Both the position numbers and the translations under genes were made by a program. A DNA stretch of 64,000 nucleotides from Eubacterium sp. (GTDB lineage Bacteria > Bacillota > Clostridia > Lachnospirales > Lachnospiraceae): contig JAILGP010000215.1 of assembly GCA_024696635.1 (NCBI GenBank), positions 1-64,000 on the forward strand, written 5' to 3'. Of the stretch, positions 1 to 64,000 are shown one piece after another. The number at the start of each line of letters is the position of its first letter. The first letter of the stretch is position 1. The notes beneath the pieces are model-generated. The model saw only the letters and a list, made by a program, of their open reading frames with translations, made no database searches and was not told where the DNA came from.

Positions 1-1
1 A

Positions 2-103
2 ATGGGATACGAAGCGTCAGAAGAGACAGACTATGAACTTTACTTCGATGGTACTCGACCTGACGTGTTCTGTGAGTTATGGATTCCAATCAAAAAGAAG
101 TAA
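2..103 (+). CDS. C-terminal fragment of a GyrI-like effector-binding-domain protein (gene truncated by window edge)
   Basis: Frame 2 reads MGYEASEETDYELYFDGTRPDVFCELWIPIKKK*; the ending resembles GyrI-like/AraC effector-binding domains. Confidence 0.5.
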   Translation: MGYEASEETDYELYFDGTRPDVFCELWIPIKKK

Positions 104-203
104 GTGGTTAATGGAAGAACATCAGGAGGGCAGTGAGCTGACTAACAGCGATAAAGGACTTAAAAATATGAAGATAACTTAATGATTTCTATGCAGCGAT
201 AAG

Positions 204-239
204 GCGTCTATGAGTAGAAATACTTGTAGGTGCTTTTTT
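204..239 (+). terminator. Intrinsic terminator with GAAA tetraloop
   Basis: GCGTCTATGAGTA-gaaa-TACTTGTAGGTGC (13 bp counting G-U pairs) followed by TTTTTT. Confidence 0.75.
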
Positions 240-323
240 GATTTTAGATAAACCTTTGGACAAAAAGTCCAAAAGATTGCTTACGTAGGAAAGAGCACAT
301 TGTAAACGAGTAGGAGGAATATC

Positions 324-556
324 ATGGAAAGAATAGTTGATGAAACAGTAGATGTGACCGAAAAAGTATAGGTGCCAATTGAGAAGAAGATTAATCTGAC
401 GATTAAAGAAGCTGCGGAGTATTCGAATATCGGAATTAACAAGATAGCAGAGCTGCTCCGTAATCCGATGTGTAACTTTGTTTATACATTGGAAACAAGA
501 AATTAGTAAAGAGAAAAGAATTTGAACAGTATCTTTCGTCGGTAAGGGAAATATGA
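324..556 (+). pseudogene. Decayed Tn916-type excisionase (Xis)
   Basis: MERIVDETVDVTEKV*VPIEKKINLTIKEAAEYSNIGINKIAELLRNPMCNFV, then frameshift to IGNKKLVKRKEFEQYLSSVREI*; in-frame TAG at 369-371 and a frameshift near 484. Confidence 0.78.
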
Positions 557-660
557 CATAAGAGGTGCTGTGTTTTACGCTAAATAGGTTTGAAAAGTAT
601 ACTGTTTTATGGTATTATAACTCAGTTATACAAAGCTCTTAAAGGAAAGAAGGAAATATT

Positions 661-1764
661 ATGAAACTAGGCATTGTGGGACTTCCCAACGTAGGAAAAT
701 CTACATTATTCAATTCGCTTACAAAAGCTGGAGCTCTTGCGGCTAATTATCCATTTGCAACCATTGATCCAAATGTTGGTATAGTTGCAGTTCCGGATGA
801 GAGACTGGATGTACTTACTAAGATGTATGATTCGGATAAAACTACTCCGGCTATTATTGAGTTCGTTGATATAGCAGGTCTTGTAAAAGGTGCATCAAAG
901 GGTGAAGGACTGGGGAATCAGTTTCTTGCAAATATACGTGAGTGTGATGCCATAGTACATGTTGTAAGATGCTTTGATGATCCAGATGTTATTCATGTAG
1001 ATGGTTCCGTAGATCCTATTAGAGATATTGATACTATTAATATAGAACTTATTTTCTCGGATCTTGAGGTCCTTGAGAGAAGAATCTCCAAGACCACAAA
1101 GATTGCGAGAAATGATAAACTGGCTGCGAAGGAACTGGATTTCCAGCAGCGCATAAAGGCTCATCTTGAGGCTACCAATCCTGTTAGAACATTTGAGATA
1201 AATGAAGCTGATGAGGATGAGGTTGCCTGGATTAAGGAGTATTCACTTCTTACAGAGAAGAAGGTTATATATGCTGCAAATGTAAGTGAAGACGATATGG
1301 CTGATGATGGAGCTAATAATGACTATGTTAAGAAGGTTAGAGATTATGCTGCAGAGACTGGGGCTCAGGTATTCACTGTATGTGCACAGATGGAAGCAGA
1401 AATCTCTGAACTGGATGATGAAGAAAGAGCTATGTTCTTAGAGGACCTTGGACTTAAGGAGTCAGGACTTGATAAGCTGATAAAGGCAAGCTATACACTG
1501 CTTGGACTTATTAGTTATCTGACAGCAGGAAAGCAGGAGTCAAGAGCCTGGACCATAAAGAAGGGAACTAAGGCACCTCAGGCTGCAGGTAAGATTCACT
1601 CTGACTTTGAAAGAGGATTTATTAAGGCAGAAATAGTTGCTTATGATGATCTTATTAGAGAGGGAAGCATGGCAGCAGCCAAGGAAAAGGGACTTGTTCG
1701 TCAGGAAGGCAAGGAATATGTCATGAAAGACGGAGATGTAGTTCTTTTCAAGTTTAATGTATAA
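661..1764 (+). CDS. ychF: Redox-regulated ATPase/GTPase YchF (Obg family)
   Basis: MKLGIVGLPNVGKSTLFNSLTKAGALAANYPFATIDPNVG and C-terminal TGS-like end; RBS aaggaaagaagg. Confidence 0.97.
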   Translation: MKLGIVGLPNVGKSTLFNSLTKAGALAANYPFATIDPNVGIVAVPDERLDVLTKMYDSDKTTPAIIEFVDIAGLVKGASKGEGLGNQFLANIRECDAIVHVVRCFDDPDVIHVDGSVDPIRDIDTINIELIFSDLEVLERRISKTTKIARNDKLAAKELDFQQRIKAHLEATNPVRTFEINEADEDEVAWIKEYSLLTEKKVIYAANVSEDDMADDGANNDYVKKVRDYAAETGAQVFTVCAQMEAEISELDDEERAMFLEDLGLKESGLDKLIKASYTLLGLISYLTAGKQESRAWTIKKGTKAPQAAGKIHSDFERGFIKAEIVAYDDLIREGSMAAAKEKGLVRQEGKEYVMKDGDVVLFKFNV

Positions 1765-1778
1765 ATGGTGGTATAAAA

Positions 1779-2810
1779 ATGAATGGAATTTATTTCCCAG
1801 GATTGGGAATTTCTTTTGATAATGTACCCAAGGGATTTCATATAGGATCATTTTTCCTTCCTTTATATGCAGTTGTAATTACAACAGGTTTTATACTGGC
1901 ATATTTTGTTTCACTTAAGGAAGCTAAAAGAACAGGTCAGGATGATGAAACCTATCTGGATTTTTTTATAGCTATGGTACTTCCTTCCATAATCGGAGCC
2001 AGAATCTACTATATTATATTTAATCTTGATAGATTTGTGGCAGATGGAAAGTCCTTTGGACAGACCCTTTTAGATATGGTCAATATCAGAAATGGCGGTC
2101 TTGGTATATATGGTGGACTTATTGTTGGTACCATAACAGCATTAATATTCTGCAGGGTTAAGAAGGTTAGACTTCCGCTTCTTGCTGATACAGTTACCAT
2201 GGGTGTTCTTATTGGTCAGATTCTTGGAAGATGGGGGAATTTCTTCAATAGAGAATGTTTTGGAGCGTACACCTCATCAGTTTTCAGAATGGCAATACCA
2301 GAGGGCTATTATAATACTTCCTTTTATAATGAAATGGTAAGGGATGGGATTATTACAAGTCAGATGCAGGCTAATACTGAAATGGTAAATGGAGTATCCT
2401 GTATTACAGTTCATCCTACATTTATATATGAAGGTTTATGGAACCTAATGCTTCTTGTAATCATTTTCTTCTATAGAAAGCATAAGAAGTTTGATGGAGA
2501 GCTGGCAATGCTTTATGTTGCCGGATATGGAGTAGGACGATTTATAGTTGAAGCTTTAAGAACTGATTCGCTGATGATAGGCTCCTTTAAAATAAGTCAG
2601 GTAGTCGCAATCCTTTGTATTATTATTGCGGTGGCTGTAATAATCTATAATAGAGTAAGGATTTCCCGTATTCCAGTAAGTAATGTGGGGAAAGCTGCCA
2701 TATCCCATGATGAAAGTGGAAAAGAAATGGAAAAAAACACCACAATCCAAGAAAAAAATGGGGGAGAAGTGGGAAAAGACACCACATCCCAGGAAAAGAG
2801 TTATAAATAA
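1779..2810 (+). CDS. lgt: Prolipoprotein diacylglyceryl transferase with repeat-derived hydrophilic C-terminus
   Basis: GGLGIYGGLIVG, GRWGNFFNRECFG, HPTFIYEGLWN, GRFIVEALRTDSL motifs. Confidence 0.96.
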   Translation: MNGIYFPGLGISFDNVPKGFHIGSFFLPLYAVVITTGFILAYFVSLKEAKRTGQDDETYLDFFIAMVLPSIIGARIYYIIFNLDRFVADGKSFGQTLLDMVNIRNGGLGIYGGLIVGTITALIFCRVKKVRLPLLADTVTMGVLIGQILGRWGNFFNRECFGAYTSSVFRMAIPEGYYNTSFYNEMVRDGIITSQMQANTEMVNGVSCITVHPTFIYEGLWNLMLLVIIFFYRKHKKFDGELAMLYVAGYGVGRFIVEALRTDSLMIGSFKISQVVAILCIIIAVAVIIYNRVRISRIPVSNVGKAAISHDESGKEMEKNTTIQEKNGGEVGKDTTSQEKSYK

Positions 2811-2935
2811 GTGGGAAAAGACACCACACCCCAGGAAAAGAGTTATAAATAAGTGGGAAAAAGTGCCACTTTCCATGAAAAGAGTGGGGAAAATTGTCCT
2901 AAAATATGTCCATGGGGATAAAGTGGGGAATTAGT
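2685..2935 (+). repeat. Direct-repeat array, core 42-bp unit twice (2769-2810, 2811-2852) with degenerate flanking copies
   Basis: gtgggaaaagacaccacatcccaggaaaagagttataaataa and copy with one mismatch; related units begin at 2685, 2716, 2853. Confidence 0.9.
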
Positions 2936-3044
2936 CAAAAAAAATTTTAAAAATTAATTGATAGACTCTTGAAGAAATGAATTACTATATTTAGTGGCAA
3001 TTTAATAAAAGGTTCATATATCTTGTGAAAATGTATATTTGAGT

Positions 3045-3086
3045 CCTGTTTTTTCGTCAAAATGACGGAAAAACAGGGCTTTTTTT
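3045..3086 (+). terminator. Intrinsic terminator downstream of lgt
   Basis: CCTGTTTTTTCGTCA-aaa-TGACGGAAAAACAGG then gcTTTTTTT. Confidence 0.88.
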
Positions 3087-3209
3087 AGCTTTTTACCCCT
3101 TTTATTTTCTGAAAATAAACTTGCAATTTAAGGGTTCCTAGGGTAATATACTCTATAAAGTGTGGAAGAATCCCATGCGAGAACCATGTCAACTCCATGA
3201 AGTGGGGAA

Positions 3210-3279
3210 TTATCCACATAATCAACAGACTTATCAACAATCACGAGAAATAAGAGTCGTGAAATGAAAGTTATCAACA
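3210..3279 (+). promoter_or_regulatory. DnaA-box-like cluster upstream of mraZ
   Basis: TTATCCACA at 3210-3218; TTATCAACA at 3231-3239 and 3271-3279. Confidence 0.5.
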
Positions 3280-3304
3280 GTCTAAGACTTATGAAAGGGG
3301 GAAC

Positions 3305-3760
3305 GTGAAAGTGTCTATTCTGCTTATTGGCGAATACAATCATAATATTGACGCTAAGGGTAGATTAAGCGTTCCTGCAAAATTCAGAGATGAGTTTGGT
3401 TCATCAGTAATCTTAGGAAGAGGCGCTGATGAATGTCTTAGATTATATAGCTTAGAAGAGTTTGAGACTTTTAAGGACAATTTACTTAGCCAGTTGGATA
3501 CAAGTGATGAGGATGATAGAGATTTATACAGATATTTCACAGCTAAGGTTGATAGATGTGACTTTGATTCTCAGGGAAGAATTATAGTTTCCAAGAAGAT
3601 GAGAGACTATGCCGGACTTACCAAAGAGGTTGTAGTTATTGGAAATGGAAATGTAGCTGAAATCTGGGATAAGGCTCTTTACGATGAAAGATTTAGTGAT
3701 GATAAGTTCACTAGTGAACAAGTATCTAAGAAGATTAAGCAGAAGAAGATTCGCTTCTAA
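3305..3760 (+). CDS. mraZ: Division/cell wall cluster transcriptional regulator MraZ (GTG start at 3305 or, better spaced from RBS, 3311)
   Basis: GEYNHNIDAKGRLSVPAKFRDEFG; first gene of dcw cluster. Confidence 0.96.
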   Translation: MKVSILLIGEYNHNIDAKGRLSVPAKFRDEFGSSVILGRGADECLRLYSLEEFETFKDNLLSQLDTSDEDDRDLYRYFTAKVDRCDFDSQGRIIVSKKMRDYAGLTKEVVVIGNGNVAEIWDKALYDERFSDDKFTSEQVSKKIKQKKIRF

Positions 3761-3783
3761 TAGGACACGGGAGGAACTGACAA

Positions 3784-4716
3784 TTGGAATTTAAACATAT
3801 ACCAATCATGTTAGAGCCTGTGATAGAAGGTCTTGATATAAAAGCAGATGGAATATATGTGGATGGAACTCTTGGTGGAGCTGGTCATTCATTTGAAATA
3901 GCAAAAAGACTTTCGCCAGAAGGAAAGCTTGTGGGGATAGATCAGGATCAGGATGCTCTAAAAGCTGCGGGACAAAGGCTTAAGGACTTTCCTAATATAG
4001 AACTTATACATAGCAATTATGTGAATATGAAAAGTGCTCTTCTTGATAGAGGAATAAAGTCTGTTGATGGAATACTCCTGGATCTTGGTGTTTCATCCTA
4101 TCAATTTGATAATGCAGATAGAGGCTTTTCCTATAGGGAAGATGCACCCTTAGATATGAGGATGGATCAAACTAATCCCTATACTGCACAGGATCTTTTG
4201 AATGATTATTCTGAGGAAGAGCTTAGAAGAATCATAAGAGATTACGGAGAAGAAAAATTTGCAGCAAGGATAGCAGCATCAATAGTTAAGTTTAGACAGG
4301 TAAAGAGGCTTGAAACAACCTTTGAATTAAATGAAATAATTACAAACTCCATACCTGCAGCAGCTAGAAGGCAGGGTGGAAATCCCTGTAAGAGAACATA
4401 TCAGGCAATCAGAATTGAACTTAATAAAGAATTAAATGTTCTTGAAGATGGTCTTGAGGATATGATCGATATCCTGAACCCGGGAGGAAGGCTCTGTATT
4501 ATAACATTTCATTCTTTGGAAGATAGAATAGTAAAGCAGGCTATGCGAACAGCAGAGAATCCTTGTATATGTCCGCCGGATTTTCCGGTATGCACCTGTG
4601 GAAGGAAATCAAAGGGTAAGGTTATTACAAGAAAGCCTATTGTGGCAGATGATGAAGAGTTAGAGAGAAATCCCAGAAGCTCCAGTGCAAAGCTACGTAT
4701 TTTCTGCAAAAAATAA
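3784..4716 (+). CDS. rsmH: 16S rRNA (cytosine1402-N4)-methyltransferase
   Basis: [38 protein letters not shown] start. Confidence 0.97.
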
Positions 4717-4843
4717 ATTTACTGGGACTAATAAAATTAGAACATTATTATTTTTCTAGTTATAAATATTATCTATAAATTTGATTTTAATGGTTCATAG
4801 GGTTTAATGGTTTAAGTGAAAAAGAGATGGGAAGTGTAAGGTT

Positions 4844-5344
4844 ATGGCAAGATATAAGAGAGAAATGTATTATGAAGATGGAAATACAGTAAGACGTTAT
4901 GAGGCATATCCGGAATCTCCAAGGAGAAGACGTGAGGACTATCCTCAAGAGGAAAGAACATCAAGAAGACGTAATGTAAGCTATGAAGGAGCTGCGCGTA
5001 AGGCTGAGGAATCAAAGGGCTTTGACCTTAAATATACAGCTGTTTTGGTATTTATGCTGCTTATGGTTGTGGCATCCTGCGTAGTTATGATAACAGTGCA
5101 GACTGAGGTTGATGCCAAAGAGAAAAAGATAGATTCTCTTAGAGAAAGTATTCAAAACATAGAAGCTGATAATGCTGCCTATGAGAATAAACTTGACAGC
5201 ATGTATTCCTTGGAAGATATTTATAGTATTGCAACAGGTGAGCTTGGTATGGTATATTCTCAAAATGGACAGATTATATACTACGAGCAGGAAAATGGCG
5301 ACTATGTAAAACAGTATAATGATGTACCTAAGACCGTTGATTAA
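4844..5344 (+). CDS. ftsL: FtsL-like septum formation protein
   Basis: Basic N-terminus, single TM (YTAVLVFMLLMVVASCVVMITV), coiled coil; position between rsmH and ftsI. Confidence 0.75.
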   Translation: MARYKREMYYEDGNTVRRYEAYPESPRRRREDYPQEERTSRRRNVSYEGAARKAEESKGFDLKYTAVLVFMLLMVVASCVVMITVQTEVDAKEKKIDSLRESIQNIEADNAAYENKLDSMYSLEDIYSIATGELGMVYSQNGQIIYYEQENGDYVKQYNDVPKTVD

Positions 5345-5408
5345 TCAGCGGTCTTGATGTGGTTTTATAGGAAAGTCAAAATTATAGGATTTAGGGGTTT
5401 TATTTTAC

Positions 5409-7520
5409 ATGGCAGATAGACCTAAAAGAAAGAGGAAAGTATTTAACAAGAGGATGCGAAGGCATCTTCTGTTTTTGGTTATAGCATTTACCGTTTGCTT
5501 TGGTATAATCATCGGAGCTGTTGTATATTACAACATATTTGAGGGAGATGAGTATACCGAAAGGGTTTTGGCACAAAAGGATTATGAAAGTATTATTGTA
5601 CCATTTAAGCGCGGTGATATATATGATTGCAATGGTTCTGTGCTTGCAACCAGTAATAAGGTTTATAACCTGATAATTGAGCCAAAGAATATAATTGAAT
5701 TTTCTTATACGGAAAAGGCGACAAGGCTTGCTCTTAAGGAATATTTTGGAATAACTGAAGAGGAACTCAATACTTATCTTTCTGATACGGAATCTATGTA
5801 TAAGGTTATTCGTAAGAAGTTGGTTTATGATGATGTTAAACAATATATGGCTGATGATAGAAATGATTCTGATAATCTTGAGTATGTGGTTGGTATAAGA
5901 CTGGAAGAGGAATATGTAAGAAATTATCCTAATGGAGACCTTGCTTGTCATGTCTTGGGGTTTGTGGTAAGCGGAAGTGAAGGAATTGGTGGAGTAGAGG
6001 GAAGCTATAATTCTTACCTTAATGGCCAGAATGGAAGAAAATATGCTTACCTTGGAGAAAACTACAGCTTACAGAGGGAACTGGAAGTACCAACCAATGG
6101 ATATAGTCTTGTTACTACAATTGATAGTGAGGTTCAGAGAATAGTACAGGAGAAGACTGAAGCATTCCAGAAGGAATTTAATGCAAAGAATATTTCTGTG
6201 CTGGTTATGAATCCTAAGAACTGTGATATAATTGCTCTTTATAATGTTCACCAATACGATCCCAATAATGCATATTCTATGGAATCATGCAGATATCAGT
6301 TTGAGGAAGAGGGGCTTCTGTCAGATGCTGAATATAAGGATATGTGTAAAAAGCTTACAGATGAGGAAAAGATACAGCATCTTGATCAGGTTTGGAGAAA
6401 CTTTGTTATAAGTGATACTTTTGAACCTGGATCGACTTATAAGACATTTACAATATCAGGAGCCATTGAGGATGGTGCTATAACAGGTGATGAACAGTAT
6501 TTCTGTGATGGTGTTCAGCAGGTGGCTGACTGGGCTATCAAATGTCATAAACGTAGCGGACATGGCTGGCTGACTGTGCCACAGGCTTTGGAGCAGTCCT
6601 GTAATGATGCCCTTATGCAGATAGCGGCTCAGGAGGGGGCTACAACCTTTGATAAATATCAGGTTCTCTTTGGATTTGGTCAGAGAACCGGAATTGACAT
6701 AATCGGAGAACCAAGTGCTGAGGATCTTTATAACGTTGTGTATCATCAGGAAAATCTTAATCCGGTTGAGCTTGCAACATCATCCTTTGGGCAGGGTCTT
6801 AATGTTACTATGATGCAGCTTGGAACAGCCTTTTGTTCTGTTATAAATGGTGGCTATTATTACCAGCCCCATGTTGTCAAGAAGGTTATTGATGAAGATG
6901 GTAATCTTGTTGAAAATTACGATAGGATACTTGTAAGAAGAACTATATCAGAAGAAACTTCAGAAAAAATGAAGGGTATTCTTCGTGACGTTGTTGAGAA
7001 TGGTACAGGTAGAAGAGCCATAGTTGAGGGCTATGAGGTTGGTGGTAAGACTGGTACAGCCGAAAAGCTTCCTCGTAATCAGGGTAAGTATATACTTTCA
7101 TTTATAGGCTTTTCTCCAGTGGATGATCCTCAGGTAATGGTTTATTGTGCAGTTGATGAACCTGCAGTTCCTAATCCGGATGAGTCTGGTGCCGGAGCCC
7201 TTCTCTTTAATGACATAGCTGAGGAGCTTCTTCCTTATATGAATATTTATAAAACTGGCGATGCAGAGGAAGTAGATGCAACTGGTACAGATGAAACTGC
7301 TACATCTGTATTTGAGGGTGATGCGCCTGCCATCAGTTCTGCAGGCTCCACGCTTGAAGAAAATCAGCAACCTGTTGAGGAAACAAGTGAAGAATCCAGT
7401 GAGGAATCAAACGGAGAAACAAGCGATCAGGGAAGTGGTACAGAAAATAATGGAGAGACTGGTCAGGAGAATGGAGATAGCATAATGGATGGGCTTAATG
7501 AGAGTAGTGAAGGTGAATGA
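5409..7520 (+). CDS. ftsI: Class B penicillin-binding protein (FtsI/SpoVD-like transpeptidase)
   Basis: FEPGSTYKTFT (SxxK), SCNDALMQ, GGKTGTAEK (KTG). Confidence 0.93.
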   Translation: MADRPKRKRKVFNKRMRRHLLFLVIAFTVCFGIIIGAVVYYNIFEGDEYTERVLAQKDYESIIVPFKRGDIYDCNGSVLATSNKVYNLIIEPKNIIEFSYTEKATRLALKEYFGITEEELNTYLSDTESMYKVIRKKLVYDDVKQYMADDRNDSDNLEYVVGIRLEEEYVRNYPNGDLACHVLGFVVSGSEGIGGVEGSYNSYLNGQNGRKYAYLGENYSLQRELEVPTNGYSLVTTIDSEVQRIVQEKTEAFQKEFNAKNISVLVMNPKNCDIIALYNVHQYDPNNAYSMESCRYQFEEEGLLSDAEYKDMCKKLTDEEKIQHLDQVWRNFVISDTFEPGSTYKTFTISGAIEDGAITGDEQYFCDGVQQVADWAIKCHKRSGHGWLTVPQALEQSCNDALMQIAAQEGATTFDKYQVLFGFGQRTGIDIIGEPSAEDLYNVVYHQENLNPVELATSSFGQGLNVTMMQLGTAFCSVINGGYYYQPHVVKKVIDEDGNLVENYDRILVRRTISEETSEKMKGILRDVVENGTGRRAIVEGYEVGGKTGTAEKLPRNQGKYILSFIGFSPVDDPQVMVYCAVDEPAVPNPDESGAGALLFNDIAEELLPYMNIYKTGDAEEVDATGTDETATSVFEGDAPAISSAGSTLEENQQPVEETSEESSEESNGETSDQGSGTENNGETGQENGDSIMDGLNESSEGE

Positions 7521-7562
7521 TAATCGGATTGATATATCGATTAGGAAATGAGAGGATAAGTT

Positions 7563-8921
7563 ATGGAATTCAGAAAAGTAGTAGTCGCAGGAGCTGGTAA
7601 AAGTGGAATAGCAGCAGCAGGTCTTTTGGTTAGAAATGGTGTAAATGTTGTTATTTATGATGGTAACGAAAAGATTAACCCTGATGATATAGTTGAGGGA
7701 ATGGGTAATGCTTCTTTGGTAAGTGTTCAGCTTGGTAAGCTTACAGATGAGGCTCTTGAAGGGGCTGATCTCTTTGTAATAAGTCCAGGTATTTCTCTTG
7801 AGGCTCCTTTTGTAGAGAAGGTCAGAGAAAAGAATATTCCAATATGGGGAGAGATTGAACTGGCTGATTACTATAATAAGGGTGTTATAGCTGCAATAAC
7901 AGGAACTAATGGCAAGACAACTACAACAACTCTTGTGGGAGAGATATTCAAGAATTATCAGAAGAATTATCTTGTTGTTGGTAATATTGGTCTTCCTTTT
8001 ACAAGATTTGCTGATTCTACAACAGAGGATACTATTATAGCTGCTGAGATAAGCTCCTTCCAGCTTGAAACAATACACAGCTTTAAACCTCATGTATCGG
8101 CTATACTTAATCTTACTCCTGATCATTTAAACAGACATCATACATTTGAAAATTATATACAGGCAAAGCTGAGAATTACTGAAAATCAGACTGAAGAGGA
8201 TTATGCCATACTTAATTATGACGATTCAGAAACAAGATCAAGAGCATCAGAGATAAATGGACCAAGGATAGTTTATTTCAGTCATGAAAAGGAAGTTGAA
8301 GAGGGTTCATTTGTAAGAGATGGGAAAATATATGTAAGACGTGACGGCGTAGAAACCTATATGCTTGATGTATCAGAGATTAAGATTCTTGGTCAGCATA
8401 ATCTGGAAAATGTACTTGCAGCCATTGCTATTTCTTCATATATGGATATTCCTGCTGATGTTATTAGAGATACAGTTCGTGAATTCAGTGGCGTTGAGCA
8501 CAGAATAGAATTTGTTCGTGAAGTAAGAGATGTAAGATATTTTAATGATTCAAAGGGTACAAACCCTGATGCCGCAATAAAGGCGGTTCTTGCAATGAGA
8601 GGAACCACGCTTCTTATAGGTGGCGGTTATGATAAGGATTCGGATTATGATTCCTGGGTAGAATGTTTCCCTGGAAGAATTAGAGTTCTGGTTCTTATGG
8701 GAGAAACTGCTGATAAGATTGAAAAGTGCTGCAAGGCTCATGGCTTTAATGAGATAGTTAAGGTTGATAGTCTTGAAAGTGCAGTTGCATATTGCTATGA
8801 ACATGCAAAGCCGGGAGATAATGTTCTTCTGTCACCAGCCTGCGCAAGCTGGGATATGTTCAAGAGCTACGAAGAAAGAGGTACTTTATTTAAAGTATAT
8901 GTAAATGGTTTAGAGGATTGA
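7563..8921 (+). CDS. murD: UDP-N-acetylmuramoyl-L-alanine--D-glutamate ligase
   Basis: ITGTNGKTTTTTLVGEIF, LNLTPDHLNRH, NDSKGTNPDA, LLSPACASWDMF. Confidence 0.97.
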   Translation: MEFRKVVVAGAGKSGIAAAGLLVRNGVNVVIYDGNEKINPDDIVEGMGNASLVSVQLGKLTDEALEGADLFVISPGISLEAPFVEKVREKNIPIWGEIELADYYNKGVIAAITGTNGKTTTTTLVGEIFKNYQKNYLVVGNIGLPFTRFADSTTEDTIIAAEISSFQLETIHSFKPHVSAILNLTPDHLNRHHTFENYIQAKLRITENQTEEDYAILNYDDSETRSRASEINGPRIVYFSHEKEVEEGSFVRDGKIYVRRDGVETYMLDVSEIKILGQHNLENVLAAIAISSYMDIPADVIRDTVREFSGVEHRIEFVREVRDVRYFNDSKGTNPDAAIKAVLAMRGTTLLIGGGYDKDSDYDSWVECFPGRIRVLVLMGETADKIEKCCKAHGFNEIVKVDSLESAVAYCYEHAKPGDNVLLSPACASWDMFKSYEERGTLFKVYVNGLED

Positions 8922-8926
8922 TTTTT

Positions 8927-10054
8927 ATGGCAGAACAGAAGAAAAAAACTTTCTGGCTGAGAAATGGTACATATTTTGATTATCCAACTCTGTTCTATAT
9001 CATTTTCCTTGTGCTTTTTGGACTAATGATGGTATATAGTGCTGGTATATATGCATCCAGGATGGAATATAAAAATGCATATGGCTATCCCTTGAGACAG
9101 TTCATTTTTTCCTGTATGGGTCTGGCGATAATGTATGTGGTATCTCGTGTGAGGTATCAGGTAATAAAGAAATTTACGACTTTAATAGTAATTACCATGA
9201 TTGTTCTTCTTGGATTGGTTTTGTTGATAGGTGATGAGGTTAATGGATCTACCAGATGGATAAATCTGGGTTTTATATCATTTCAGCCTTCAGAAATAGC
9301 TAAGATTGTTGTTCCTCTTTATATGGCATATGGATGCACAGATAGGTCATATTATATGTATACCTGGAAGGGCATGCTAAAACTCTTTACTCCAGTTATT
9401 GCTATGGTTATTCTTATAGCGGTGGAGAACCTGAGTACAGCTCTCATATGTGTATTTATAGCTGGTGGAATATGGCTTATAGCAACTAAAAAATATGTAT
9501 ATCTGATTCCTGTAATTATTGTTGGAGCTATAGGTATAGTTATTCTTCTTAATATGGAAGGCTATCGAATGGAGCGTCTTCGTATATGGAGAAATCCTGA
9601 GGAAGGATATCAGACCATGCAGGGCCTGTATGCAGTAGGTACAGGTGGATTTTTTGGCAGGGGTCTTGGACAAAGCGTACAGAAAACAGGTAAGATTCCA
9701 GAGGCTCAGAATGATATGATATTCTCTATTATTTGCGAAGAGCTTGGAATTGTTGGTGCGGTAGGACTTATAATTGTATTTGTTCTTCTTATATGGAGAA
9801 TGAAGTTTATAGCCGAGGGAGCTCCTGATAGATATGGATCTCTTATAGTAGTGGGTGTACTTATCCATGTTGCTGTGCAGGTTATAATAAATATGAGTGT
9901 TGTTACAAATGTTATGCCTAATACGGGTGTTACCTTGCCATTTATTAGTTATGGTGGTTCTTCCATGATCTTTCTCCTGGCAGAAATGGGGTTGGTCCTT
10001 GGAGTTTCCCGGCAGATTGTCCCGTATGGAGATGAGGAGGAATCTTCAGAGTGA
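8927..10054 (+). CDS. ftsW: Cell division protein FtsW (SEDS glycosyltransferase)
   Basis: GSTRWINLGFISFQPSEIAKI, QNDMIFSIICEELG, GVTLPFISYGGSSM. Confidence 0.94.
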   Translation: MAEQKKKTFWLRNGTYFDYPTLFYIIFLVLFGLMMVYSAGIYASRMEYKNAYGYPLRQFIFSCMGLAIMYVVSRVRYQVIKKFTTLIVITMIVLLGLVLLIGDEVNGSTRWINLGFISFQPSEIAKIVVPLYMAYGCTDRSYYMYTWKGMLKLFTPVIAMVILIAVENLSTALICVFIAGGIWLIATKKYVYLIPVIIVGAIGIVILLNMEGYRMERLRIWRNPEEGYQTMQGLYAVGTGGFFGRGLGQSVQKTGKIPEAQNDMIFSIICEELGIVGAVGLIIVFVLLIWRMKFIAEGAPDRYGSLIVVGVLIHVAVQVIINMSVVTNVMPNTGVTLPFISYGGSSMIFLLAEMGLVLGVSRQIVPYGDEEESSE

Positions 10055-10764
10055 GAAATAAAATACATCTTATTCCGATTATTATACTGGTGATTCTCCT
10101 TGGAGGACTTCTTTATGCAAGTACATTTACACTTGATAATATAAAGATTAATGGATGTCTTATGTCCAGAGAGGATTCTGTTAAGGCAGCTATAGAGGAA
10201 GAGGCAGTGATGGGTAATACCATTATGCTTTACCTGAAAAACAGGTTTAGTCCGAAGCCTGAGATTCCTTTCGTGGCAAAGATGGATGTGAGTTTTGAGG
10301 ATAAGCATACAGTAGTTGTGGATATATATGAAAAATCCGTTGCCGGTTGTATTGAGTATATGGAAAAGTATATTTACTTCGATAAGGATGGAATTGTTCT
10401 TGAAACTATTAATGAAAGACATGATGGTGTTCCTTATATTAAGGGGTTGACGGTGAAAAGCTGGCAGCTTGGTCAGAAGCTTCCTATAGAAAATAAGAAG
10501 AAATTTGAGACTATACTTAATATAACTCAGTTAGTGGAAAAATACGATCTAAGTATTTCTGGTATTGAATTTACGGCAGATGGAGAGGTGGTGCTCTGGC
10601 ATAAAAATGTCGAAATAGAACTTGGAGACGGATCCAGTATTGCTGTTCAATTGATGAATCTTGGTAGTATTCTGGAGACAGATGGACTTGGAGAAAAGAG
10701 TGGGGTCCTTTATATGAAGGACTATACGTTGGAGAATCCTACAGCCAGTTTCAAAGAAAAGTAG
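10051..10764 (+). CDS. ftsQ: Cell division protein FtsQ/DivIB
   Basis: N-terminal TM then POTRA-like segment; overlaps ftsW by GTGA; position before ftsZ. Confidence 0.8.
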   Translation: MRNKIHLIPIIILVILLGGLLYASTFTLDNIKINGCLMSREDSVKAAIEEEAVMGNTIMLYLKNRFSPKPEIPFVAKMDVSFEDKHTVVVDIYEKSVAGCIEYMEKYIYFDKDGIVLETINERHDGVPYIKGLTVKSWQLGQKLPIENKKKFETILNITQLVEKYDLSISGIEFTADGEVVLWHKNVEIELGDGSSIAVQLMNLGSILETDGLGEKSGVLYMKDYTLENPTASFKEK

Positions 10765-10823
10765 GAAATGTACTTCTATAAGTAGTAAAAACATACCAAT
10801 TTTTGAATTTACATAATATTTTC

Positions 10824-10852
10824 TTGATATTTATTTAAAAATTTCGTACAAT
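10824..10852 (+). promoter_or_regulatory. Sigma-A-like promoter for ftsZ
   Basis: TTGATA - 17 bp - TACAAT. Confidence 0.65.
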
Positions 10853-10921
10853 AGGCGATAGGTATGATTAGATATAGGGTTTTTATATATAATTAGTAAT
10901 ATTTTTAAGGAGGATGGAACC

Positions 10922-12142
10922 TTGCTTGAGATAAAGTCAAACGATGAGAAGAACCCTGCACGTATATTAGTAATTGGTGTTGGTGGTGCAGGAAATAATG
11001 CAGTAAACAGAATGATTGATGAGAATGTTGAGGGAGTTGAGCTTATTGCTATAAATACTGATAAGCAGGCACTTTCACTCAGCAGGGCTACAACAAAGAT
11101 TCAGATTGGTGAAAAACTGACTAAGGGACTTGGTGCTGGAGCTAAGCCTGAAATCGGTGCCAGTGCTGTTGAGGAAAACAGGGAAGAGATAAATGACATT
11201 ATTAAGGATGCAGATATGGTGTTCGTTACCTGTGGTATGGGTGGCGGAACAGGTACAGGTGCTGCTCCTATAGTTGCTGAGATAGCTCGTAATCTTGGAA
11301 TTCTGACTGTAGGTGTTGTGACTAAGCCATTTTCCTTTGAAGGTAAACCACGTATGGCTAATGCTTTAAATGGTATAGCAAAGCTTCGTGAAAATGTTGA
11401 TACACTTATTGTTATTCCTAATGATAAGCTTCTTCAGATTTGTGATAAGAGAACAAGTATTCCTGATGCACTTAAGAAGGCTGATGAGGTTCTTCAGCAG
11501 GGTGTTCAGGGTGTTACAGATCTTATTAATAAGCCGGGTCTTATCAACCTTGACTTCGCTGATATCCAGACAGTTATGCGTGATAAGGGTATCGCTCATA
11601 TCGGTATCGGATTTGGTAGTGGTGATAATAAGGCTGTTGACGCTATTAAGTCAGCTATGGATTCACCTCTTCTTGAAACAACTGTTAATGGTGCATCTGA
11701 TATCATTGTTAACTTCTCTGGAAATGTTGGTATCGTTGAAGCATACGATGCAATTACATATCTTTCAGAGGTTGCTGGTGAAGAAGCTAATATTATCTTC
11801 GGTACAGTTGATAATGACGTTTCAGGAGAGGATGTAAGCATTACAATTATCGCTACAGGTCTTGAAGATGTAGATAGGGTTGGAAATGTAATGTCTTCAA
11901 AGGTTTCTACCGTTTCAAGTCCAGCTCCTAAAGCTCCTACATTTGGAGATATTAAGACACCTAGCATGTCTGCAACAAAGAAGGTTCAGACTAAGGTAAC
12001 ACCTGTTCCACTTAATCTTGGTGGTTCATCTGAACCAGTAAGTAATTCTCAGCCTATAGGTGGAGGACAGGAGCCAACAAGCCCTGCAAGCTCCAACTCT
12101 GGACAGAATATTAAGATTCCTGATTTTCTTAAGAGAGGCTAA
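10922..12142 (+). CDS. ftsZ: Cell division protein FtsZ
   Basis: [28 protein letters not shown] start after RBS aaggaggatgg; C-terminal IPDFLKR. Confidence 0.98.
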
Positions 12143-12198
12143 GATACTGAAGTAAAGCTAGCTTAATAATTTGATTAGTATTTTTGTTTAATAATTAA

Positions 12199-12229
12199 AG
12201 CCGATGACCTGACGGGCCGTCGGCTTTAA
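12199..12229 (+). terminator. Terminator-like hairpin downstream of ftsZ
   Basis: AAAGCCGA...TCGGCTTT, weak T tract. Confidence 0.6.
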
Positions 12230-12284
12230 ATCATTTAATAAATTTTGTTCTTTTTGAGTTTTGGATGGTTAAAAGAGGAGATAT

Positions 12285-13043
12285 ATGGTAAGCGTAATTA
12301 TTCCATATCATAATAACAGACGGACTATTATGGATACTCTGGATTCTGTTGCCAGGCAGACATATAGGGATGTGGAGGTTATTATAGTGGATGATATGAG
12401 TCTTCCTAGTCAAAGAGTTGAGGATATTGTTGAAGACTATGATAGTTTTCCTTTTCCTATAATGGTTATTAATAGTAAAAAGAATCTGGGGGCATCAGGA
12501 GCCAGAAATCTGGGAGTTAGAAATGCCCGTGGAAAATATATAGCATATCTTGATTCTGATGATGTTTGGAAAGAGGATAAGCTGGATAAACAGATAAAGA
12601 TAATGGAAAAATTTACTTATATGGATAAATATCCTAAGATATGTTTTACTGGAAGAAGACTTATATCTTTATCAGGAAAATCCTACAATAAAATTATTGG
12701 ATGTGATATGATTGTAAATTATGATAAATTGCTTCTTTCTAATCAGATAAATTGTTCATCTGTATTGATCAGAAGGGTGGATGCCCTTAAATATCCATTT
12801 CCTGATGGTAATCTTCATGAGGATTATGCGGTTTGGCTTAAGCTTTTGGAGGATGGTGGATATGGAGTTGGTATAAATAAACCTCTTCTGGATTATAGGA
12901 TTAGTATGGGAAGCAGATCGTCTAATAAGTTTAAATCTGCCCTAATGACCTACAGGGTCTATAGGTATATAGGTCTTTCATTTTTCAAATCACTTAAGTA
13001 TATGAGGTCTTATATAGTTAAGGGCATAGAAAAATATGCTTAA
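12285..13043 (+). CDS. Family 2 glycosyltransferase
   Basis: VSVIIPYHNNRRTIMDTLDSVARQTYRDVEVIIVDDMS, NLGASGARNLGVRNARGKYIAYLDSDDVW. Confidence 0.93.
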   Translation: MVSVIIPYHNNRRTIMDTLDSVARQTYRDVEVIIVDDMSLPSQRVEDIVEDYDSFPFPIMVINSKKNLGASGARNLGVRNARGKYIAYLDSDDVWKEDKLDKQIKIMEKFTYMDKYPKICFTGRRLISLSGKSYNKIIGCDMIVNYDKLLLSNQINCSSVLIRRVDALKYPFPDGNLHEDYAVWLKLLEDGGYGVGINKPLLDYRISMGSRSSNKFKSALMTYRVYRYIGLSFFKSLKYMRSYIVKGIEKYA

Positions 13044-13079
13044 ATTTTTTGATATAGAATATGAATTTTAGGAGAAAAT

Positions 13080-13982
13080 ATGGAACAAAAAGGTGGTAGA
13101 GCGGAGCTTCTTCTGGCTGCTCTTAAGATGAGGGTTCAGGATGCTCCTTCAGAAACATTTCATTCTGAAAAAGCGGTTTTAGATAGGGCTGACCTGCTTC
13201 GTATTATTGATAACGTTACTGAGGTCGTGACAAATGAACTTAAAATGTATCGCGAGGTAACAGATAAGCGTGCCAAAATTCTTGGAGATGCTCAGGCAGA
13301 GGCTGAAGAGATTTTATATCAGGCAGAGAAGACTGCAAGCCGCATAAGAGTGACCAAGAGAAAGGATGGGGAGCCGCCTGCATTTCGTCCTTCGGAATTT
13401 TCTAAGGAAGACAAGGACATGCTGAGGACTGCTTCTGATATATATGCTGCTTCATTGATTTATACAGATGAAATGCTGACTGAGGTGGATCATCTTGTTC
13501 AGGATAGCTATGATAAAATCGAGCAGGAGTATTCTCGTATGAGAAGTACTCTTAGACAGAAGATTGAAGATATATCAGAGAATAAGTCTGAGCTTATGAG
13601 TAATCTTAACTCCCTTAAGGCTAATGATAGATATGCTCAGATTCTTGAACTTAGTGATTTGCTTTCTGTTGAGCTTTATAAGGAACGCATGAAGGCTATG
13701 GCTAAAGAGAGAGAAGACAAGGCTCAGCTTAGCTTTGAATTATCTGATTCTAAGAATGAGGTCAGGGTTTCATCTGAAAGACCAGCGATTAATCCTGACA
13801 GGACAGCTAAGAAGATTAATCAGAAAAAGGAAAGCATCGATATAGAGGTTATGGATAGATCTTCAGAGGTGGTTTCTAAAGATGTAAAGGATGTTAAGGG
13901 TATAAAGAATATAAAGGATAATAAGGATATAAAGGATAATAAGGATATAGATGTAGATTCTAAATCCAAAAAGTCAGAATAA
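13080..13982 (+). CDS. Coiled-coil protein of unknown function
   Basis: Heptad-rich ORF with good RBS (aggagaaaat) and a low-complexity KDIKDNKD tail. Confidence 0.8.
   Translation: MEQKGGRAELLLAALKMRVQDAPSETFHSEKAVLDRADLLRIIDNVTEVVTNELKMYREVTDKRAKILGDAQAEAEEILYQAEKTASRIRVTKRKDGEPPAFRPSEFSKEDKDMLRTASDIYAASLIYTDEMLTEVDHLVQDSYDKIEQEYSRMRSTLRQKIEDISENKSELMSNLNSLKANDRYAQILELSDLLSVELYKERMKAMAKEREDKAQLSFELSDSKNEVRVSSERPAINPDRTAKKINQKKESIDIEVMDRSSEVVSKDVKDVKGIKNIKDNKDIKDNKDIDVDSKSKKSE
13911..13946 (+). repeat. 18-bp tandem repeat x2 in coiled-coil gene
   Basis: ATAAAGGATAATAAGGAT twice. Confidence 0.9.
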
Positions 13983-14015
13983 ATTATATAATATTAAGGA
14001 ATGTAAGGTGAGAAA

Positions 14016-14522
14016 ATGTCGCAAGATCATAAAGTAGAGCAGAGCTTAGAGAAAAAACAAACAAGTAGAGAAGAGGAAATCAGACTGAATGATTATCCTG
14101 AATCATATGTAAGAGTTGTAAATTATTATGAAACAGACCAGATGCATGTGGTTCATCATTCAAATTATGCCAGGTATCTTGAAGAGGCTAGACTTCATAT
14201 GATGGATCAGATAGGGCTTGCCTATGATAAGCTTGAAAGAATGGGGATTATAATTCCTGTTTTGGAGCTTCATGATTATTATATAAAGTCAATAGGTTAT
14301 GGGGATATAATTGAAATTGTTCCAAGAATTATAAAGCTTTCCTCTGTCAGATTTACTCTTAAGTATAATATATATAGGTCAGGTACGGATGAACTGCTTC
14401 ATAAGGCAGAAACCAGTCACGCCTTCCTTGATTCAGAATTTAAGCCAATCAGTCTTAAACGTAAATTTCCTGAGATTTATGATACCTTTCTTAAGCTTGT
14501 GGTCAAAGATGATGGTCAGTAG
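14016..14522 (+). CDS. Acyl-CoA thioesterase, 4HBT/YbgC-like hotdog fold
   Basis: VRVVNYYETDQMHVVHHSNYARYLEEARLHMM. Confidence 0.88.
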   Translation: MSQDHKVEQSLEKKQTSREEEIRLNDYPESYVRVVNYYETDQMHVVHHSNYARYLEEARLHMMDQIGLAYDKLERMGIIIPVLELHDYYIKSIGYGDIIEIVPRIIKLSSVRFTLKYNIYRSGTDELLHKAETSHAFLDSEFKPISLKRKFPEIYDTFLKLVVKDDGQ

Positions 14523-14597
14523 TGTCATATAAAAATTCAAGTATTATAAATTGGTTTATACTATAAGAGTAGTCAGGTTTAATATAGAATATAATTA

Positions 14598-14633
14598 AAA
14601 TGCCATATCAGAGTCGTATCTGATATGGCATTT
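14598..14633. terminator. Bidirectional terminator between convergent genes
   Basis: AAATGCCATATCAGA-gtcgta-TCTGATATGGCATTT, perfect 15-bp stem. Confidence 0.92.
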
Positions 14634-14648
14634 ATTTTATTAAATTAA

Positions 14649-15242
14649 TTAAATTTTATTATTTGCAATCATATCTATAGCCTGTGGAAGAATTACCCAT
14701 TCGGCTTCCTCCATGATTCTTCTTTGAAGTATCTCAGGTGTGTCTCCAGGAAGAACATTTACTGCTTTCTGAAGGATGATAGGACCTGTATCAGTTCCTG
14801 CATCAACGAAGTGTACTGTTGCTCCTGAAACCTTTACTCCTCTTGCCAGGGCTGCTTCATGAACTCTGAGTCCGTAGTAGCCTGTACCACAGAAGGAAGG
14901 TATGAGAGAAGGGTGGATGTTTATTATCTTGCCTTCATATTTCTGAATAACAATTTCAGGTATAACAACCAGGAAACCTGCCAGAACAATCAAATCCGGG
15001 TCGTAGCTATCCAGTGCAGCAAGAAGAGCTTTATTGAAGCTTGCTCTGTCAGGATAATCCTTAGGAGCTACAACCTTGTTATCTATTCCGGCCTTTTCGG
15101 CACGTTCAAGAGATTTGACACCGTAGTTATTAGAGATAACACCAACGATCTCTGTATTTGTAACTGTTCCGTCCTGAACCTTATCTATTATAGCCTGGAG
15201 GTTTGTACCGCCTCCGGATACCAGTACGACAACTTTTAACAT
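14649..15242 (-). CDS. purN: Phosphoribosylglycinamide formyltransferase
   Basis: VLVSGGGTNLQAIID, NIHPSLIPSFCGTGYYG, GATVHFVDAGTDTGPII. Confidence 0.97.
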   Translation of the reverse strand: MLKVVVLVSGGGTNLQAIIDKVQDGTVTNTEIVGVISNNYGVKSLERAEKAGIDNKVVAPKDYPDRASFNKALLAALDSYDPDLIVLAGFLVVIPEIVIQKYEGKIINIHPSLIPSFCGTGYYGLRVHEAALARGVKVSGATVHFVDAGTDTGPIILQKAVNVLPGDTPEILQRRIMEEAEWVILPQAIDMIANNKI

Positions 15243-15272
15243 ATTATTTCCTCACTTATAGATAATCATAGA

Positions 15273-16298
15273 TTATAGAAGAACAACACCTTTATCTCCG
15301 GCTACGATATCACCAATGATAAGAGCCTGATCACCTGCAGAGTTAACAGCCTTAACAACTGCATCTGCATCCTCTGCTTTAACAGCAAGCATCATACCAA
15401 TACCCATGTTATAGGTATTGTACATAACGTGTTCTTCAACATTTCCTTCCTTAGCCATAAGCTTGAAGATAGGGGGTACATCGTAAGAGTTTTTGTTTAC
15501 TCTGGCAAGTGCTCCTTCAGGAAGCATACGAGGTATATTCTCATAGAAACCACCGCCAGTTATATGACTTGCGCCCTTAACTGTTAATCCTGCATCCTTA
15601 ATAGCCTTAAGAGCTTTAACATATATTCTTGTAGGAGTGATAAGAGTTTCTCCTACAGTTGCTCCCAGATCATCAACATATCTTGAAAGGCTCTCCTCTG
15701 TAGTTCCGAAAATCTGTCTTACTAATGAGAAACCATTACTATGTACACCACTTGATTTGATACCTACAAGAACATCGCCGGCTTTAATATCATTTCCGGT
15801 AATGAGCTTGCTTTCATCTACAACGCCAACTGCAAAACCTGCAAGATCATATTCTTCCTCAGGCATAAGTCCTGGATGCTCAGCAGTTTCACCACCAATA
15901 AGTGTGCAGCCTGCCTGAAGACAGCCTTCAGCAACACCGCTTACTATTGTTGCTATTTTTTCCGGGATATTCTTGCCGCATGCAATATAGTCAAGGAAGA
16001 AGAGAGGTTCAGCTCCTGCGCAGGCTATATCATTAACGCACATGGCTACACAGTCTATACCTACTGTGTCGTGCTTGTCCATAACAAATGCAAGCTTTAT
16101 CTTAGTACCAACACCGTCAGTTCCTGAAACCAGTGTAGGTTTCTCCATATTTTTGAAACCTGCCATTGAAAATGCACCAGAGAATCCTCCGATTCCACCT
16201 AATACTTCGCTTCGCATGGTCTTTTTTACGTGTTCCTTCATAAGCTCAACTGACTTGTAGCCCGCTTCGATGTCAACACCTGAATTCTTATAATCCAT
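15273..16298 (-). CDS. purM: Phosphoribosylformylglycinamidine cyclo-ligase
   Basis: [41 protein letters not shown]. Confidence 0.97.
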
Positions 16299-16671
16299 GA
16301 TCTTCCTCCTAAGATTTTTAATTTACAGGTAAGTAACCTTTAAACAACACCTAAATTTTAATAGAGAAAATAAGATTTGTAAAGTATGGCTTTGACCTTG
16401 TTACATAGAAAAATAGACGAAAATGATACTTATTAATGGCATTTTTAACAATGAATACTAAGCGTTATTATTATAAGTTAAAAATAAGTAAAAATTATAA
16501 ATATTAAGTAATTTCTCAAAAGCCTTGCTTTTACTTGGTTGAAAAGTATGGTATGATGTTTAAAGTGCCATAGGTATGTTCATATATTTTATGGTCAAGT
16601 AAATAGATTAAGAAATAAAGGACTATATAATTAGTAATGAGTTTTTAGATCATAACGAAGGGGGTTCGAAT

Positions 16672-18993
16672 ATGATTGATAAAGCCAGACCTACTATAGG
16701 TTTTTTAACGTGTCATCTAGATAATGACTATGCCTTTGAAATAATTAAAGGGGTTGAGTATGCGGCGGAGGAGGCAGATGTTAATCTTATAATCATGCCA
16801 GGCATGTATCTTAATGCTTCTTATAATGATCCCATTAATGCAAAATATGATTATCAGTATAATTCGATTTTTTATTATGCCGGAAAGAAATCTCTGGATG
16901 CTCTTATTGTGTCTATAGGTTCAATTGGCAGTTTTATTTCTGTGGAAGATAAGAAGGCCTTTCTGGATAATTTTGATGTACCTGTACTTACGATAGAGGC
17001 GGAGCTTTCTGGATATCCATTCTTATATACAGAAGGGGCTTCTGGACTTAGAACTGCAGTTGAGCATCTGATAAAAGATCATGGTAAAACTAAGATTGGA
17101 TTTGTTTCCGGTCGTCTGGAAAATGCAGATGCTCTGGAAAGGTTTAATATATATAAGAAGGTTTTAGCAGAGAATGACATTCCTTATGATGAAAAGAAGG
17201 TAGGCTATGGAGATTTCTCTGAATTTACTGAGGATATAGTAGGCAGGATGCTGGATGATAATCCGGATCTGGAAGCCATTGTTTTTGCCAACGATACTAT
17301 GGCTATTGGTGGTTATAAGGCAATTAAAAAGAGGGGGCTTGTAATTGGTAAGGATATATTAGTTACCGGTTATGATAATACGCCTACATCCCTTATGCTG
17401 ACTCCACAGTTAACCACTGTTGATAATAATGTTATGGATCTTGGTTACAATGCTGTATACCAGGCTTTGGAACTTATTAAGACTGGAGAAACTTCTATAT
17501 CACTCCTTCACTCAAAGATGGTAAAAAGACTATCCTGCGGATGTAATCCGTCTTCAGACCATAAGCTTATAGAGATGATGACTAATAAGCTTGATAAGAT
17601 AACAAGTGATGAGCTTTTAAACGATTTTTATAAGCTGTTTATGAGTCATTATGATAATAAGTTTTATTCCAGACAGCTTTTTGAAGCTTTGACACCATAT
17701 TTTAAAATATTTACGGATATTATATATAGTTCAGATTATAAGTCTGATGGGGAATTGAGAGAGGCTACGAATGCTGTAATGGAAAAAACCATTATAGTTC
17801 ATTATTTTTCTCATAGTAAATTTACTTATATTATAAGTCTCTTATCAAGCTTCCTGCTTAATCTTGGCCTTAGTGAAGAAAAACATGAGAAGTTGGAAAG
17901 TGCTTTTAACACAGTTTTATCCTATTTGTCTTTCTATCTTTCTACAGAATATATGATGGAGGTTAAGGCTAATAAGGAAAGTGTATGGCAGTCCATGCGT
18001 TTAACAAGAGATACACTTCTTACTGCAACGGATGATGAAAGATGTTACAAGCTGATAGCTGAGAATTTGTATAATTCAAGTGGATTCCAGTCTGCTTATG
18101 TATATCTTTATGATGAGCTTCCGACACTTCTTAATGATGGAATGTGGAGGGTTCCAAAGTATGTTATGCTTCAGGCTTATTGCAAGGATGGTAAGGCCGG
18201 TGTTCTGGATGAGGGGGATCGTATCCTTCCTTCTTATATGATATTTAATCATAAGTACACACCAAATGAGCGCCGTCATACTATGGTCCTTACGCCGCTT
18301 TTTACAAATGAGGCTCAGCACGGATTACTTCTTTGTGAGACTGTTATTTCCAATTTCAGCAAGGTTTATACTACATCGCTTCAGCTGGCTACATCTCTTA
18401 AGTTTATAATACTTATGAAACAGGAGATGGCTATTCAGAACAGACTTGAGCAGACCATGAATGAAATAAGGGATAAAAATGATCAGTTAAATGCTATATC
18501 TGTCACAGATGAATTAACAGGTCTTTATAACAGGCGTGGATTCTTTGAGGCGGTGGATCAGCTTCTGACCAATGCAAGCTACAATGGTAAAACTGGTCTT
18601 ATAGGTTATATTGATATGGATAATCTTAAGCAGGTAAATGACAGATATGGTCATAAGGATGGTGACTTTGCTCTTACCAGTATTGCTAATACCCTTAGAA
18701 AGAGTTTTCCAAAGGGAAGCATTATGGCGAGAATAGGTGGAGATGAATTTGCTGTTTTTGTTCCAGATCTGGATACAGATGCTTCTAATAATATTATAAA
18801 TAGTATGGCTTATTATCAGGAAAGGCTTAATGAACAGGATGGTAAACCTTATTTTATAGAATTCAGTTATGGCTTTCAGAATATTGAGATTTCGGACCAG
18901 GTTGATATAGAAACAGAGATGATGTATGCAGATGAAAAGCTTTATCTGGATAAAAAGAATAAACGTAAGGATGTTGATAAGAAGGCAAATTAA
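16672..18993 (+). CDS. LacI/periplasmic-binding-like sensor domain fused to GGDEF diguanylate cyclase
   Basis: N-terminal PTIGFLTCHLDNDYAFEIIKGVEYAAEE, FANDTMAIGGYKAIKKRG; C-terminal DELTGLYNRRGFF and RIGGDEFAVF. Confidence 0.93.
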   Translation: MIDKARPTIGFLTCHLDNDYAFEIIKGVEYAAEEADVNLIIMPGMYLNASYNDPINAKYDYQYNSIFYYAGKKSLDALIVSIGSIGSFISVEDKKAFLDNFDVPVLTIEAELSGYPFLYTEGASGLRTAVEHLIKDHGKTKIGFVSGRLENADALERFNIYKKVLAENDIPYDEKKVGYGDFSEFTEDIVGRMLDDNPDLEAIVFANDTMAIGGYKAIKKRGLVIGKDILVTGYDNTPTSLMLTPQLTTVDNNVMDLGYNAVYQALELIKTGETSISLLHSKMVKRLSCGCNPSSDHKLIEMMTNKLDKITSDELLNDFYKLFMSHYDNKFYSRQLFEALTPYFKIFTDIIYSSDYKSDGELREATNAVMEKTIIVHYFSHSKFTYIISLLSSFLLNLGLSEEKHEKLESAFNTVLSYLSFYLSTEYMMEVKANKESVWQSMRLTRDTLLTATDDERCYKLIAENLYNSSGFQSAYVYLYDELPTLLNDGMWRVPKYVMLQAYCKDGKAGVLDEGDRILPSYMIFNHKYTPNERRHTMVLTPLFTNEAQHGLLLCETVISNFSKVYTTSLQLATSLKFIILMKQEMAIQNRLEQTMNEIRDKNDQLNAISVTDELTGLYNRRGFFEAVDQLLTNASYNGKTGLIGYIDMDNLKQVNDRYGHKDGDFALTSIANTLRKSFPKGSIMARIGGDEFAVFVPDLDTDASNNIINSMAYYQERLNEQDGKPYFIEFSYGFQNIEISDQVDIETEMMYADEKLYLDKKNKRKDVDKKAN

Positions 18994-19145
18994 AGAACTG
19001 TCTTTAGAATGATTTTATTTAGTATTTTATTTGATACAAAAATGATATTTTATGATTGCTTTTTTGATGGTTCCATCTTATAGAATGTCGCGTAGCATAA
19101 AAGCAAAATAAAAGAAAATTTATAGAGAAGAGGTTTAATTTAAAA

Positions 19146-21476
19146 ATGACTAGATTTAAAAGTGTTGGGTTAAAATTTCTAAAAAAAGTATTTTGTGTAA
19201 CTATGGCGGCTACATTTGTACTTGGAACTACGGCGTGTGGAAAGAAAGAGGAAACTACGACTTCTATGGCTGAAACGGCAAAACAGTCGGTTAATTATGT
19301 TTTTGCTATCAGTGATGAGGGGAGTATTAGTGGAATAGAAGGTAATTTATACTCGGCCACGGCATACGGAGACAGGGTTTGTTTCTATACTGAAGAATAT
19401 ATTACTAATGAAAACGCGGCATCTTCGGGAGATGCGTCCAGCGAGGAGGATTATTATGTTCCTGAGCAGATGGTGTGTAAAATATATGATGCTTCAATAG
19501 ATGGAGGACAGGCTGAGGTTATTGCAGAGCCTGAGATAGAGGCTGGGGATTATATAAAGGATGTATTGATAAATAAAAATGGATTTTGTGGATATGTAGT
19601 TTCCAGATATACAGAGGAAGAAGCTTCGAATGAGCAAATCTGTTTTTATAAGGATGGTGGATTTAGTGATCCTGTTATTATACGTGATCACATAAGTATT
19701 GGTCCTGATATGTATCTTTCCAAAGTATTGATAGATGATAATGATAATATATGCTTGGTTTTTGATACAAGTGTTTATGTTTTGGATAAAGATATGAAAC
19801 AGATTTGTGAGTATAAAACAGAAGGCTATATTGATACGTGTGCTGTTGATAAGGATGGAAATATGGTTCTGGTTATATCCAGCTCGGATGGCAGTGAAGG
19901 AACAAAACTATTAACATATGATTCTGGTCAGAATAAATTTGCAAATGAACATTCTATTGGTCTTAGTAATATTTATGGTTATAATACTCTTATGCGTGGA
20001 AGCGGAGATTTTGATTTATACATCAATATATCTAATAAGCTTTATGGATATAAGTATTCTGATCAGTCCATAACGGAGATTGCAGATTTTGTTGCATCTG
20101 ACATTGATGCAGATGCGCTGAATGGTGTTGTTCCTATTTCTACTGAAGCTTTTTTGGTTGGATCTTCTGATTATAATGGTAATTCTTCATTAGATAGATA
20201 CATTAAGGTTGATCCGGATACTATTAAAGATAAAAAGATACTTACTTTAATGTCTCCATACTTGGATTCTTATACTAAGAACTCGGTTTTGGAGTTTAAT
20301 AAGACTCATTCTGATGTAAGAATAAATATTATTTCCTATGATGAGGAGGAAGATCCTTTAGCTAAGATGAGTGCAGACATAGCTGCAGGAAATCTTCCTG
20401 ATATATATGACTTATCTATGGGCTCTGTTGGTGGCATGTCTGTTGAACAGTGTATAGCTAAAGGAATGTTTGAGGACCTGACACCTTATATGGAGTCTGA
20501 TTCAGAAATTAGTGAGGATGTTATACTTCCTAATGTTCTTAATGCTCTTAAGGTAGATGGGAAATTATATAGGACGGCTTCTTCATTTACGGTTATGTCC
20601 CTTATGGCAAGAAAATCTGAAGTTGGAGAAGAACCTGGCTGGACATTTTCAGAAATGAAGGATTATGTGGATTCAAAGGGTGAAGATGTAAGGTTATTTG
20701 AAACTACCAATAAGTCAGAGAATCTGGATTATTTCATATATGGAGGCTTAGGGGATTTTGTTGACTGGTCAAATGGCACTTGTTCATTTGATTCTCCTGA
20801 ATTCAAGGATCTTCTTCAGATTTGTAATCGTGGTACCAATGATGAAACTGATTATTCTGATTATGAGGAAAATTCAGTTCCAAATTTAGTGAGAAATAAA
20901 CAGCTTCTTTTTATTCAGGGAGGTATTAATCCTGAAGATTATAAAATGTATAAGGCTTTATATGAAGATGACATATGCTATAAGGGATATCCTAATAAAA
21001 ATAAAAAGGGATCCTTTATAAATACTAATGGAGGTCTTGCTATTTCTTCAAAGACTGAGTATAAGGATGAGGCATGGCAATTTGTAAGAACTCTTTTTAC
21101 GGAAGAGTATCAGAGCAAAAATTATGTAGATTATTATTCTATTCCGACTAGAAAAGATGTTTATGAAGAGTATATTAAACTTATACAAAATACAGAAGAA
21201 AATGCTAAGGATAAATACGGGAATGATATGTATCCTATTAATGGTACATTTAGCTGGTATGATCTGGAGATAACACTTGAACCCTTTAATGATAGTGAAA
21301 CAGAGGATTTTAGAAAGCTTATAGAATCAGCTGATGAACTATGGGTTTATGATACAGGTATTGCCGAAATTATACGCGAGGAGGCTCTTTCTTATTTCCA
21401 GGGAGATAAATCTGTAGACGAAGTGGCTTCAATTATTCAAAACAGAGTAAATACATATATCAATGAGAATAAATAA
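19146..21476 (+). CDS. Extracellular solute-binding lipoprotein (family 1) with long N-terminal propeller-like extension
   Basis: Lipobox LGTTAC; SBP_bac_1-like SYTKNSVLEFNKTHSDVRINIISYD; followed by two sugar permeases. Confidence 0.85.
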   Translation: MTRFKSVGLKFLKKVFCVTMAATFVLGTTACGKKEETTTSMAETAKQSVNYVFAISDEGSISGIEGNLYSATAYGDRVCFYTEEYITNENAASSGDASSEEDYYVPEQMVCKIYDASIDGGQAEVIAEPEIEAGDYIKDVLINKNGFCGYVVSRYTEEEASNEQICFYKDGGFSDPVIIRDHISIGPDMYLSKVLIDDNDNICLVFDTSVYVLDKDMKQICEYKTEGYIDTCAVDKDGNMVLVISSSDGSEGTKLLTYDSGQNKFANEHSIGLSNIYGYNTLMRGSGDFDLYINISNKLYGYKYSDQSITEIADFVASDIDADALNGVVPISTEAFLVGSSDYNGNSSLDRYIKVDPDTIKDKKILTLMSPYLDSYTKNSVLEFNKTHSDVRINIISYDEEEDPLAKMSADIAAGNLPDIYDLSMGSVGGMSVEQCIAKGMFEDLTPYMESDSEISEDVILPNVLNALKVDGKLYRTASSFTVMSLMARKSEVGEEPGWTFSEMKDYVDSKGEDVRLFETTNKSENLDYFIYGGLGDFVDWSNGTCSFDSPEFKDLLQICNRGTNDETDYSDYEENSVPNLVRNKQLLFIQGGINPEDYKMYKALYEDDICYKGYPNKNKKGSFINTNGGLAISSKTEYKDEAWQFVRTLFTEEYQSKNYVDYYSIPTRKDVYEEYIKLIQNTEENAKDKYGNDMYPINGTFSWYDLEITLEPFNDSETEDFRKLIESADELWVYDTGIAEIIREEALSYFQGDKSVDEVASIIQNRVNTYINENK

Positions 21477-21479
21477 AAA

Positions 21480-22439
21480 ATGATTAGTAAAGCAAAAAAA
21501 GAAAGTAAAAAATTAAAAAAAGAGAATATTAGAATTCTAGATAATGAGGGTAATGAGATAATCTATAAGAAAAAGCATGAGACATGGAGGGAGAGATGCA
21601 CTGCATCTCTCTTCCTGGGCCCAAGCCTGATTGGAGTTTTGATTTTCTTCATAATCCCTTTTTTTGTTGTTATTTTTTACGCCAATACTGAGAGCGTTAT
21701 AGATAAAAGCTTTGTTGGTCTAAAGAATTTCCAAAATGTATTTAATAATTCTGCCTTTCGCACAGCCTCAAAGAATACTGCTATGTTTTCTCTTATAACA
21801 GTTCCGCTGGCTATTATTCTTTCCATGAGCATGGCTCTTATACTGGATGAGGAAATTCCTGCAAAGTCGTATTTCAGAACTTTTTTCCTGAGTCCTCTTA
21901 TGGTTCCAGTAGCGTCGGTTGTGTTGATCTGGCAGGTTTTATTTGATTATCATGGAGTTGTAAATCAGATTTTAAATGTTTTCGGAGGGGGGAATATAGA
22001 CTGGTTTAAGTCGAGCTATAGTCAGATAGTTGTAGTTATACTATTTCTATGGAAGAATCTTGGATATAATATGATTCTTTTTATGTCGGCTCTTTCGGCT
22101 ATCCCCAGGGATGTTATTGAGGTTTCATATCTGGATGGTGCATCAAGATTTAAACAGTTCTGGTATATAAAACTCAGATATATAACTCCTACTATTTTCT
22201 TTGTGGGAATTATGTCCCTTATTAATTCTTTTAAGGTGTTCAGAGAGGTTTATCTTCTTACAGGAGATTATCCATATGATTCCCTTTATATGTTGCAGCA
22301 TTTTATGAATAATACCTTCCGTTCGCTGGATTATCAGAAGCTTTCGGCAGCGGCTATCATTATGTGTGTAGTTATGATTATTATCATAGGTATACTATTT
22401 ATATTCGAGGACAAGGTGGGAAAAGATGTCGAAGGATAA
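21480..22439 (+). CDS. Carbohydrate ABC transporter permease (MalF type)
   Basis: SLFLGPSLIGVLIFFIIPF, EVSYLDGASRFKQFWYIKLRYITPTIFF (EAA loop). Confidence 0.94.
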   Translation: MISKAKKESKKLKKENIRILDNEGNEIIYKKKHETWRERCTASLFLGPSLIGVLIFFIIPFFVVIFYANTESVIDKSFVGLKNFQNVFNNSAFRTASKNTAMFSLITVPLAIILSMSMALILDEEIPAKSYFRTFFLSPLMVPVASVVLIWQVLFDYHGVVNQILNVFGGGNIDWFKSSYSQIVVVILFLWKNLGYNMILFMSALSAIPRDVIEVSYLDGASRFKQFWYIKLRYITPTIFFVGIMSLINSFKVFREVYLLTGDYPYDSLYMLQHFMNNTFRSLDYQKLSAAAIIMCVVMIIIIGILFIFEDKVGKDVEG

Positions 22440-23496
22440 TATGAAATACATAATTGATGAAGAGGAAGAAAGAGAACGCCTGGAGGAAGAAGAGCAAAAA
22501 CAAGAAGAAGAAAATGAAAAGAAAAAGGGAAAAAGGATACTTAAAATAGGTGGTTTTACCTTTAAATCAGAAAGGAAAAATCGTAGAAAAGGGAAGATTT
22601 CACTGGGCAGAAAAATCCTTCTTACAGTAATAGCAGCCTTTTTTGCAATATCCTTTCTTCTTCCAACAATACTTACATTTGCTAATTCTTTTATGTCAGA
22701 ACAGGAAATCAGTTCTAATTATGGAATAATATTTAATGATTATTCCAATAAGGCTTCCTATAGTGATGAAGAAAGAACAACCACATATAGGTCTGAAACA
22801 GTTAATCTAAAGCTTATTCCAGATAAGGTTGTTTTTTCTCAGTATGAAACGGTGCTGTTTAAGAGTCCGGATTATCTTATGAAGTTCTGGAATTCTGTAT
22901 TCCTTACATTTCCTATAATGATTTTTCAGATAGCAATTGCTCTTGGGGCAGCCTACTCTTTTGCAAGATTCAGGGGAAAGGTTAGAGAAATAATTTTCTT
23001 CTTATATCTGATACTTATGCTTATGCCATATCAGGTAACGCTTGTTCCGAATTACCTGGTTTCAGATTATTTGGGCTTGCTTGATACCAGGTGGTCTATA
23101 ATACTTCCTGGAATATTTGCCCCATTTTCAGTTTACCTGCTTACTAAGTATATGAGGCGTATACCAGAGTCTCTTATCGAAGCTGCAAAGCTTGATGGCG
23201 CTAATGAATGGAATATTTTTTGGAAAGTTGCTATTCCTATTTGCAAGGGACCTATAGTCTCGGTTGCGATTCTTGTGTTTATAGATTATTGGAATATGGT
23301 TGAACAGCCAATTATTATGCTTAGTGATTCGGCTTATCATCCATTATCTGTTTTCCTTTCTCAAATAAATAATGGTGAGATAGGACTTGCCTTTGCGGTT
23401 GCTACTATATATATGGTTCCACCTATTCTTATATTCCTCTATGGAGAAGAATATCTTGTGGATGGAATTGCATATTCAGGTTCTGTAAAGGGTTGA
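22426..23496 (+). CDS. Carbohydrate ABC transporter permease (MalG type)
   Basis: ESLIEAAKLDGANEWNIFWKVAIPICKGP; charged cytosolic N-terminus. Confidence 0.94.
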   Translation: MSKDNMKYIIDEEEERERLEEEEQKQEEENEKKKGKRILKIGGFTFKSERKNRRKGKISLGRKILLTVIAAFFAISFLLPTILTFANSFMSEQEISSNYGIIFNDYSNKASYSDEERTTTYRSETVNLKLIPDKVVFSQYETVLFKSPDYLMKFWNSVFLTFPIMIFQIAIALGAAYSFARFRGKVREIIFFLYLILMLMPYQVTLVPNYLVSDYLGLLDTRWSIILPGIFAPFSVYLLTKYMRRIPESLIEAAKLDGANEWNIFWKVAIPICKGPIVSVAILVFIDYWNMVEQPIIMLSDSAYHPLSVFLSQINNGEIGLAFAVATIYMVPPILIFLYGEEYLVDGIAYSGSVKG

Positions 23497-23542
23497 TTGG
23501 AACTAAAAAGGGTATTTATATAAATTAGGAGGCTTTATATAA

Positions 23543-25051
23543 ATGAATACTAATGAACAAAATGAAGGCTTAAGTGTAAGAAAGAAGATAGTTAAAAGAT
23601 TTTCAGTAATATTTTTTGTTGTATTAATAATTTTAACTTTCTTTTCAAATACTATTATGAATTATTCTCTTCCTGAGGTTTCTACTGAGACTGTGTTTGC
23701 CGGAAGTGTATCCAAGAAGGTTAAATGTCAGGGAGCGGTAGAGGTAAGTAATGATCTTGAGGTGACCGTAAGTGGTAAGAGAGTAGTTAAAGAAATAATG
23801 TTCGAAGAGGGTGATACAGTTGAAGTGGGTGATGTGATCATGACCTTTGAGGAAACTGAGAATACAGAGCTTGCTGAAGCAGAGAAGGAGCTTGAGACTC
23901 TTGAGGATAATTATACAAAACAGACACTTAGAACTACAAAGGATTATACTGACCAGGAGGTTCAGATATCCAATGCCCAGGATGATGTGTCAGATGCTAC
24001 AGATGATTTAAACCAGGCTAGGACAGATGCCGCTAATCTTGAAACTGCTAAGGCTGAAAGGGATGAACTTCAGGCCCAGTATGATGCAAAAAGTGTTGAG
24101 GTTGAGGGGATTCAGACTAAGGTTGATTCCTATGAAAGTTTATCAGATTATTATCAGAATGCAACGGCTACAGATGCTTTAGTTTCGAGTTTAGGAACAG
24201 CTAAGGAGGAGCTTGCAGCTTTAGAGATAAGTCTCGAAGAAAAGAAGACGCTGGTTTCTGAACTTGAAGGTAAGACAACAGTAGAAGCGGCACAGGAAGC
24301 TCTTACAAGTGCTCAACAGAATCTGGCTTCCTTGCAAAGAACACTGGCAGAAACTAAAGAAAATGATTCTATTACAGATCAGACAAATGCTATAGATGAT
24401 GCTAACGCTCTTGAAGAAATAGAGGAACAGAAGGCTAAAATCGAAAAGCTTAAGGCTCAGGATGATTGTAAGGAAATTAAGGCTAAGGAGGCTGGAATTA
24501 TAACAGGAATTACTGTAAAGCCTGGAGATACTATTGAGGCAGAAACTCCTATTGCTAATATACAGCTTACCCAAACAGGATATGAAGTTTCAGCTGTTAT
24601 TAATAAGCAGCAGTCTCGGCTTCTTAAGGTGGGGGATGAGGCTTCGATTGAGAATTTGTGGGGAAGTGAAGCTACAGCTTCTATAAAAAGTATTAAGGCT
24701 GATCCTACCAATCCTAATCAGTCAAGTGTTGTTAAATTCTCAGTTCTGGGTGATGTTCAGGTTGGGGAGACACTTCAGTTTGCTGTTGGTGAGAAAAGTG
24801 GAAAGTATGATACGGTAGTACCCAATAGTGCTGTTAAGGAAGAGTCTGATGGCAAATTCGTATTTGTTGTAAAGGTTAAAGCAACACCTCTTGGAAACAG
24901 ATATGTAACTAAGAAGGTAAAGGTTGAGGTGGTTGCAAGTGATACAGTAAATTCTGCTGTAAGTGGTGATCTTTCTGAATATGATAATATCATAATAAAT
25001 TCATCAAAGCCTTTAGATAATGGACAGCAGGTCAGACTATCTGACAATTAG
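23543..25051 (+). CDS. HlyD/RND-type membrane fusion (adaptor) protein
   Basis: TM anchor, biotinyl-lipoyl-like halves (VKCQGAVEVSNDLEVTVSGKRVVKEIMFEEGDTVEVGDVIMTF / IITGITVKPGDTIEAETPI), long coiled coil. Confidence 0.85.
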   Translation: MNTNEQNEGLSVRKKIVKRFSVIFFVVLIILTFFSNTIMNYSLPEVSTETVFAGSVSKKVKCQGAVEVSNDLEVTVSGKRVVKEIMFEEGDTVEVGDVIMTFEETENTELAEAEKELETLEDNYTKQTLRTTKDYTDQEVQISNAQDDVSDATDDLNQARTDAANLETAKAERDELQAQYDAKSVEVEGIQTKVDSYESLSDYYQNATATDALVSSLGTAKEELAALEISLEEKKTLVSELEGKTTVEAAQEALTSAQQNLASLQRTLAETKENDSITDQTNAIDDANALEEIEEQKAKIEKLKAQDDCKEIKAKEAGIITGITVKPGDTIEAETPIANIQLTQTGYEVSAVINKQQSRLLKVGDEASIENLWGSEATASIKSIKADPTNPNQSSVVKFSVLGDVQVGETLQFAVGEKSGKYDTVVPNSAVKEESDGKFVFVVKVKATPLGNRYVTKKVKVEVVASDTVNSAVSGDLSEYDNIIINSSKPLDNGQQVRLSDN

Positions 25052-25210
25052 AACCAGGGGCATTTGCCCTATAATACATGCTATAAATGAAAATAAAGAA
25101 GATAATTAAAAAGATAATAAAAAAATAATAATTAAATAATTAAAATAAAGCGATAATCGGATGATAATCAGATTGTTAAATGATAAAATAATAACAGCTT
25201 AGGAAGAATC

Positions 25211-26416
25211 ATGGAAAAATTTTTTAATCCTGACAAAAAAATAGTTATTCCGGTTCTGGGGATAAATCTGCTTCTTATACTAATTATAATTGGAATGGTT
25301 TTTGTTAGTTCCAATAGGGTTGAGACTATGTACTCAGAGATGGCAGCAGAACGCTGGGAAAATGATGCTCTTGCTTATTCGGAGGTCAGCCTTTATTATG
25401 AAAATATATCAGGTCTGACGGAAAGTGATATATTTAATATTAGAAATTCTGTGCAGACAAAGCTGGCTGAGGATTCCTTTATTGATGAGGGTAGTGAAAA
25501 CAGGGCTTGGATTGATTCTTATTCTACCCAAACCACTACTACAATCAGAAAGGATTCTACTAATCTTGACGTGGATGTATATCTGGTAGGGGGAGATTTC
25601 TTTAAGATTCATCCCATTCCTCTTAAGGGAGGAAATTATCTTGATATAGAAAATCAGGATTTTAATCAGATAGTTTTGGATGAAAATGTAGCCTGGAATT
25701 TATTTGGTAGTAATAATATAGAAGGAATGAAGGTTTGGATTGGCGAGTCTGTATATACAATCGCTGGAGTTGTAGGCGTGAGTGAAGATAAGGCTGATAT
25801 TCAGGCTTATGGTGAACATGACTGTGTTTACATTCCATTTAAGGCTTATTCTAAAGAGGATAAAGAACTTAAGGCTACAAATTATCAGGCTGTAATTCCT
25901 AATCCTATTAAGAATTATGCGAAGAATATTCTGGCAGAAGCGGCAGGTATACATTTTAAGACAGATGAGGAGTTGAAGAACAGCCGTACTATCCTTAATT
26001 TTGATGATGTTGAATTGGTTGAGAATACTGATAGGTATAGTATCATTTCACTTTTTGGCAAGAGGAATAATCATAAGTATGTGGATATGAGGGTTAATAC
26101 AATACAGTATCCATATTGGGAAAATGTCGCTAAATATAATGAGACTCAAATGCTTAGATGGTTAAATGCAGCTATGATTCTTAGTATAATTCCACTTCTT
26201 TCCCTTGTATATCTTATGATTTGGTTATATAAAAGAAGAAGGTGGGCCTTAAAGCCGGTCCGGTTTGTGACTGGTAAGATATCTGGTGCTATAGAAGAGA
26301 AGAAAATTAAAAAATATGAAGAGAAGGAAAAAAAGAAAGAGGAAGAGGAACTGGAGCTTAGGATGAAGAATAGTAATCCTCAGGTTCAGCAGGGATCAGA
26401 GAATATAAATCCATAG
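25211..26416 (+). CDS. MacB-periplasmic-core-like membrane protein
   Basis: Two terminal TMs; LVGGDFFKIHPIPLKGGNYLDIENQDFNQIVLDENVAWNLFGSNNIEGMKVWIGESVYTIAGVV is MacB_PCD-like. Confidence 0.75.
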   Translation: MEKFFNPDKKIVIPVLGINLLLILIIIGMVFVSSNRVETMYSEMAAERWENDALAYSEVSLYYENISGLTESDIFNIRNSVQTKLAEDSFIDEGSENRAWIDSYSTQTTTTIRKDSTNLDVDVYLVGGDFFKIHPIPLKGGNYLDIENQDFNQIVLDENVAWNLFGSNNIEGMKVWIGESVYTIAGVVGVSEDKADIQAYGEHDCVYIPFKAYSKEDKELKATNYQAVIPNPIKNYAKNILAEAAGIHFKTDEELKNSRTILNFDDVELVENTDRYSIISLFGKRNNHKYVDMRVNTIQYPYWENVAKYNETQMLRWLNAAMILSIIPLLSLVYLMIWLYKRRRWALKPVRFVTGKISGAIEEKKIKKYEEKEKKKEEEELELRMKNSNPQVQQGSENINP

Positions 26417-26444
26417 ATTGTGATTTATTTGGAGGTGACTGCCG

Positions 26445-29429
26445 ATGGGGTCTTATGAGATAACTGTATTGGGGCTGGTTCAGGGAATAGGATATAGATC
26501 CTTTGTTTCAAATTATGCTATTAAAAATTGTCTGAAGGGCTATGTAAAGAATTATGGTGGGGCGGTTAAGATATATGTTGAATGCCAACCTGAAGATATT
26601 GGGAAATTTACATATTATTTAAGGTATGAATGTCCTTCTGGGGGTCTGATCGAGAATATCATAGTAAAGCCTGTAAAAATCAGGGAGATTACACAGACAG
26701 AGGAAGAAAAGGAAAGAGGAGATACTCTTGAAGAACTGAAGGAAAAGTATGGATTAAATCAAAATGAAGAGATTCTTACTGCCAGTCAGATTGGAGATAA
26801 AAATAATAAGGAAAAGAATCAGCAAAATGAAGAGTCTATTATAATAACAAGTTATGGTGAGGCTGGAAATGAAATTGAGGGTGGATTCAATATCCTTAAA
26901 GGCCAAAGCTTTAATGAAGAACCAAGATATATTCCTATGGATATTGCCATTTGTCCAGAATGTCTTAAGGAATTAAAGAATCCTGAGAATCCAAGATACA
27001 GGTATCCTTTTATAAGTTGTAAATCCTGTGGCCCAAGGTACTCTATCATGACGGATATTCCCTATAATAGGGAAAATACTACTATGGGTATTCATAGGAT
27101 GTGCCCTGATTGTGCTAAGGAATATCTGCAATTGGGTAATAGGAGACATTTGTCAGAAACTCAGTCTTGTCCTAATTGTGGTCCTGTGCTTAGGTTTTAT
27201 CGTAACAGAAGGGTTGATGAGATTCAGCTTTCTAATGATCAGATGCTAGAGCAAACAATCATCAGCTTAAATAATGAAGAGTTTGGTGCCATAAAGGGTC
27301 TGGAGGGCTTTTCTTTTATTTTTTCACCCTTTAAAGATAAGGCTATTAAAAAGGTCAGGGCCTTTAAGGGAAATGTAAGGTATCCTATGGCTGTTATGTT
27401 TCCTGATTTAGATAGTGTAAAAAAGTATTGTCTTATATCCCCCAAAGAAGAAGAGTTGCTTACTTCCAATGCCCGCCCTATAGTTCTGCTTAAAAAGAAA
27501 AAGGAATATCTTGAGGCGGAAAAGCATAGGCAGGAAATAAAAGACGGTAGCTTCAAATCTCTATATACTCCAGATGAAATTTTTTCATCTGAGCTTACAG
27601 GACAAAGTGACCGTATAGGTGCTGCCCTTCCTTCTACAGGATTGCAGGTTCTTCTAACTATGGATGGAGGACCGATTGCATTTACTTCTGGAAATAAAAA
27701 TGGGGAACCTATAATATCAGAGGAAAGGGATATTATTGGGTTCCTGAATGAAATAGATGAGAGCGATATGAAGGGAATAGATATTATTCCTGACGAAGCT
27801 CACATAAGAAGAACTGCAGGCGTTGTTAATGAAATAGAAGAGGAAGCTAAGAGAGAGTCTAAAAAGGAAACTAAAGAAAGTTCTGGAGAGGGCTTTAAAA
27901 TCAATAAATCTTTAAGTGATAATATGGATGACGATACGCAGGAAGAAAAACATCCTGGGCCAAAGATTCATATTGATTTTATGCTTACAAATACCCTTGA
28001 TATAGTGGTTCCTATGGAATATTCCTTGGTTCAGGTTTCCCAAATAAATGTAAGGAATCAGGTTCGTCAGATTGTTCAATATATAAGAAGGTCTAAGGGT
28101 TATGTTCCTTATCCTATAAAACTGGAGAAAGAGGTTAAGGGAGAGTGCTTTGCCGCTGGTAGTGATAGTGATACTGCTTTTGGAATTGGCAAAAAGAATT
28201 ATATTTATATGTCGGAGCATTTTGGAAACCTGTCCTGCAGAAAAACAGTTCTTGCGAGACGTGAGTCCATAGCTCGAATGGAAAAAATGTTTTTCCTTAG
28301 ACCTCAGAGGGTCTATACTGATCTTTCTTCTGAATATCAGTCTGTTATTGATGGAAAAACCAAGGTTCGTGAAACTAATTCTTATGAGCGTGTTGTTGAG
28401 CTTATTCAGAGACAGCATCATACTTCTCATATTCTTTCTGTTGCAGCAGAGCATAATCTTAAGGGACGCCTTCTGGGGATAGCCTATGATGGAAATGGAT
28501 ATGGCTTTGATGGAACTGTATGGGGGAGCGAAATATTTTCCTGTCTGCTTAATACGGTAGTTGATGAAGCGGGAGCGGATCCTGATAAGACAGTAGAGCT
28601 TAGACCTTATATACTTCGTTCGGGAGCACTTCTTCCTATAAAGATGACAGAGGGTGATTCAAAGACTACTCTTTGCTGCTATATTAAGGCTGCTGAAGAA
28701 AGACAGCTGATCAGTGTAGGTGGGGTTGACAGGATTCTTAAGGCTCTTGATATCAGAAAAAGTGATTATGCAATAATAAGTGCCTGCCTCAGGGCTGACA
28801 TAGGAATATATTACTCTGATTCTATGGGCAAGCTTTTTGAAGCAGTGGCTGGTCTTCTTGGTGTTTGTAAGAGTGAAACTTATAATGGAGAGTGTATAGG
28901 TATTCTGGAAACTTATGCTAATAGGGCTCTTGACAGGCTTGGTGTAAATGTAATGAATCTTCCTGATGGGGATAGAGGTCTGTTTGGTAATAATCCAAGA
29001 CTGGAGATGAAATACACAGAACCATATGATCCAGATGAGATTTTCAGAATGGATCAGACTCGGCTTGTGGCTGATATGGTGGAATACTATCTTGCTCTTT
29101 TGGAAAATGCTAATTCTGATGAAGAAATAACAAATGGAATAAATCAGCTGGCTCTTGAATTTCACAGGGCGGTTATTGATGCCACAGTGGATGTGTGTGA
29201 CCAAATATGTGGACGTGATTATATTCAGCATATAGCGCTTTCAGGCGGTGCCATTTATAATGGTATTCTCCTGGACGGTATAGTTGGTAGTCTTGAAAGA
29301 CTGGGTTATACAACCTATCTTAATAAGGAAATACCTGCAGGGGATGGCGGCGTTGCTATTGGTCAGATGTATTATGTGGATATGATAGAACCTAAGGCTC
29401 TTGATATGGATGACAATCAGGATGATTAA
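26445..29429 (+). CDS. HypF-like carbamoyltransferase (acylphosphatase, zinc finger, divergent YrdC, Kae1-like)
   Basis: GLVQGIGYRSFV; CPECLKEL..CKSCGPRYSI..CPDCAKEY..CPNCGP; YDGNGYGFDGTVWGSEIF; LSGGAIYNGILL; AGDGGVAIGQ. Confidence 0.87.
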   Translation: MGSYEITVLGLVQGIGYRSFVSNYAIKNCLKGYVKNYGGAVKIYVECQPEDIGKFTYYLRYECPSGGLIENIIVKPVKIREITQTEEEKERGDTLEELKEKYGLNQNEEILTASQIGDKNNKEKNQQNEESIIITSYGEAGNEIEGGFNILKGQSFNEEPRYIPMDIAICPECLKELKNPENPRYRYPFISCKSCGPRYSIMTDIPYNRENTTMGIHRMCPDCAKEYLQLGNRRHLSETQSCPNCGPVLRFYRNRRVDEIQLSNDQMLEQTIISLNNEEFGAIKGLEGFSFIFSPFKDKAIKKVRAFKGNVRYPMAVMFPDLDSVKKYCLISPKEEELLTSNARPIVLLKKKKEYLEAEKHRQEIKDGSFKSLYTPDEIFSSELTGQSDRIGAALPSTGLQVLLTMDGGPIAFTSGNKNGEPIISEERDIIGFLNEIDESDMKGIDIIPDEAHIRRTAGVVNEIEEEAKRESKKETKESSGEGFKINKSLSDNMDDDTQEEKHPGPKIHIDFMLTNTLDIVVPMEYSLVQVSQINVRNQVRQIVQYIRRSKGYVPYPIKLEKEVKGECFAAGSDSDTAFGIGKKNYIYMSEHFGNLSCRKTVLARRESIARMEKMFFLRPQRVYTDLSSEYQSVIDGKTKVRETNSYERVVELIQRQHHTSHILSVAAEHNLKGRLLGIAYDGNGYGFDGTVWGSEIFSCLLNTVVDEAGADPDKTVELRPYILRSGALLPIKMTEGDSKTTLCCYIKAAEERQLISVGGVDRILKALDIRKSDYAIISACLRADIGIYYSDSMGKLFEAVAGLLGVCKSETYNGECIGILETYANRALDRLGVNVMNLPDGDRGLFGNNPRLEMKYTEPYDPDEIFRMDQTRLVADMVEYYLALLENANSDEEITNGINQLALEFHRAVIDATVDVCDQICGRDYIQHIALSGGAIYNGILLDGIVGSLERLGYTTYLNKEIPAGDGGVAIGQMYYVDMIEPKALDMDDNQDD

Positions 29430-30618
29430 ATTTAAGACGGATAAAAAAACAAAAAATGAATTAAAACCAGAATTATCGGATTCATTTAGTTTGCTGAATT
29501 CATCAAATGAATCGTTAGGAAAAAATAGCAATAAATCATTTATAGGCCTTTTGCTTCTTGGCATAGGCCTTCTTGTTGTAATTTCTTTGGTTTTTTCGGG
29601 CTTATACAGGAAGGTCATTGATAATGTTGGAGATTCTGTAAATGAGTCGGAGAAGGAATATAAAAGACATTATGTACTTATAGTGGATGGTCTGGATTCA
29701 GTATTTTGGGACGATGTATATTCCTATATGCAGGAAGAGGCATCCCTTAGAAATGATTATGTAGAGTTAGTTCAATGGAATGTGGATGGAGAATATGATG
29801 TATGCAAGCTTATTGACAAGGCTATAATAAGTGATGTTGATGGAATAATTCTTCAGTACAGTAATGATGAAAAGGTTGATGAAAAAATCAATGAAGCAGC
29901 TGGAAAGGGCATTCCTGTTGTTACTCTTATGAATGATTCTCAGTCCACGGAACGAATAGCCTATGTGGGAGTAAATGCTTATTCGATTGCTCAAGATTAT
30001 GCTGATGAATTATCTAAAATGATGGATGGGGAAACAGAAAAGCTGGACGTAGCATTTTTCATCACAGATTCTGAAACTAATAGTAATCAGTATCAGATTT
30101 TTTCTCAGACCAGGAATATAATAGGTCAGAATTATAAGCTTAAGAGCAGGGTGGAGGTTACTGCTCTTGATATAACTGAGGATAATAAGTTTAGTGTTAA
30201 TGGTATAATCAGAAATTACTTTAATGATCCTGATAACAGACCTGATTATGTTATATGCTTTGATCTTGTAATAACAGAATCCTTATATCAGACCCTGGTG
30301 GATTATAATCTTTTGGGAAGAACTAAGATTATAGGTTACTATAAGTCTGATAATATAATGAATTCTCTTATAAATGGAAACGTTGCATCTACTCTGGTTC
30401 TGGATGCGGAAGGAATGGGGGTATATCCTATTGAGGCGCTGGATAATTATATAGAATCTGGTCATAATAATATTTATTATACAGTTTCTTATAATTTCCT
30501 TGATAAAGAGGATGCAATCAAGAGCTATGAGGATGATGTCTCAGAAAAGGATTCAGATGAGGAAATAGATGAGACGGATATGAGCTTAGATGATGAGGAG
30601 GGTTCTGAGAATGAATAG
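29422..30618 (+). CDS. Membrane-anchored RbsB-type sugar-binding protein
   Basis: Single N-terminal TM; YVLIVDGLDSVFWDDVYSYMQEEA..VDGIILQYSN; overlaps upstream stop and downstream kinase. Confidence 0.82.
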   Translation: MIKFKTDKKTKNELKPELSDSFSLLNSSNESLGKNSNKSFIGLLLLGIGLLVVISLVFSGLYRKVIDNVGDSVNESEKEYKRHYVLIVDGLDSVFWDDVYSYMQEEASLRNDYVELVQWNVDGEYDVCKLIDKAIISDVDGIILQYSNDEKVDEKINEAAGKGIPVVTLMNDSQSTERIAYVGVNAYSIAQDYADELSKMMDGETEKLDVAFFITDSETNSNQYQIFSQTRNIIGQNYKLKSRVEVTALDITEDNKFSVNGIIRNYFNDPDNRPDYVICFDLVITESLYQTLVDYNLLGRTKIIGYYKSDNIMNSLINGNVASTLVLDAEGMGVYPIEALDNYIESGHNNIYYTVSYNFLDKEDAIKSYEDDVSEKDSDEEIDETDMSLDDEEGSENE

Positions 30619-32080
30619 AAAAGAACTTTCCATTCGTGAAAAGCTTATGTTTGTAATGCTTTTTACCCTTATTCTTATATTTGTAAGTAATGTAATAATG
30701 TTTATAACAGTCAATTCTCTTATGGGAAGACTTAATTCGGTATATGAAAGTAATGTGGATATTAATGATTTAAGAGAGGCTCTTACCCAGGTTCATTCCA
30801 GTATGTATTCTTATCTTGAAATTCGAGATTATAATTCTCTGCAGGATTATTACAGGGCCGAGGAAGATCTTAAAAAGCAGATGGAAAGTCTGAATGTAGA
30901 TATAACATCTAATCCAATAGATATACTTGAAAAGAATATTAAGAATATGACGGATGCTTTTCTGGAAACCTCAGATGTGGCCATAAACAGCCGTCGAGGA
31001 ATGAATATTGATGAATATACGCCTTATTATGACAGGGCTATGGAAATATATGAATATATTGTATCTGATATAGCCAAGCTTAATCAGATGTTATTTGAAA
31101 AGAACTCGGATAATTATATCTCTATGCAGAGGGCTCTTGGATATCTGGAGCTTTCCACAGTTACAGTACTTTCTGTAATTCTTCTTATTGGTATAATCCT
31201 TATGGCTAGAATGACCAATGGTATAGTTCAGCCGCTTATCAGACTTGCGAATTCTGCTAAGCGGGTTGGTGAGGGTGATTTCAGCCAGAGAGTTGATGAA
31301 AGCGATACAGATGATGATGAGGTAGGTGTCGTTACCCACGCCTTCAATGGAATGGTTAATTCCTTAAATGAATACATGATAAAGGTTAAGAAAAGTGCGG
31401 CTGTAGAAACAGAGCTTCGTGAGAAGGAGCTGATGATGGAAAATCATCTTCATGAGGCTCAGCTTAAATTCCTTCAGGCTCAGATTAATCCACATTTCCT
31501 TTTTAATTCTCTTAATGCTGGCGTGCAGTTAGCTGAAATGGAGGATGATGAAAGGACTGCGGTTTTTCTTGATAGAATGGCACATTTTTTTAGATATAAT
31601 ATTAAAAAGGGAACGGAAGCTACAACCATTGGAGAAGAGCTTAAGATGGTTGATGATTATGTTTACATTTTGAATGTCCGTTTTGCAGGTGAGATAAAAT
31701 TTATAAAGGAGGTTGATGAAGAGGTAAGCTCTGTTAATATGCCTAGTATGATACTTCAGCCTCTTGTGGAAAATTCTCTGAACCATGGTATCAGAGAAAA
31801 TCTTTCTGAGGGCTGGATAAAGCTTGAGGTTATTAACAGGAATGACTTTGTTGAGATTATTGTTTCTGATAACGGAAAAGGTATGACACAGGAACAGATA
31901 GATGTTATTATGGGAAGGCTGGAGGCTGACCCGGATGAAAAGAAGGAGACCACAGGAATAGGAGTTGGAAATGTTATCTCTCGACTTAAATTATATTCTG
32001 GAAGAGAGGATGTAATTGATGTGGTAAGTCAAGGACCTGGCATGGGAACTGAGGTTCATTTGTATTTATATAATAATTAA
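30611..32080 (+). CDS. Sensor histidine kinase, LytS/YesM type with HAMP
   Basis: HAMP LIRLANSAKRVGEGDFSQRV; QINPHFLFNSLNAGVQLA; PLVENSLNHGI; VSDNGKGM. Confidence 0.94.
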   Translation: MNRKELSIREKLMFVMLFTLILIFVSNVIMFITVNSLMGRLNSVYESNVDINDLREALTQVHSSMYSYLEIRDYNSLQDYYRAEEDLKKQMESLNVDITSNPIDILEKNIKNMTDAFLETSDVAINSRRGMNIDEYTPYYDRAMEIYEYIVSDIAKLNQMLFEKNSDNYISMQRALGYLELSTVTVLSVILLIGIILMARMTNGIVQPLIRLANSAKRVGEGDFSQRVDESDTDDDEVGVVTHAFNGMVNSLNEYMIKVKKSAAVETELREKELMMENHLHEAQLKFLQAQINPHFLFNSLNAGVQLAEMEDDERTAVFLDRMAHFFRYNIKKGTEATTIGEELKMVDDYVYILNVRFAGEIKFIKEVDEEVSSVNMPSMILQPLVENSLNHGIRENLSEGWIKLEVINRNDFVEIIVSDNGKGMTQEQIDVIMGRLEADPDEKKETTGIGVGNVISRLKLYSGREDVIDVVSQGPGMGTEVHLYLYNN

Positions 32081-32091
32081 GAGGCAGTAAT

Positions 32092-33690
32092 ATGTTTAGA
32101 ATTGTGGTAGCTGATGATGAAGGTATAATGAGGGAATCCATTAAGAATAATCTGGAATCCAACTTTGGCCAAAAGCTGGAGGTGAGAACAGTAAAGTCTG
32201 GAAGAGAAGCTATAGAGGAGTGTCTTAATTTTAGACCAGATATAGTATTTATGGATATTCAGATGCCGGGAATCTCTGGAATACAGGCTATAAAGGAAAT
32301 ACAAAAATTTAATAAGTCCATAAGATTTATTATCATCACAGCTTATGATAGATTTTCCTATGCTCAGGAGGCTATTAGTCTTGGGGTTGTGGAATATATT
32401 ATGAAACCTGTTACCAAAAAGAAGATTATGGATGTGGCAATTAAGGTTATGAACCAGATTGATGAGGAGCGGAAGAAGAATAGTGATGACCTTAAGGTAA
32501 GAGAAAAATTGGAAATAGTAGTGCCTATGATAGAATCCGCCTTTATCAATAATATCCTTCAGGGATCTGACACCGGAAAGGGCAGAGAGTATTTGAATAT
32601 GCTGGATGTCCAGGAGGAATATGGCTATATAGTAGTACTGGAGTTTGGAGATGACTTTGAAGATGGTGTTCTTACCAATGCTATGGGCTCCAATGTAAGA
32701 CTTAGTAAACAGTATGATAATCTTAAGGAATCAATAAAGGCTTTCTTTGATTCTATAGTTGGTCCGATCATGGGAAATCGTGTTGTTATATATGTGCCTA
32801 TAAAGGAAGGGCAGCTTGAATATGATAGAAGAGTTGAAATCATAACAAGAATAAGAAGTATGATACTTAATCTTGAAGATACCATGGAAATGAAATTCAG
32901 AGCCGGAATAGGTGAGGTTAAGTATATAGAGGATAGTTATGAATCATATACGGAAGCCATTCGAAGTCTTCATAGAAGTAATAAGCATATTGTTCACGCA
33001 GAGGATATCAGTGTTGCAGAGGATATGACTCAGGATGTTTCAAATGTTATGGATCTGGAGCAGAAATATATACAATGCTGTATGAAGGGTGGGGTAGAGA
33101 CGGCCCTTATATTTGCTGATTCTCTTATTGAAGCCTTGAAGGATATTGAGACCATAAGCTTTGGTGAAAAGAAAACCAGAGTTTATGAGCTTATAGTAAG
33201 GCTTGAACAGCAGTGTCAGGATATAGGTATAATTAAATATGAAATAAGAAGTCATGCCGAGTATTTGAATGATATAGTGGAAATATCCAATATGCAGGAG
33301 CTCGGTGTATGGCTTCAGGATAAAACAAAGAGACTTTGTAATGATATAGTTTCCTTTAGAACCGACAGTGGAAATGGGGCTATAGGTAAATCTATAAGTT
33401 ATATTAACGAGAATTTCTCAAGAGATCTTAGTCTGGATGATGTGGCAAGATTTGTTGATATCAGTCCATACTATTTTAGTAAGCTATTCAAACAGGAAAT
33501 GGGGGAAAACTTTGTTGAGTATCTTACTAAGTACAGGGTGGCTCAGGCTAAAACATTTCTCGCAAATGAAAGCTTAAGTATTAAGGAGATATGTGGGATG
33601 GTAGGTTATTCTGATCCTAATTATTTCTCCAGGATATTTAAAAAATATGAAGGCGTAACTCCAACGGAATATAGAAATGGTGAAGGATAG
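32092..33690 (+). CDS. Response regulator, YesN type, AraC output
   Basis: IVVADDEGIMRESI, DIVFMDIQMPGISG; C-terminal AraC HTH ISPYYFSKLFKQEMGENFVEYLTKYRVAQAK. Confidence 0.95.
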   Translation: MFRIVVADDEGIMRESIKNNLESNFGQKLEVRTVKSGREAIEECLNFRPDIVFMDIQMPGISGIQAIKEIQKFNKSIRFIIITAYDRFSYAQEAISLGVVEYIMKPVTKKKIMDVAIKVMNQIDEERKKNSDDLKVREKLEIVVPMIESAFINNILQGSDTGKGREYLNMLDVQEEYGYIVVLEFGDDFEDGVLTNAMGSNVRLSKQYDNLKESIKAFFDSIVGPIMGNRVVIYVPIKEGQLEYDRRVEIITRIRSMILNLEDTMEMKFRAGIGEVKYIEDSYESYTEAIRSLHRSNKHIVHAEDISVAEDMTQDVSNVMDLEQKYIQCCMKGGVETALIFADSLIEALKDIETISFGEKKTRVYELIVRLEQQCQDIGIIKYEIRSHAEYLNDIVEISNMQELGVWLQDKTKRLCNDIVSFRTDSGNGAIGKSISYINENFSRDLSLDDVARFVDISPYYFSKLFKQEMGENFVEYLTKYRVAQAKTFLANESLSIKEICGMVGYSDPNYFSRIFKKYEGVTPTEYRNGEG

Positions 33691-33696
33691 AAATCA

Positions 33697-34746
33697 ATGT
33701 TGAAAAATAATAAGAAAATGAAAGGGATAAAAAATATAATTTCGATAATGCTGATTACCCTGCTGCTTTTTACTACATTTGGATGCGGAAAAAGTGAAGG
33801 TGACAGTCCTGAAGAGGAGGCAGATGAGGGGATAAAAATAGGCATGTGTTTTGATTCCTTTGTTATAGAAAGGTGGATCACAGATAGGGATGTATTTGTA
33901 TCTACGGCAGAGGCACAGGGGGCCAGTGTTATAGTTCAAAGTGCAAATGCGGATGTGGAGACTCAGGTTCAGCAGATTCAATATCTTATTGATGAAAAGG
34001 TGGATGTTATCGTTGTGATACCTATTGATGTTTCTGCTCTTTCTGATATTCTCGTTAAGGCAAAGGAAGAGGGAATTAAGGTTATAAGCTATGACAGGCT
34101 TTGTCAGAATTCTGACGTGGATTTATATATTTCCTTTGATAACAGGCGGGTTGGATATCTTATGGCTGACGCGATAGTAAGTGAGCTTCCAGAGGGCGGA
34201 AATATTTATATGATAGCAGGACCTGAAACTGATAATAACGCTGATAGTGTTGTTGAAGGTTTTGAGGAAAGAATAAATGGTACTAATCTTAAGGTTACAT
34301 ATAAAACTCGTCTGGATAGCTGGGATGCCAGTCTTGGATATACAGCTATAGGGGATGCTTTGCAGAAAAATCCTGATGTGGATGCAATAATGTGTGGTAA
34401 TGATGATATAGCGACACAGGTATTCATAGCTCTGTCGGAAAATCGCCTGGCTGGAGAGGTTCTGCTTACGGGACAGGATAGTGACCTTGCAGCATGTCAA
34501 AGAATAGTTAAGGGAACTCAGCTTATGACGGTTTTTAAATCCTTTGAAAAGGAAGCTGAGACTGCGGCAGAATATGCAATTAAGCTTGCAAAAGGAGAGG
34601 ATGTATCATCGGATACTATTAATGATGGAATATATGATGTACCATATATTGAACTGGCTCCACAAGCTGTTACTATTGATAATATAGATGAGGTTATTAT
34701 TAATAGTGGGACCAGGACTCATGATGAGGTTTATATGGATAATTAA
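33697..34746 (+). CDS. Sugar-binding lipoprotein, XylF/ChvE-like
   Basis: Lipobox TTFGC; IGMCFDSFVIERWITDRDVFVSTAEAQGASV, VISYDRLCQNSDVDLYISFDNRRVG. Confidence 0.88.
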   Translation: MLKNNKKMKGIKNIISIMLITLLLFTTFGCGKSEGDSPEEEADEGIKIGMCFDSFVIERWITDRDVFVSTAEAQGASVIVQSANADVETQVQQIQYLIDEKVDVIVVIPIDVSALSDILVKAKEEGIKVISYDRLCQNSDVDLYISFDNRRVGYLMADAIVSELPEGGNIYMIAGPETDNNADSVVEGFEERINGTNLKVTYKTRLDSWDASLGYTAIGDALQKNPDVDAIMCGNDDIATQVFIALSENRLAGEVLLTGQDSDLAACQRIVKGTQLMTVFKSFEKEAETAAEYAIKLAKGEDVSSDTINDGIYDVPYIELAPQAVTIDNIDEVIINSGTRTHDEVYMDN

Positions 34747-34762
34747 ATATAGTATATAGTTT

Positions 34763-34801
34763 AAATGCGGGAGACTATCACAGTGGTCCCGCATTTTTTT
34801 T
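34763..34801 (+). terminator. Intrinsic terminator
   Basis: AAATGCGGGA...TCCCGCATTT followed by T tract. Confidence 0.92.
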
Positions 34802-35112
34802 GTTAAAATCTGGAATAATCATAGTGGCAAAATGCAAATTTTGATGCAGTATTTTGGACTTTTATATCAATCACCCTTTTGATATAGGTAAAAATAACTA
34901 AAAAAAACATAATTTAAGTAAAAAATATAGACTTATAGCACAATGTTGCATAAGAACCGCATTTTTTTGTCATTATTCCTTTAACTTTCCTTATCTGGTA
35001 ATTAAGTTGACTAAATCTTGCTATTTGTTAGCAATACTTTCGAAATTCTATATAGTATTATGTTTTTAGTTGAAAAACACGTATATAAAAACAAAACAGG
35101 GAGGTTTTTATT

Positions 35113-36342
35113 ATGAAGAAAAAGTTTTCTAAGTTTTTAGCTTTTGCACTTACAGGAGCTATGATGACTGCAGCATTTACAGGATGTGGAGCTTCAGGTG
35201 GCGACACGGATACAGCTGATACAAGTGCTGATACAGCTGCAGAAGCAGAAACAGAAGCTGAAGCAGAAACAGAAGCAGAGGACACAGCGGATGAAGCAGC
35301 AGGAGGACAGAAGGTTGGTATCGCAATGCCTACACAGTCTCTTGAAAGATGGAACAGAGATGGTTCTTATCTTAAAGAGCAGTTTGAAGGAAAAGGCTAC
35401 GAAGTAGAGCTTACCTATTCTGACAACAAGATTGATCAGCAGGTTAAGGATATCGAAGGTCTTATAGCTGACGAAGTTGATCTTCTGGTAGTTGCAGCTA
35501 TCGACGGTGAGTCCCTTTCACAGGTTCTTGCAGATGCTAAAGATGCAGATATTCCAGTTATATCCTATGACCGTCTTATCATGAACACAGATGCAGTTAG
35601 CTACTATGTATCATTTGATAATTACACAGTAGGAAAACTTCAGGGTGAATTCGTAGAGACAAAGCTTGATCTTGCAAATGCAGGAGATAAGACTTACAAC
35701 ATCGAGTTTACAGCAGGTGATCCTGCAGATAACAATGCAGGCTTCTTCTTTAACGGAGCTTATGATGTACTTAAGCCATATATCGATGCTGGAACACTTG
35801 TAGTTCCATCTGGACAGACACAGTTTGATCAGGTTGCTACAGCAGCTTGGGATACAGCAACAGCAATGGAAAGAATGCAGAACATTCTTGGTTCTTATTA
35901 CTCAGATGGTCAGCAGCTTGACGTAGCTCTTTGCTCAAATGACTCTACAGCACTTGGTGTTACACAGGCTATAGAAACAGACTACTCAGGAAGCAATTCA
36001 GTTGTAATCACAGGTCAGGACGGTGACGTTGCTAACCTTGCAAATATCGTAGATGGAAAGCAGACAATGACAGTTTATAAGGCAGTTGCTAACGAAGCAG
36101 TTGCAACACTTGATCTTGGTATCGCTCTTCTTAACGGAAAGACACCTGGAGAAGAACTTATTTCTGAATCTGGATGGTCATTCCAGTGTGCATATGATAC
36201 ATCATCATATGACAATGGAACAGGAATCATTCCTTCATACCTGCTTGTACCTACAGTAGTTACTGCTGATAATATTCAGTCAGAACTCGTTGACACAGGA
36301 TATTACACACTTGATGATAATGGATATCCACAGGCTAAATAA
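35113..36342 (+). CDS. chvE: Multiple-monosaccharide ABC transporter substrate-binding lipoprotein, ChvE-like
   Basis: Lipobox FTGC; VGIAMPTQSLERWNRDGSYLKEQFEGKGYEVELTYSDNKIDQQVKDIEGLI, PVISYDRLIMNTDAVSYYVSFDNYTVG. Confidence 0.92.
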   Translation: MKKKFSKFLAFALTGAMMTAAFTGCGASGGDTDTADTSADTAAEAETEAEAETEAEDTADEAAGGQKVGIAMPTQSLERWNRDGSYLKEQFEGKGYEVELTYSDNKIDQQVKDIEGLIADEVDLLVVAAIDGESLSQVLADAKDADIPVISYDRLIMNTDAVSYYVSFDNYTVGKLQGEFVETKLDLANAGDKTYNIEFTAGDPADNNAGFFFNGAYDVLKPYIDAGTLVVPSGQTQFDQVATAAWDTATAMERMQNILGSYYSDGQQLDVALCSNDSTALGVTQAIETDYSGSNSVVITGQDGDVANLANIVDGKQTMTVYKAVANEAVATLDLGIALLNGKTPGEELISESGWSFQCAYDTSSYDNGTGIIPSYLLVPTVVTADNIQSELVDTGYYTLDDNGYPQAK

Positions 36343-36391
36343 TTAAAGAAAAAGAATTAAGCCAAATAAATAACTTTTTCACACACCCATC

Positions 36392-36434
36392 CTCATATAA
36401 AGGCGGGGGAGCAATCCCTCGCCTTTAATATGAG
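36392..36434 (+). promoter_or_regulatory. Intercistronic stem-loop between SBP and ATPase genes
   Basis: CTCATATAAAGGCGGGGGA-gcaa-TCCCTCGCCTTTAATATGAG; one bulge, one G-U, no T tract. Confidence 0.75.
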
Positions 36435-36469
36435 CATACAAGGATTCGGTGTTTAGGGAGGTGAAAACT

Positions 36470-38014
36470 TTGTCAGATTATATTCTGGAAATGAATAACA
36501 TTACAAAATTATACCCAGGTGTTAAAGCTTTAGATGACGTAAATCTCAAAGTTACCAAAGGTGAGATACATGCACTTGTTGGTGAAAACGGTGCTGGTAA
36601 GAGTACACTGATGAACGTTCTATCAGGAACTATACCTCATGGACAATATACCGGTCAGATTAAATTTAATGGGGACGAGTGTACATTTTCAAACATTAAA
36701 GATTCTGAAGAAAAAGGAATCGTTATCATTCACCAGGAACTGGCTCTTATACCGGAGCTTACTATTGCAGAAAATATGTTTCTGGGAAATGAAAGAGCTA
36801 ATAAGGCCGGAAAAATCGACTGGGCTAAAACCTATAGTGAAGCTCAGAAACAGATGGAGAGAGTCGGTCTTAAAGAAAGATCCGATGTCCTTATTAAGGA
36901 TATTGGTACAGGCAAACAGCAGCTTGTTGAAATCGCAAAGGCTTTATCTAAGAACGTAAAACTTCTTATTCTTGATGAGCCTACATCTTCTCTAAATGAG
37001 GAAGATTCCAAGATGCTGCTGGATATGCTTTTGGGATTTAAGGAGGAAGGCCTTACTTCCATTATAATAACTCATAAGCTCAATGAGGTTGCTTACTGTG
37101 CTGATAATATTACAGTACTTAGAGATGGTGCCACTATAGAAACCATGTCTAATGAAAATCATGATATTGATGAGGAAAGAATCATCAAAGGAATGGTTGG
37201 TAGAGAGCTTACAAACAGATTCCCGGAGAGAGAACATCATATTAGTGATGAGGTTCTTTTTGAGGTCAAGGACTGGACTGTATATCATCCTGTATATACA
37301 GAAAAGTGCGTTGACGACAAGGTAAGTTTCAAGGTTCACAAGGGTGAGATTGTAGGGTTCTCCGGTTTGCAGGGGGCTGGAAGAACCGAACTTGCCATGT
37401 CTCTTTTTGGTAAGAGTTATGGGTCTAGAATTTCTGGACAAGAATTTATAAATGGCAAGGAAGTGCATCTGAAGAATGCGAAGGATGCAATTGACCACGG
37501 ACTTGCCTATGCTACTGAGGATAGAAAGGTTAATGGACTTATTCTTTCGGATACCATAGCACGTAATACTACTATGGCTAAGCTTTCCAAGGTAAGCAAA
37601 AGAGGTGTTTTAAATGTACAGGAAGAGAACAAGGCGGCCGAAGAGTATGTTGAGGCAATGAACACCAAGACTCCTAGCATTCAGCAGAATGTTGGTAATC
37701 TTTCAGGTGGAAATCAGCAAAAGGTACTTCTTTCCAAATGGATGTTTGCTGAACCTGATGTTCTTATTCTGGATGAACCTTCACGTGGTATAGACGTTGG
37801 TGCCAAGTATGAAATCTACTGTATCATGAATGATATGGTTAAACAGGGTAAGGCGGTGGTTATGATATCATCTGAGCTTCCTGAACTGCTTGGCATGTGC
37901 GACCGAATTTACGTCATGAACGAAGGTAAAATGGTTGCAGAATTCAGCTCCGAGGAGGCAACTCAGGAGAAGATTATGAGTGCTATCCTTTCTGCTGATA
38001 AAAAGGAAGGATAA
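36470..38014 (+). CDS. mmsA: Sugar ABC transporter ATP-binding protein, MmsA/GguA type (two ABC domains)
   Basis: [53 protein letters not shown] start after GGGAGGTG. Confidence 0.93.
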
Positions 38015-38032
38015 CTAAGGAGGATTATATAA

Positions 38033-39190
38033 ATGGACGTTAAACAATTTATTAAAAAATATACCATGGTAATTGCTCTGGTTGTTGTATTTGTATTCTT
38101 TGCAATACTTACAGAGGGACGTCTTCTCAATGCACAGAACGTTTCCAATCTGCTTTTGCAGAATGCATATGTGCTCATAATGGCTTGTGGTATGCTGCTC
38201 TGTATTCTTACAGGCGGTAACGTAGATCTTTCTGTTGGATCATCTCTTTGTCTCTCAGCAGCACTTTCAGCAAGAATGCTTCAGGCAGGACATTCAGCAA
38301 TTACGGCAATTCTTGTATCTATGGTAGTTGGTATTGTGATTGGTGTTTTTCAGGGCTATCTTATAGGTTATGTACATATTCCACCATTTATATGTACACT
38401 TGCAGGTATGTTCCTATATAGAGGTATTGCCAGAGTTGTACTTGATTCTAAGACAATCAGTGTATCAAATGAAGGTTTCCTGAATCTTTTCACATCTTAT
38501 ATAAGCTTTTCAGGTATTGACCAGCGTAAGCACTATGTATCAGCTCTTATAATAGGAATTGCAGTAGCAGTAATAGTTGCAGTAATTACTATTCTTAGAA
38601 GAATTAAGCAGCAGAAGGAAGGCTATAAGGTTGGTTCAGCTGTAGCTACTTATGCAAAGCTTGTTGTTATTGATGCTCTTATAATTGCTTATTCTTATAA
38701 GCTTATGCAGTACAAGGGTATTCCTGTAATGCTTATCTGGATACTTGCAATAGTACTTATTTTCTCATTCCTTACAAGCTCAACTGTATTTGGTCGTTAC
38801 TTCTATGCAGTTGGTGGTAATGAGAAGGCTACAAAGCTTTCAGGTATTGATCCTAGAAGAGTTTATTTTGTAGCATATTTCCTTATGAGTGTACTTGCTG
38901 CATTCTCAGGACTTCTTATGGTATCTCGTATCGGTTCTGTAGACGGTAACATGGGTAACTCCTATGAGATGGATGCTATCGCATCATGTTTCATCGGTGG
39001 TGCATCAGCTTATGGTGGTTCTGGTACAGTTCCTGGAATTATGATCGGTGCTATACTTCTTGGTGTTATTAACCAGGGTATGTCAATTTATGGTCTGTCA
39101 GATATGTGGCAGTATGTTGTAAAGGGCGCCGTACTTCTTATAGCCGTTGTATTCGACGTAGTATCAAATCATAAGACAGGAAAATCTTGA
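38033..39190 (+). CDS. mmsB: Sugar ABC transporter permease, MmsB/GguB type
   Basis: LCILTGGNVDLSVGSSLCLSAAL, GGNEKATKLSGIDPRRVYFVAYFLM. Confidence 0.93.
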   Translation: MDVKQFIKKYTMVIALVVVFVFFAILTEGRLLNAQNVSNLLLQNAYVLIMACGMLLCILTGGNVDLSVGSSLCLSAALSARMLQAGHSAITAILVSMVVGIVIGVFQGYLIGYVHIPPFICTLAGMFLYRGIARVVLDSKTISVSNEGFLNLFTSYISFSGIDQRKHYVSALIIGIAVAVIVAVITILRRIKQQKEGYKVGSAVATYAKLVVIDALIIAYSYKLMQYKGIPVMLIWILAIVLIFSFLTSSTVFGRYFYAVGGNEKATKLSGIDPRRVYFVAYFLMSVLAAFSGLLMVSRIGSVDGNMGNSYEMDAIASCFIGGASAYGGSGTVPGIMIGAILLGVINQGMSIYGLSDMWQYVVKGAVLLIAVVFDVVSNHKTGKS

Positions 39191-39278
39191 TAAAAATATA
39201 GTAATAGAACTAAATTGTTGGGCCTTAATATTCTCCTAAAATATATAAATTCCAATAAAAAATTCCTTATAAAATCTA

Positions 39279-39307
39279 TTGACAAGCGAGTGATGGTATG
39301 GTATCAT
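39279..39307 (+). promoter_or_regulatory. Promoter for L10 leader-rplJL
   Basis: TTGACA - 17 bp - TATCAT. Confidence 0.8.
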
Positions 39308-39311
39308 ATCG

Positions 39312-39442
39312 AACTGATGAGCTGCCGTAGACAGCAGGTGTCGAGTGACGTAACACCGATTAGGTTACCTGCCGAGGAAGTCCCTAGTTATATTACTATG
39401 ACTTTATACCTCTGTTCGGATCTCACGGACAGAGGTTTTTTT
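39312..39442 (+). ncRNA. Ribosomal protein L10 leader
   Basis: gccgtagacagcaggtg...gtaacacc...ttacctgccgagg core directly upstream of rplJ with terminal hairpin. Confidence 0.88.
39408..39442 (+). terminator. Attenuator terminator in L10 leader
   Basis: ACCTCTGT...ACAGAGGTTTTTTT. Confidence 0.85.
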
Positions 39443-39478
39443 ATGCGTAGCCATTAATCTACAAGGAGGTAAGATGAA

Positions 39479-39970
39479 TTGGCAAAGATCGAACAAAAAC
39501 AGCCAGTAGTTCAGGAAATCAAAGATTATCTTGACGGGGCTAAATCTGTAGTGCTTGTTGACTATCTTGGTCTTACAGTTGAACAGGATACAAATCTTCG
39601 TAAAGCAGCAAGAGAAGCTGGAGTAATTTACAAGGTTTACAAGAATACTATGGTTAATCTTGCAGTCAAGGGAACTGAGTTTGAAGCTCTCACTAAGGAT
39701 CTTGAAGGTCCTACAGCAGTAGCTATTTCAAAGGAAGATTCAACAGCTCCTGCAAGAGTAGTTGCAAATTTTGCTAAGACTGCCAAGAAGCTCGAGCTTA
39801 AGAGCGGTGTCGTAGAAGGCGTATACTACGATGCAGACGGTATCAAGGTTATTGCAACAATACCATCAAGGGAAGAACTGCTTTCCAAATTCCTTGGAAG
39901 CATCAAATCACCTATTACCAATTTTGCTCGTGTTATCAATCAGGTTGCTGAGCAGAAGGCTGAGGCATAA
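39479..39970 (+). CDS. rplJ: 50S ribosomal protein L10
   Basis: VVLVDYLGLTVEQDTNLRKAAREAGVIYKVYKNTMV; TTG start after AAGGAGGT. Confidence 0.97.
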   Translation: MAKIEQKQPVVQEIKDYLDGAKSVVLVDYLGLTVEQDTNLRKAAREAGVIYKVYKNTMVNLAVKGTEFEALTKDLEGPTAVAISKEDSTAPARVVANFAKTAKKLELKSGVVEGVYYDADGIKVIATIPSREELLSKFLGSIKSPITNFARVINQVAEQKAEA

Positions 39971-40073
39971 GTTCCTCAAAACTTTTAGTAAAGGGCTATT
40001 AATAATAGAAGGCTGTTAGAGCCTGAGGCCCAAATAATGTTTATTTAAATTTATAAAATGGAGGATATTCGAA

Positions 40074-40442
40074 ATGACAGTAGAAGAAATCGTAGCTGCT
40101 ATAGACGAGCTTACAGTACTTGAGCTCAATGATCTTGTAAAGGCAGTAGAAGAGAAGTATGGTGTTTCTGCAGCAGCAGGCGTTGTAGTTGCAGCAGCAG
40201 GTGGAGCTGACGCAGGTGGAGTTGAAGAGAAGGATGAGTTCGATGTAGAGCTTACAGAGTTTGGTGCTAAGAAGCTTGATGTTATCAAGGTTGTTCGTGC
40301 TGAAATCGGTCTTGGACTTAAGGAAGCTAAGGAAGCTGTTGAAGGCGCTCCAAAGGTACTTAAGGAAGGCGTATCAAAGGCAGAGGCAGAAGCTCTTAAG
40401 GCTAAGCTTGAGGAGGCTGGAGCCAAGGTTACTCTTAAATAA
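40074..40442 (+). CDS. rplL: 50S ribosomal protein L7/L12
   Basis: [45 protein letters not shown]. Confidence 0.98.
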
Positions 40443-40461
40443 TTACGTCTTGAAGATTATT

Positions 40462-40502
40462 AAAACCGTAGGCACTGGAAAAAAGGTGTCTGCGGTTTTT
40501 TG
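40462..40502 (+). terminator. Intrinsic terminator downstream of rplL
   Basis: AAAACCGTAGGCACT...AGGTGTCTGCGGTTTTTTG. Confidence 0.88.
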
Positions 40503-40522
40503 TTGGGTTTGGGGGTAGAGAG

Positions 40523-42898
40523 ATGAAAAAAATAATTAAACTATCAGGGGTTGCTGCAGCTTTTTTTGTTACGGCTATTCTATTTTTAATATTTAGTAGT
40601 TTTACAGCTAGGGCAGATGGTGATATTGCCATTAATTCTGCAAACTTTCCGGATTATATATTCCGGGAAGTGGTGAAGACTTACGATACGGATAAAAACG
40701 GTTATTTATCCTTAGCAGAGAGAGAGTATGTAATTAATATACACTGTGAGAATCTGGGGGTAACAAGTGTAGAGGGTATTGAATACTTTCCTAATCTTCA
40801 GGGCTTATGGTGCCTGAATAATAACATTTCCGACTGGAATCTTACATCAAACAAAGAACTTGTTGGAATATGGTGCTCACATAATAGTTTTACAAGTCTT
40901 GATTTTACAGGCCTTGATAAGCTTGAATGGGTGTATTGCTATAATTGTGAGTTGACTTCTATTAATTTCGAAAACAATAAAAAGCTTGCCTATCTGGAGT
41001 GTAATGCAAACCCTTATCTTACTAAGCTTGACTTAAGAAATAATACAGATCTTGAAAATCTTTTTTGTAGTGAATGCGGGCTTACGGAACTTGATCTTAG
41101 TAATAATACAAAGCTCTGTGAATTGGATGCTTTTAAAAATAATCTTACTACATTGAAATTACCTAATACTACTAATCTTAAAAGACTTGATATATGGGAT
41201 AATGAAAAGCTGGGAGATGTAGATATCAGTAATCTGTCAGGTCTTGAGTTCTATAACTGTGCCAATAATAATGTAACTAAACTGGATATGAGTGGTAATC
41301 CTCAGCTCCAGCTTCTAATATGTGGATACAATGAAAGTCTTACATATCTTAATGTATCTAACAATCCAAGACTTGCAGACCTTAGATTGGAGTGCGACTA
41401 TAATCTTACTTCACTTGACATATCTAATAATCCGCAGCTTTATAATCTATATGCCTTTGGAGCAGGGGCCCTTCCTTCAGTAGATATCAGCAATAATCCT
41501 TATCTGATAAAGACTTATAATGAGGGCAGATACCAGGATGAACCTCAGCTGGGTTTTGTTCATTCATACACTATTGAATTTGGAGGAAGTGAGGAGTACT
41601 TCGAAGACCTTACTCATTGCTTGGTAGTAGATAATGGGAAAAGAGTTATTTCTACAGGCAAAAATCCAAGAATAGTACCTGAATGTTACATAGATACAAA
41701 TGATGGCCATTCTGGTTCAGAAACTTTTGCTACCAGAGGTCAGGCTATACAGCTTCTTTGGGAGAAGGCTGGAAAACCTTCGGTAGGTGGTTCTTCGAGA
41801 TTCACTGATGTGGCTGGTTCACCATATGCTGCTGCTATCAGGTGGGGTGAGTCATACAATATATGCTTCGGCTATCCATATATTTGTGCTGATACCTTCT
41901 GCCCTGATGAGTTAATAAGCAGGGAAGACTTTGCGCTAATGTCTCATAGACTTGCTCTTTTTATGGGGCTGGGCTCTGCCTTTGATTACGGAAGAACAGA
42001 TTGGTTTAATGATTTCTTTGATATAGATTATTATGGCTGGGGAGCATTTACATGGGCGGTTCAGTTTGAAGTACTTAAGGTAAATGGCAACAATTGTTAT
42101 CCTCATGGAAGAATGACAATAGATGAACTAGGTGCCAGTGCTACAAAGATATTTAATCTGGATGAGGCAGCATCTTACTCAGCAAGGGTAAATGGAAATG
42201 GAACAGATGATGTAGGTCAGGAATGTGTTCCTTATTATTCTGCAACAGAAGATCCGGTTACATCTACATCTGGAGATAATGATTCTCAGACGGTAAATCC
42301 GACATCTGGAAACAATAACTCTCAGACAGTAGATCCGGTTACATCTACATCTGGAGATAATGATTCTCAGACGGTAAATCCGACATCTGGAAACAATAAC
42401 TCTCAGACGGTAGATCCTGTTTCTGGTAATAGTCAGTCATCAGGTTCTGCTTCTAATGAGAAGCCTTCAAATGAATGGAAGGATGGAAGATGGTATAATG
42501 CTGATGGCAGTCAGACCTATGAGCCAACTTTGGAGTGGAAGTTAAATTCTCAGGGCTGGTGGGTAGAAGACAGTTCGGGTTGGTACCCTGTATCCCAGTG
42601 GCAGAAGATTGATGGAAAGTGGTACTACTTCCTGTCGAGCGGCTATATGGATTATTCGGAATATCGTGAGGGATATTGGCTGGGCTCTGATGGAGCGTTT
42701 AATGAGGATTATTCCGGTGGACATTGGAGGAGTAACAATCAGGGATGGTGGTTTGAAGATGAATCTTGCTGGTATCCATCGTCTCAGTGGTTATGGATCA
42801 ATGGAAAATGCTATTACTTCGGTGGCGATGGTTATATGTACACAAGTAGATATGTAGATGGCTACTGGGTTGGTTCTGATGGAGCATATAGTGAATAA
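40523..42898 (+). CDS. Secreted LRR protein with EF-hand-like motif, SLH-like region and C-terminal cell-wall-binding repeats
   Basis: Signal peptide; DTDKNGYLSLAERE; about 10 LRRs (LTELDLSNNTKL); SLH-like FTDVAGSPYAAAIRWGESYNI; CW repeats WYPVSQWQKIDGKWYYFLSSGYM. Confidence 0.9.
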   Translation: MKKIIKLSGVAAAFFVTAILFLIFSSFTARADGDIAINSANFPDYIFREVVKTYDTDKNGYLSLAEREYVINIHCENLGVTSVEGIEYFPNLQGLWCLNNNISDWNLTSNKELVGIWCSHNSFTSLDFTGLDKLEWVYCYNCELTSINFENNKKLAYLECNANPYLTKLDLRNNTDLENLFCSECGLTELDLSNNTKLCELDAFKNNLTTLKLPNTTNLKRLDIWDNEKLGDVDISNLSGLEFYNCANNNVTKLDMSGNPQLQLLICGYNESLTYLNVSNNPRLADLRLECDYNLTSLDISNNPQLYNLYAFGAGALPSVDISNNPYLIKTYNEGRYQDEPQLGFVHSYTIEFGGSEEYFEDLTHCLVVDNGKRVISTGKNPRIVPECYIDTNDGHSGSETFATRGQAIQLLWEKAGKPSVGGSSRFTDVAGSPYAAAIRWGESYNICFGYPYICADTFCPDELISREDFALMSHRLALFMGLGSAFDYGRTDWFNDFFDIDYYGWGAFTWAVQFEVLKVNGNNCYPHGRMTIDELGASATKIFNLDEAASYSARVNGNGTDDVGQECVPYYSATEDPVTSTSGDNDSQTVNPTSGNNNSQTVDPVTSTSGDNDSQTVNPTSGNNNSQTVDPVSGNSQSSGSASNEKPSNEWKDGRWYNADGSQTYEPTLEWKLNSQGWWVEDSSGWYPVSQWQKIDGKWYYFLSSGYMDYSEYREGYWLGSDGAFNEDYSGGHWRSNNQGWWFEDESCWYPSSQWLWINGKCYYFGGDGYMYTSRYVDGYWVGSDGAYSE
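42251..42412 (+). repeat. 81-bp tandem repeat x2 encoding linker
   Basis: 42251-42331 and 42332-42412 nearly identical; encodes DPVTSTSGDNDSQTVNPTSGNNNSQTV. Confidence 0.95.
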
Positions 42899-43031
42899 AA
42901 ATTATTAAACTCAAAGAAATTACTAAAAATGATTGCATTTACAGGGGTGGTTTTTACTGCCTCTGTTTTCTTTTGGCTTTCCTCCTGCATTGGTAATAAT
43001 GAATAAAAAATAAAAAATATTAAATAGCCTC

Positions 43032-43060
43032 TTGACATGACTTTTGAATCATGTTAGAGT
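43032..43060 (+). promoter_or_regulatory. Candidate rpoB promoter
   Basis: TTGACA - 17 bp - TAGAGT. Confidence 0.5.
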
Positions 43061-43190
43061 TGTAAATTGTCATTATAGCTTAAATTGGTGGCTTATGCTT
43101 ATTTATGTCTTTTTATAAGCTTCAAATTAGCTGAAACTGGCAATGTTAATCTATAAATTGATAATCTAAGCGAAAGGTGAAATACGTCAC

Positions 43191-46100
43191 ATGGAAAACT
43201 ACAGAATGCGACCAATCAAATCTGGTAAGAACATTCGTATGAGCTATTACAATAGGGATGAGGTATTGGAAATGCCTAACCTTATTGGTGTACAGGTAAA
43301 CTCTTACAAGTGGTTTCTTGAAGAAGGTCTCGGAGAAGCTTTCAGAGATATAAGTCCTATCAAGGATTTTTCTGATAAGTGGTCACTCGAGTTTGCAGAT
43401 TATAAGCTGCATACAGAGGCAAAGAAATACACTATTGAAGAGTGTAAAGAGAGGGATGCAACATATTCAGCTCCTCTTAAAGTACAGGTGAATCTTACTA
43501 ATCTTGAAACTGGAGAGCTTAATGTTCATGAGGTATTTATGGGCGAGATGCCACTCATGACTGAGACAGGTACATTTGTCATTAATGGTGCTGAAAGAGT
43601 TATAGTAAGTCAGTTGGTTCGTTCCCCTGGAATTTATTATACAAAGGGAAGAGACAAGACAGGTAAACTTCTTTTTTCAAGTCAGGTAATTCCTAACAGA
43701 GGTGCATGGCTGGAGTATGAAACTGATGCAAATGACGTGTTTAGTGTTAAAGTAGATAGAAATAAAAAGGCTCCTATTACAGTCCTTATTCGTGCACTGG
43801 GAATAGGAACAGATGAGGAAATCCTGGAGAAGTTTGGTGATGAGCCAAAGCTTCGTGCTACTTTTGCTAAGGATCAGACGCATACCTATGAAGAGGGTAT
43901 TCTTGATCTTTATAAGAGATTAAGACCAGGTGAACCTGTTCAGCTTGTAAATGCCGAGAGCGTAATGAAGTCAATGTTCTTTGACCCTAAGAGATATGAT
44001 CTTGCTCATGTCGGTAGATTTAAGTTTAATAAGAAGCTTCATCTTGAAAATCGTATTACAAACTTAATCCTTGCAGAAGATGTACTTGATCCACTTACTG
44101 GTGAAGTACTTTATGCACAGGGTGAAATTATTTCAAGAAGTATGGCTAAGAATATACAGGATAGTGCGGTTGATCATGTTGTTGTACAGACTGAAACTGA
44201 AAATGTTAAGGTTCTGTCAAATCTCATGGTAGATATCGGACCTCTTATTAAGGACAGACTCCCGGGTGTTACACCTGAAGAGCTTGGAATTACAGAGAAT
44301 GTATATAAGCCTGTTATTGATAAGCTTCTTGAACAGCATAAGGATCCAGAGGAGCTTAAGGCTGCAATTAAGGATAGTTTAAATGAGCTTATGCCTAACA
44401 ACGTAACAAGTGTAAAGGTTTTATCTAATCTTATGGTAGATATAGTTCCATGGATTCAGGATAGACTTCCAGGCGTTACACCTGAGGAGCTTGGTATAAA
44501 TGAGCTTGTTTATTATCCTGTACTTAAGGAGATACTTGAGGATGAGAATAATGATGATCCTGAGAACCTTAAGGATGCAATAATTGAGCATATTAATGAA
44601 CTTATTCCTAAGCATATTACAAAGGAAGATATTCTTGCTTCCATAAATTACAATATGCATCTTGAATATGAAATCGGTACAGATGATGATATCGACCACC
44701 TTGGAAACAGACGTATTAAATCTGTTGGTGAGCTTCTTCAGAATCAGTATCGTATTGGTCTTTCAAGACTTGAGAGAGTTGTAAGAGAACGTATGCAGAC
44801 ACAGGATAGCGAGACTATTACACCACAGTCTCTTATAAATATTAAGCCTGTAACGGCTGCTGTTAAGGAATTCTTTGGTTCATCACAGCTGTCACAGTTC
44901 ATGGATCAGAACAACCCTCTTTCAGAGCTTACACATAAGAGACGTCTTTCTGCTCTTGGTCCTGGTGGTCTTTCACGTGAAAGAGCAGGATTTGAGGTTC
45001 GAGACGTTCACTATACACACTATGGTCGTATGTGTCCTATAGAGACACCTGAAGGACCTAACATTGGTCTGATCAACTCACTTGCTATATTTGCTCGCAT
45101 TAACAAGTATGGATTTATTGAAGCTCCATATAGAAGAGTTGATAAGACAGATCCTGAAAACCCGGTTGTAACTGATGAAGTTGTTTATATGGCTGCGGAT
45201 GAGGAAGATAATTACATAGTAGCTCAGGCGTCTGAACCACTTGATGAGAATAATCATTTTGTAAATAGAAATGTTGCTGGTCGTCGTCGTGAAGAGACAT
45301 CTGTATTCCCTAAAAAGGATATTGATTTCATGGACGTATCACCTCGTATGGTATTCTCAGTTGCTACATCTATGGTTCCTTTCCTTCAGAACGATGATGC
45401 TAACCGTGCCCTGATGGGATCTAACATGCAGCGTCAGGCAGTTCCGCTTCTTAGAACGGATGCTCCTGTTGTTGGTACTGGAATGGAAGCTAAGGCGGCT
45501 AGGGACTCGGGTGTAACAATTCTTGCTAAGAGAGATGGCGTTGTAGAGCTTTCCTCTAGTGAAAAGATTATTGTAAGATGTGATGATGGTACATATGATG
45601 AGTATCATGTAATCAAATTTGCTCGTAGTAACCAGGGTAACTGTATGAATCAGAGACCTATCGTCTTCAAGGGTGATAGAGTAAAGGCTGGAGAAGTTTT
45701 GGCAGATGGTGCTTCTACATCAAATGGTGAACTTGCACTTGGTAAGAACCCTCTTATCGGATTCATGACTTGGGAAGGTTATAACTACGAGGATGCTGTT
45801 CTTCTTTCGGAAAGACTTGTTAAGGAAGATGTTTATACATCAGTTCATATCGAGGAATATGAAGCAGATGCCAGAGAAACAAAGCTGGGACCTGAGGAAA
45901 TAACAGGAGACTTATCGGGACTTAATCCTGATGCTCTTAAGAACCTGGATGAGAATGGTATTGTACGTATTGGTGCTGAAGTTCGTTCGGGAGATATTCT
46001 TGTTGGTAAGGTTACTCCTAAGGGTGAAACTGAAGTAAGTGCCGAGGAAAAGATGCTTCGTGCAATCTTTGGTCCAAAGGCAAGAGAAGTAAGAGATACA

Positions 46101-47297
46101 TCACTTAGAGTTCCTCATGGTGCTTATGGTGTTGTAATGGATATAAAAGTATTTACCAGGGAGAATGGAGACGAACTTCCACCTGGTGTAACTGAGAGTG
46201 TTCGTGTTTATATAGCACAGAAGAGAAAGATTTCGGTTGGTGATAAGATGGCTGGTCGTCATGGTAACAAGGGTGTCGTTTCACGTGTGCTCCCTGCTGA
46301 AGATATGCCATACCTTCCAAATGGTCGTCCTCTTGATATCGTGCTTAACCCTCTTGGCGTTCCTTCTCGTATGAACATAGGACAGGTGCTTGAGCTTCAT
46401 CTTGGTCTTGCATCTGAGGTTCTTGGATTCAAGGTATCTACACCTATCTTTGATGGAGCAAAAGAGGAAGATATAACAAAACAGCTTCGTATGGCTAATG
46501 ATTATGCCAATACTTCTTGGGAAGAGTTCGAAGCAAAATATAAAGACTATGTAAATGAAGATGTTATGAAATATCTGTATGAACACCGTGATCACAGAGA
46601 AGCCTGGAAGGGCGTTCCTATTGATGAGACTGGAAAGGTTCAGCTTAGAGATGGACGTACAGGAGAGGCTATCCCTGCACCGGTTTCAGTTGGATTCATG
46701 CATTATCTTAAGCTTCATCACCTTGTTGATGATAAGATTCATGCTCGTTCAACAGGTCCTTATTCACTTGTAACTCAGCAGCCACTTGGTGGTAAAGCTC
46801 AGTTTGGTGGACAGAGATTTGGAGAAATGGAAGTTTGGGCTCTTGAGGCCTATGGTGCTTCTTCAACTCTTCAGGAAATACTTACTGTTAAGTCTGATGA
46901 TATCTATGGACGAGTTAAGACTTATGAAGCTATTATCAAGGGCGAAAATATTCCTGATCCAGGTACACCTGAATCATTTAAGGTTCTTCTTAAGGAATTC
47001 CAGTCACTTGGACTTGATGTCAGAGTACTGGATGACCAGGGATCTGAAGTTGAGCTTGGCGGTGCCAAGGATTATGATAAGAAAACCAGAGCTTTCCTTG
47101 AAGGAAAGGGATCTGATGATGATTCAGAGTCAAATGAGATGGTTTACGATGGTAACATTTCAAGTCTTGAAGAAGGCGGCTATGGTGAGGTTGATGAAGA
47201 CGGAACGTATGTAGATAATAGCTCGAAGATTAGTGATGATTCATTTGATGGTGATTATTATTCGGGTGATGATGCATACGATGATAATGATGAGTAA
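43191..47297 (+). CDS. rpoB: DNA-directed RNA polymerase subunit beta
   Basis: [48 protein letters not shown]; internal duplication and acidic tail. Confidence 0.99.
44205..44630 (+). repeat. In-frame diverged tandem duplication within rpoB (207-bp offset)
   Basis: [38 protein letters not shown]... / [38 protein letters not shown]... Confidence 0.95.
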
Positions 47298-47314
47298 TGG
47301 AGGAGAAAGAGAAC

Positions 47315-50300
47315 ATGCCGATAAACACAGATACAGAGCAGGAACAGCCTATATACTTTGATGCTATCAAGATTGGTCTTGCATCTCCTGAAAAGATAAG
47401 AGAATGGTCTTATGGAGAGGTTACCAAACCTGAAACAATCAACTACAGGACATGGAAACCTGAAAAGGATGGACTTTTCTGTGCTAGGATATTTGGACCT
47501 GTTAAGGACTGGGAATGTACTTGTGGTAAGTATAAGAAAATCCGTTATCAGGGTCGAGTTTGTGACCGTTGTGGAGTAGAAATAACTAAGTCCAGCGTTC
47601 GTCGTGAACGTATGGGACATATTGAACTCGGCTGTCCGGTATCACATATATGGTATTTTAAGGGTATACCAAGTAGAATTGCACTTCTTCTTGATATTTC
47701 ACCAAAGGATCTTGAAAAAGTACTTTATTTTTCAGCTTATATAGTAATTGATCCGGGCGATTCAGCGCTTAAGGAAAAAGAGGTTATTTCTGAAACAGTA
47801 TACAGAGAAACTCTTAATACTATGAAGAAAGAGGGAAAGAAGGAACCTGTAGTTGGTATGGGCGCCGAGGCTATAAAAGAACTCCTTAAGAAGGTTGATC
47901 TTGAGAAGGAATCCCAGGAACTTCGTGAAAGACTTAAGACTGAGACTGGACAGAAAAAGGTTAAGACAATCAAGATTCTTGATGTAGTGGAAGCTTTTAG
48001 AAATTCTGGTAATAAGCCTGAGTGGATGATACTGGATGTTGTTCCAGTTATTCCTCCTGATCTTAGACCTATGGTTCAGCTTGATGGTGGTCGTTTTGCT
48101 ACATCAGATCTTAATGACCTTTATAGAAGAATTATTAACAGAAATAATCGTCTTAAGAAGCTTCTTGAGATGACAGCTCCTGACATTATGGTTCGTAACG
48201 AGAAGAGAATGCTTCAGGAGGCTGTAGATTCACTTATTGATAATGGGCGTCATGGACGTGCTGTTACAGGCCCTGGTTCAAGACCACTTAAGTCTCTTTC
48301 TGAGATGCTTAAAGGTAAGCAGGGTAGATTCCGTCAGAACCTTCTTGGTAAGCGTGTTGACTATTCAGGTCGTTCGGTTATCGTAGTAGGTCCAGAACTT
48401 AAGATATACCAGTGTGGACTTCCTAAGGAAATGGCTATTGAGCTTTTCAAGCCATTTGTTATGAAGGAGCTTGTTTCACGTGGTAAGGCAGATAATATCA
48501 AGGCTGCTAAGAAGAAGGTTGAGAGACTCGAGTCAGGCGTATGGGATATTCTTGAGGATGTTATCAAGGAACACCCGGTTATGCTGAACCGTGCTCCTAC
48601 ACTTCATAGACTTGGTATTCAGGCGTTTGAGCCAATCCTGGTTGAAGGTAAAGCTATTAAGCTTCATCCATTGGTATGTATGGCCTTCAATGCCGACTTT
48701 GATGGAGACCAGATGGCTGTGCATCTTCCTCTTTCGGTTGAAGCACAGGCTGAGTGTCGTTTCCTTCTTCTTTCACCTAATAACCTTCTTAAGCCTTCAG
48801 ATGGTGGGGTTGTATCTGTTCCTTCACAGGATATGGTACTCGGAGTTTACTATCTGACTATGGATAAGTTTAAGGAAGTTCCATTCCAGGAAGAGGAAAT
48901 CAAGAAGGAATATCTTGTTGAAGATGAAGCTGCTAACTTAGAGCAGATTAAGAAGGATGCTGAAGATGGCACAGTTTCTGCTTTCGATAAGATTAGAGTA
49001 ACAGTTATCAAGAAGGTAACAAAGGAAAATAAGAAGACTGGAGATAAGGCCTTAACTTTCTATAAGACTATAGTTTCAACTGTTCAGGATATGCTTGGAC
49101 ATAGCTTTATTAATCTTAATAGAGCTCTTCTTGCTTACGATAATAAGGATATAACTCTTCAACAGAAGATTTATATCAAGAAGGAAGCCAAGATGCCTAA
49201 TGGTGAGACTGTAACAGGCTTTGTTGCTACAACACTTGGTAGACTTATTTTCAATGAAATAATACCTCAGGATCTTGGATTTGTTGATAGAACTAACGTT
49301 GATACAGTTCTTGAGCCTGAAATAAATAAGCTTGTTAAGAAGGGTGATCTTAAGAAAATACTTAACAAGTGTATAAATGTACATGGTGCTACTAAGACTG
49401 CAGAGGTTCTTGATGATATCAAATCTCTTGGTTACAAGTATTCTACACTTAGTGGTATCTCAGTTTCCATCGCGGATATGACCGTTCCTGCCAGCAAGAA
49501 GCAGCTTCTTGATGATGCACAGAAAAAGGTTGATGAGATTAACAACTATTACAACGTTGGATTCCTTACAGAGGAAGAACGTAAGAGAATGGTTATTCAG
49601 CAGTGGGAAAGAGCAGATAATATCCTTACTAAGGCCCTTCTTGATGGTCTTGATAAGTATAATAATATTTACATGATGGCCGACTCTGGAGCCCGTGGTT
49701 CTGATCAGCAGATTAAGCAGCTGACTGGTATGCGTGGTCTTATGGCTGATACAACTGGTGCTACTATCGAGCTTCCTATTAAGTCTAACTTCCGTGAGGG
49801 TCTTGACGTACTTGAGTATTTCATGTCTGCCCATGGTGCTCGTAAGGGTCTTTCTGATACAGCTCTTCGTACAGCCGATTCAGGATATCTTACAAGACGA
49901 CTTGTTGATGTTTCTCAGGATATTATTATTCGTGAAACAGATTGTTGTGCTGATGTTAAGGATGTTAAGCCTGGTATTTATGTAAAAGCTTTCAGAGAAG
50001 GTGACGAAGGAATCGAGAGCTTCGAAGAGAGAATTACAGGTCGTTATGCTGCTGAAAGTATATTCGATGCTGAAGGAAATATGCTCGTTAAGATTAATCA
50101 TATGATTACACCTGAAAGAGCAAGCAGAATAGTTAAGTATGGTGTTCAGACTGACACTCAGGAGCCATTTATGAATCCTGAGACTGGAGAGCCAAGAAAG
50201 AATGCTAAGCTTAAGATAAGATCAGTCCTTACATGTAAGTCACATCTTGGTATATGTGCTAAGTGTTATGGTGCTAACATGGCTACGGGACAGGCAGTAC

Positions 50301-51349
50301 AGGTTGGTGAGGCAGTTGGTATTATTGCTGCTCAGTCAATCGGTGAGCCTGGTACACAGCTTACAATGAGAACCTTCCACTCAGGTGGTGTTGCCGGTGG
50401 CGATATCACACAGGGTCTTCCTAGAGTAGAAGAAATCTTTGAGGCTCGTACACCAAAGGGTCTTGCTATTATTTCTGGTATAGCTGGTAAGGTTGAAATC
50501 AGAGAGACAAAGAGAAAGAAAGAAGTTGTAATTTCAAATGATGAGACCGGAGAAAGCAAGGCTTATCTTATTCCTTATGGCTCACGTCTTAAGGTTGAAG
50601 AGGGTGAGGTTGTCGATGCTGGTGATGAACTTACAGAAGGTTCAGTAAATCCTCATGATATTCTTAAGATTAAAGGCGTTGCAGCTGTTCAGAATTATAT
50701 GCTCCGTGAGGTGCAAAAGGTTTACCGTTCACAGGGTGTTGAAATTAACGATAAGCATATTGAAATTATCGTTCGTCAGATGCTTAAGAAGGCTCGTATT
50801 GAGGATGCTGGAGATTCAGAATACCTTCCAGGTACATTTGTAGATGTCCTTGATATTGAAGAAATGAATGAAATCTTTGAAGAAGAGGGTATGAGCCCAA
50901 TTGTTGCTAATCGTATACTTCTTGGTATTACTAAGGCGGCTCTTGCTACTAACTCATTCCTTTCAGCTGCTTCCTTCCAGGAGACAACTAAGGTTCTTAC
51001 TGAGGCTGCTATCAAGGGTAAGGTTGATCCTCTTATCGGACTTAAGGAAAACGTGCTTATTGGTAAGCTGATTCCTGCTGGTACAGGAATGAAGAATTAC
51101 AGAAATGTAAAACTTGATACAGATAGCTTGAGTGATGATGATTTCATATATGACGATGAAGATGGAGATGAGTATGACAGCGACGATTCATATGGCTCAG
51201 GTATTGTAGGAAGCGAAGGAAGCAAGGAATACGATACTGGAGATTATGATGACGGAGATGAGGAACCATCACTACTTATTTCTGATGAAAATGCTGGCGA
51301 CTTTATCGAGGAAGATGATTTTAATGATTCAGATGACTCAGATAATTAA
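47315..51349 (+). CDS. rpoC: DNA-directed RNA polymerase subunit beta'
   Basis: [38 protein letters not shown]; start at 47315 fits RBS GGAGGAG better than ORF start 47297. Confidence 0.99.
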
Positions 51350-51502
51350 TATTAGTTATTTAATTAGTTAATATTGTTTGATTAGATGATAATAATCGGG
51401 TGGAAATCATAAGTTTATTAACCAATAATTTAATATATTTAGAGATGATCAATTACCAATAGAAAATTTGATTAAATTTATTATTAAATTTATATTTTGA
51501 CC

Positions 51503-51531
51503 TTGACTTTATCATCTGGTATGAGTATAAT
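51503..51531 (+). promoter_or_regulatory. Strong promoter for rpsL
   Basis: TTGACT - 17 bp - TATAAT. Confidence 0.85.
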
Positions 51532-51532
51532 A

Positions 51533-51566
51533 GTTGGGCGTGCGTAAAAACACGCTCAACTTTTTT
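51533..51566 (+). terminator. Terminator abutting the rpsL promoter
   Basis: GTTGGGCGTG-cgtaaaaa-CACGCTCAAC then TTTTTT. Confidence 0.85.
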
Positions 51567-51606
51567 GTGTTTTGAGCATGACTATTAAAAGAACGGAGGT
51601 GAAATC

Positions 51607-52026
51607 ATGCCAACATTCAACCAGTTAGTAAGAAAGGGTAGACAGACATCAGTTAAGAAGTCTACAGCACCTGCTCTTCAGAAGAGCTACAACTCACTTA
51701 GAAAGAAATCTACAGAGAAGAGTTCTCCACAGAAGAGAGGAGTTTGTACAGCTGTTAAGACAGCAACACCTAAGAAGCCTAACTCAGCTATGCGTAAGAT
51801 AGCAAGAGTTCGTCTTTCTAACGGTATTGAAGTAACAAGCTATATCCCAGGTGAAGGACATAACCTTCAGGAACATAGTGTTGTACTTATCCGTGGAGGA
51901 AGAGTAAAGGACCTTCCTGGTACAAGATACCATATTATCCGTGGTGTTCTTGATACTGCAGGAGTTGCAAAGAGACGTCAGGCACGTTCAAAGTATGGTG
52001 CTAAGCGTCCTAAGGATGCTAAGTAA
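51607..52026 (+). CDS. rpsL: 30S ribosomal protein S12
   Basis: [32 protein letters not shown]. Confidence 0.99.
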
Positions 52027-52150
52027 GATACTTATCGTTCCTAACAGTTACCGTCGCTGGTTTGATGAGGGTATGGGTTTCATTTAATATACTCGTAATC
52101 CTATTTGAAAGCAGCGCGGAGCACACCTGAAATAAGGTGTGAGTACCTAA

Positions 52151-52651
<501 letters not shown>

Positions 52652-52669
52652 TAAAAGGAGGAAACAGTC

Positions 52670-54811
52670 TTGGCTGGAAGAGAATATCCATTAGAGAGAA
52701 CAAGAAATATCGGTATCATGGCTCACATCGATGCTGGTAAAACAACTCTTACAGAGAGAATTCTTTATTATACAGGCGTTAACTACAAGATTGGTGAGAC
52801 CTACGAAGGTACTGCAACCATGGACTGGATGGAGCAGGAACAGGAGCGTGGTATCACTATCACATCCGCTGCAACAACATGTCACTGGACAGTACAGGAA
52901 AACTGCAAGCCAAAGCCAGGCGCTCTTGAGCATCGTATCAATATCATTGATACCCCTGGACACGTTGACTTTACAGTAGAGGTTGAAAGATCACTCCGTG
53001 TACTTGATGGTGCAGTTGGTGTATTTGACGCAAAGGGTGGTGTTGAGCCTCAGTCTGAGAACGTATGGCGTCAGGCTGATACATACCACGTACCACGTAT
53101 GGCATTCGTTAATAAGATGGACATACTTGGTGCAGATTTCTATAACACAGTTGAAGAAATCAAAACTCGTCTTGGTAAGAAACCGGTAGTTGTTAATATT
53201 CCTATCGGTAAGGAAGACTATTTTGAAGGAATCATCGATCTTTTTGAGATGAAGGCTTATATCTATAATGATAGTAAGGGCGAGGATATCTCAATCGTTG
53301 ATATTCCTGATGACTATAAGGATCAGGCAGAAGAATGGCATACAAATCTTGTTGAAACATGCTGTGAGCTTGATGATGACCTTATGATGGCTTATCTTGA
53401 GGGTGAGGAGCCTTCAATCGATCAGCTTAAGGCAGCTCTTAGAGCTGGTACATGTGCACCTATTGATGATCCTGCAGGAGAAAAGGGACGTGTAGTTCCT
53501 GTATGCTGTGGTTCAGCACATCAGAATAAGGGTATCCAGAAGCTTCTTGATGCAGTTATCGAGTTTATGCCTGCTCCAACAGATATCCCTGACATTAAGG
53601 GAACAGATATGCAGGGTAATGAGCTTACAAAGAAGTCATCTGATGATGAACCTTTCTCAGCTCTTGCATTTAAGATTGCTGCTGACCCATTCGTTGGTAA
53701 GCTTGCATTCGTTAGAGTATATTCAGGAACACTTTCAAAGGGTTCTTATGTACTTAACGCAGTTAAGAATAAGAAAGAGCGTGTTGGACGTATCGTTCAG
53801 ATGCACGCAAATAACAGACAGGATATAGAGAAGTTATATTCTGGTGATATCGCTGCTATCGTAGGACTTAAGAATACAACCACAGGTGATACTATCTGTG
53901 ATGAGCAGCATCCAGTTATACTTGAATCTATGGAATTCCCTGATCCTGTTATCGAGCTGGCTATCGAGCCAAAGACAAAGGATGGACAGGATAAGCTTGT
54001 TGATGCACTTGCTAAGCTTGCTGAAGAAGATCCTACATTCAAGACACATACAAATGCAGAGACAGGTCAGACAATTATCGCTGGTATGGGTGAGCTTCAC
54101 CTTGAAATCATCGTTGACCGTCTTCTTCGTGAGTTTAAGGTTGAGGCTAATGTTGGTGCTCCTCAGGTTTCATACAAGGAGACATTTACAACACCTGTTG
54201 ATATCGACTCTAAGTATGTAAAGCAGTCTGGTGGACGTGGTCAGTACGGACATTGTAAAGTTAAGTTCTCACCTATGGATCCAAATGGTGAAGAGCAGTT
54301 CAAGTTCACATCAACTGTTGTTGGTGGTAGCATTCCTAAGGAATATATCCCAGCTGTTGGTGAGGGTATTGAAGAAGCTGCACAGGCAGGTATCCTTGGC
54401 GGATTCCCTGTACTTGGTGTAGAAGCTGAAGTATATGATGGTTCATATCATGAAGTCGATTCATCTGAAATGGCTTTCCATATTGCTGGTTCTATGGCAT
54501 TTAAGGACGCTATGAAGAAGGGTAATCCAGTACTTCTTGAGCCTATCATGAAGGTTGAAGTAACTATGCCTGCAGATTATATGGGCGATGTTATTGGTGA
54601 TCTTAACAGCCGTCGTGGACGTGTTGAGGGTATGGAAGATGTTGGTAATGGTAAGCTTGTAAAGGCTTATGTTCCACTTGCAGAAATGTTTGGATATTCT
54701 ACAGACCTTCGTTCAAGAACTCAGGGACGTGGTAACTATTCTATGTTCTTTGAGAGATATGAGCAGTGTCCAAAGAGCGTTCAGGAGAAAGTCCTTACAC
54801 AGAAGGCTTAA
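52670..54811 (+). CDS. fusA: Elongation factor G
   Basis: [48 protein letters not shown]. Confidence 0.98.
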
Positions 54812-55095
54812 GGTCCAATAGTCTGAGATTCAATGTCTGAGATTTAATAATTTAAGATTTAATCCGTTTAAATCATTACTTTTAATTAATAATTTGCATT
54901 ATGTCAACTACTCGAAGGTAAAATGGACAAAATTTATAAAAATTCTTGTTGTTATACTATAAATATACTTGAAAAATTTTGTCTCGTTTTATATAATCAA
55001 GACTAGTGCTGAGGTCGGGTGGGATCCCTGCCCGGCCATATATAATAAACCGAAAAATAATTTGAATCGGAAAAATCGTTTAGGAGGATTTTAAA

Positions 55096-56280
55096 ATGGC
55101 AAAGGCTAAGTTTGAAAGAACAAAACCACATGTAAACATTGGTACAATCGGTCACGTTGACCACGGTAAGACAACACTTACAGCAGCTATTACAAAGGTA
55201 CTTTCTGAGAGAGTTGCTGGTAACTCAGCTGTTGATTTCGCTAATATCGATAAGGCTCCAGAAGAGAGAGAGCGTGGTATCACTATTTCTACAGCTCACG
55301 TTGAGTACGAGACAGAAGCTCGTCACTATGCTCACGTTGACTGCCCAGGACATGCTGACTACGTTAAGAACATGATCACTGGTGCTGCACAGATGGATGG
55401 TGCTATCCTCGTTGTTGCTGCAACTGATGGTGTTATGGCTCAGACAAGAGAGCATATCCTTCTTGCTCGTCAGGTTAACGTTCCTTATATCATCGTATTC
55501 CTTAACAAGTGTGATATGGTTGATGATGATGAGCTTATCGAGCTTGTAGAGATGGAAGTTTCTGAAGCTCTTGAAGAGTATGGTTTCGAAGGATGTCCTA
55601 TCATCAAGGGTTCTGCTCTTAAGGCTCTTGAAGGTGATGCTGAGTGGGGCGACAAGATCATGGAACTCATGAAGACTGTTGATGAATATATTCCTACTCC
55701 TGAAAGACAGACAGATAAGCCATTCCTTATGCCTGTTGAGGACGTATTCACAATCACAGGTCGTGGTACAGTTGCAACTGGTAGAGTAGAGCGTGGAACA
55801 CTTCATATGAATGATCCACTTGAGATTCTTGGTATCAAGGAAGAGAAGCAGAATACTGTTGTTACTGGTATCGAGATGTTCCGTAAGCTTCTTGATGAGG
55901 CTCAGGCTGGTGATAACATTGGTGCACTTCTTCGTGGTATCAACAGAGACCAGGTAGAAAAGGGACAGGTTCTTGCTAAGCCAGGTACAGTTACATGTCA
56001 TAAGAAGTTTACTGCTCAGGTTTACGTTCTTACAAAGGATGAAGGTGGACGTCATACACCTTTCTTCAACAACTATCGTCCACAGTTCTATTTCAGAACA
56101 ACAGACGTAACAGGTGTTTGCAACCTTCCAGCTGGAACAGAGATGTGCATGCCTGGTGATAACGTAGAAATGACTATCGAACTTATCCATCCTGTAGCTA
56201 TGGAGCAGGGTCTTACATTCGCTATCCGTGAAGGTGGCCGTACAGTAGGTTCAGGTAGAGTTGTATCTATCGTAGAGTAA
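55096..56280 (+). CDS. tuf: Elongation factor Tu
   Basis: [48 protein letters not shown]. Confidence 0.99.
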
Positions 56281-56331
56281 TTTAAATTATGGGATCAGGT
56301 AGAGTTGTATCTATCGTAGAGTAATTTAAAT
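56248..56331 (+). repeat. Direct repeat of the tuf 3' end (period 44 bp)
   Basis: 37-bp identical tcaggtagagttgtatctatcgtagagtaatttaaat at 56251-56287 and 56295-56331. Confidence 0.97.
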
Positions 56332-56357
56332 ATACTGTTCTTAGAACAATAATTATA

Positions 56358-56393
56358 ATAGGACTTTGGTTTAATCCAGAGTCCTATTTTTTT
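56358..56393 (+). terminator. Intrinsic terminator downstream of tuf
   Basis: AATAGGACTTTGG..TCCAGAGTCCTATTTTTTT. Confidence 0.92.
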
Positions 56394-56480
56394 GATTTTA
56401 ATTTTGTTTACAGAGTTTCCTTACTTTGTTAAAATTTATTATAAGGTTTTGTTACGTTATTAATAAATGGGGTGATTAAT

Positions 56481-58262
56481 ATGAAACAAGTACAATTCGA
56501 GTATAGAGGACAGGAAGATCTGGCTGCTAATATTAAAAGAATAAAAATGTGGTGCCAATCATCCCTTATTTCAAAGGTTATTTTTCAGATTTATACGGAG
56601 ACTTTGGATAAGGAAAAAATTGAAAAAATATGTAGATCAATAGTAGATGAGATTCCTTATGCTTTATATATGGGAGCTTCTACTAATGGTAATATTATAA
56701 TGGGGGACAAATCTAAGACTAAAATCAGCATTGTCTGCACGATTTTCGAATACCCAACCACTAATGTTATGATTCTTCAATATCCTCTTTCTGAGGCGAA
56801 TTCCCTGGAGGTAGTTGAAAGCCTTACCGCTGTGGTTAAGGATAATCCCTGGGTTAAATCTATAACGACTTATACTACTATGCGTGGGATGTCTATGACA
56901 ACCTATTGTGAGGAACTTGGAATGCTGCCGAGAAACCTTGTTTTTTGTGGTGGCGGTGCATTTTCAGATAATATAAATGATGATGCGGCCTTTGTATTTT
57001 CTTCATCTGGTCAGATATCTGATCATGCTGCGGTTTTTCTTCTTGTTGGTGGAGATGATTATCATGTTAAGGCCACCCATGTTACGGGATGGAAACCTCT
57101 TGGAAGAAGTCTCTTGGTTACTAAAGCTAAAGGGGCTGTTTTATATGAACTGGATGGCAAACCGGCCTATCAGACCTACTATAAATATCTGAATATTAAA
57201 AATGATGCTAACTTCTTTTTTAATACTTTAGAATTTCCTTTCTTATATAATTTAAATGGGATGGATATTCTTCGTGCGCCTATAGCAAGTAATGAAGATG
57301 GTTCTATTATGATGACTGCTGATATAGCTGAAAATGTTGAAGCTAAGATTGCTTATGGAGATCCTTGGACTATATTGGAAATTGTTTATGATACTGCGGT
57401 TTCCTTTGAGGATTTTATACCTGAAGCCTTTACTGTATTTTCCTGTGCAGGAAGAAGAACCTTCTGGGGTGATGATGAAATAGGAAATGAAACTAAACCC
57501 TTCCAGTCTATTGCCCCAACATCTGGTTTTTACACTTCTGGAGAATTTCTTCGTAATGGAAAACATGTAAATCAGCATAATGTTACTCTTGTTATCAAAG
57601 CAGAACGGGAGGGGAATACAGAGGGTAAGGAATTACCTAAGGTATATATGAATACAGAAGAGTTTTCTGGTAAGGTTTCAATGATAAATAGGCTTGCTAC
57701 ATTTATTCAGGCGGCCACAGAGGAACTGGAGGAGGCCAATAGGCAGCTTGGCATTGCTGCAATTACAGATGGTCTTACAAAGCTTTATAACAGGGCTGAG
57801 ATTCAAAGGCTTATATCAGAAAAGGTCAGTGAGGATGATTCTAAGGGTTCTCACGGCATTAAGAGAACTGGTAATTCTCTTATCATGATGGATATAGATG
57901 ATTTCAAACAAGTAAATGATGTTTATGGGCATAAGGAGGGAGATGCTGTTCTTCGTTCTTTATCTAAGATGCTGAAAGAGGTTATAAATAAAAATGCTCC
58001 TGGTTCATCTGCAGGAAGATGGGGCGGAGAGGAATTTATGATTCTTTTGCCTGGCTATAATAGAAAGAAAGCAAGCGAAATAGCATCGATTATAAGAGAA
58101 GAATTTGCAAGGCTGGTTTTTCCCAATGCACCTTTCCAGACTATCAGTCTTGGAGTTACAGAAATGATAGCGGGAGAGACTGGGGATATATCTTGTATAA
58201 GGGTTGATGATGCCTTATATACTGCTAAAGCGGATGGGAAAAACAGAGTTGTGGTAAAATAA
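56481..58262 (+). CDS. FIST sensor domain fused to GGDEF diguanylate cyclase
   Basis: FIST-like YALYMGASTNGNIIMGD, VFCGGGAFSDN; ITDGLTKLYNRAEIQ, RWGGEEFMILLPG. Confidence 0.9.
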   Translation: MKQVQFEYRGQEDLAANIKRIKMWCQSSLISKVIFQIYTETLDKEKIEKICRSIVDEIPYALYMGASTNGNIIMGDKSKTKISIVCTIFEYPTTNVMILQYPLSEANSLEVVESLTAVVKDNPWVKSITTYTTMRGMSMTTYCEELGMLPRNLVFCGGGAFSDNINDDAAFVFSSSGQISDHAAVFLLVGGDDYHVKATHVTGWKPLGRSLLVTKAKGAVLYELDGKPAYQTYYKYLNIKNDANFFFNTLEFPFLYNLNGMDILRAPIASNEDGSIMMTADIAENVEAKIAYGDPWTILEIVYDTAVSFEDFIPEAFTVFSCAGRRTFWGDDEIGNETKPFQSIAPTSGFYTSGEFLRNGKHVNQHNVTLVIKAEREGNTEGKELPKVYMNTEEFSGKVSMINRLATFIQAATEELEEANRQLGIAAITDGLTKLYNRAEIQRLISEKVSEDDSKGSHGIKRTGNSLIMMDIDDFKQVNDVYGHKEGDAVLRSLSKMLKEVINKNAPGSSAGRWGGEEFMILLPGYNRKKASEIASIIREEFARLVFPNAPFQTISLGVTEMIAGETGDISCIRVDDALYTAKADGKNRVVVK

Positions 58263-58581
58263 TTGGATTATTTTGATTTTTTGTTAATTTATTATGAATT
58301 TGTTAATATAAATTTGTTGTTATTTAAAAAATTATTATGTATTTTCGTACTTGTTTTCTAATTGTTTCTGCTGTATAATCTTGAATAATTTTTTAGTAAG
58401 AGACATGTTTGTATTTAAAAATATTTTTATAATTTTAAATTGGAATTTATAATATTAGATTTGGTATTATTGAATTTAATATATCCTAATTAGCTTTATC
58501 AGACTTCCTGATTACATTCTCTGCTCTTACTGAAATATTGAATCTTTTGATAAAATAATTACATAGTACAGGAGGACAAAA

Positions 58582-60087
58582 ATGGCAACCTATATTACAG
58601 AACCATCTCACACATTTAATGAGTATCTGCTTATACCGGGCTATTCATCCAGTCAGTGCGTACCGGATAATGTTAGTCTTAAAACACCACTTGTAAAGTA
58701 TCGTAAAGGTGAGAAACCTTCGATTGAAATGAGTATACCTATGGTATCAGCTATCATGCAATCTGTTTCTGGTGATAAACTTGCGATAGCTCTTGCAAAA
58801 TCTGGTGGTGTATCATTTATATATGGATCTCAGTCAATAGAAGATGAGGCTGCAATGGTAGCCAGAGTTAAGAATTATAAAGCTGGTTTTGTTACAAGTG
58901 ATTCAAATATCAGTCCTGAATCTACACTTGAGGATGTGCTTAAACTCAAGCAGGTTTCCGGACATTCGACAATGGCTGTTACTGAAGATGGAACTGCTGC
59001 AGGTAAGCTTGTTGGTATTGTTTCCAGCAGAGATTATAGAGTAAGTCGTATGGATAAGTCCCTTAAGGTTAAGGAATTTATGACTCCTCTTGATAAGCTT
59101 ATTGTTGCAAAGGATGGAGTTTCTATTTCAGAGGCAAATGATATTATCTGGGATAATAAACTCAACTCACTTCCAATTGTTGATGAAGAGGGAAGACTTG
59201 TAAGCTTTGTATTCCGTAAGGACTATGATGAACATAAGAAGAATCCTGGAGAGCTTCTGGATTCTCATAAGAGATATATTGTTGGTGCTGGTATCAATAC
59301 AAGAGACTATGCTGAGAGAGTTCCTGCTCTTATTGAGGCGGGTGCAGATGTTCTTTGTATCGATTCTTCAGAAGGTTTTTCTGACTGGCAGAAATTTACA
59401 CTTAAATGGATAAGAGATAATTATGGTGATGCTGTAAAGGTTGGTGCTGGAAATGTAGTTGATAGAGAAGGCTTCCGTTTCCTTGCTGATTGTGGAGCAG
59501 ACTTTATAAAGGTTGGTATAGGTGGTGGTTCTATCTGTATCACAAGAGAGACAAAGGGTATAGGTCGTGGACAGGCAACAGCTCTTATAGAGGTATGTCA
59601 GGCTAGAGATGAGTATTTTGAGGAAACAGGTGTATATATCCCAGTATGCTCTGATGGTGGTATTGTATATGATCATCATATTACACTTGCTCTTGCCATG
59701 GGAGCTGATTTCGTAATGCTTGGACGTTATTTCGCGAGATTTGACGAAAGCCCTACAGAAAAGCTTTTTGTTAATGGAAATTATGTTAAGGAATATTGGG
59801 GTGAGGGTTCTAACCGTGCTCGTAACTGGCAGAGATATGATCTTGGCGGTGATAAGAAGCTTCATTTCGAAGAGGGCGTAGATTCTTATGTTCCTTACGC
59901 TGGACCTCTTAAGGATAATGTGGATAGATCACTTAGTAAGGTTAAGTCAACTATGTGTAACTGTGGAGCCCTTACAATTAAAGAGCTTCAGGAGAAAGCA
60001 AAGATTACTCTTGTTTCTTCTACAAGTATTATTGAGGGTGGTGCACATGATGTAATCCGTAAGGAAAGCCCTTCAGATAATATTTAA
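58582..60087 (+). CDS. guaB: IMP dehydrogenase with CBS domains
   Basis: [77 protein letters not shown]. Confidence 0.92.
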
Positions 60088-60111
60088 TTTAATAATTTGA
60101 TTTAAATATTT

Positions 60112-60151
60112 AAACCCTCTTTATCATAGTAAAATGATAGAGAGGGTTTTT
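60112..60151 (+). terminator. Intrinsic terminator
   Basis: AAACCCTCTtTATCA...TGATAgAGAGGGTTTTT. Confidence 0.9.
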
Positions 60152-60234
60152 GAATTTGACATATTTGATATATTTTTTGCAGTTTATTCTTGTTTGTCTT
60201 GCGTTTCTTATCTTATTTTGTGCGCGTTTATTTT

Positions 60235-61167
60235 TTACTGTTTATGTCTTGTAATCCAGTCCAGTATATCTTCATATACCTCCTGCTTACCAGGTTCATT
60301 TAATATCTCATGTCTCATATCAGGATATAATTTACACTCGATATCGGTGATGCCTGCTTTAACATATTGCTGATATACGTTTTTAACTCCCTTACCAAGG
60401 CCTCCAACAGGATCCTGAGCTCCAGATGTAATAAGTATAGGAAGTGTTTTAGGAATCATATCTATATTTTTCTTCTGATTATCAAAGAGAACAGTAGTAA
60501 GAAGTGCTTCGAATCCGCTTGTGGTAAATGTAAAGCTGCATCTTGGATCGGAATAATAAGCTTTCATTATTTCTGGATCACTGCATACCCAGCTGTTATT
60601 TACATCTGTTCTGGTTGTATCAAAGGATTTGTATGATGGGTTATAGGTCATGTTCTGAATCTTGGGACTTCTAAAACGCCATCCTTTAGCTTTGGCTGTA
60701 GCTCTTACAAGCATAAGACCGCTTCTTACTGTTATATCTGATTCACTTCCGGTACCTATAATTATTGCTCCTGCAAGTCCTGAACCCTTGTGGGTGAGAT
60801 ATCTTCTTAAAAGATAAGAACCCATACTGTGACCTGCTATATAATATGGAAGATCAGGATAAGCTTTAGAGGTTTCTTTTCTGAGTTTATGAATATCCCT
60901 GATGAGAGTTCTGGCAGGAGAGAATTCTGTTATATATCCCCAGTCCTCAACACTTCTTACAGATTGACCATGTCCGAGATGATCATGTCCTACAACCAGG
61001 AAACCAGCCTGATTTAGAAATCTTGCGAAAGCATCGTATCTTTCTATATATTCTACCATTCCATGGATTATCTGGACTATACCGATTGGCTGTACCTCTG
61101 GAATCCATTCTACAACATGAATGTTTGTTATTTCATCCGAAGATAAAAATGTCTTATATTTTTTCAT
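60235..61167 (-). CDS. Alpha/beta hydrolase (serine aminopeptidase/monoglyceride lipase-like)
   Basis: VQIIHGMVEYIERYDAFARFLNQAGFLVVGHDHLGHGQS, AGHSMGSYLLRRYL. Confidence 0.9.
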   Translation of the reverse strand: MKKYKTFLSSDEITNIHVVEWIPEVQPIGIVQIIHGMVEYIERYDAFARFLNQAGFLVVGHDHLGHGQSVRSVEDWGYITEFSPARTLIRDIHKLRKETSKAYPDLPYYIAGHSMGSYLLRRYLTHKGSGLAGAIIIGTGSESDITVRSGLMLVRATAKAKGWRFRSPKIQNMTYNPSYKSFDTTRTDVNNSWVCSDPEIMKAYYSDPRCSFTFTTSGFEALLTTVLFDNQKKNIDMIPKTLPILITSGAQDPVGGLGKGVKNVYQQYVKAGITDIECKLYPDMRHEILNEPGKQEVYEDILDWITRHKQ

Positions 61168-61445
61168 TTACCTCTTCTCCGTTTTGTATGAATCGATATT
61201 TATAAAAACTTATTTAAAACTTTATTACTTCATCCATTATACAATTAGAAAAACCAAGTCACAAGTATAATCTTTGGGAATAATATATGGTTTTCAAAGT
61301 TTTTTTGTTTTAAATTTGTAAATCATTATAGTAGAAATGTAATAGAAAAAGAGTTGCAAGAACTTTATTTTTATACTAAGATATGGTTTATGTGTTTTTA
61401 TACATTATATAAAAACGGATAAAAGACCATGTTAGGAGAAAAATT

Positions 61446-61844
61446 ATGAATTCGCTTACAATTTTGACAGATGCTGCAGCTACTGAAGGTGCAACAGGAG
61501 GTATGGGCATAGGTTTTATTGTTATCTATGTTATATTCTTCATCGGAATTATATACTTCATGTTTATTAAGCCAAGTAATAAGCAGCGTCAACAACAGGA
61601 AGAAATGGCAAAGAGTATTAAGGTTGGATGTAGTATCATGACTACAAGTGGTTTCTATGGAACAATCATTGGTGTTCTTGATGATGATACTGTAATTGTT
61701 GAGTTTGGTAATAATAAGAACTGCCGAATTCCTATGCATAAGAAGGCAATTGCAGAGGTTGAGGATCCAGATGCTGCACTTGAAGAAGAAACAGCAACTA
61801 CAGAGGAAAAAGAAACAAAGTCAAAGCTTGGAAAAAGAAAATAA
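61446..61844 (+). CDS. yajC: Preprotein translocase subunit YajC
   Basis: IYFMFIKPSNKQRQQQEEMAKSIKVGCSIMTTSGFYGTIIGVLDDDTVIVEF. Confidence 0.93.
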   Translation: MNSLTILTDAAATEGATGGMGIGFIVIYVIFFIGIIYFMFIKPSNKQRQQQEEMAKSIKVGCSIMTTSGFYGTIIGVLDDDTVIVEFGNNKNCRIPMHKKAIAEVEDPDAALEEETATTEEKETKSKLGKRK

Positions 61845-61854
61845 AGGAGCCAAG

Positions 61855-62637
61855 ATGATATTTTCATCAAAGAAAAAGGCAAGAATAGCTTGCTTTTTGA
61901 TAATGTGTATCATATTTTCCATGGTGACCGGATGTGGTAAAGAGGAAGAAGAAGCATATTCGTCACCATCTTTTTCTAATTCACACCAGGAAACAAGTGA
62001 GGAAGAAGAGGCAACTATAACAGATGCTACCTTAACTAATGCTCTTATGGCTGCCAGTTATACAGATGCATATCCTATTAATCCAGAGGTTGAAGGAGTT
62101 TTTAGTGCATCCATGACTGATGCATTTCCAGCTGGTATGTATTATGAAAATGTATATTATAATGGCCTTGCTGGTTTTAAAATAAGTGTGGATGGAGAAA
62201 ATTGGAGATTTTATGATGCGGCAGAGATGGCTTCTGCCACAGATACCACAGAGGATTATGTGAATAATCTATGGTATGGTTATAAATCTGTATATGACCA
62301 GGAAACAACCTATGTATGTATTGCTTCAAATAAGCATACTGGTTCTAATATAATAGTTTCCTATGTTAATCCGGCTAAGTATATGATGCCTGAATATACA
62401 GCCAAGGAATATCTTTCTATGATGATTGACAGATATGATGGTGTCAGTGTCAGGACGGTAACATTCCTTGGAGAAAAATACGCCTGTCTTGATATACCGG
62501 CTGATCAGACTGCGTTTGGAAGACGCACACAGTTTGCAATGGATAAAGATGGACTAATAATAATAATTACATTTACTATGAATGGTGATACTCCACTTGA
62601 TGAAGCAGTTGGTATGTTATCGCCACTATACTATTAA
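61855..62637 (+). CDS. Lipoprotein of unknown function
   Basis: MIFSSKKKARIACFLIMCIIFSMVTGCGKEEE; ATG 61855 follows RBS aaaggagcc; the ORF-track start 61696 is an overlap with yajC. Confidence 0.8.
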   Translation: MIFSSKKKARIACFLIMCIIFSMVTGCGKEEEEAYSSPSFSNSHQETSEEEEATITDATLTNALMAASYTDAYPINPEVEGVFSASMTDAFPAGMYYENVYYNGLAGFKISVDGENWRFYDAAEMASATDTTEDYVNNLWYGYKSVYDQETTYVCIASNKHTGSNIIVSYVNPAKYMMPEYTAKEYLSMMIDRYDGVSVRTVTFLGEKYACLDIPADQTAFGRRTQFAMDKDGLIIIITFTMNGDTPLDEAVGMLSPLYY

Positions 62638-62646
62638 GAAAACTGA

Positions 62647-62670
62647 GACAGGGGATGTCCCCTGTCTTTA
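62647..62670 (+). terminator. Hairpin downstream of lipoprotein gene
   Basis: GACAGGGGA-tg-TCCCCTGTC then ttta. Confidence 0.65.
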
Positions 62671-62686
62671 TTAGTAACAAGTGATC

Positions 62687-63574
62687 ATGCTTAAAAATAT
62701 AAATTTTAAAAATTCAACAAAAGGAATAATACATATAATACTTGCGGCTCTATGCTTTTCTTTAATGACTCTGTTTTTAAAGCTGGCAGGTGAACTTCCT
62801 ACTATGGAGAAAGCCTTCTTCAGGAATTTTATCGCCTGTTTAGTATCATTTTCAATATTATTGAAGAGTGAAGAAAAGTTTCATATTAAAAAGGAAAGTA
62901 TATTTGGGATTCTTATGAGAAGTATATTTGGAACCATAGGTCTTATTTCCAATTTTTATGCGGTTGACAGATTAGACCTTGCTGATTCTAACATGCTTAA
63001 TAAGATGTCTCCATTTTTTGCTATGATAATGTCTATATTCATTATGAAGGAGATACCTGATAGATTTGAATGGATGACCCTTATCATTGCCTTTATAGGC
63101 GTCGTATTCGTTGTAAAGCCTGGAGAGGGAATAGCAAGCTTACCAGCTCTTATAGGTCTCTTTGGAGGCTTTTCGGCAGGTACAGCCTATGCATTTTTAA
63201 GGAGCGTAACCAGCCGGGGAGAAAGAGGACCTGTGGTGGTCATGTGTTTTTCTATTTTTTCTATAATAATATGTATTCCTTTTATGATATTTAATTATGT
63301 TCCAATGACCTTGTTGCAGCTTATATATATGCTTCTTGCTGGTCTTTCGGCTACAGGTGGACAAATGAATATAACTGCTGCATATACTTATGCGCCTGCT
63401 AAGGAAATATCTGTATATGATTATTCGCAGGTTCTTTTTGCGGCAATCTGGGGGCTCTTTATATTTAAGGAGATTCCTGATGTACTAAGTATAGCTGGAT
63501 ATGTTATAATAATCGGTGCGGGTGTTGTCAAGTGGTATTACACCCTGCATATAAAGCATGAAAAACAAAGCTAG
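62687..63574 (+). CDS. EamA/DMT family transporter
   Basis: 10-TM-like; IIHIILAALCFSLMTLFLKLAGELPTMEKAFFRNF, QVLFAAIWGLFIFKEIPD. Confidence 0.9.
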   Translation: MLKNINFKNSTKGIIHIILAALCFSLMTLFLKLAGELPTMEKAFFRNFIACLVSFSILLKSEEKFHIKKESIFGILMRSIFGTIGLISNFYAVDRLDLADSNMLNKMSPFFAMIMSIFIMKEIPDRFEWMTLIIAFIGVVFVVKPGEGIASLPALIGLFGGFSAGTAYAFLRSVTSRGERGPVVVMCFSIFSIIICIPFMIFNYVPMTLLQLIYMLLAGLSATGGQMNITAAYTYAPAKEISVYDYSQVLFAAIWGLFIFKEIPDVLSIAGYVIIIGAGVVKWYYTLHIKHEKQS

Positions 63575-63586
63575 GAAATGGGGATT

Positions 63587-64000
63587 ATGAAGAATAAAAA
63601 AAGGGTAATGAGAAATATGCTGGTGGCTATGTTTGGCGCAGTCTTATGTATTGTAGCCAGCTATCTCTCATCTGCTTATGGCGAAGGAAATGTAAAAAAT
63701 GGTCTTATCCAAAGTAACTGGATTAAGATGTCATATGTCAGGCTGGAAGTTTCACTTATTCTTTCTTCACTTGGAATAGGCCTGATGTATCCTGGCATAA
63801 GGGATTATATTAAGGTTGTTAAGATGTCTATCAATAAAAGATATGCCCTGGAAGTCAGAATGACAAATATATTTGAAATGGGAATGGCGGCCAGCCTTAT
63901 ATCATATTTATTTATTCAAGCAGGAAATATTATGATAGCGATTGTATATAAGGAATTGTTTGCCACCAGTCTTATGGGAGCAGATATCATATCGGTTACA
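63587..64000 (+). CDS. Multi-pass membrane protein, truncated by window end
   Basis: MKNKKRVMRNMLVAMFGAVLCIVASYLSSAYGEGNVKNGLIQSNWIKMSYVRLEVSLILSSLGIGLMYP... open to window end. Confidence 0.7.
   Translation, partial: MKNKKRVMRNMLVAMFGAVLCIVASYLSSAYGEGNVKNGLIQSNWIKMSYVRLEVSLILSSLGIGLMYPGIRDYIKVVKMSINKRYALEVRMTNIFEMGMAASLISYLFIQAGNIMIAIVYKELFATSLMGADIISVT

Follow-up and report, generated by a model that had tools for sequence, protein, structure and literature searches.

HypF is seen as an enzyme devoted to the maturation of [NiFe] hydrogenases, and a hypF gene is taken as a sign of hydrogenase capacity. Its reaction has three steps: carbamoyl phosphate is converted to carbamate, carbamate and ATP give carbamoyl-AMP, and the carbamoyl group is then passed on to HypE (PMC9633730, PMC4506123); in the TsaC/Sua5 relatives of its YrdC domain, KxR and SxN together form the ATP site (PMC10321239). 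This report concerns HypF2, a HypF-derived protein encoded in a 64,000-nucleotide stretch of Eubacterium sp. DNA (the window), which lies on contig C126 of a 3.15-Mb, 240-contig genome that is 97% complete.

Several described systems resemble HypF2 in part. HypFs from group-4 [NiFe]-hydrogenase operons, such as that of plasmid pNP243 of Butyrivibrio fibrisolvens D1 (WP_073386833.1), have the same domain order, zinc fingers, fold and HHxxH motif, but their genes are flanked by that of the hydrogenase ferredoxin subunit and by HypCDE, and they retain every one of the 18 key positions considered below, neither of which is true of HypF2. The canonical HypF of the genus, found in the window's genome on contig C14, is of the same family and about 29% identical over the alignment, but falls on a separate branch, has intact motifs, and is linked to nitrogenase-like genes and HypCDE. 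The class-III O-carbamoyltransferases TobZ and GdmN have YrdC-like and Kae1-like domains in common with HypF2, yet in the reverse order, Kae1-like then YrdC-like, without acylphosphatase or zinc domains (PMC9633730), and with active adenylation. Finally, the folds of TsaC/Sua5 and TsaD/Kae1 match the two halves of HypF2, although these are stand-alone tRNA t6A enzymes with KxR and SxN intact (PMC10321239).

A second, divergent HypF

The first-pass annotation of the window had marked positions 26,445 to 29,429 as a HypF-like gene, and the domain content bears this out: the reading frame of 994 aa holds the full HypF set recognized by Pfam (acylphosphatase, two zinc fingers, YrdC-like and both Kae1-like parts), in HypF order.

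26445..29429, plus strand: HypF2, HypF-derived protein, 994 aa (Pfam/NCBIfam, trees, AlphaFold2, Foldseek)
26454..26684, plus strand: acylphosphatase-like domain, aa 4-80, with Arg17 and Asn35 present and a HypF2-specific Cys62
26940..27185, plus strand: paired CxxC zinc fingers, Cys169, 172, 191, 194, 219, 222, 241 and 244
27267..28031, plus strand: YrdC-like domain, aa 275-529, eroded at N309, Y312, L517, E524 and Y525, with a charged insert
28083..29384, plus strand: Kae1-like domain, aa 547-980, with HHxxH (657, 658, 661), Asp681, Asp966, Ser627, Cys743, Cys780 and Cys921

An AlphaFold2 model, for which the input was 20 window and locus sequences, reached a pLDDT of 79.8 and a pTM of 0.81, with low confidence at about aa 80-145, 445-505 and 705-720; the second of these regions is the charged insert, which had been noticed in the first reading and is real. 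HypFs are the nearest solved chains. The top Foldseek match of the model in the PDB is HypF 3vth (TM 0.90 by target), and in the comparison with HypF and TobZ that had been proposed the predicted structure is far closer to this chain than to TobZ 3ver, whose TM by target is 0.28, a value that the differing domain order alone already depresses. TobZ-type identity was rejected on the domain order, the damaged adenylation site and this low score.

No hyp or NiFe-hydrogenase genes are seen within the window, as had been reported. A search of the genome did recover a hyp operon, on contig C14, consisting of HypF (790 aa, intact motifs), HypC, a DHFR-like ORF, HypD and HypE; neither HypA nor a NiFe large subunit (PF00374) was found in the window's genome. 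Because the C14 operon carries its own intact HypF, the genome has two HypFs, of which the window protein is the divergent one, and its being the sole HypF of a complete hyp operon elsewhere is excluded.

Origin of the HypF2 clade

HypF2 relatives were picked by their score to the window protein and then confirmed as one clade by trees. They occur in 19 of 61 genomes of the window's genus, and score higher than the 240 bits of the best match outside the window's genome in a family sample of 396 genomes, mostly of other genera. The phylogeny that had been called for comprises four trees, in which HypF2 forms one clade (support 99 to 100 of 100) that branches, with 100/100 support, inside the HypFs of group-4 [NiFe]-hydrogenase operons, and in all four it is well separated from the other HypF of the genus, which rules out an origin as a duplicate of the canonical gene.

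Group-4 operons run in the order HyfB-type, NuoH-type, two small subunits, NiFe large subunit, ferredoxin, HypF, HypC, HypD and HypE. Two congeners, G179 (C4, L158) and G200 (C45, L159), possess a group-4 [NiFe]-hydrogenase operon that includes HypD and HypE and lies close to rplJ, the ribosomal protein gene near which HypF2 also lies; both operons are without HypF, and the HypF found in those genomes is of the other type and has a different location. Because HypF2 nests among group-4 HypFs and shares the rplJ site with these hydrogenases, it looks like the orphan of a lost locus. The simplest reading of the sequences would be an ancestral hydrogenase locus near rplJ, from which one line lost the hydrogenase, leaving HypF2, and another lost its own HypF. 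No locus with HypF2 and hydrogenase genes together was found, and so it is phylogeny and position that point to the orphaning.

Other occurrences of these genes were noted in the survey. The B. fibrisolvens D1 plasmid (L171) carries a group-4 hydrogenase operon that is complete and includes HypA as well as HypF, C, D and E, and a NiFe large subunit on a 2.8-kb contig of G205, a genome that is 80% complete, may be real or contamination. In another genus, a second short HypF-like ORF (G043:C12:52097-53380, L170; frame of about 644 aa, 27-28% identity) lies in a 20-kb neighbourhood where neither hyp nor hydrogenase genes were recognised.

Loss of signature residues

The YrdC-like half of the window protein was initially described as eroded, and in part it is. 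The KxR...KPF element is broken, with R replaced by N309 and K by Y312, so that the ATP site formed by KxR and SxN is not intact, although the K of KxR and the SxN are retained. SGN does stand in place of SAN, but this is not diagnostic, since the hydrogenase-operon HypFs of G049 and G038 also read SGN. The reading of HNRxIxxRxDDSV as PDEAHIRRTAGVV was a misalignment; the true counterpart follows the insert and is LTNTLDIVVPMEYSLVQ (aa 513-529), matched in other HypF2 proteins by, for example, LTNTREILAPLEDSVAQ, and here the DD pair is indeed lost, to E524 and Y525. The change of GxxLKNT to GSDSDTA includes a real loss (K to D575), but the element belongs to the Kae1-like part and not to YrdC. 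One loss had been overlooked: all 54 other HypFs have the His of DxHPxY, but the window protein has Ser627 in its place, and 17 of 19 HypF2 proteins have lost it.

Other features persist as first described. All eight zinc cysteines and the HHxxH motif are present in the window protein, as they are in 19/19 HypF2 proteins, and the Kae1 metal site (HHxxH and two Asp) is complete; across the clade each metal-type Asp is kept in 18/19, one being missing in G161, which encodes the nearest relative of the window protein, and the other in G178. The acylphosphatase motif is likewise intact in the window, but the clade has lost its Arg in 6/19 members and its Asn in 3/19. YrdC R248 is lost in 11/19 and K415 in 12/19. 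On the tree, loss of the acylphosphatase Arg amounts to three changes and loss of K251 to five.

To describe these losses, 18 positions were considered that are near-invariant in 54 bona fide HypFs and plausibly functional, with residue roles assigned by alignment and from PMC10321239. Each HypF2 has lost 3-10 of them and 48 of the 54 bona fide HypFs none, counts that are descriptive because the positions were picked after the HypF2 losses had been seen. None is lost in 13 hydrogenase-operon HypFs, in B. fibrisolvens D1, or in the close relative from G305, whose contig is too short for its operon to be visible; this holds also for the HypFs added later, outside the choice of positions, which include D1 and G305 along with G424, G401, G428, G301, G386 and G372. 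Thus the question of whether bona fide HypFs share the substitutions is answered for the key ones, which hydrogenase-operon HypFs are without. The losses are mosaic across HypF2, and a complete KxR or SxN survives in some members, so residual chemistry is possible; judged from these residues, HypF2 is very probably unable to run the full HypF reaction.

Gains accompany the losses. There are 41 new clade-invariant positions in HypF2, 28 of them in the Kae1 domain, a modest enrichment given that this is the longest domain (406 of 761 columns). Among HypF2-specific residues, Cys62, Cys743, Cys780 and Cys921 are invariant in 19/19 HypF2 proteins and present in only 0-4 of 54 other HypFs, and could possibly form a metal, cluster or redox site.

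Gene neighbourhood

HypF2 lies behind a co-directional set of membrane genes:

19146..21476, plus strand: large lipoprotein with a C-terminal solute-binding domain (SBP_bac_8), cassette gene 1
21480..22439, plus strand: MalF-type ABC permease of the cassette
22426..23496, plus strand: MalG-type ABC permease of the cassette
23543..25051, plus strand: HlyD/MFP-type membrane fusion protein of the cassette
25211..26416, plus strand: MacB_PCD membrane protein, two predicted TM segments and a charged tail, 28-bp gap to HypF2
29401..39190, plus strand: sugar ABC/two-component block between HypF2 and rplJ, not conserved with HypF2
39479..39970, plus strand: rplJ (ribosomal protein L10), site landmark; the G161 homologue, 88% identical, matches Ribosomal_L10
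43191-47297 and 47297-51349, after rplJ: rpoB-like and rpoC-like, names based on size and gene order rather than on a family search

The genes usually run SBP-MalF-MalG-HlyD-MacB_PCD-HypF2-rplJ, and many genomes also have a DUF1846 gene upstream; in the other HypF2 loci, where the contig reaches that far, rplJ comes next after HypF2 or is separated from it by a small ORF, with few exceptions. The sugar operon in which the gene had been placed is a local insertion in the window, absent at this site in the other HypF2 genomes, and a sugar-operon link is thereby ruled out. A promoter and terminator scan turned up nothing beyond the level of shuffled sequence. The gene at 25211-26416 is itself curious, in that a MacB periplasmic core beside HlyD and importer-type permeases makes an unusual mix of export and import.

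HypF2 and MacB_PCD are found together in 17/19 genomes (Fisher p 6e-7, uncorrected for phylogeny). There are exceptions to this link: in G189 HypF2 occurs with no cassette, in G178 most of the cassette is missing, and MacB_PCD is found without HypF2 in nine genomes, in one of them as a fragment. A cassette without HypF2 occupies the same site in G172 and other places in other genomes. Behind the cassette, in the slot of HypF2, G157, G174, G180 and G202 carry instead a gene of about 430 aa (L150, L152, L153, L154), of the amidohydrolase family in the three scanned and dihydroorotase-like by eye, and G184 carries an asparaginase; no common theme of replacement emerged across the five genomes.

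What HypF2 may do now

We are highly confident that hydrogenase maturation is not a present role of HypF2; the protein has probably acquired a different function, perhaps together with the adjacent membrane transporter genes. The damage falls on the first two HypF steps and part of the third, while zinc fingers and HHxxH are constant, a pattern that favours a non-maturation role. The sequences would fit best, with a rough probability of 0.5, a role that makes use of the scaffold and of the Kae1-like pocket, the membrane cassette being the likeliest partner. Under this proposal a group-4 [NiFe]-hydrogenase operon once stood at or near the rplJ site, and HypF2 would have been its HypF; hydrogenase and HypCDE would have disappeared, and HypF would have stayed and changed function. 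It would have kept its folded scaffold, its zinc fingers and the greater part of the Kae1-like metal/nucleotide pocket, and new invariant residues would have arisen on these. It might now act in the cytoplasm as a regulator or scaffold that binds nucleotide or metal, with the co-directional SBP-MalF-MalG-HlyD-MacB_PCD cassette as its putative partner. A more specific version, in which a non-carbamoylating regulator or scaffold serves an envelope ABC/MFP/MacB cassette through a rebuilt Kae1-like site with the new invariant cysteines, is tentative.

That role is favoured over the next best explanation, that HypF2 has remained a transferase but acts on a different acceptor (a protein, lipid or small molecule), its Kae1-like domain moving a carbamoyl or related group from an adenylate that either its own altered YrdC or a separate enzyme, for instance TsaC, would supply. 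The constancy of HHxxH, the near-constancy of the metal-type Asp residues, the concentration of new invariants in the Kae1 domain, and the survival of KxR or SxN in some members are all in keeping with such an enzyme, but the frequent loss of R248, K415 and the DxHPxY His, the absence of one Asp in G161 and of the other in G178, and the lack of any evident acceptor candidate in the operon make it rather unlikely. The particular acceptor suggested at first, a sugar or glycan, is unsupported, because the carbamoyl-AMP-making half is the more damaged one and the sugar operon is an incidental neighbour.

Less probable still is an accessory HypF for the HypCDE system that the genus keeps beside nitrogenase-like genes. 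As to INDEPENDENCE from Hyp genes, HypD occurs in 24/61 genomes and HypE exceeds its cut-off in 22. HypF2 coincides with HypD in 14/19 genomes, above expectation (p 5e-4, uncorrected for phylogeny), as an accessory protein would; however, these 14 genomes, the window's included, have a canonical HypF of their own, mostly within the hyp operon, and ten genomes have HypD without HypF2. Moreover, five HypF2 genomes (G158, G167, G188, G189 and G204) have no other HypF, HypD or HypE over cut-off, absences that rest on draft genomes, several of them less than 90% complete, though G189 is 98% and G204 91% complete; G158, G167, G188 and G204 are one lineage, so that with G189 they make two independent cases. 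The HypF2 operon itself is without HypD, HypE or [NiFe] hydrogenase genes.

It is quite improbable that HypF2 is an ordinary working HypF with neutral substitutions. The window protein scores 460.3 bits against the NCBIfam model TIGR00143 (hypF), narrowly below the cut-off of 466.1, and four other tested HypF2 proteins exceed it (489-543 bits), so that pipelines would label them HypF, but these scores are well under those of hydrogenase HypFs (655-726) and of the canonical HypF (751); the positions lost are retained even where identity to the window protein is only about 35%, as in hydrogenase-operon HypFs, and five HypF2 genomes have no HypE. That HypF2 is a decaying, functionless leftover, its catalytic residues lost after the hydrogenase was, can be dismissed almost entirely, since frames of 828-994 aa are intact in 19 genomes, the zinc cysteines are invariant and new invariants have been gained, and since pairwise dN/dS of 0.06-0.12 over several pairs (0.03-0.10 for the canonical HypF of the same genomes), approximate ratios from NG86 only with dS mostly above 1 and thus saturated, contradicts a pseudogene within those limits.

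Regardless of its exact activity, the phylogenetic origin of HypF2, its residue losses, the selection on it and its occurrence without Hyp genes are established at the level of sequence. The repurposing raised by the first-pass annotation is thus well supported, by phylogeny, the lost invariant residues, purifying selection and persistence without Hyp partners, and a non-maturation role with the membrane cassette as putative partner is the form of it that we prefer.

Hyp genes beside nitrogenase-like genes

A separate observation concerns the canonical Hyp genes. HypF, C, D and E adjoin NifH/NifD/NifK-like genes in the genus and in Coprococcus comes, Eubacterium ramulus, Blautia and Roseburia faecis; most of these Lachnospiraceae loci have two nitrogenase-like sets, and several a radical SAM gene.

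186-8066 of G000:C14 (L032): Hyp and Nif-like locus of the window's genome
L035, L036, L038-L041, L043, L045, L103, L107, L108, L110 and L112: further Hyp and Nif-like loci

No NiFe large subunit (PF00374) was found in seven genomes reached through such loci, or in 21 of the 24 HypD-bearing genomes of the genus. This gene arrangement suggests that the Hyp proteins at these loci may serve the nitrogenase-like enzyme, and Fe(CN)2CO-type chemistry for such an enzyme would be a striking possibility. A literature search on nitrogenase-like genes with HypD or with Butyrivibrio returned no description, which is weak evidence of novelty.

Implications

HypF2 is a clade of proteins, mostly annotatable as HypF, that strong purifying selection maintains although no hydrogenase accompanies them. 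The sequence of steps by which a multi-domain enzyme is repurposed can be read from it, from loss of the operon, through retention of one gene and loss of its catalytic residues, to the rise of new invariant positions. It also serves as a warning that hydrogenase maturation is not to be inferred from hypF alone.
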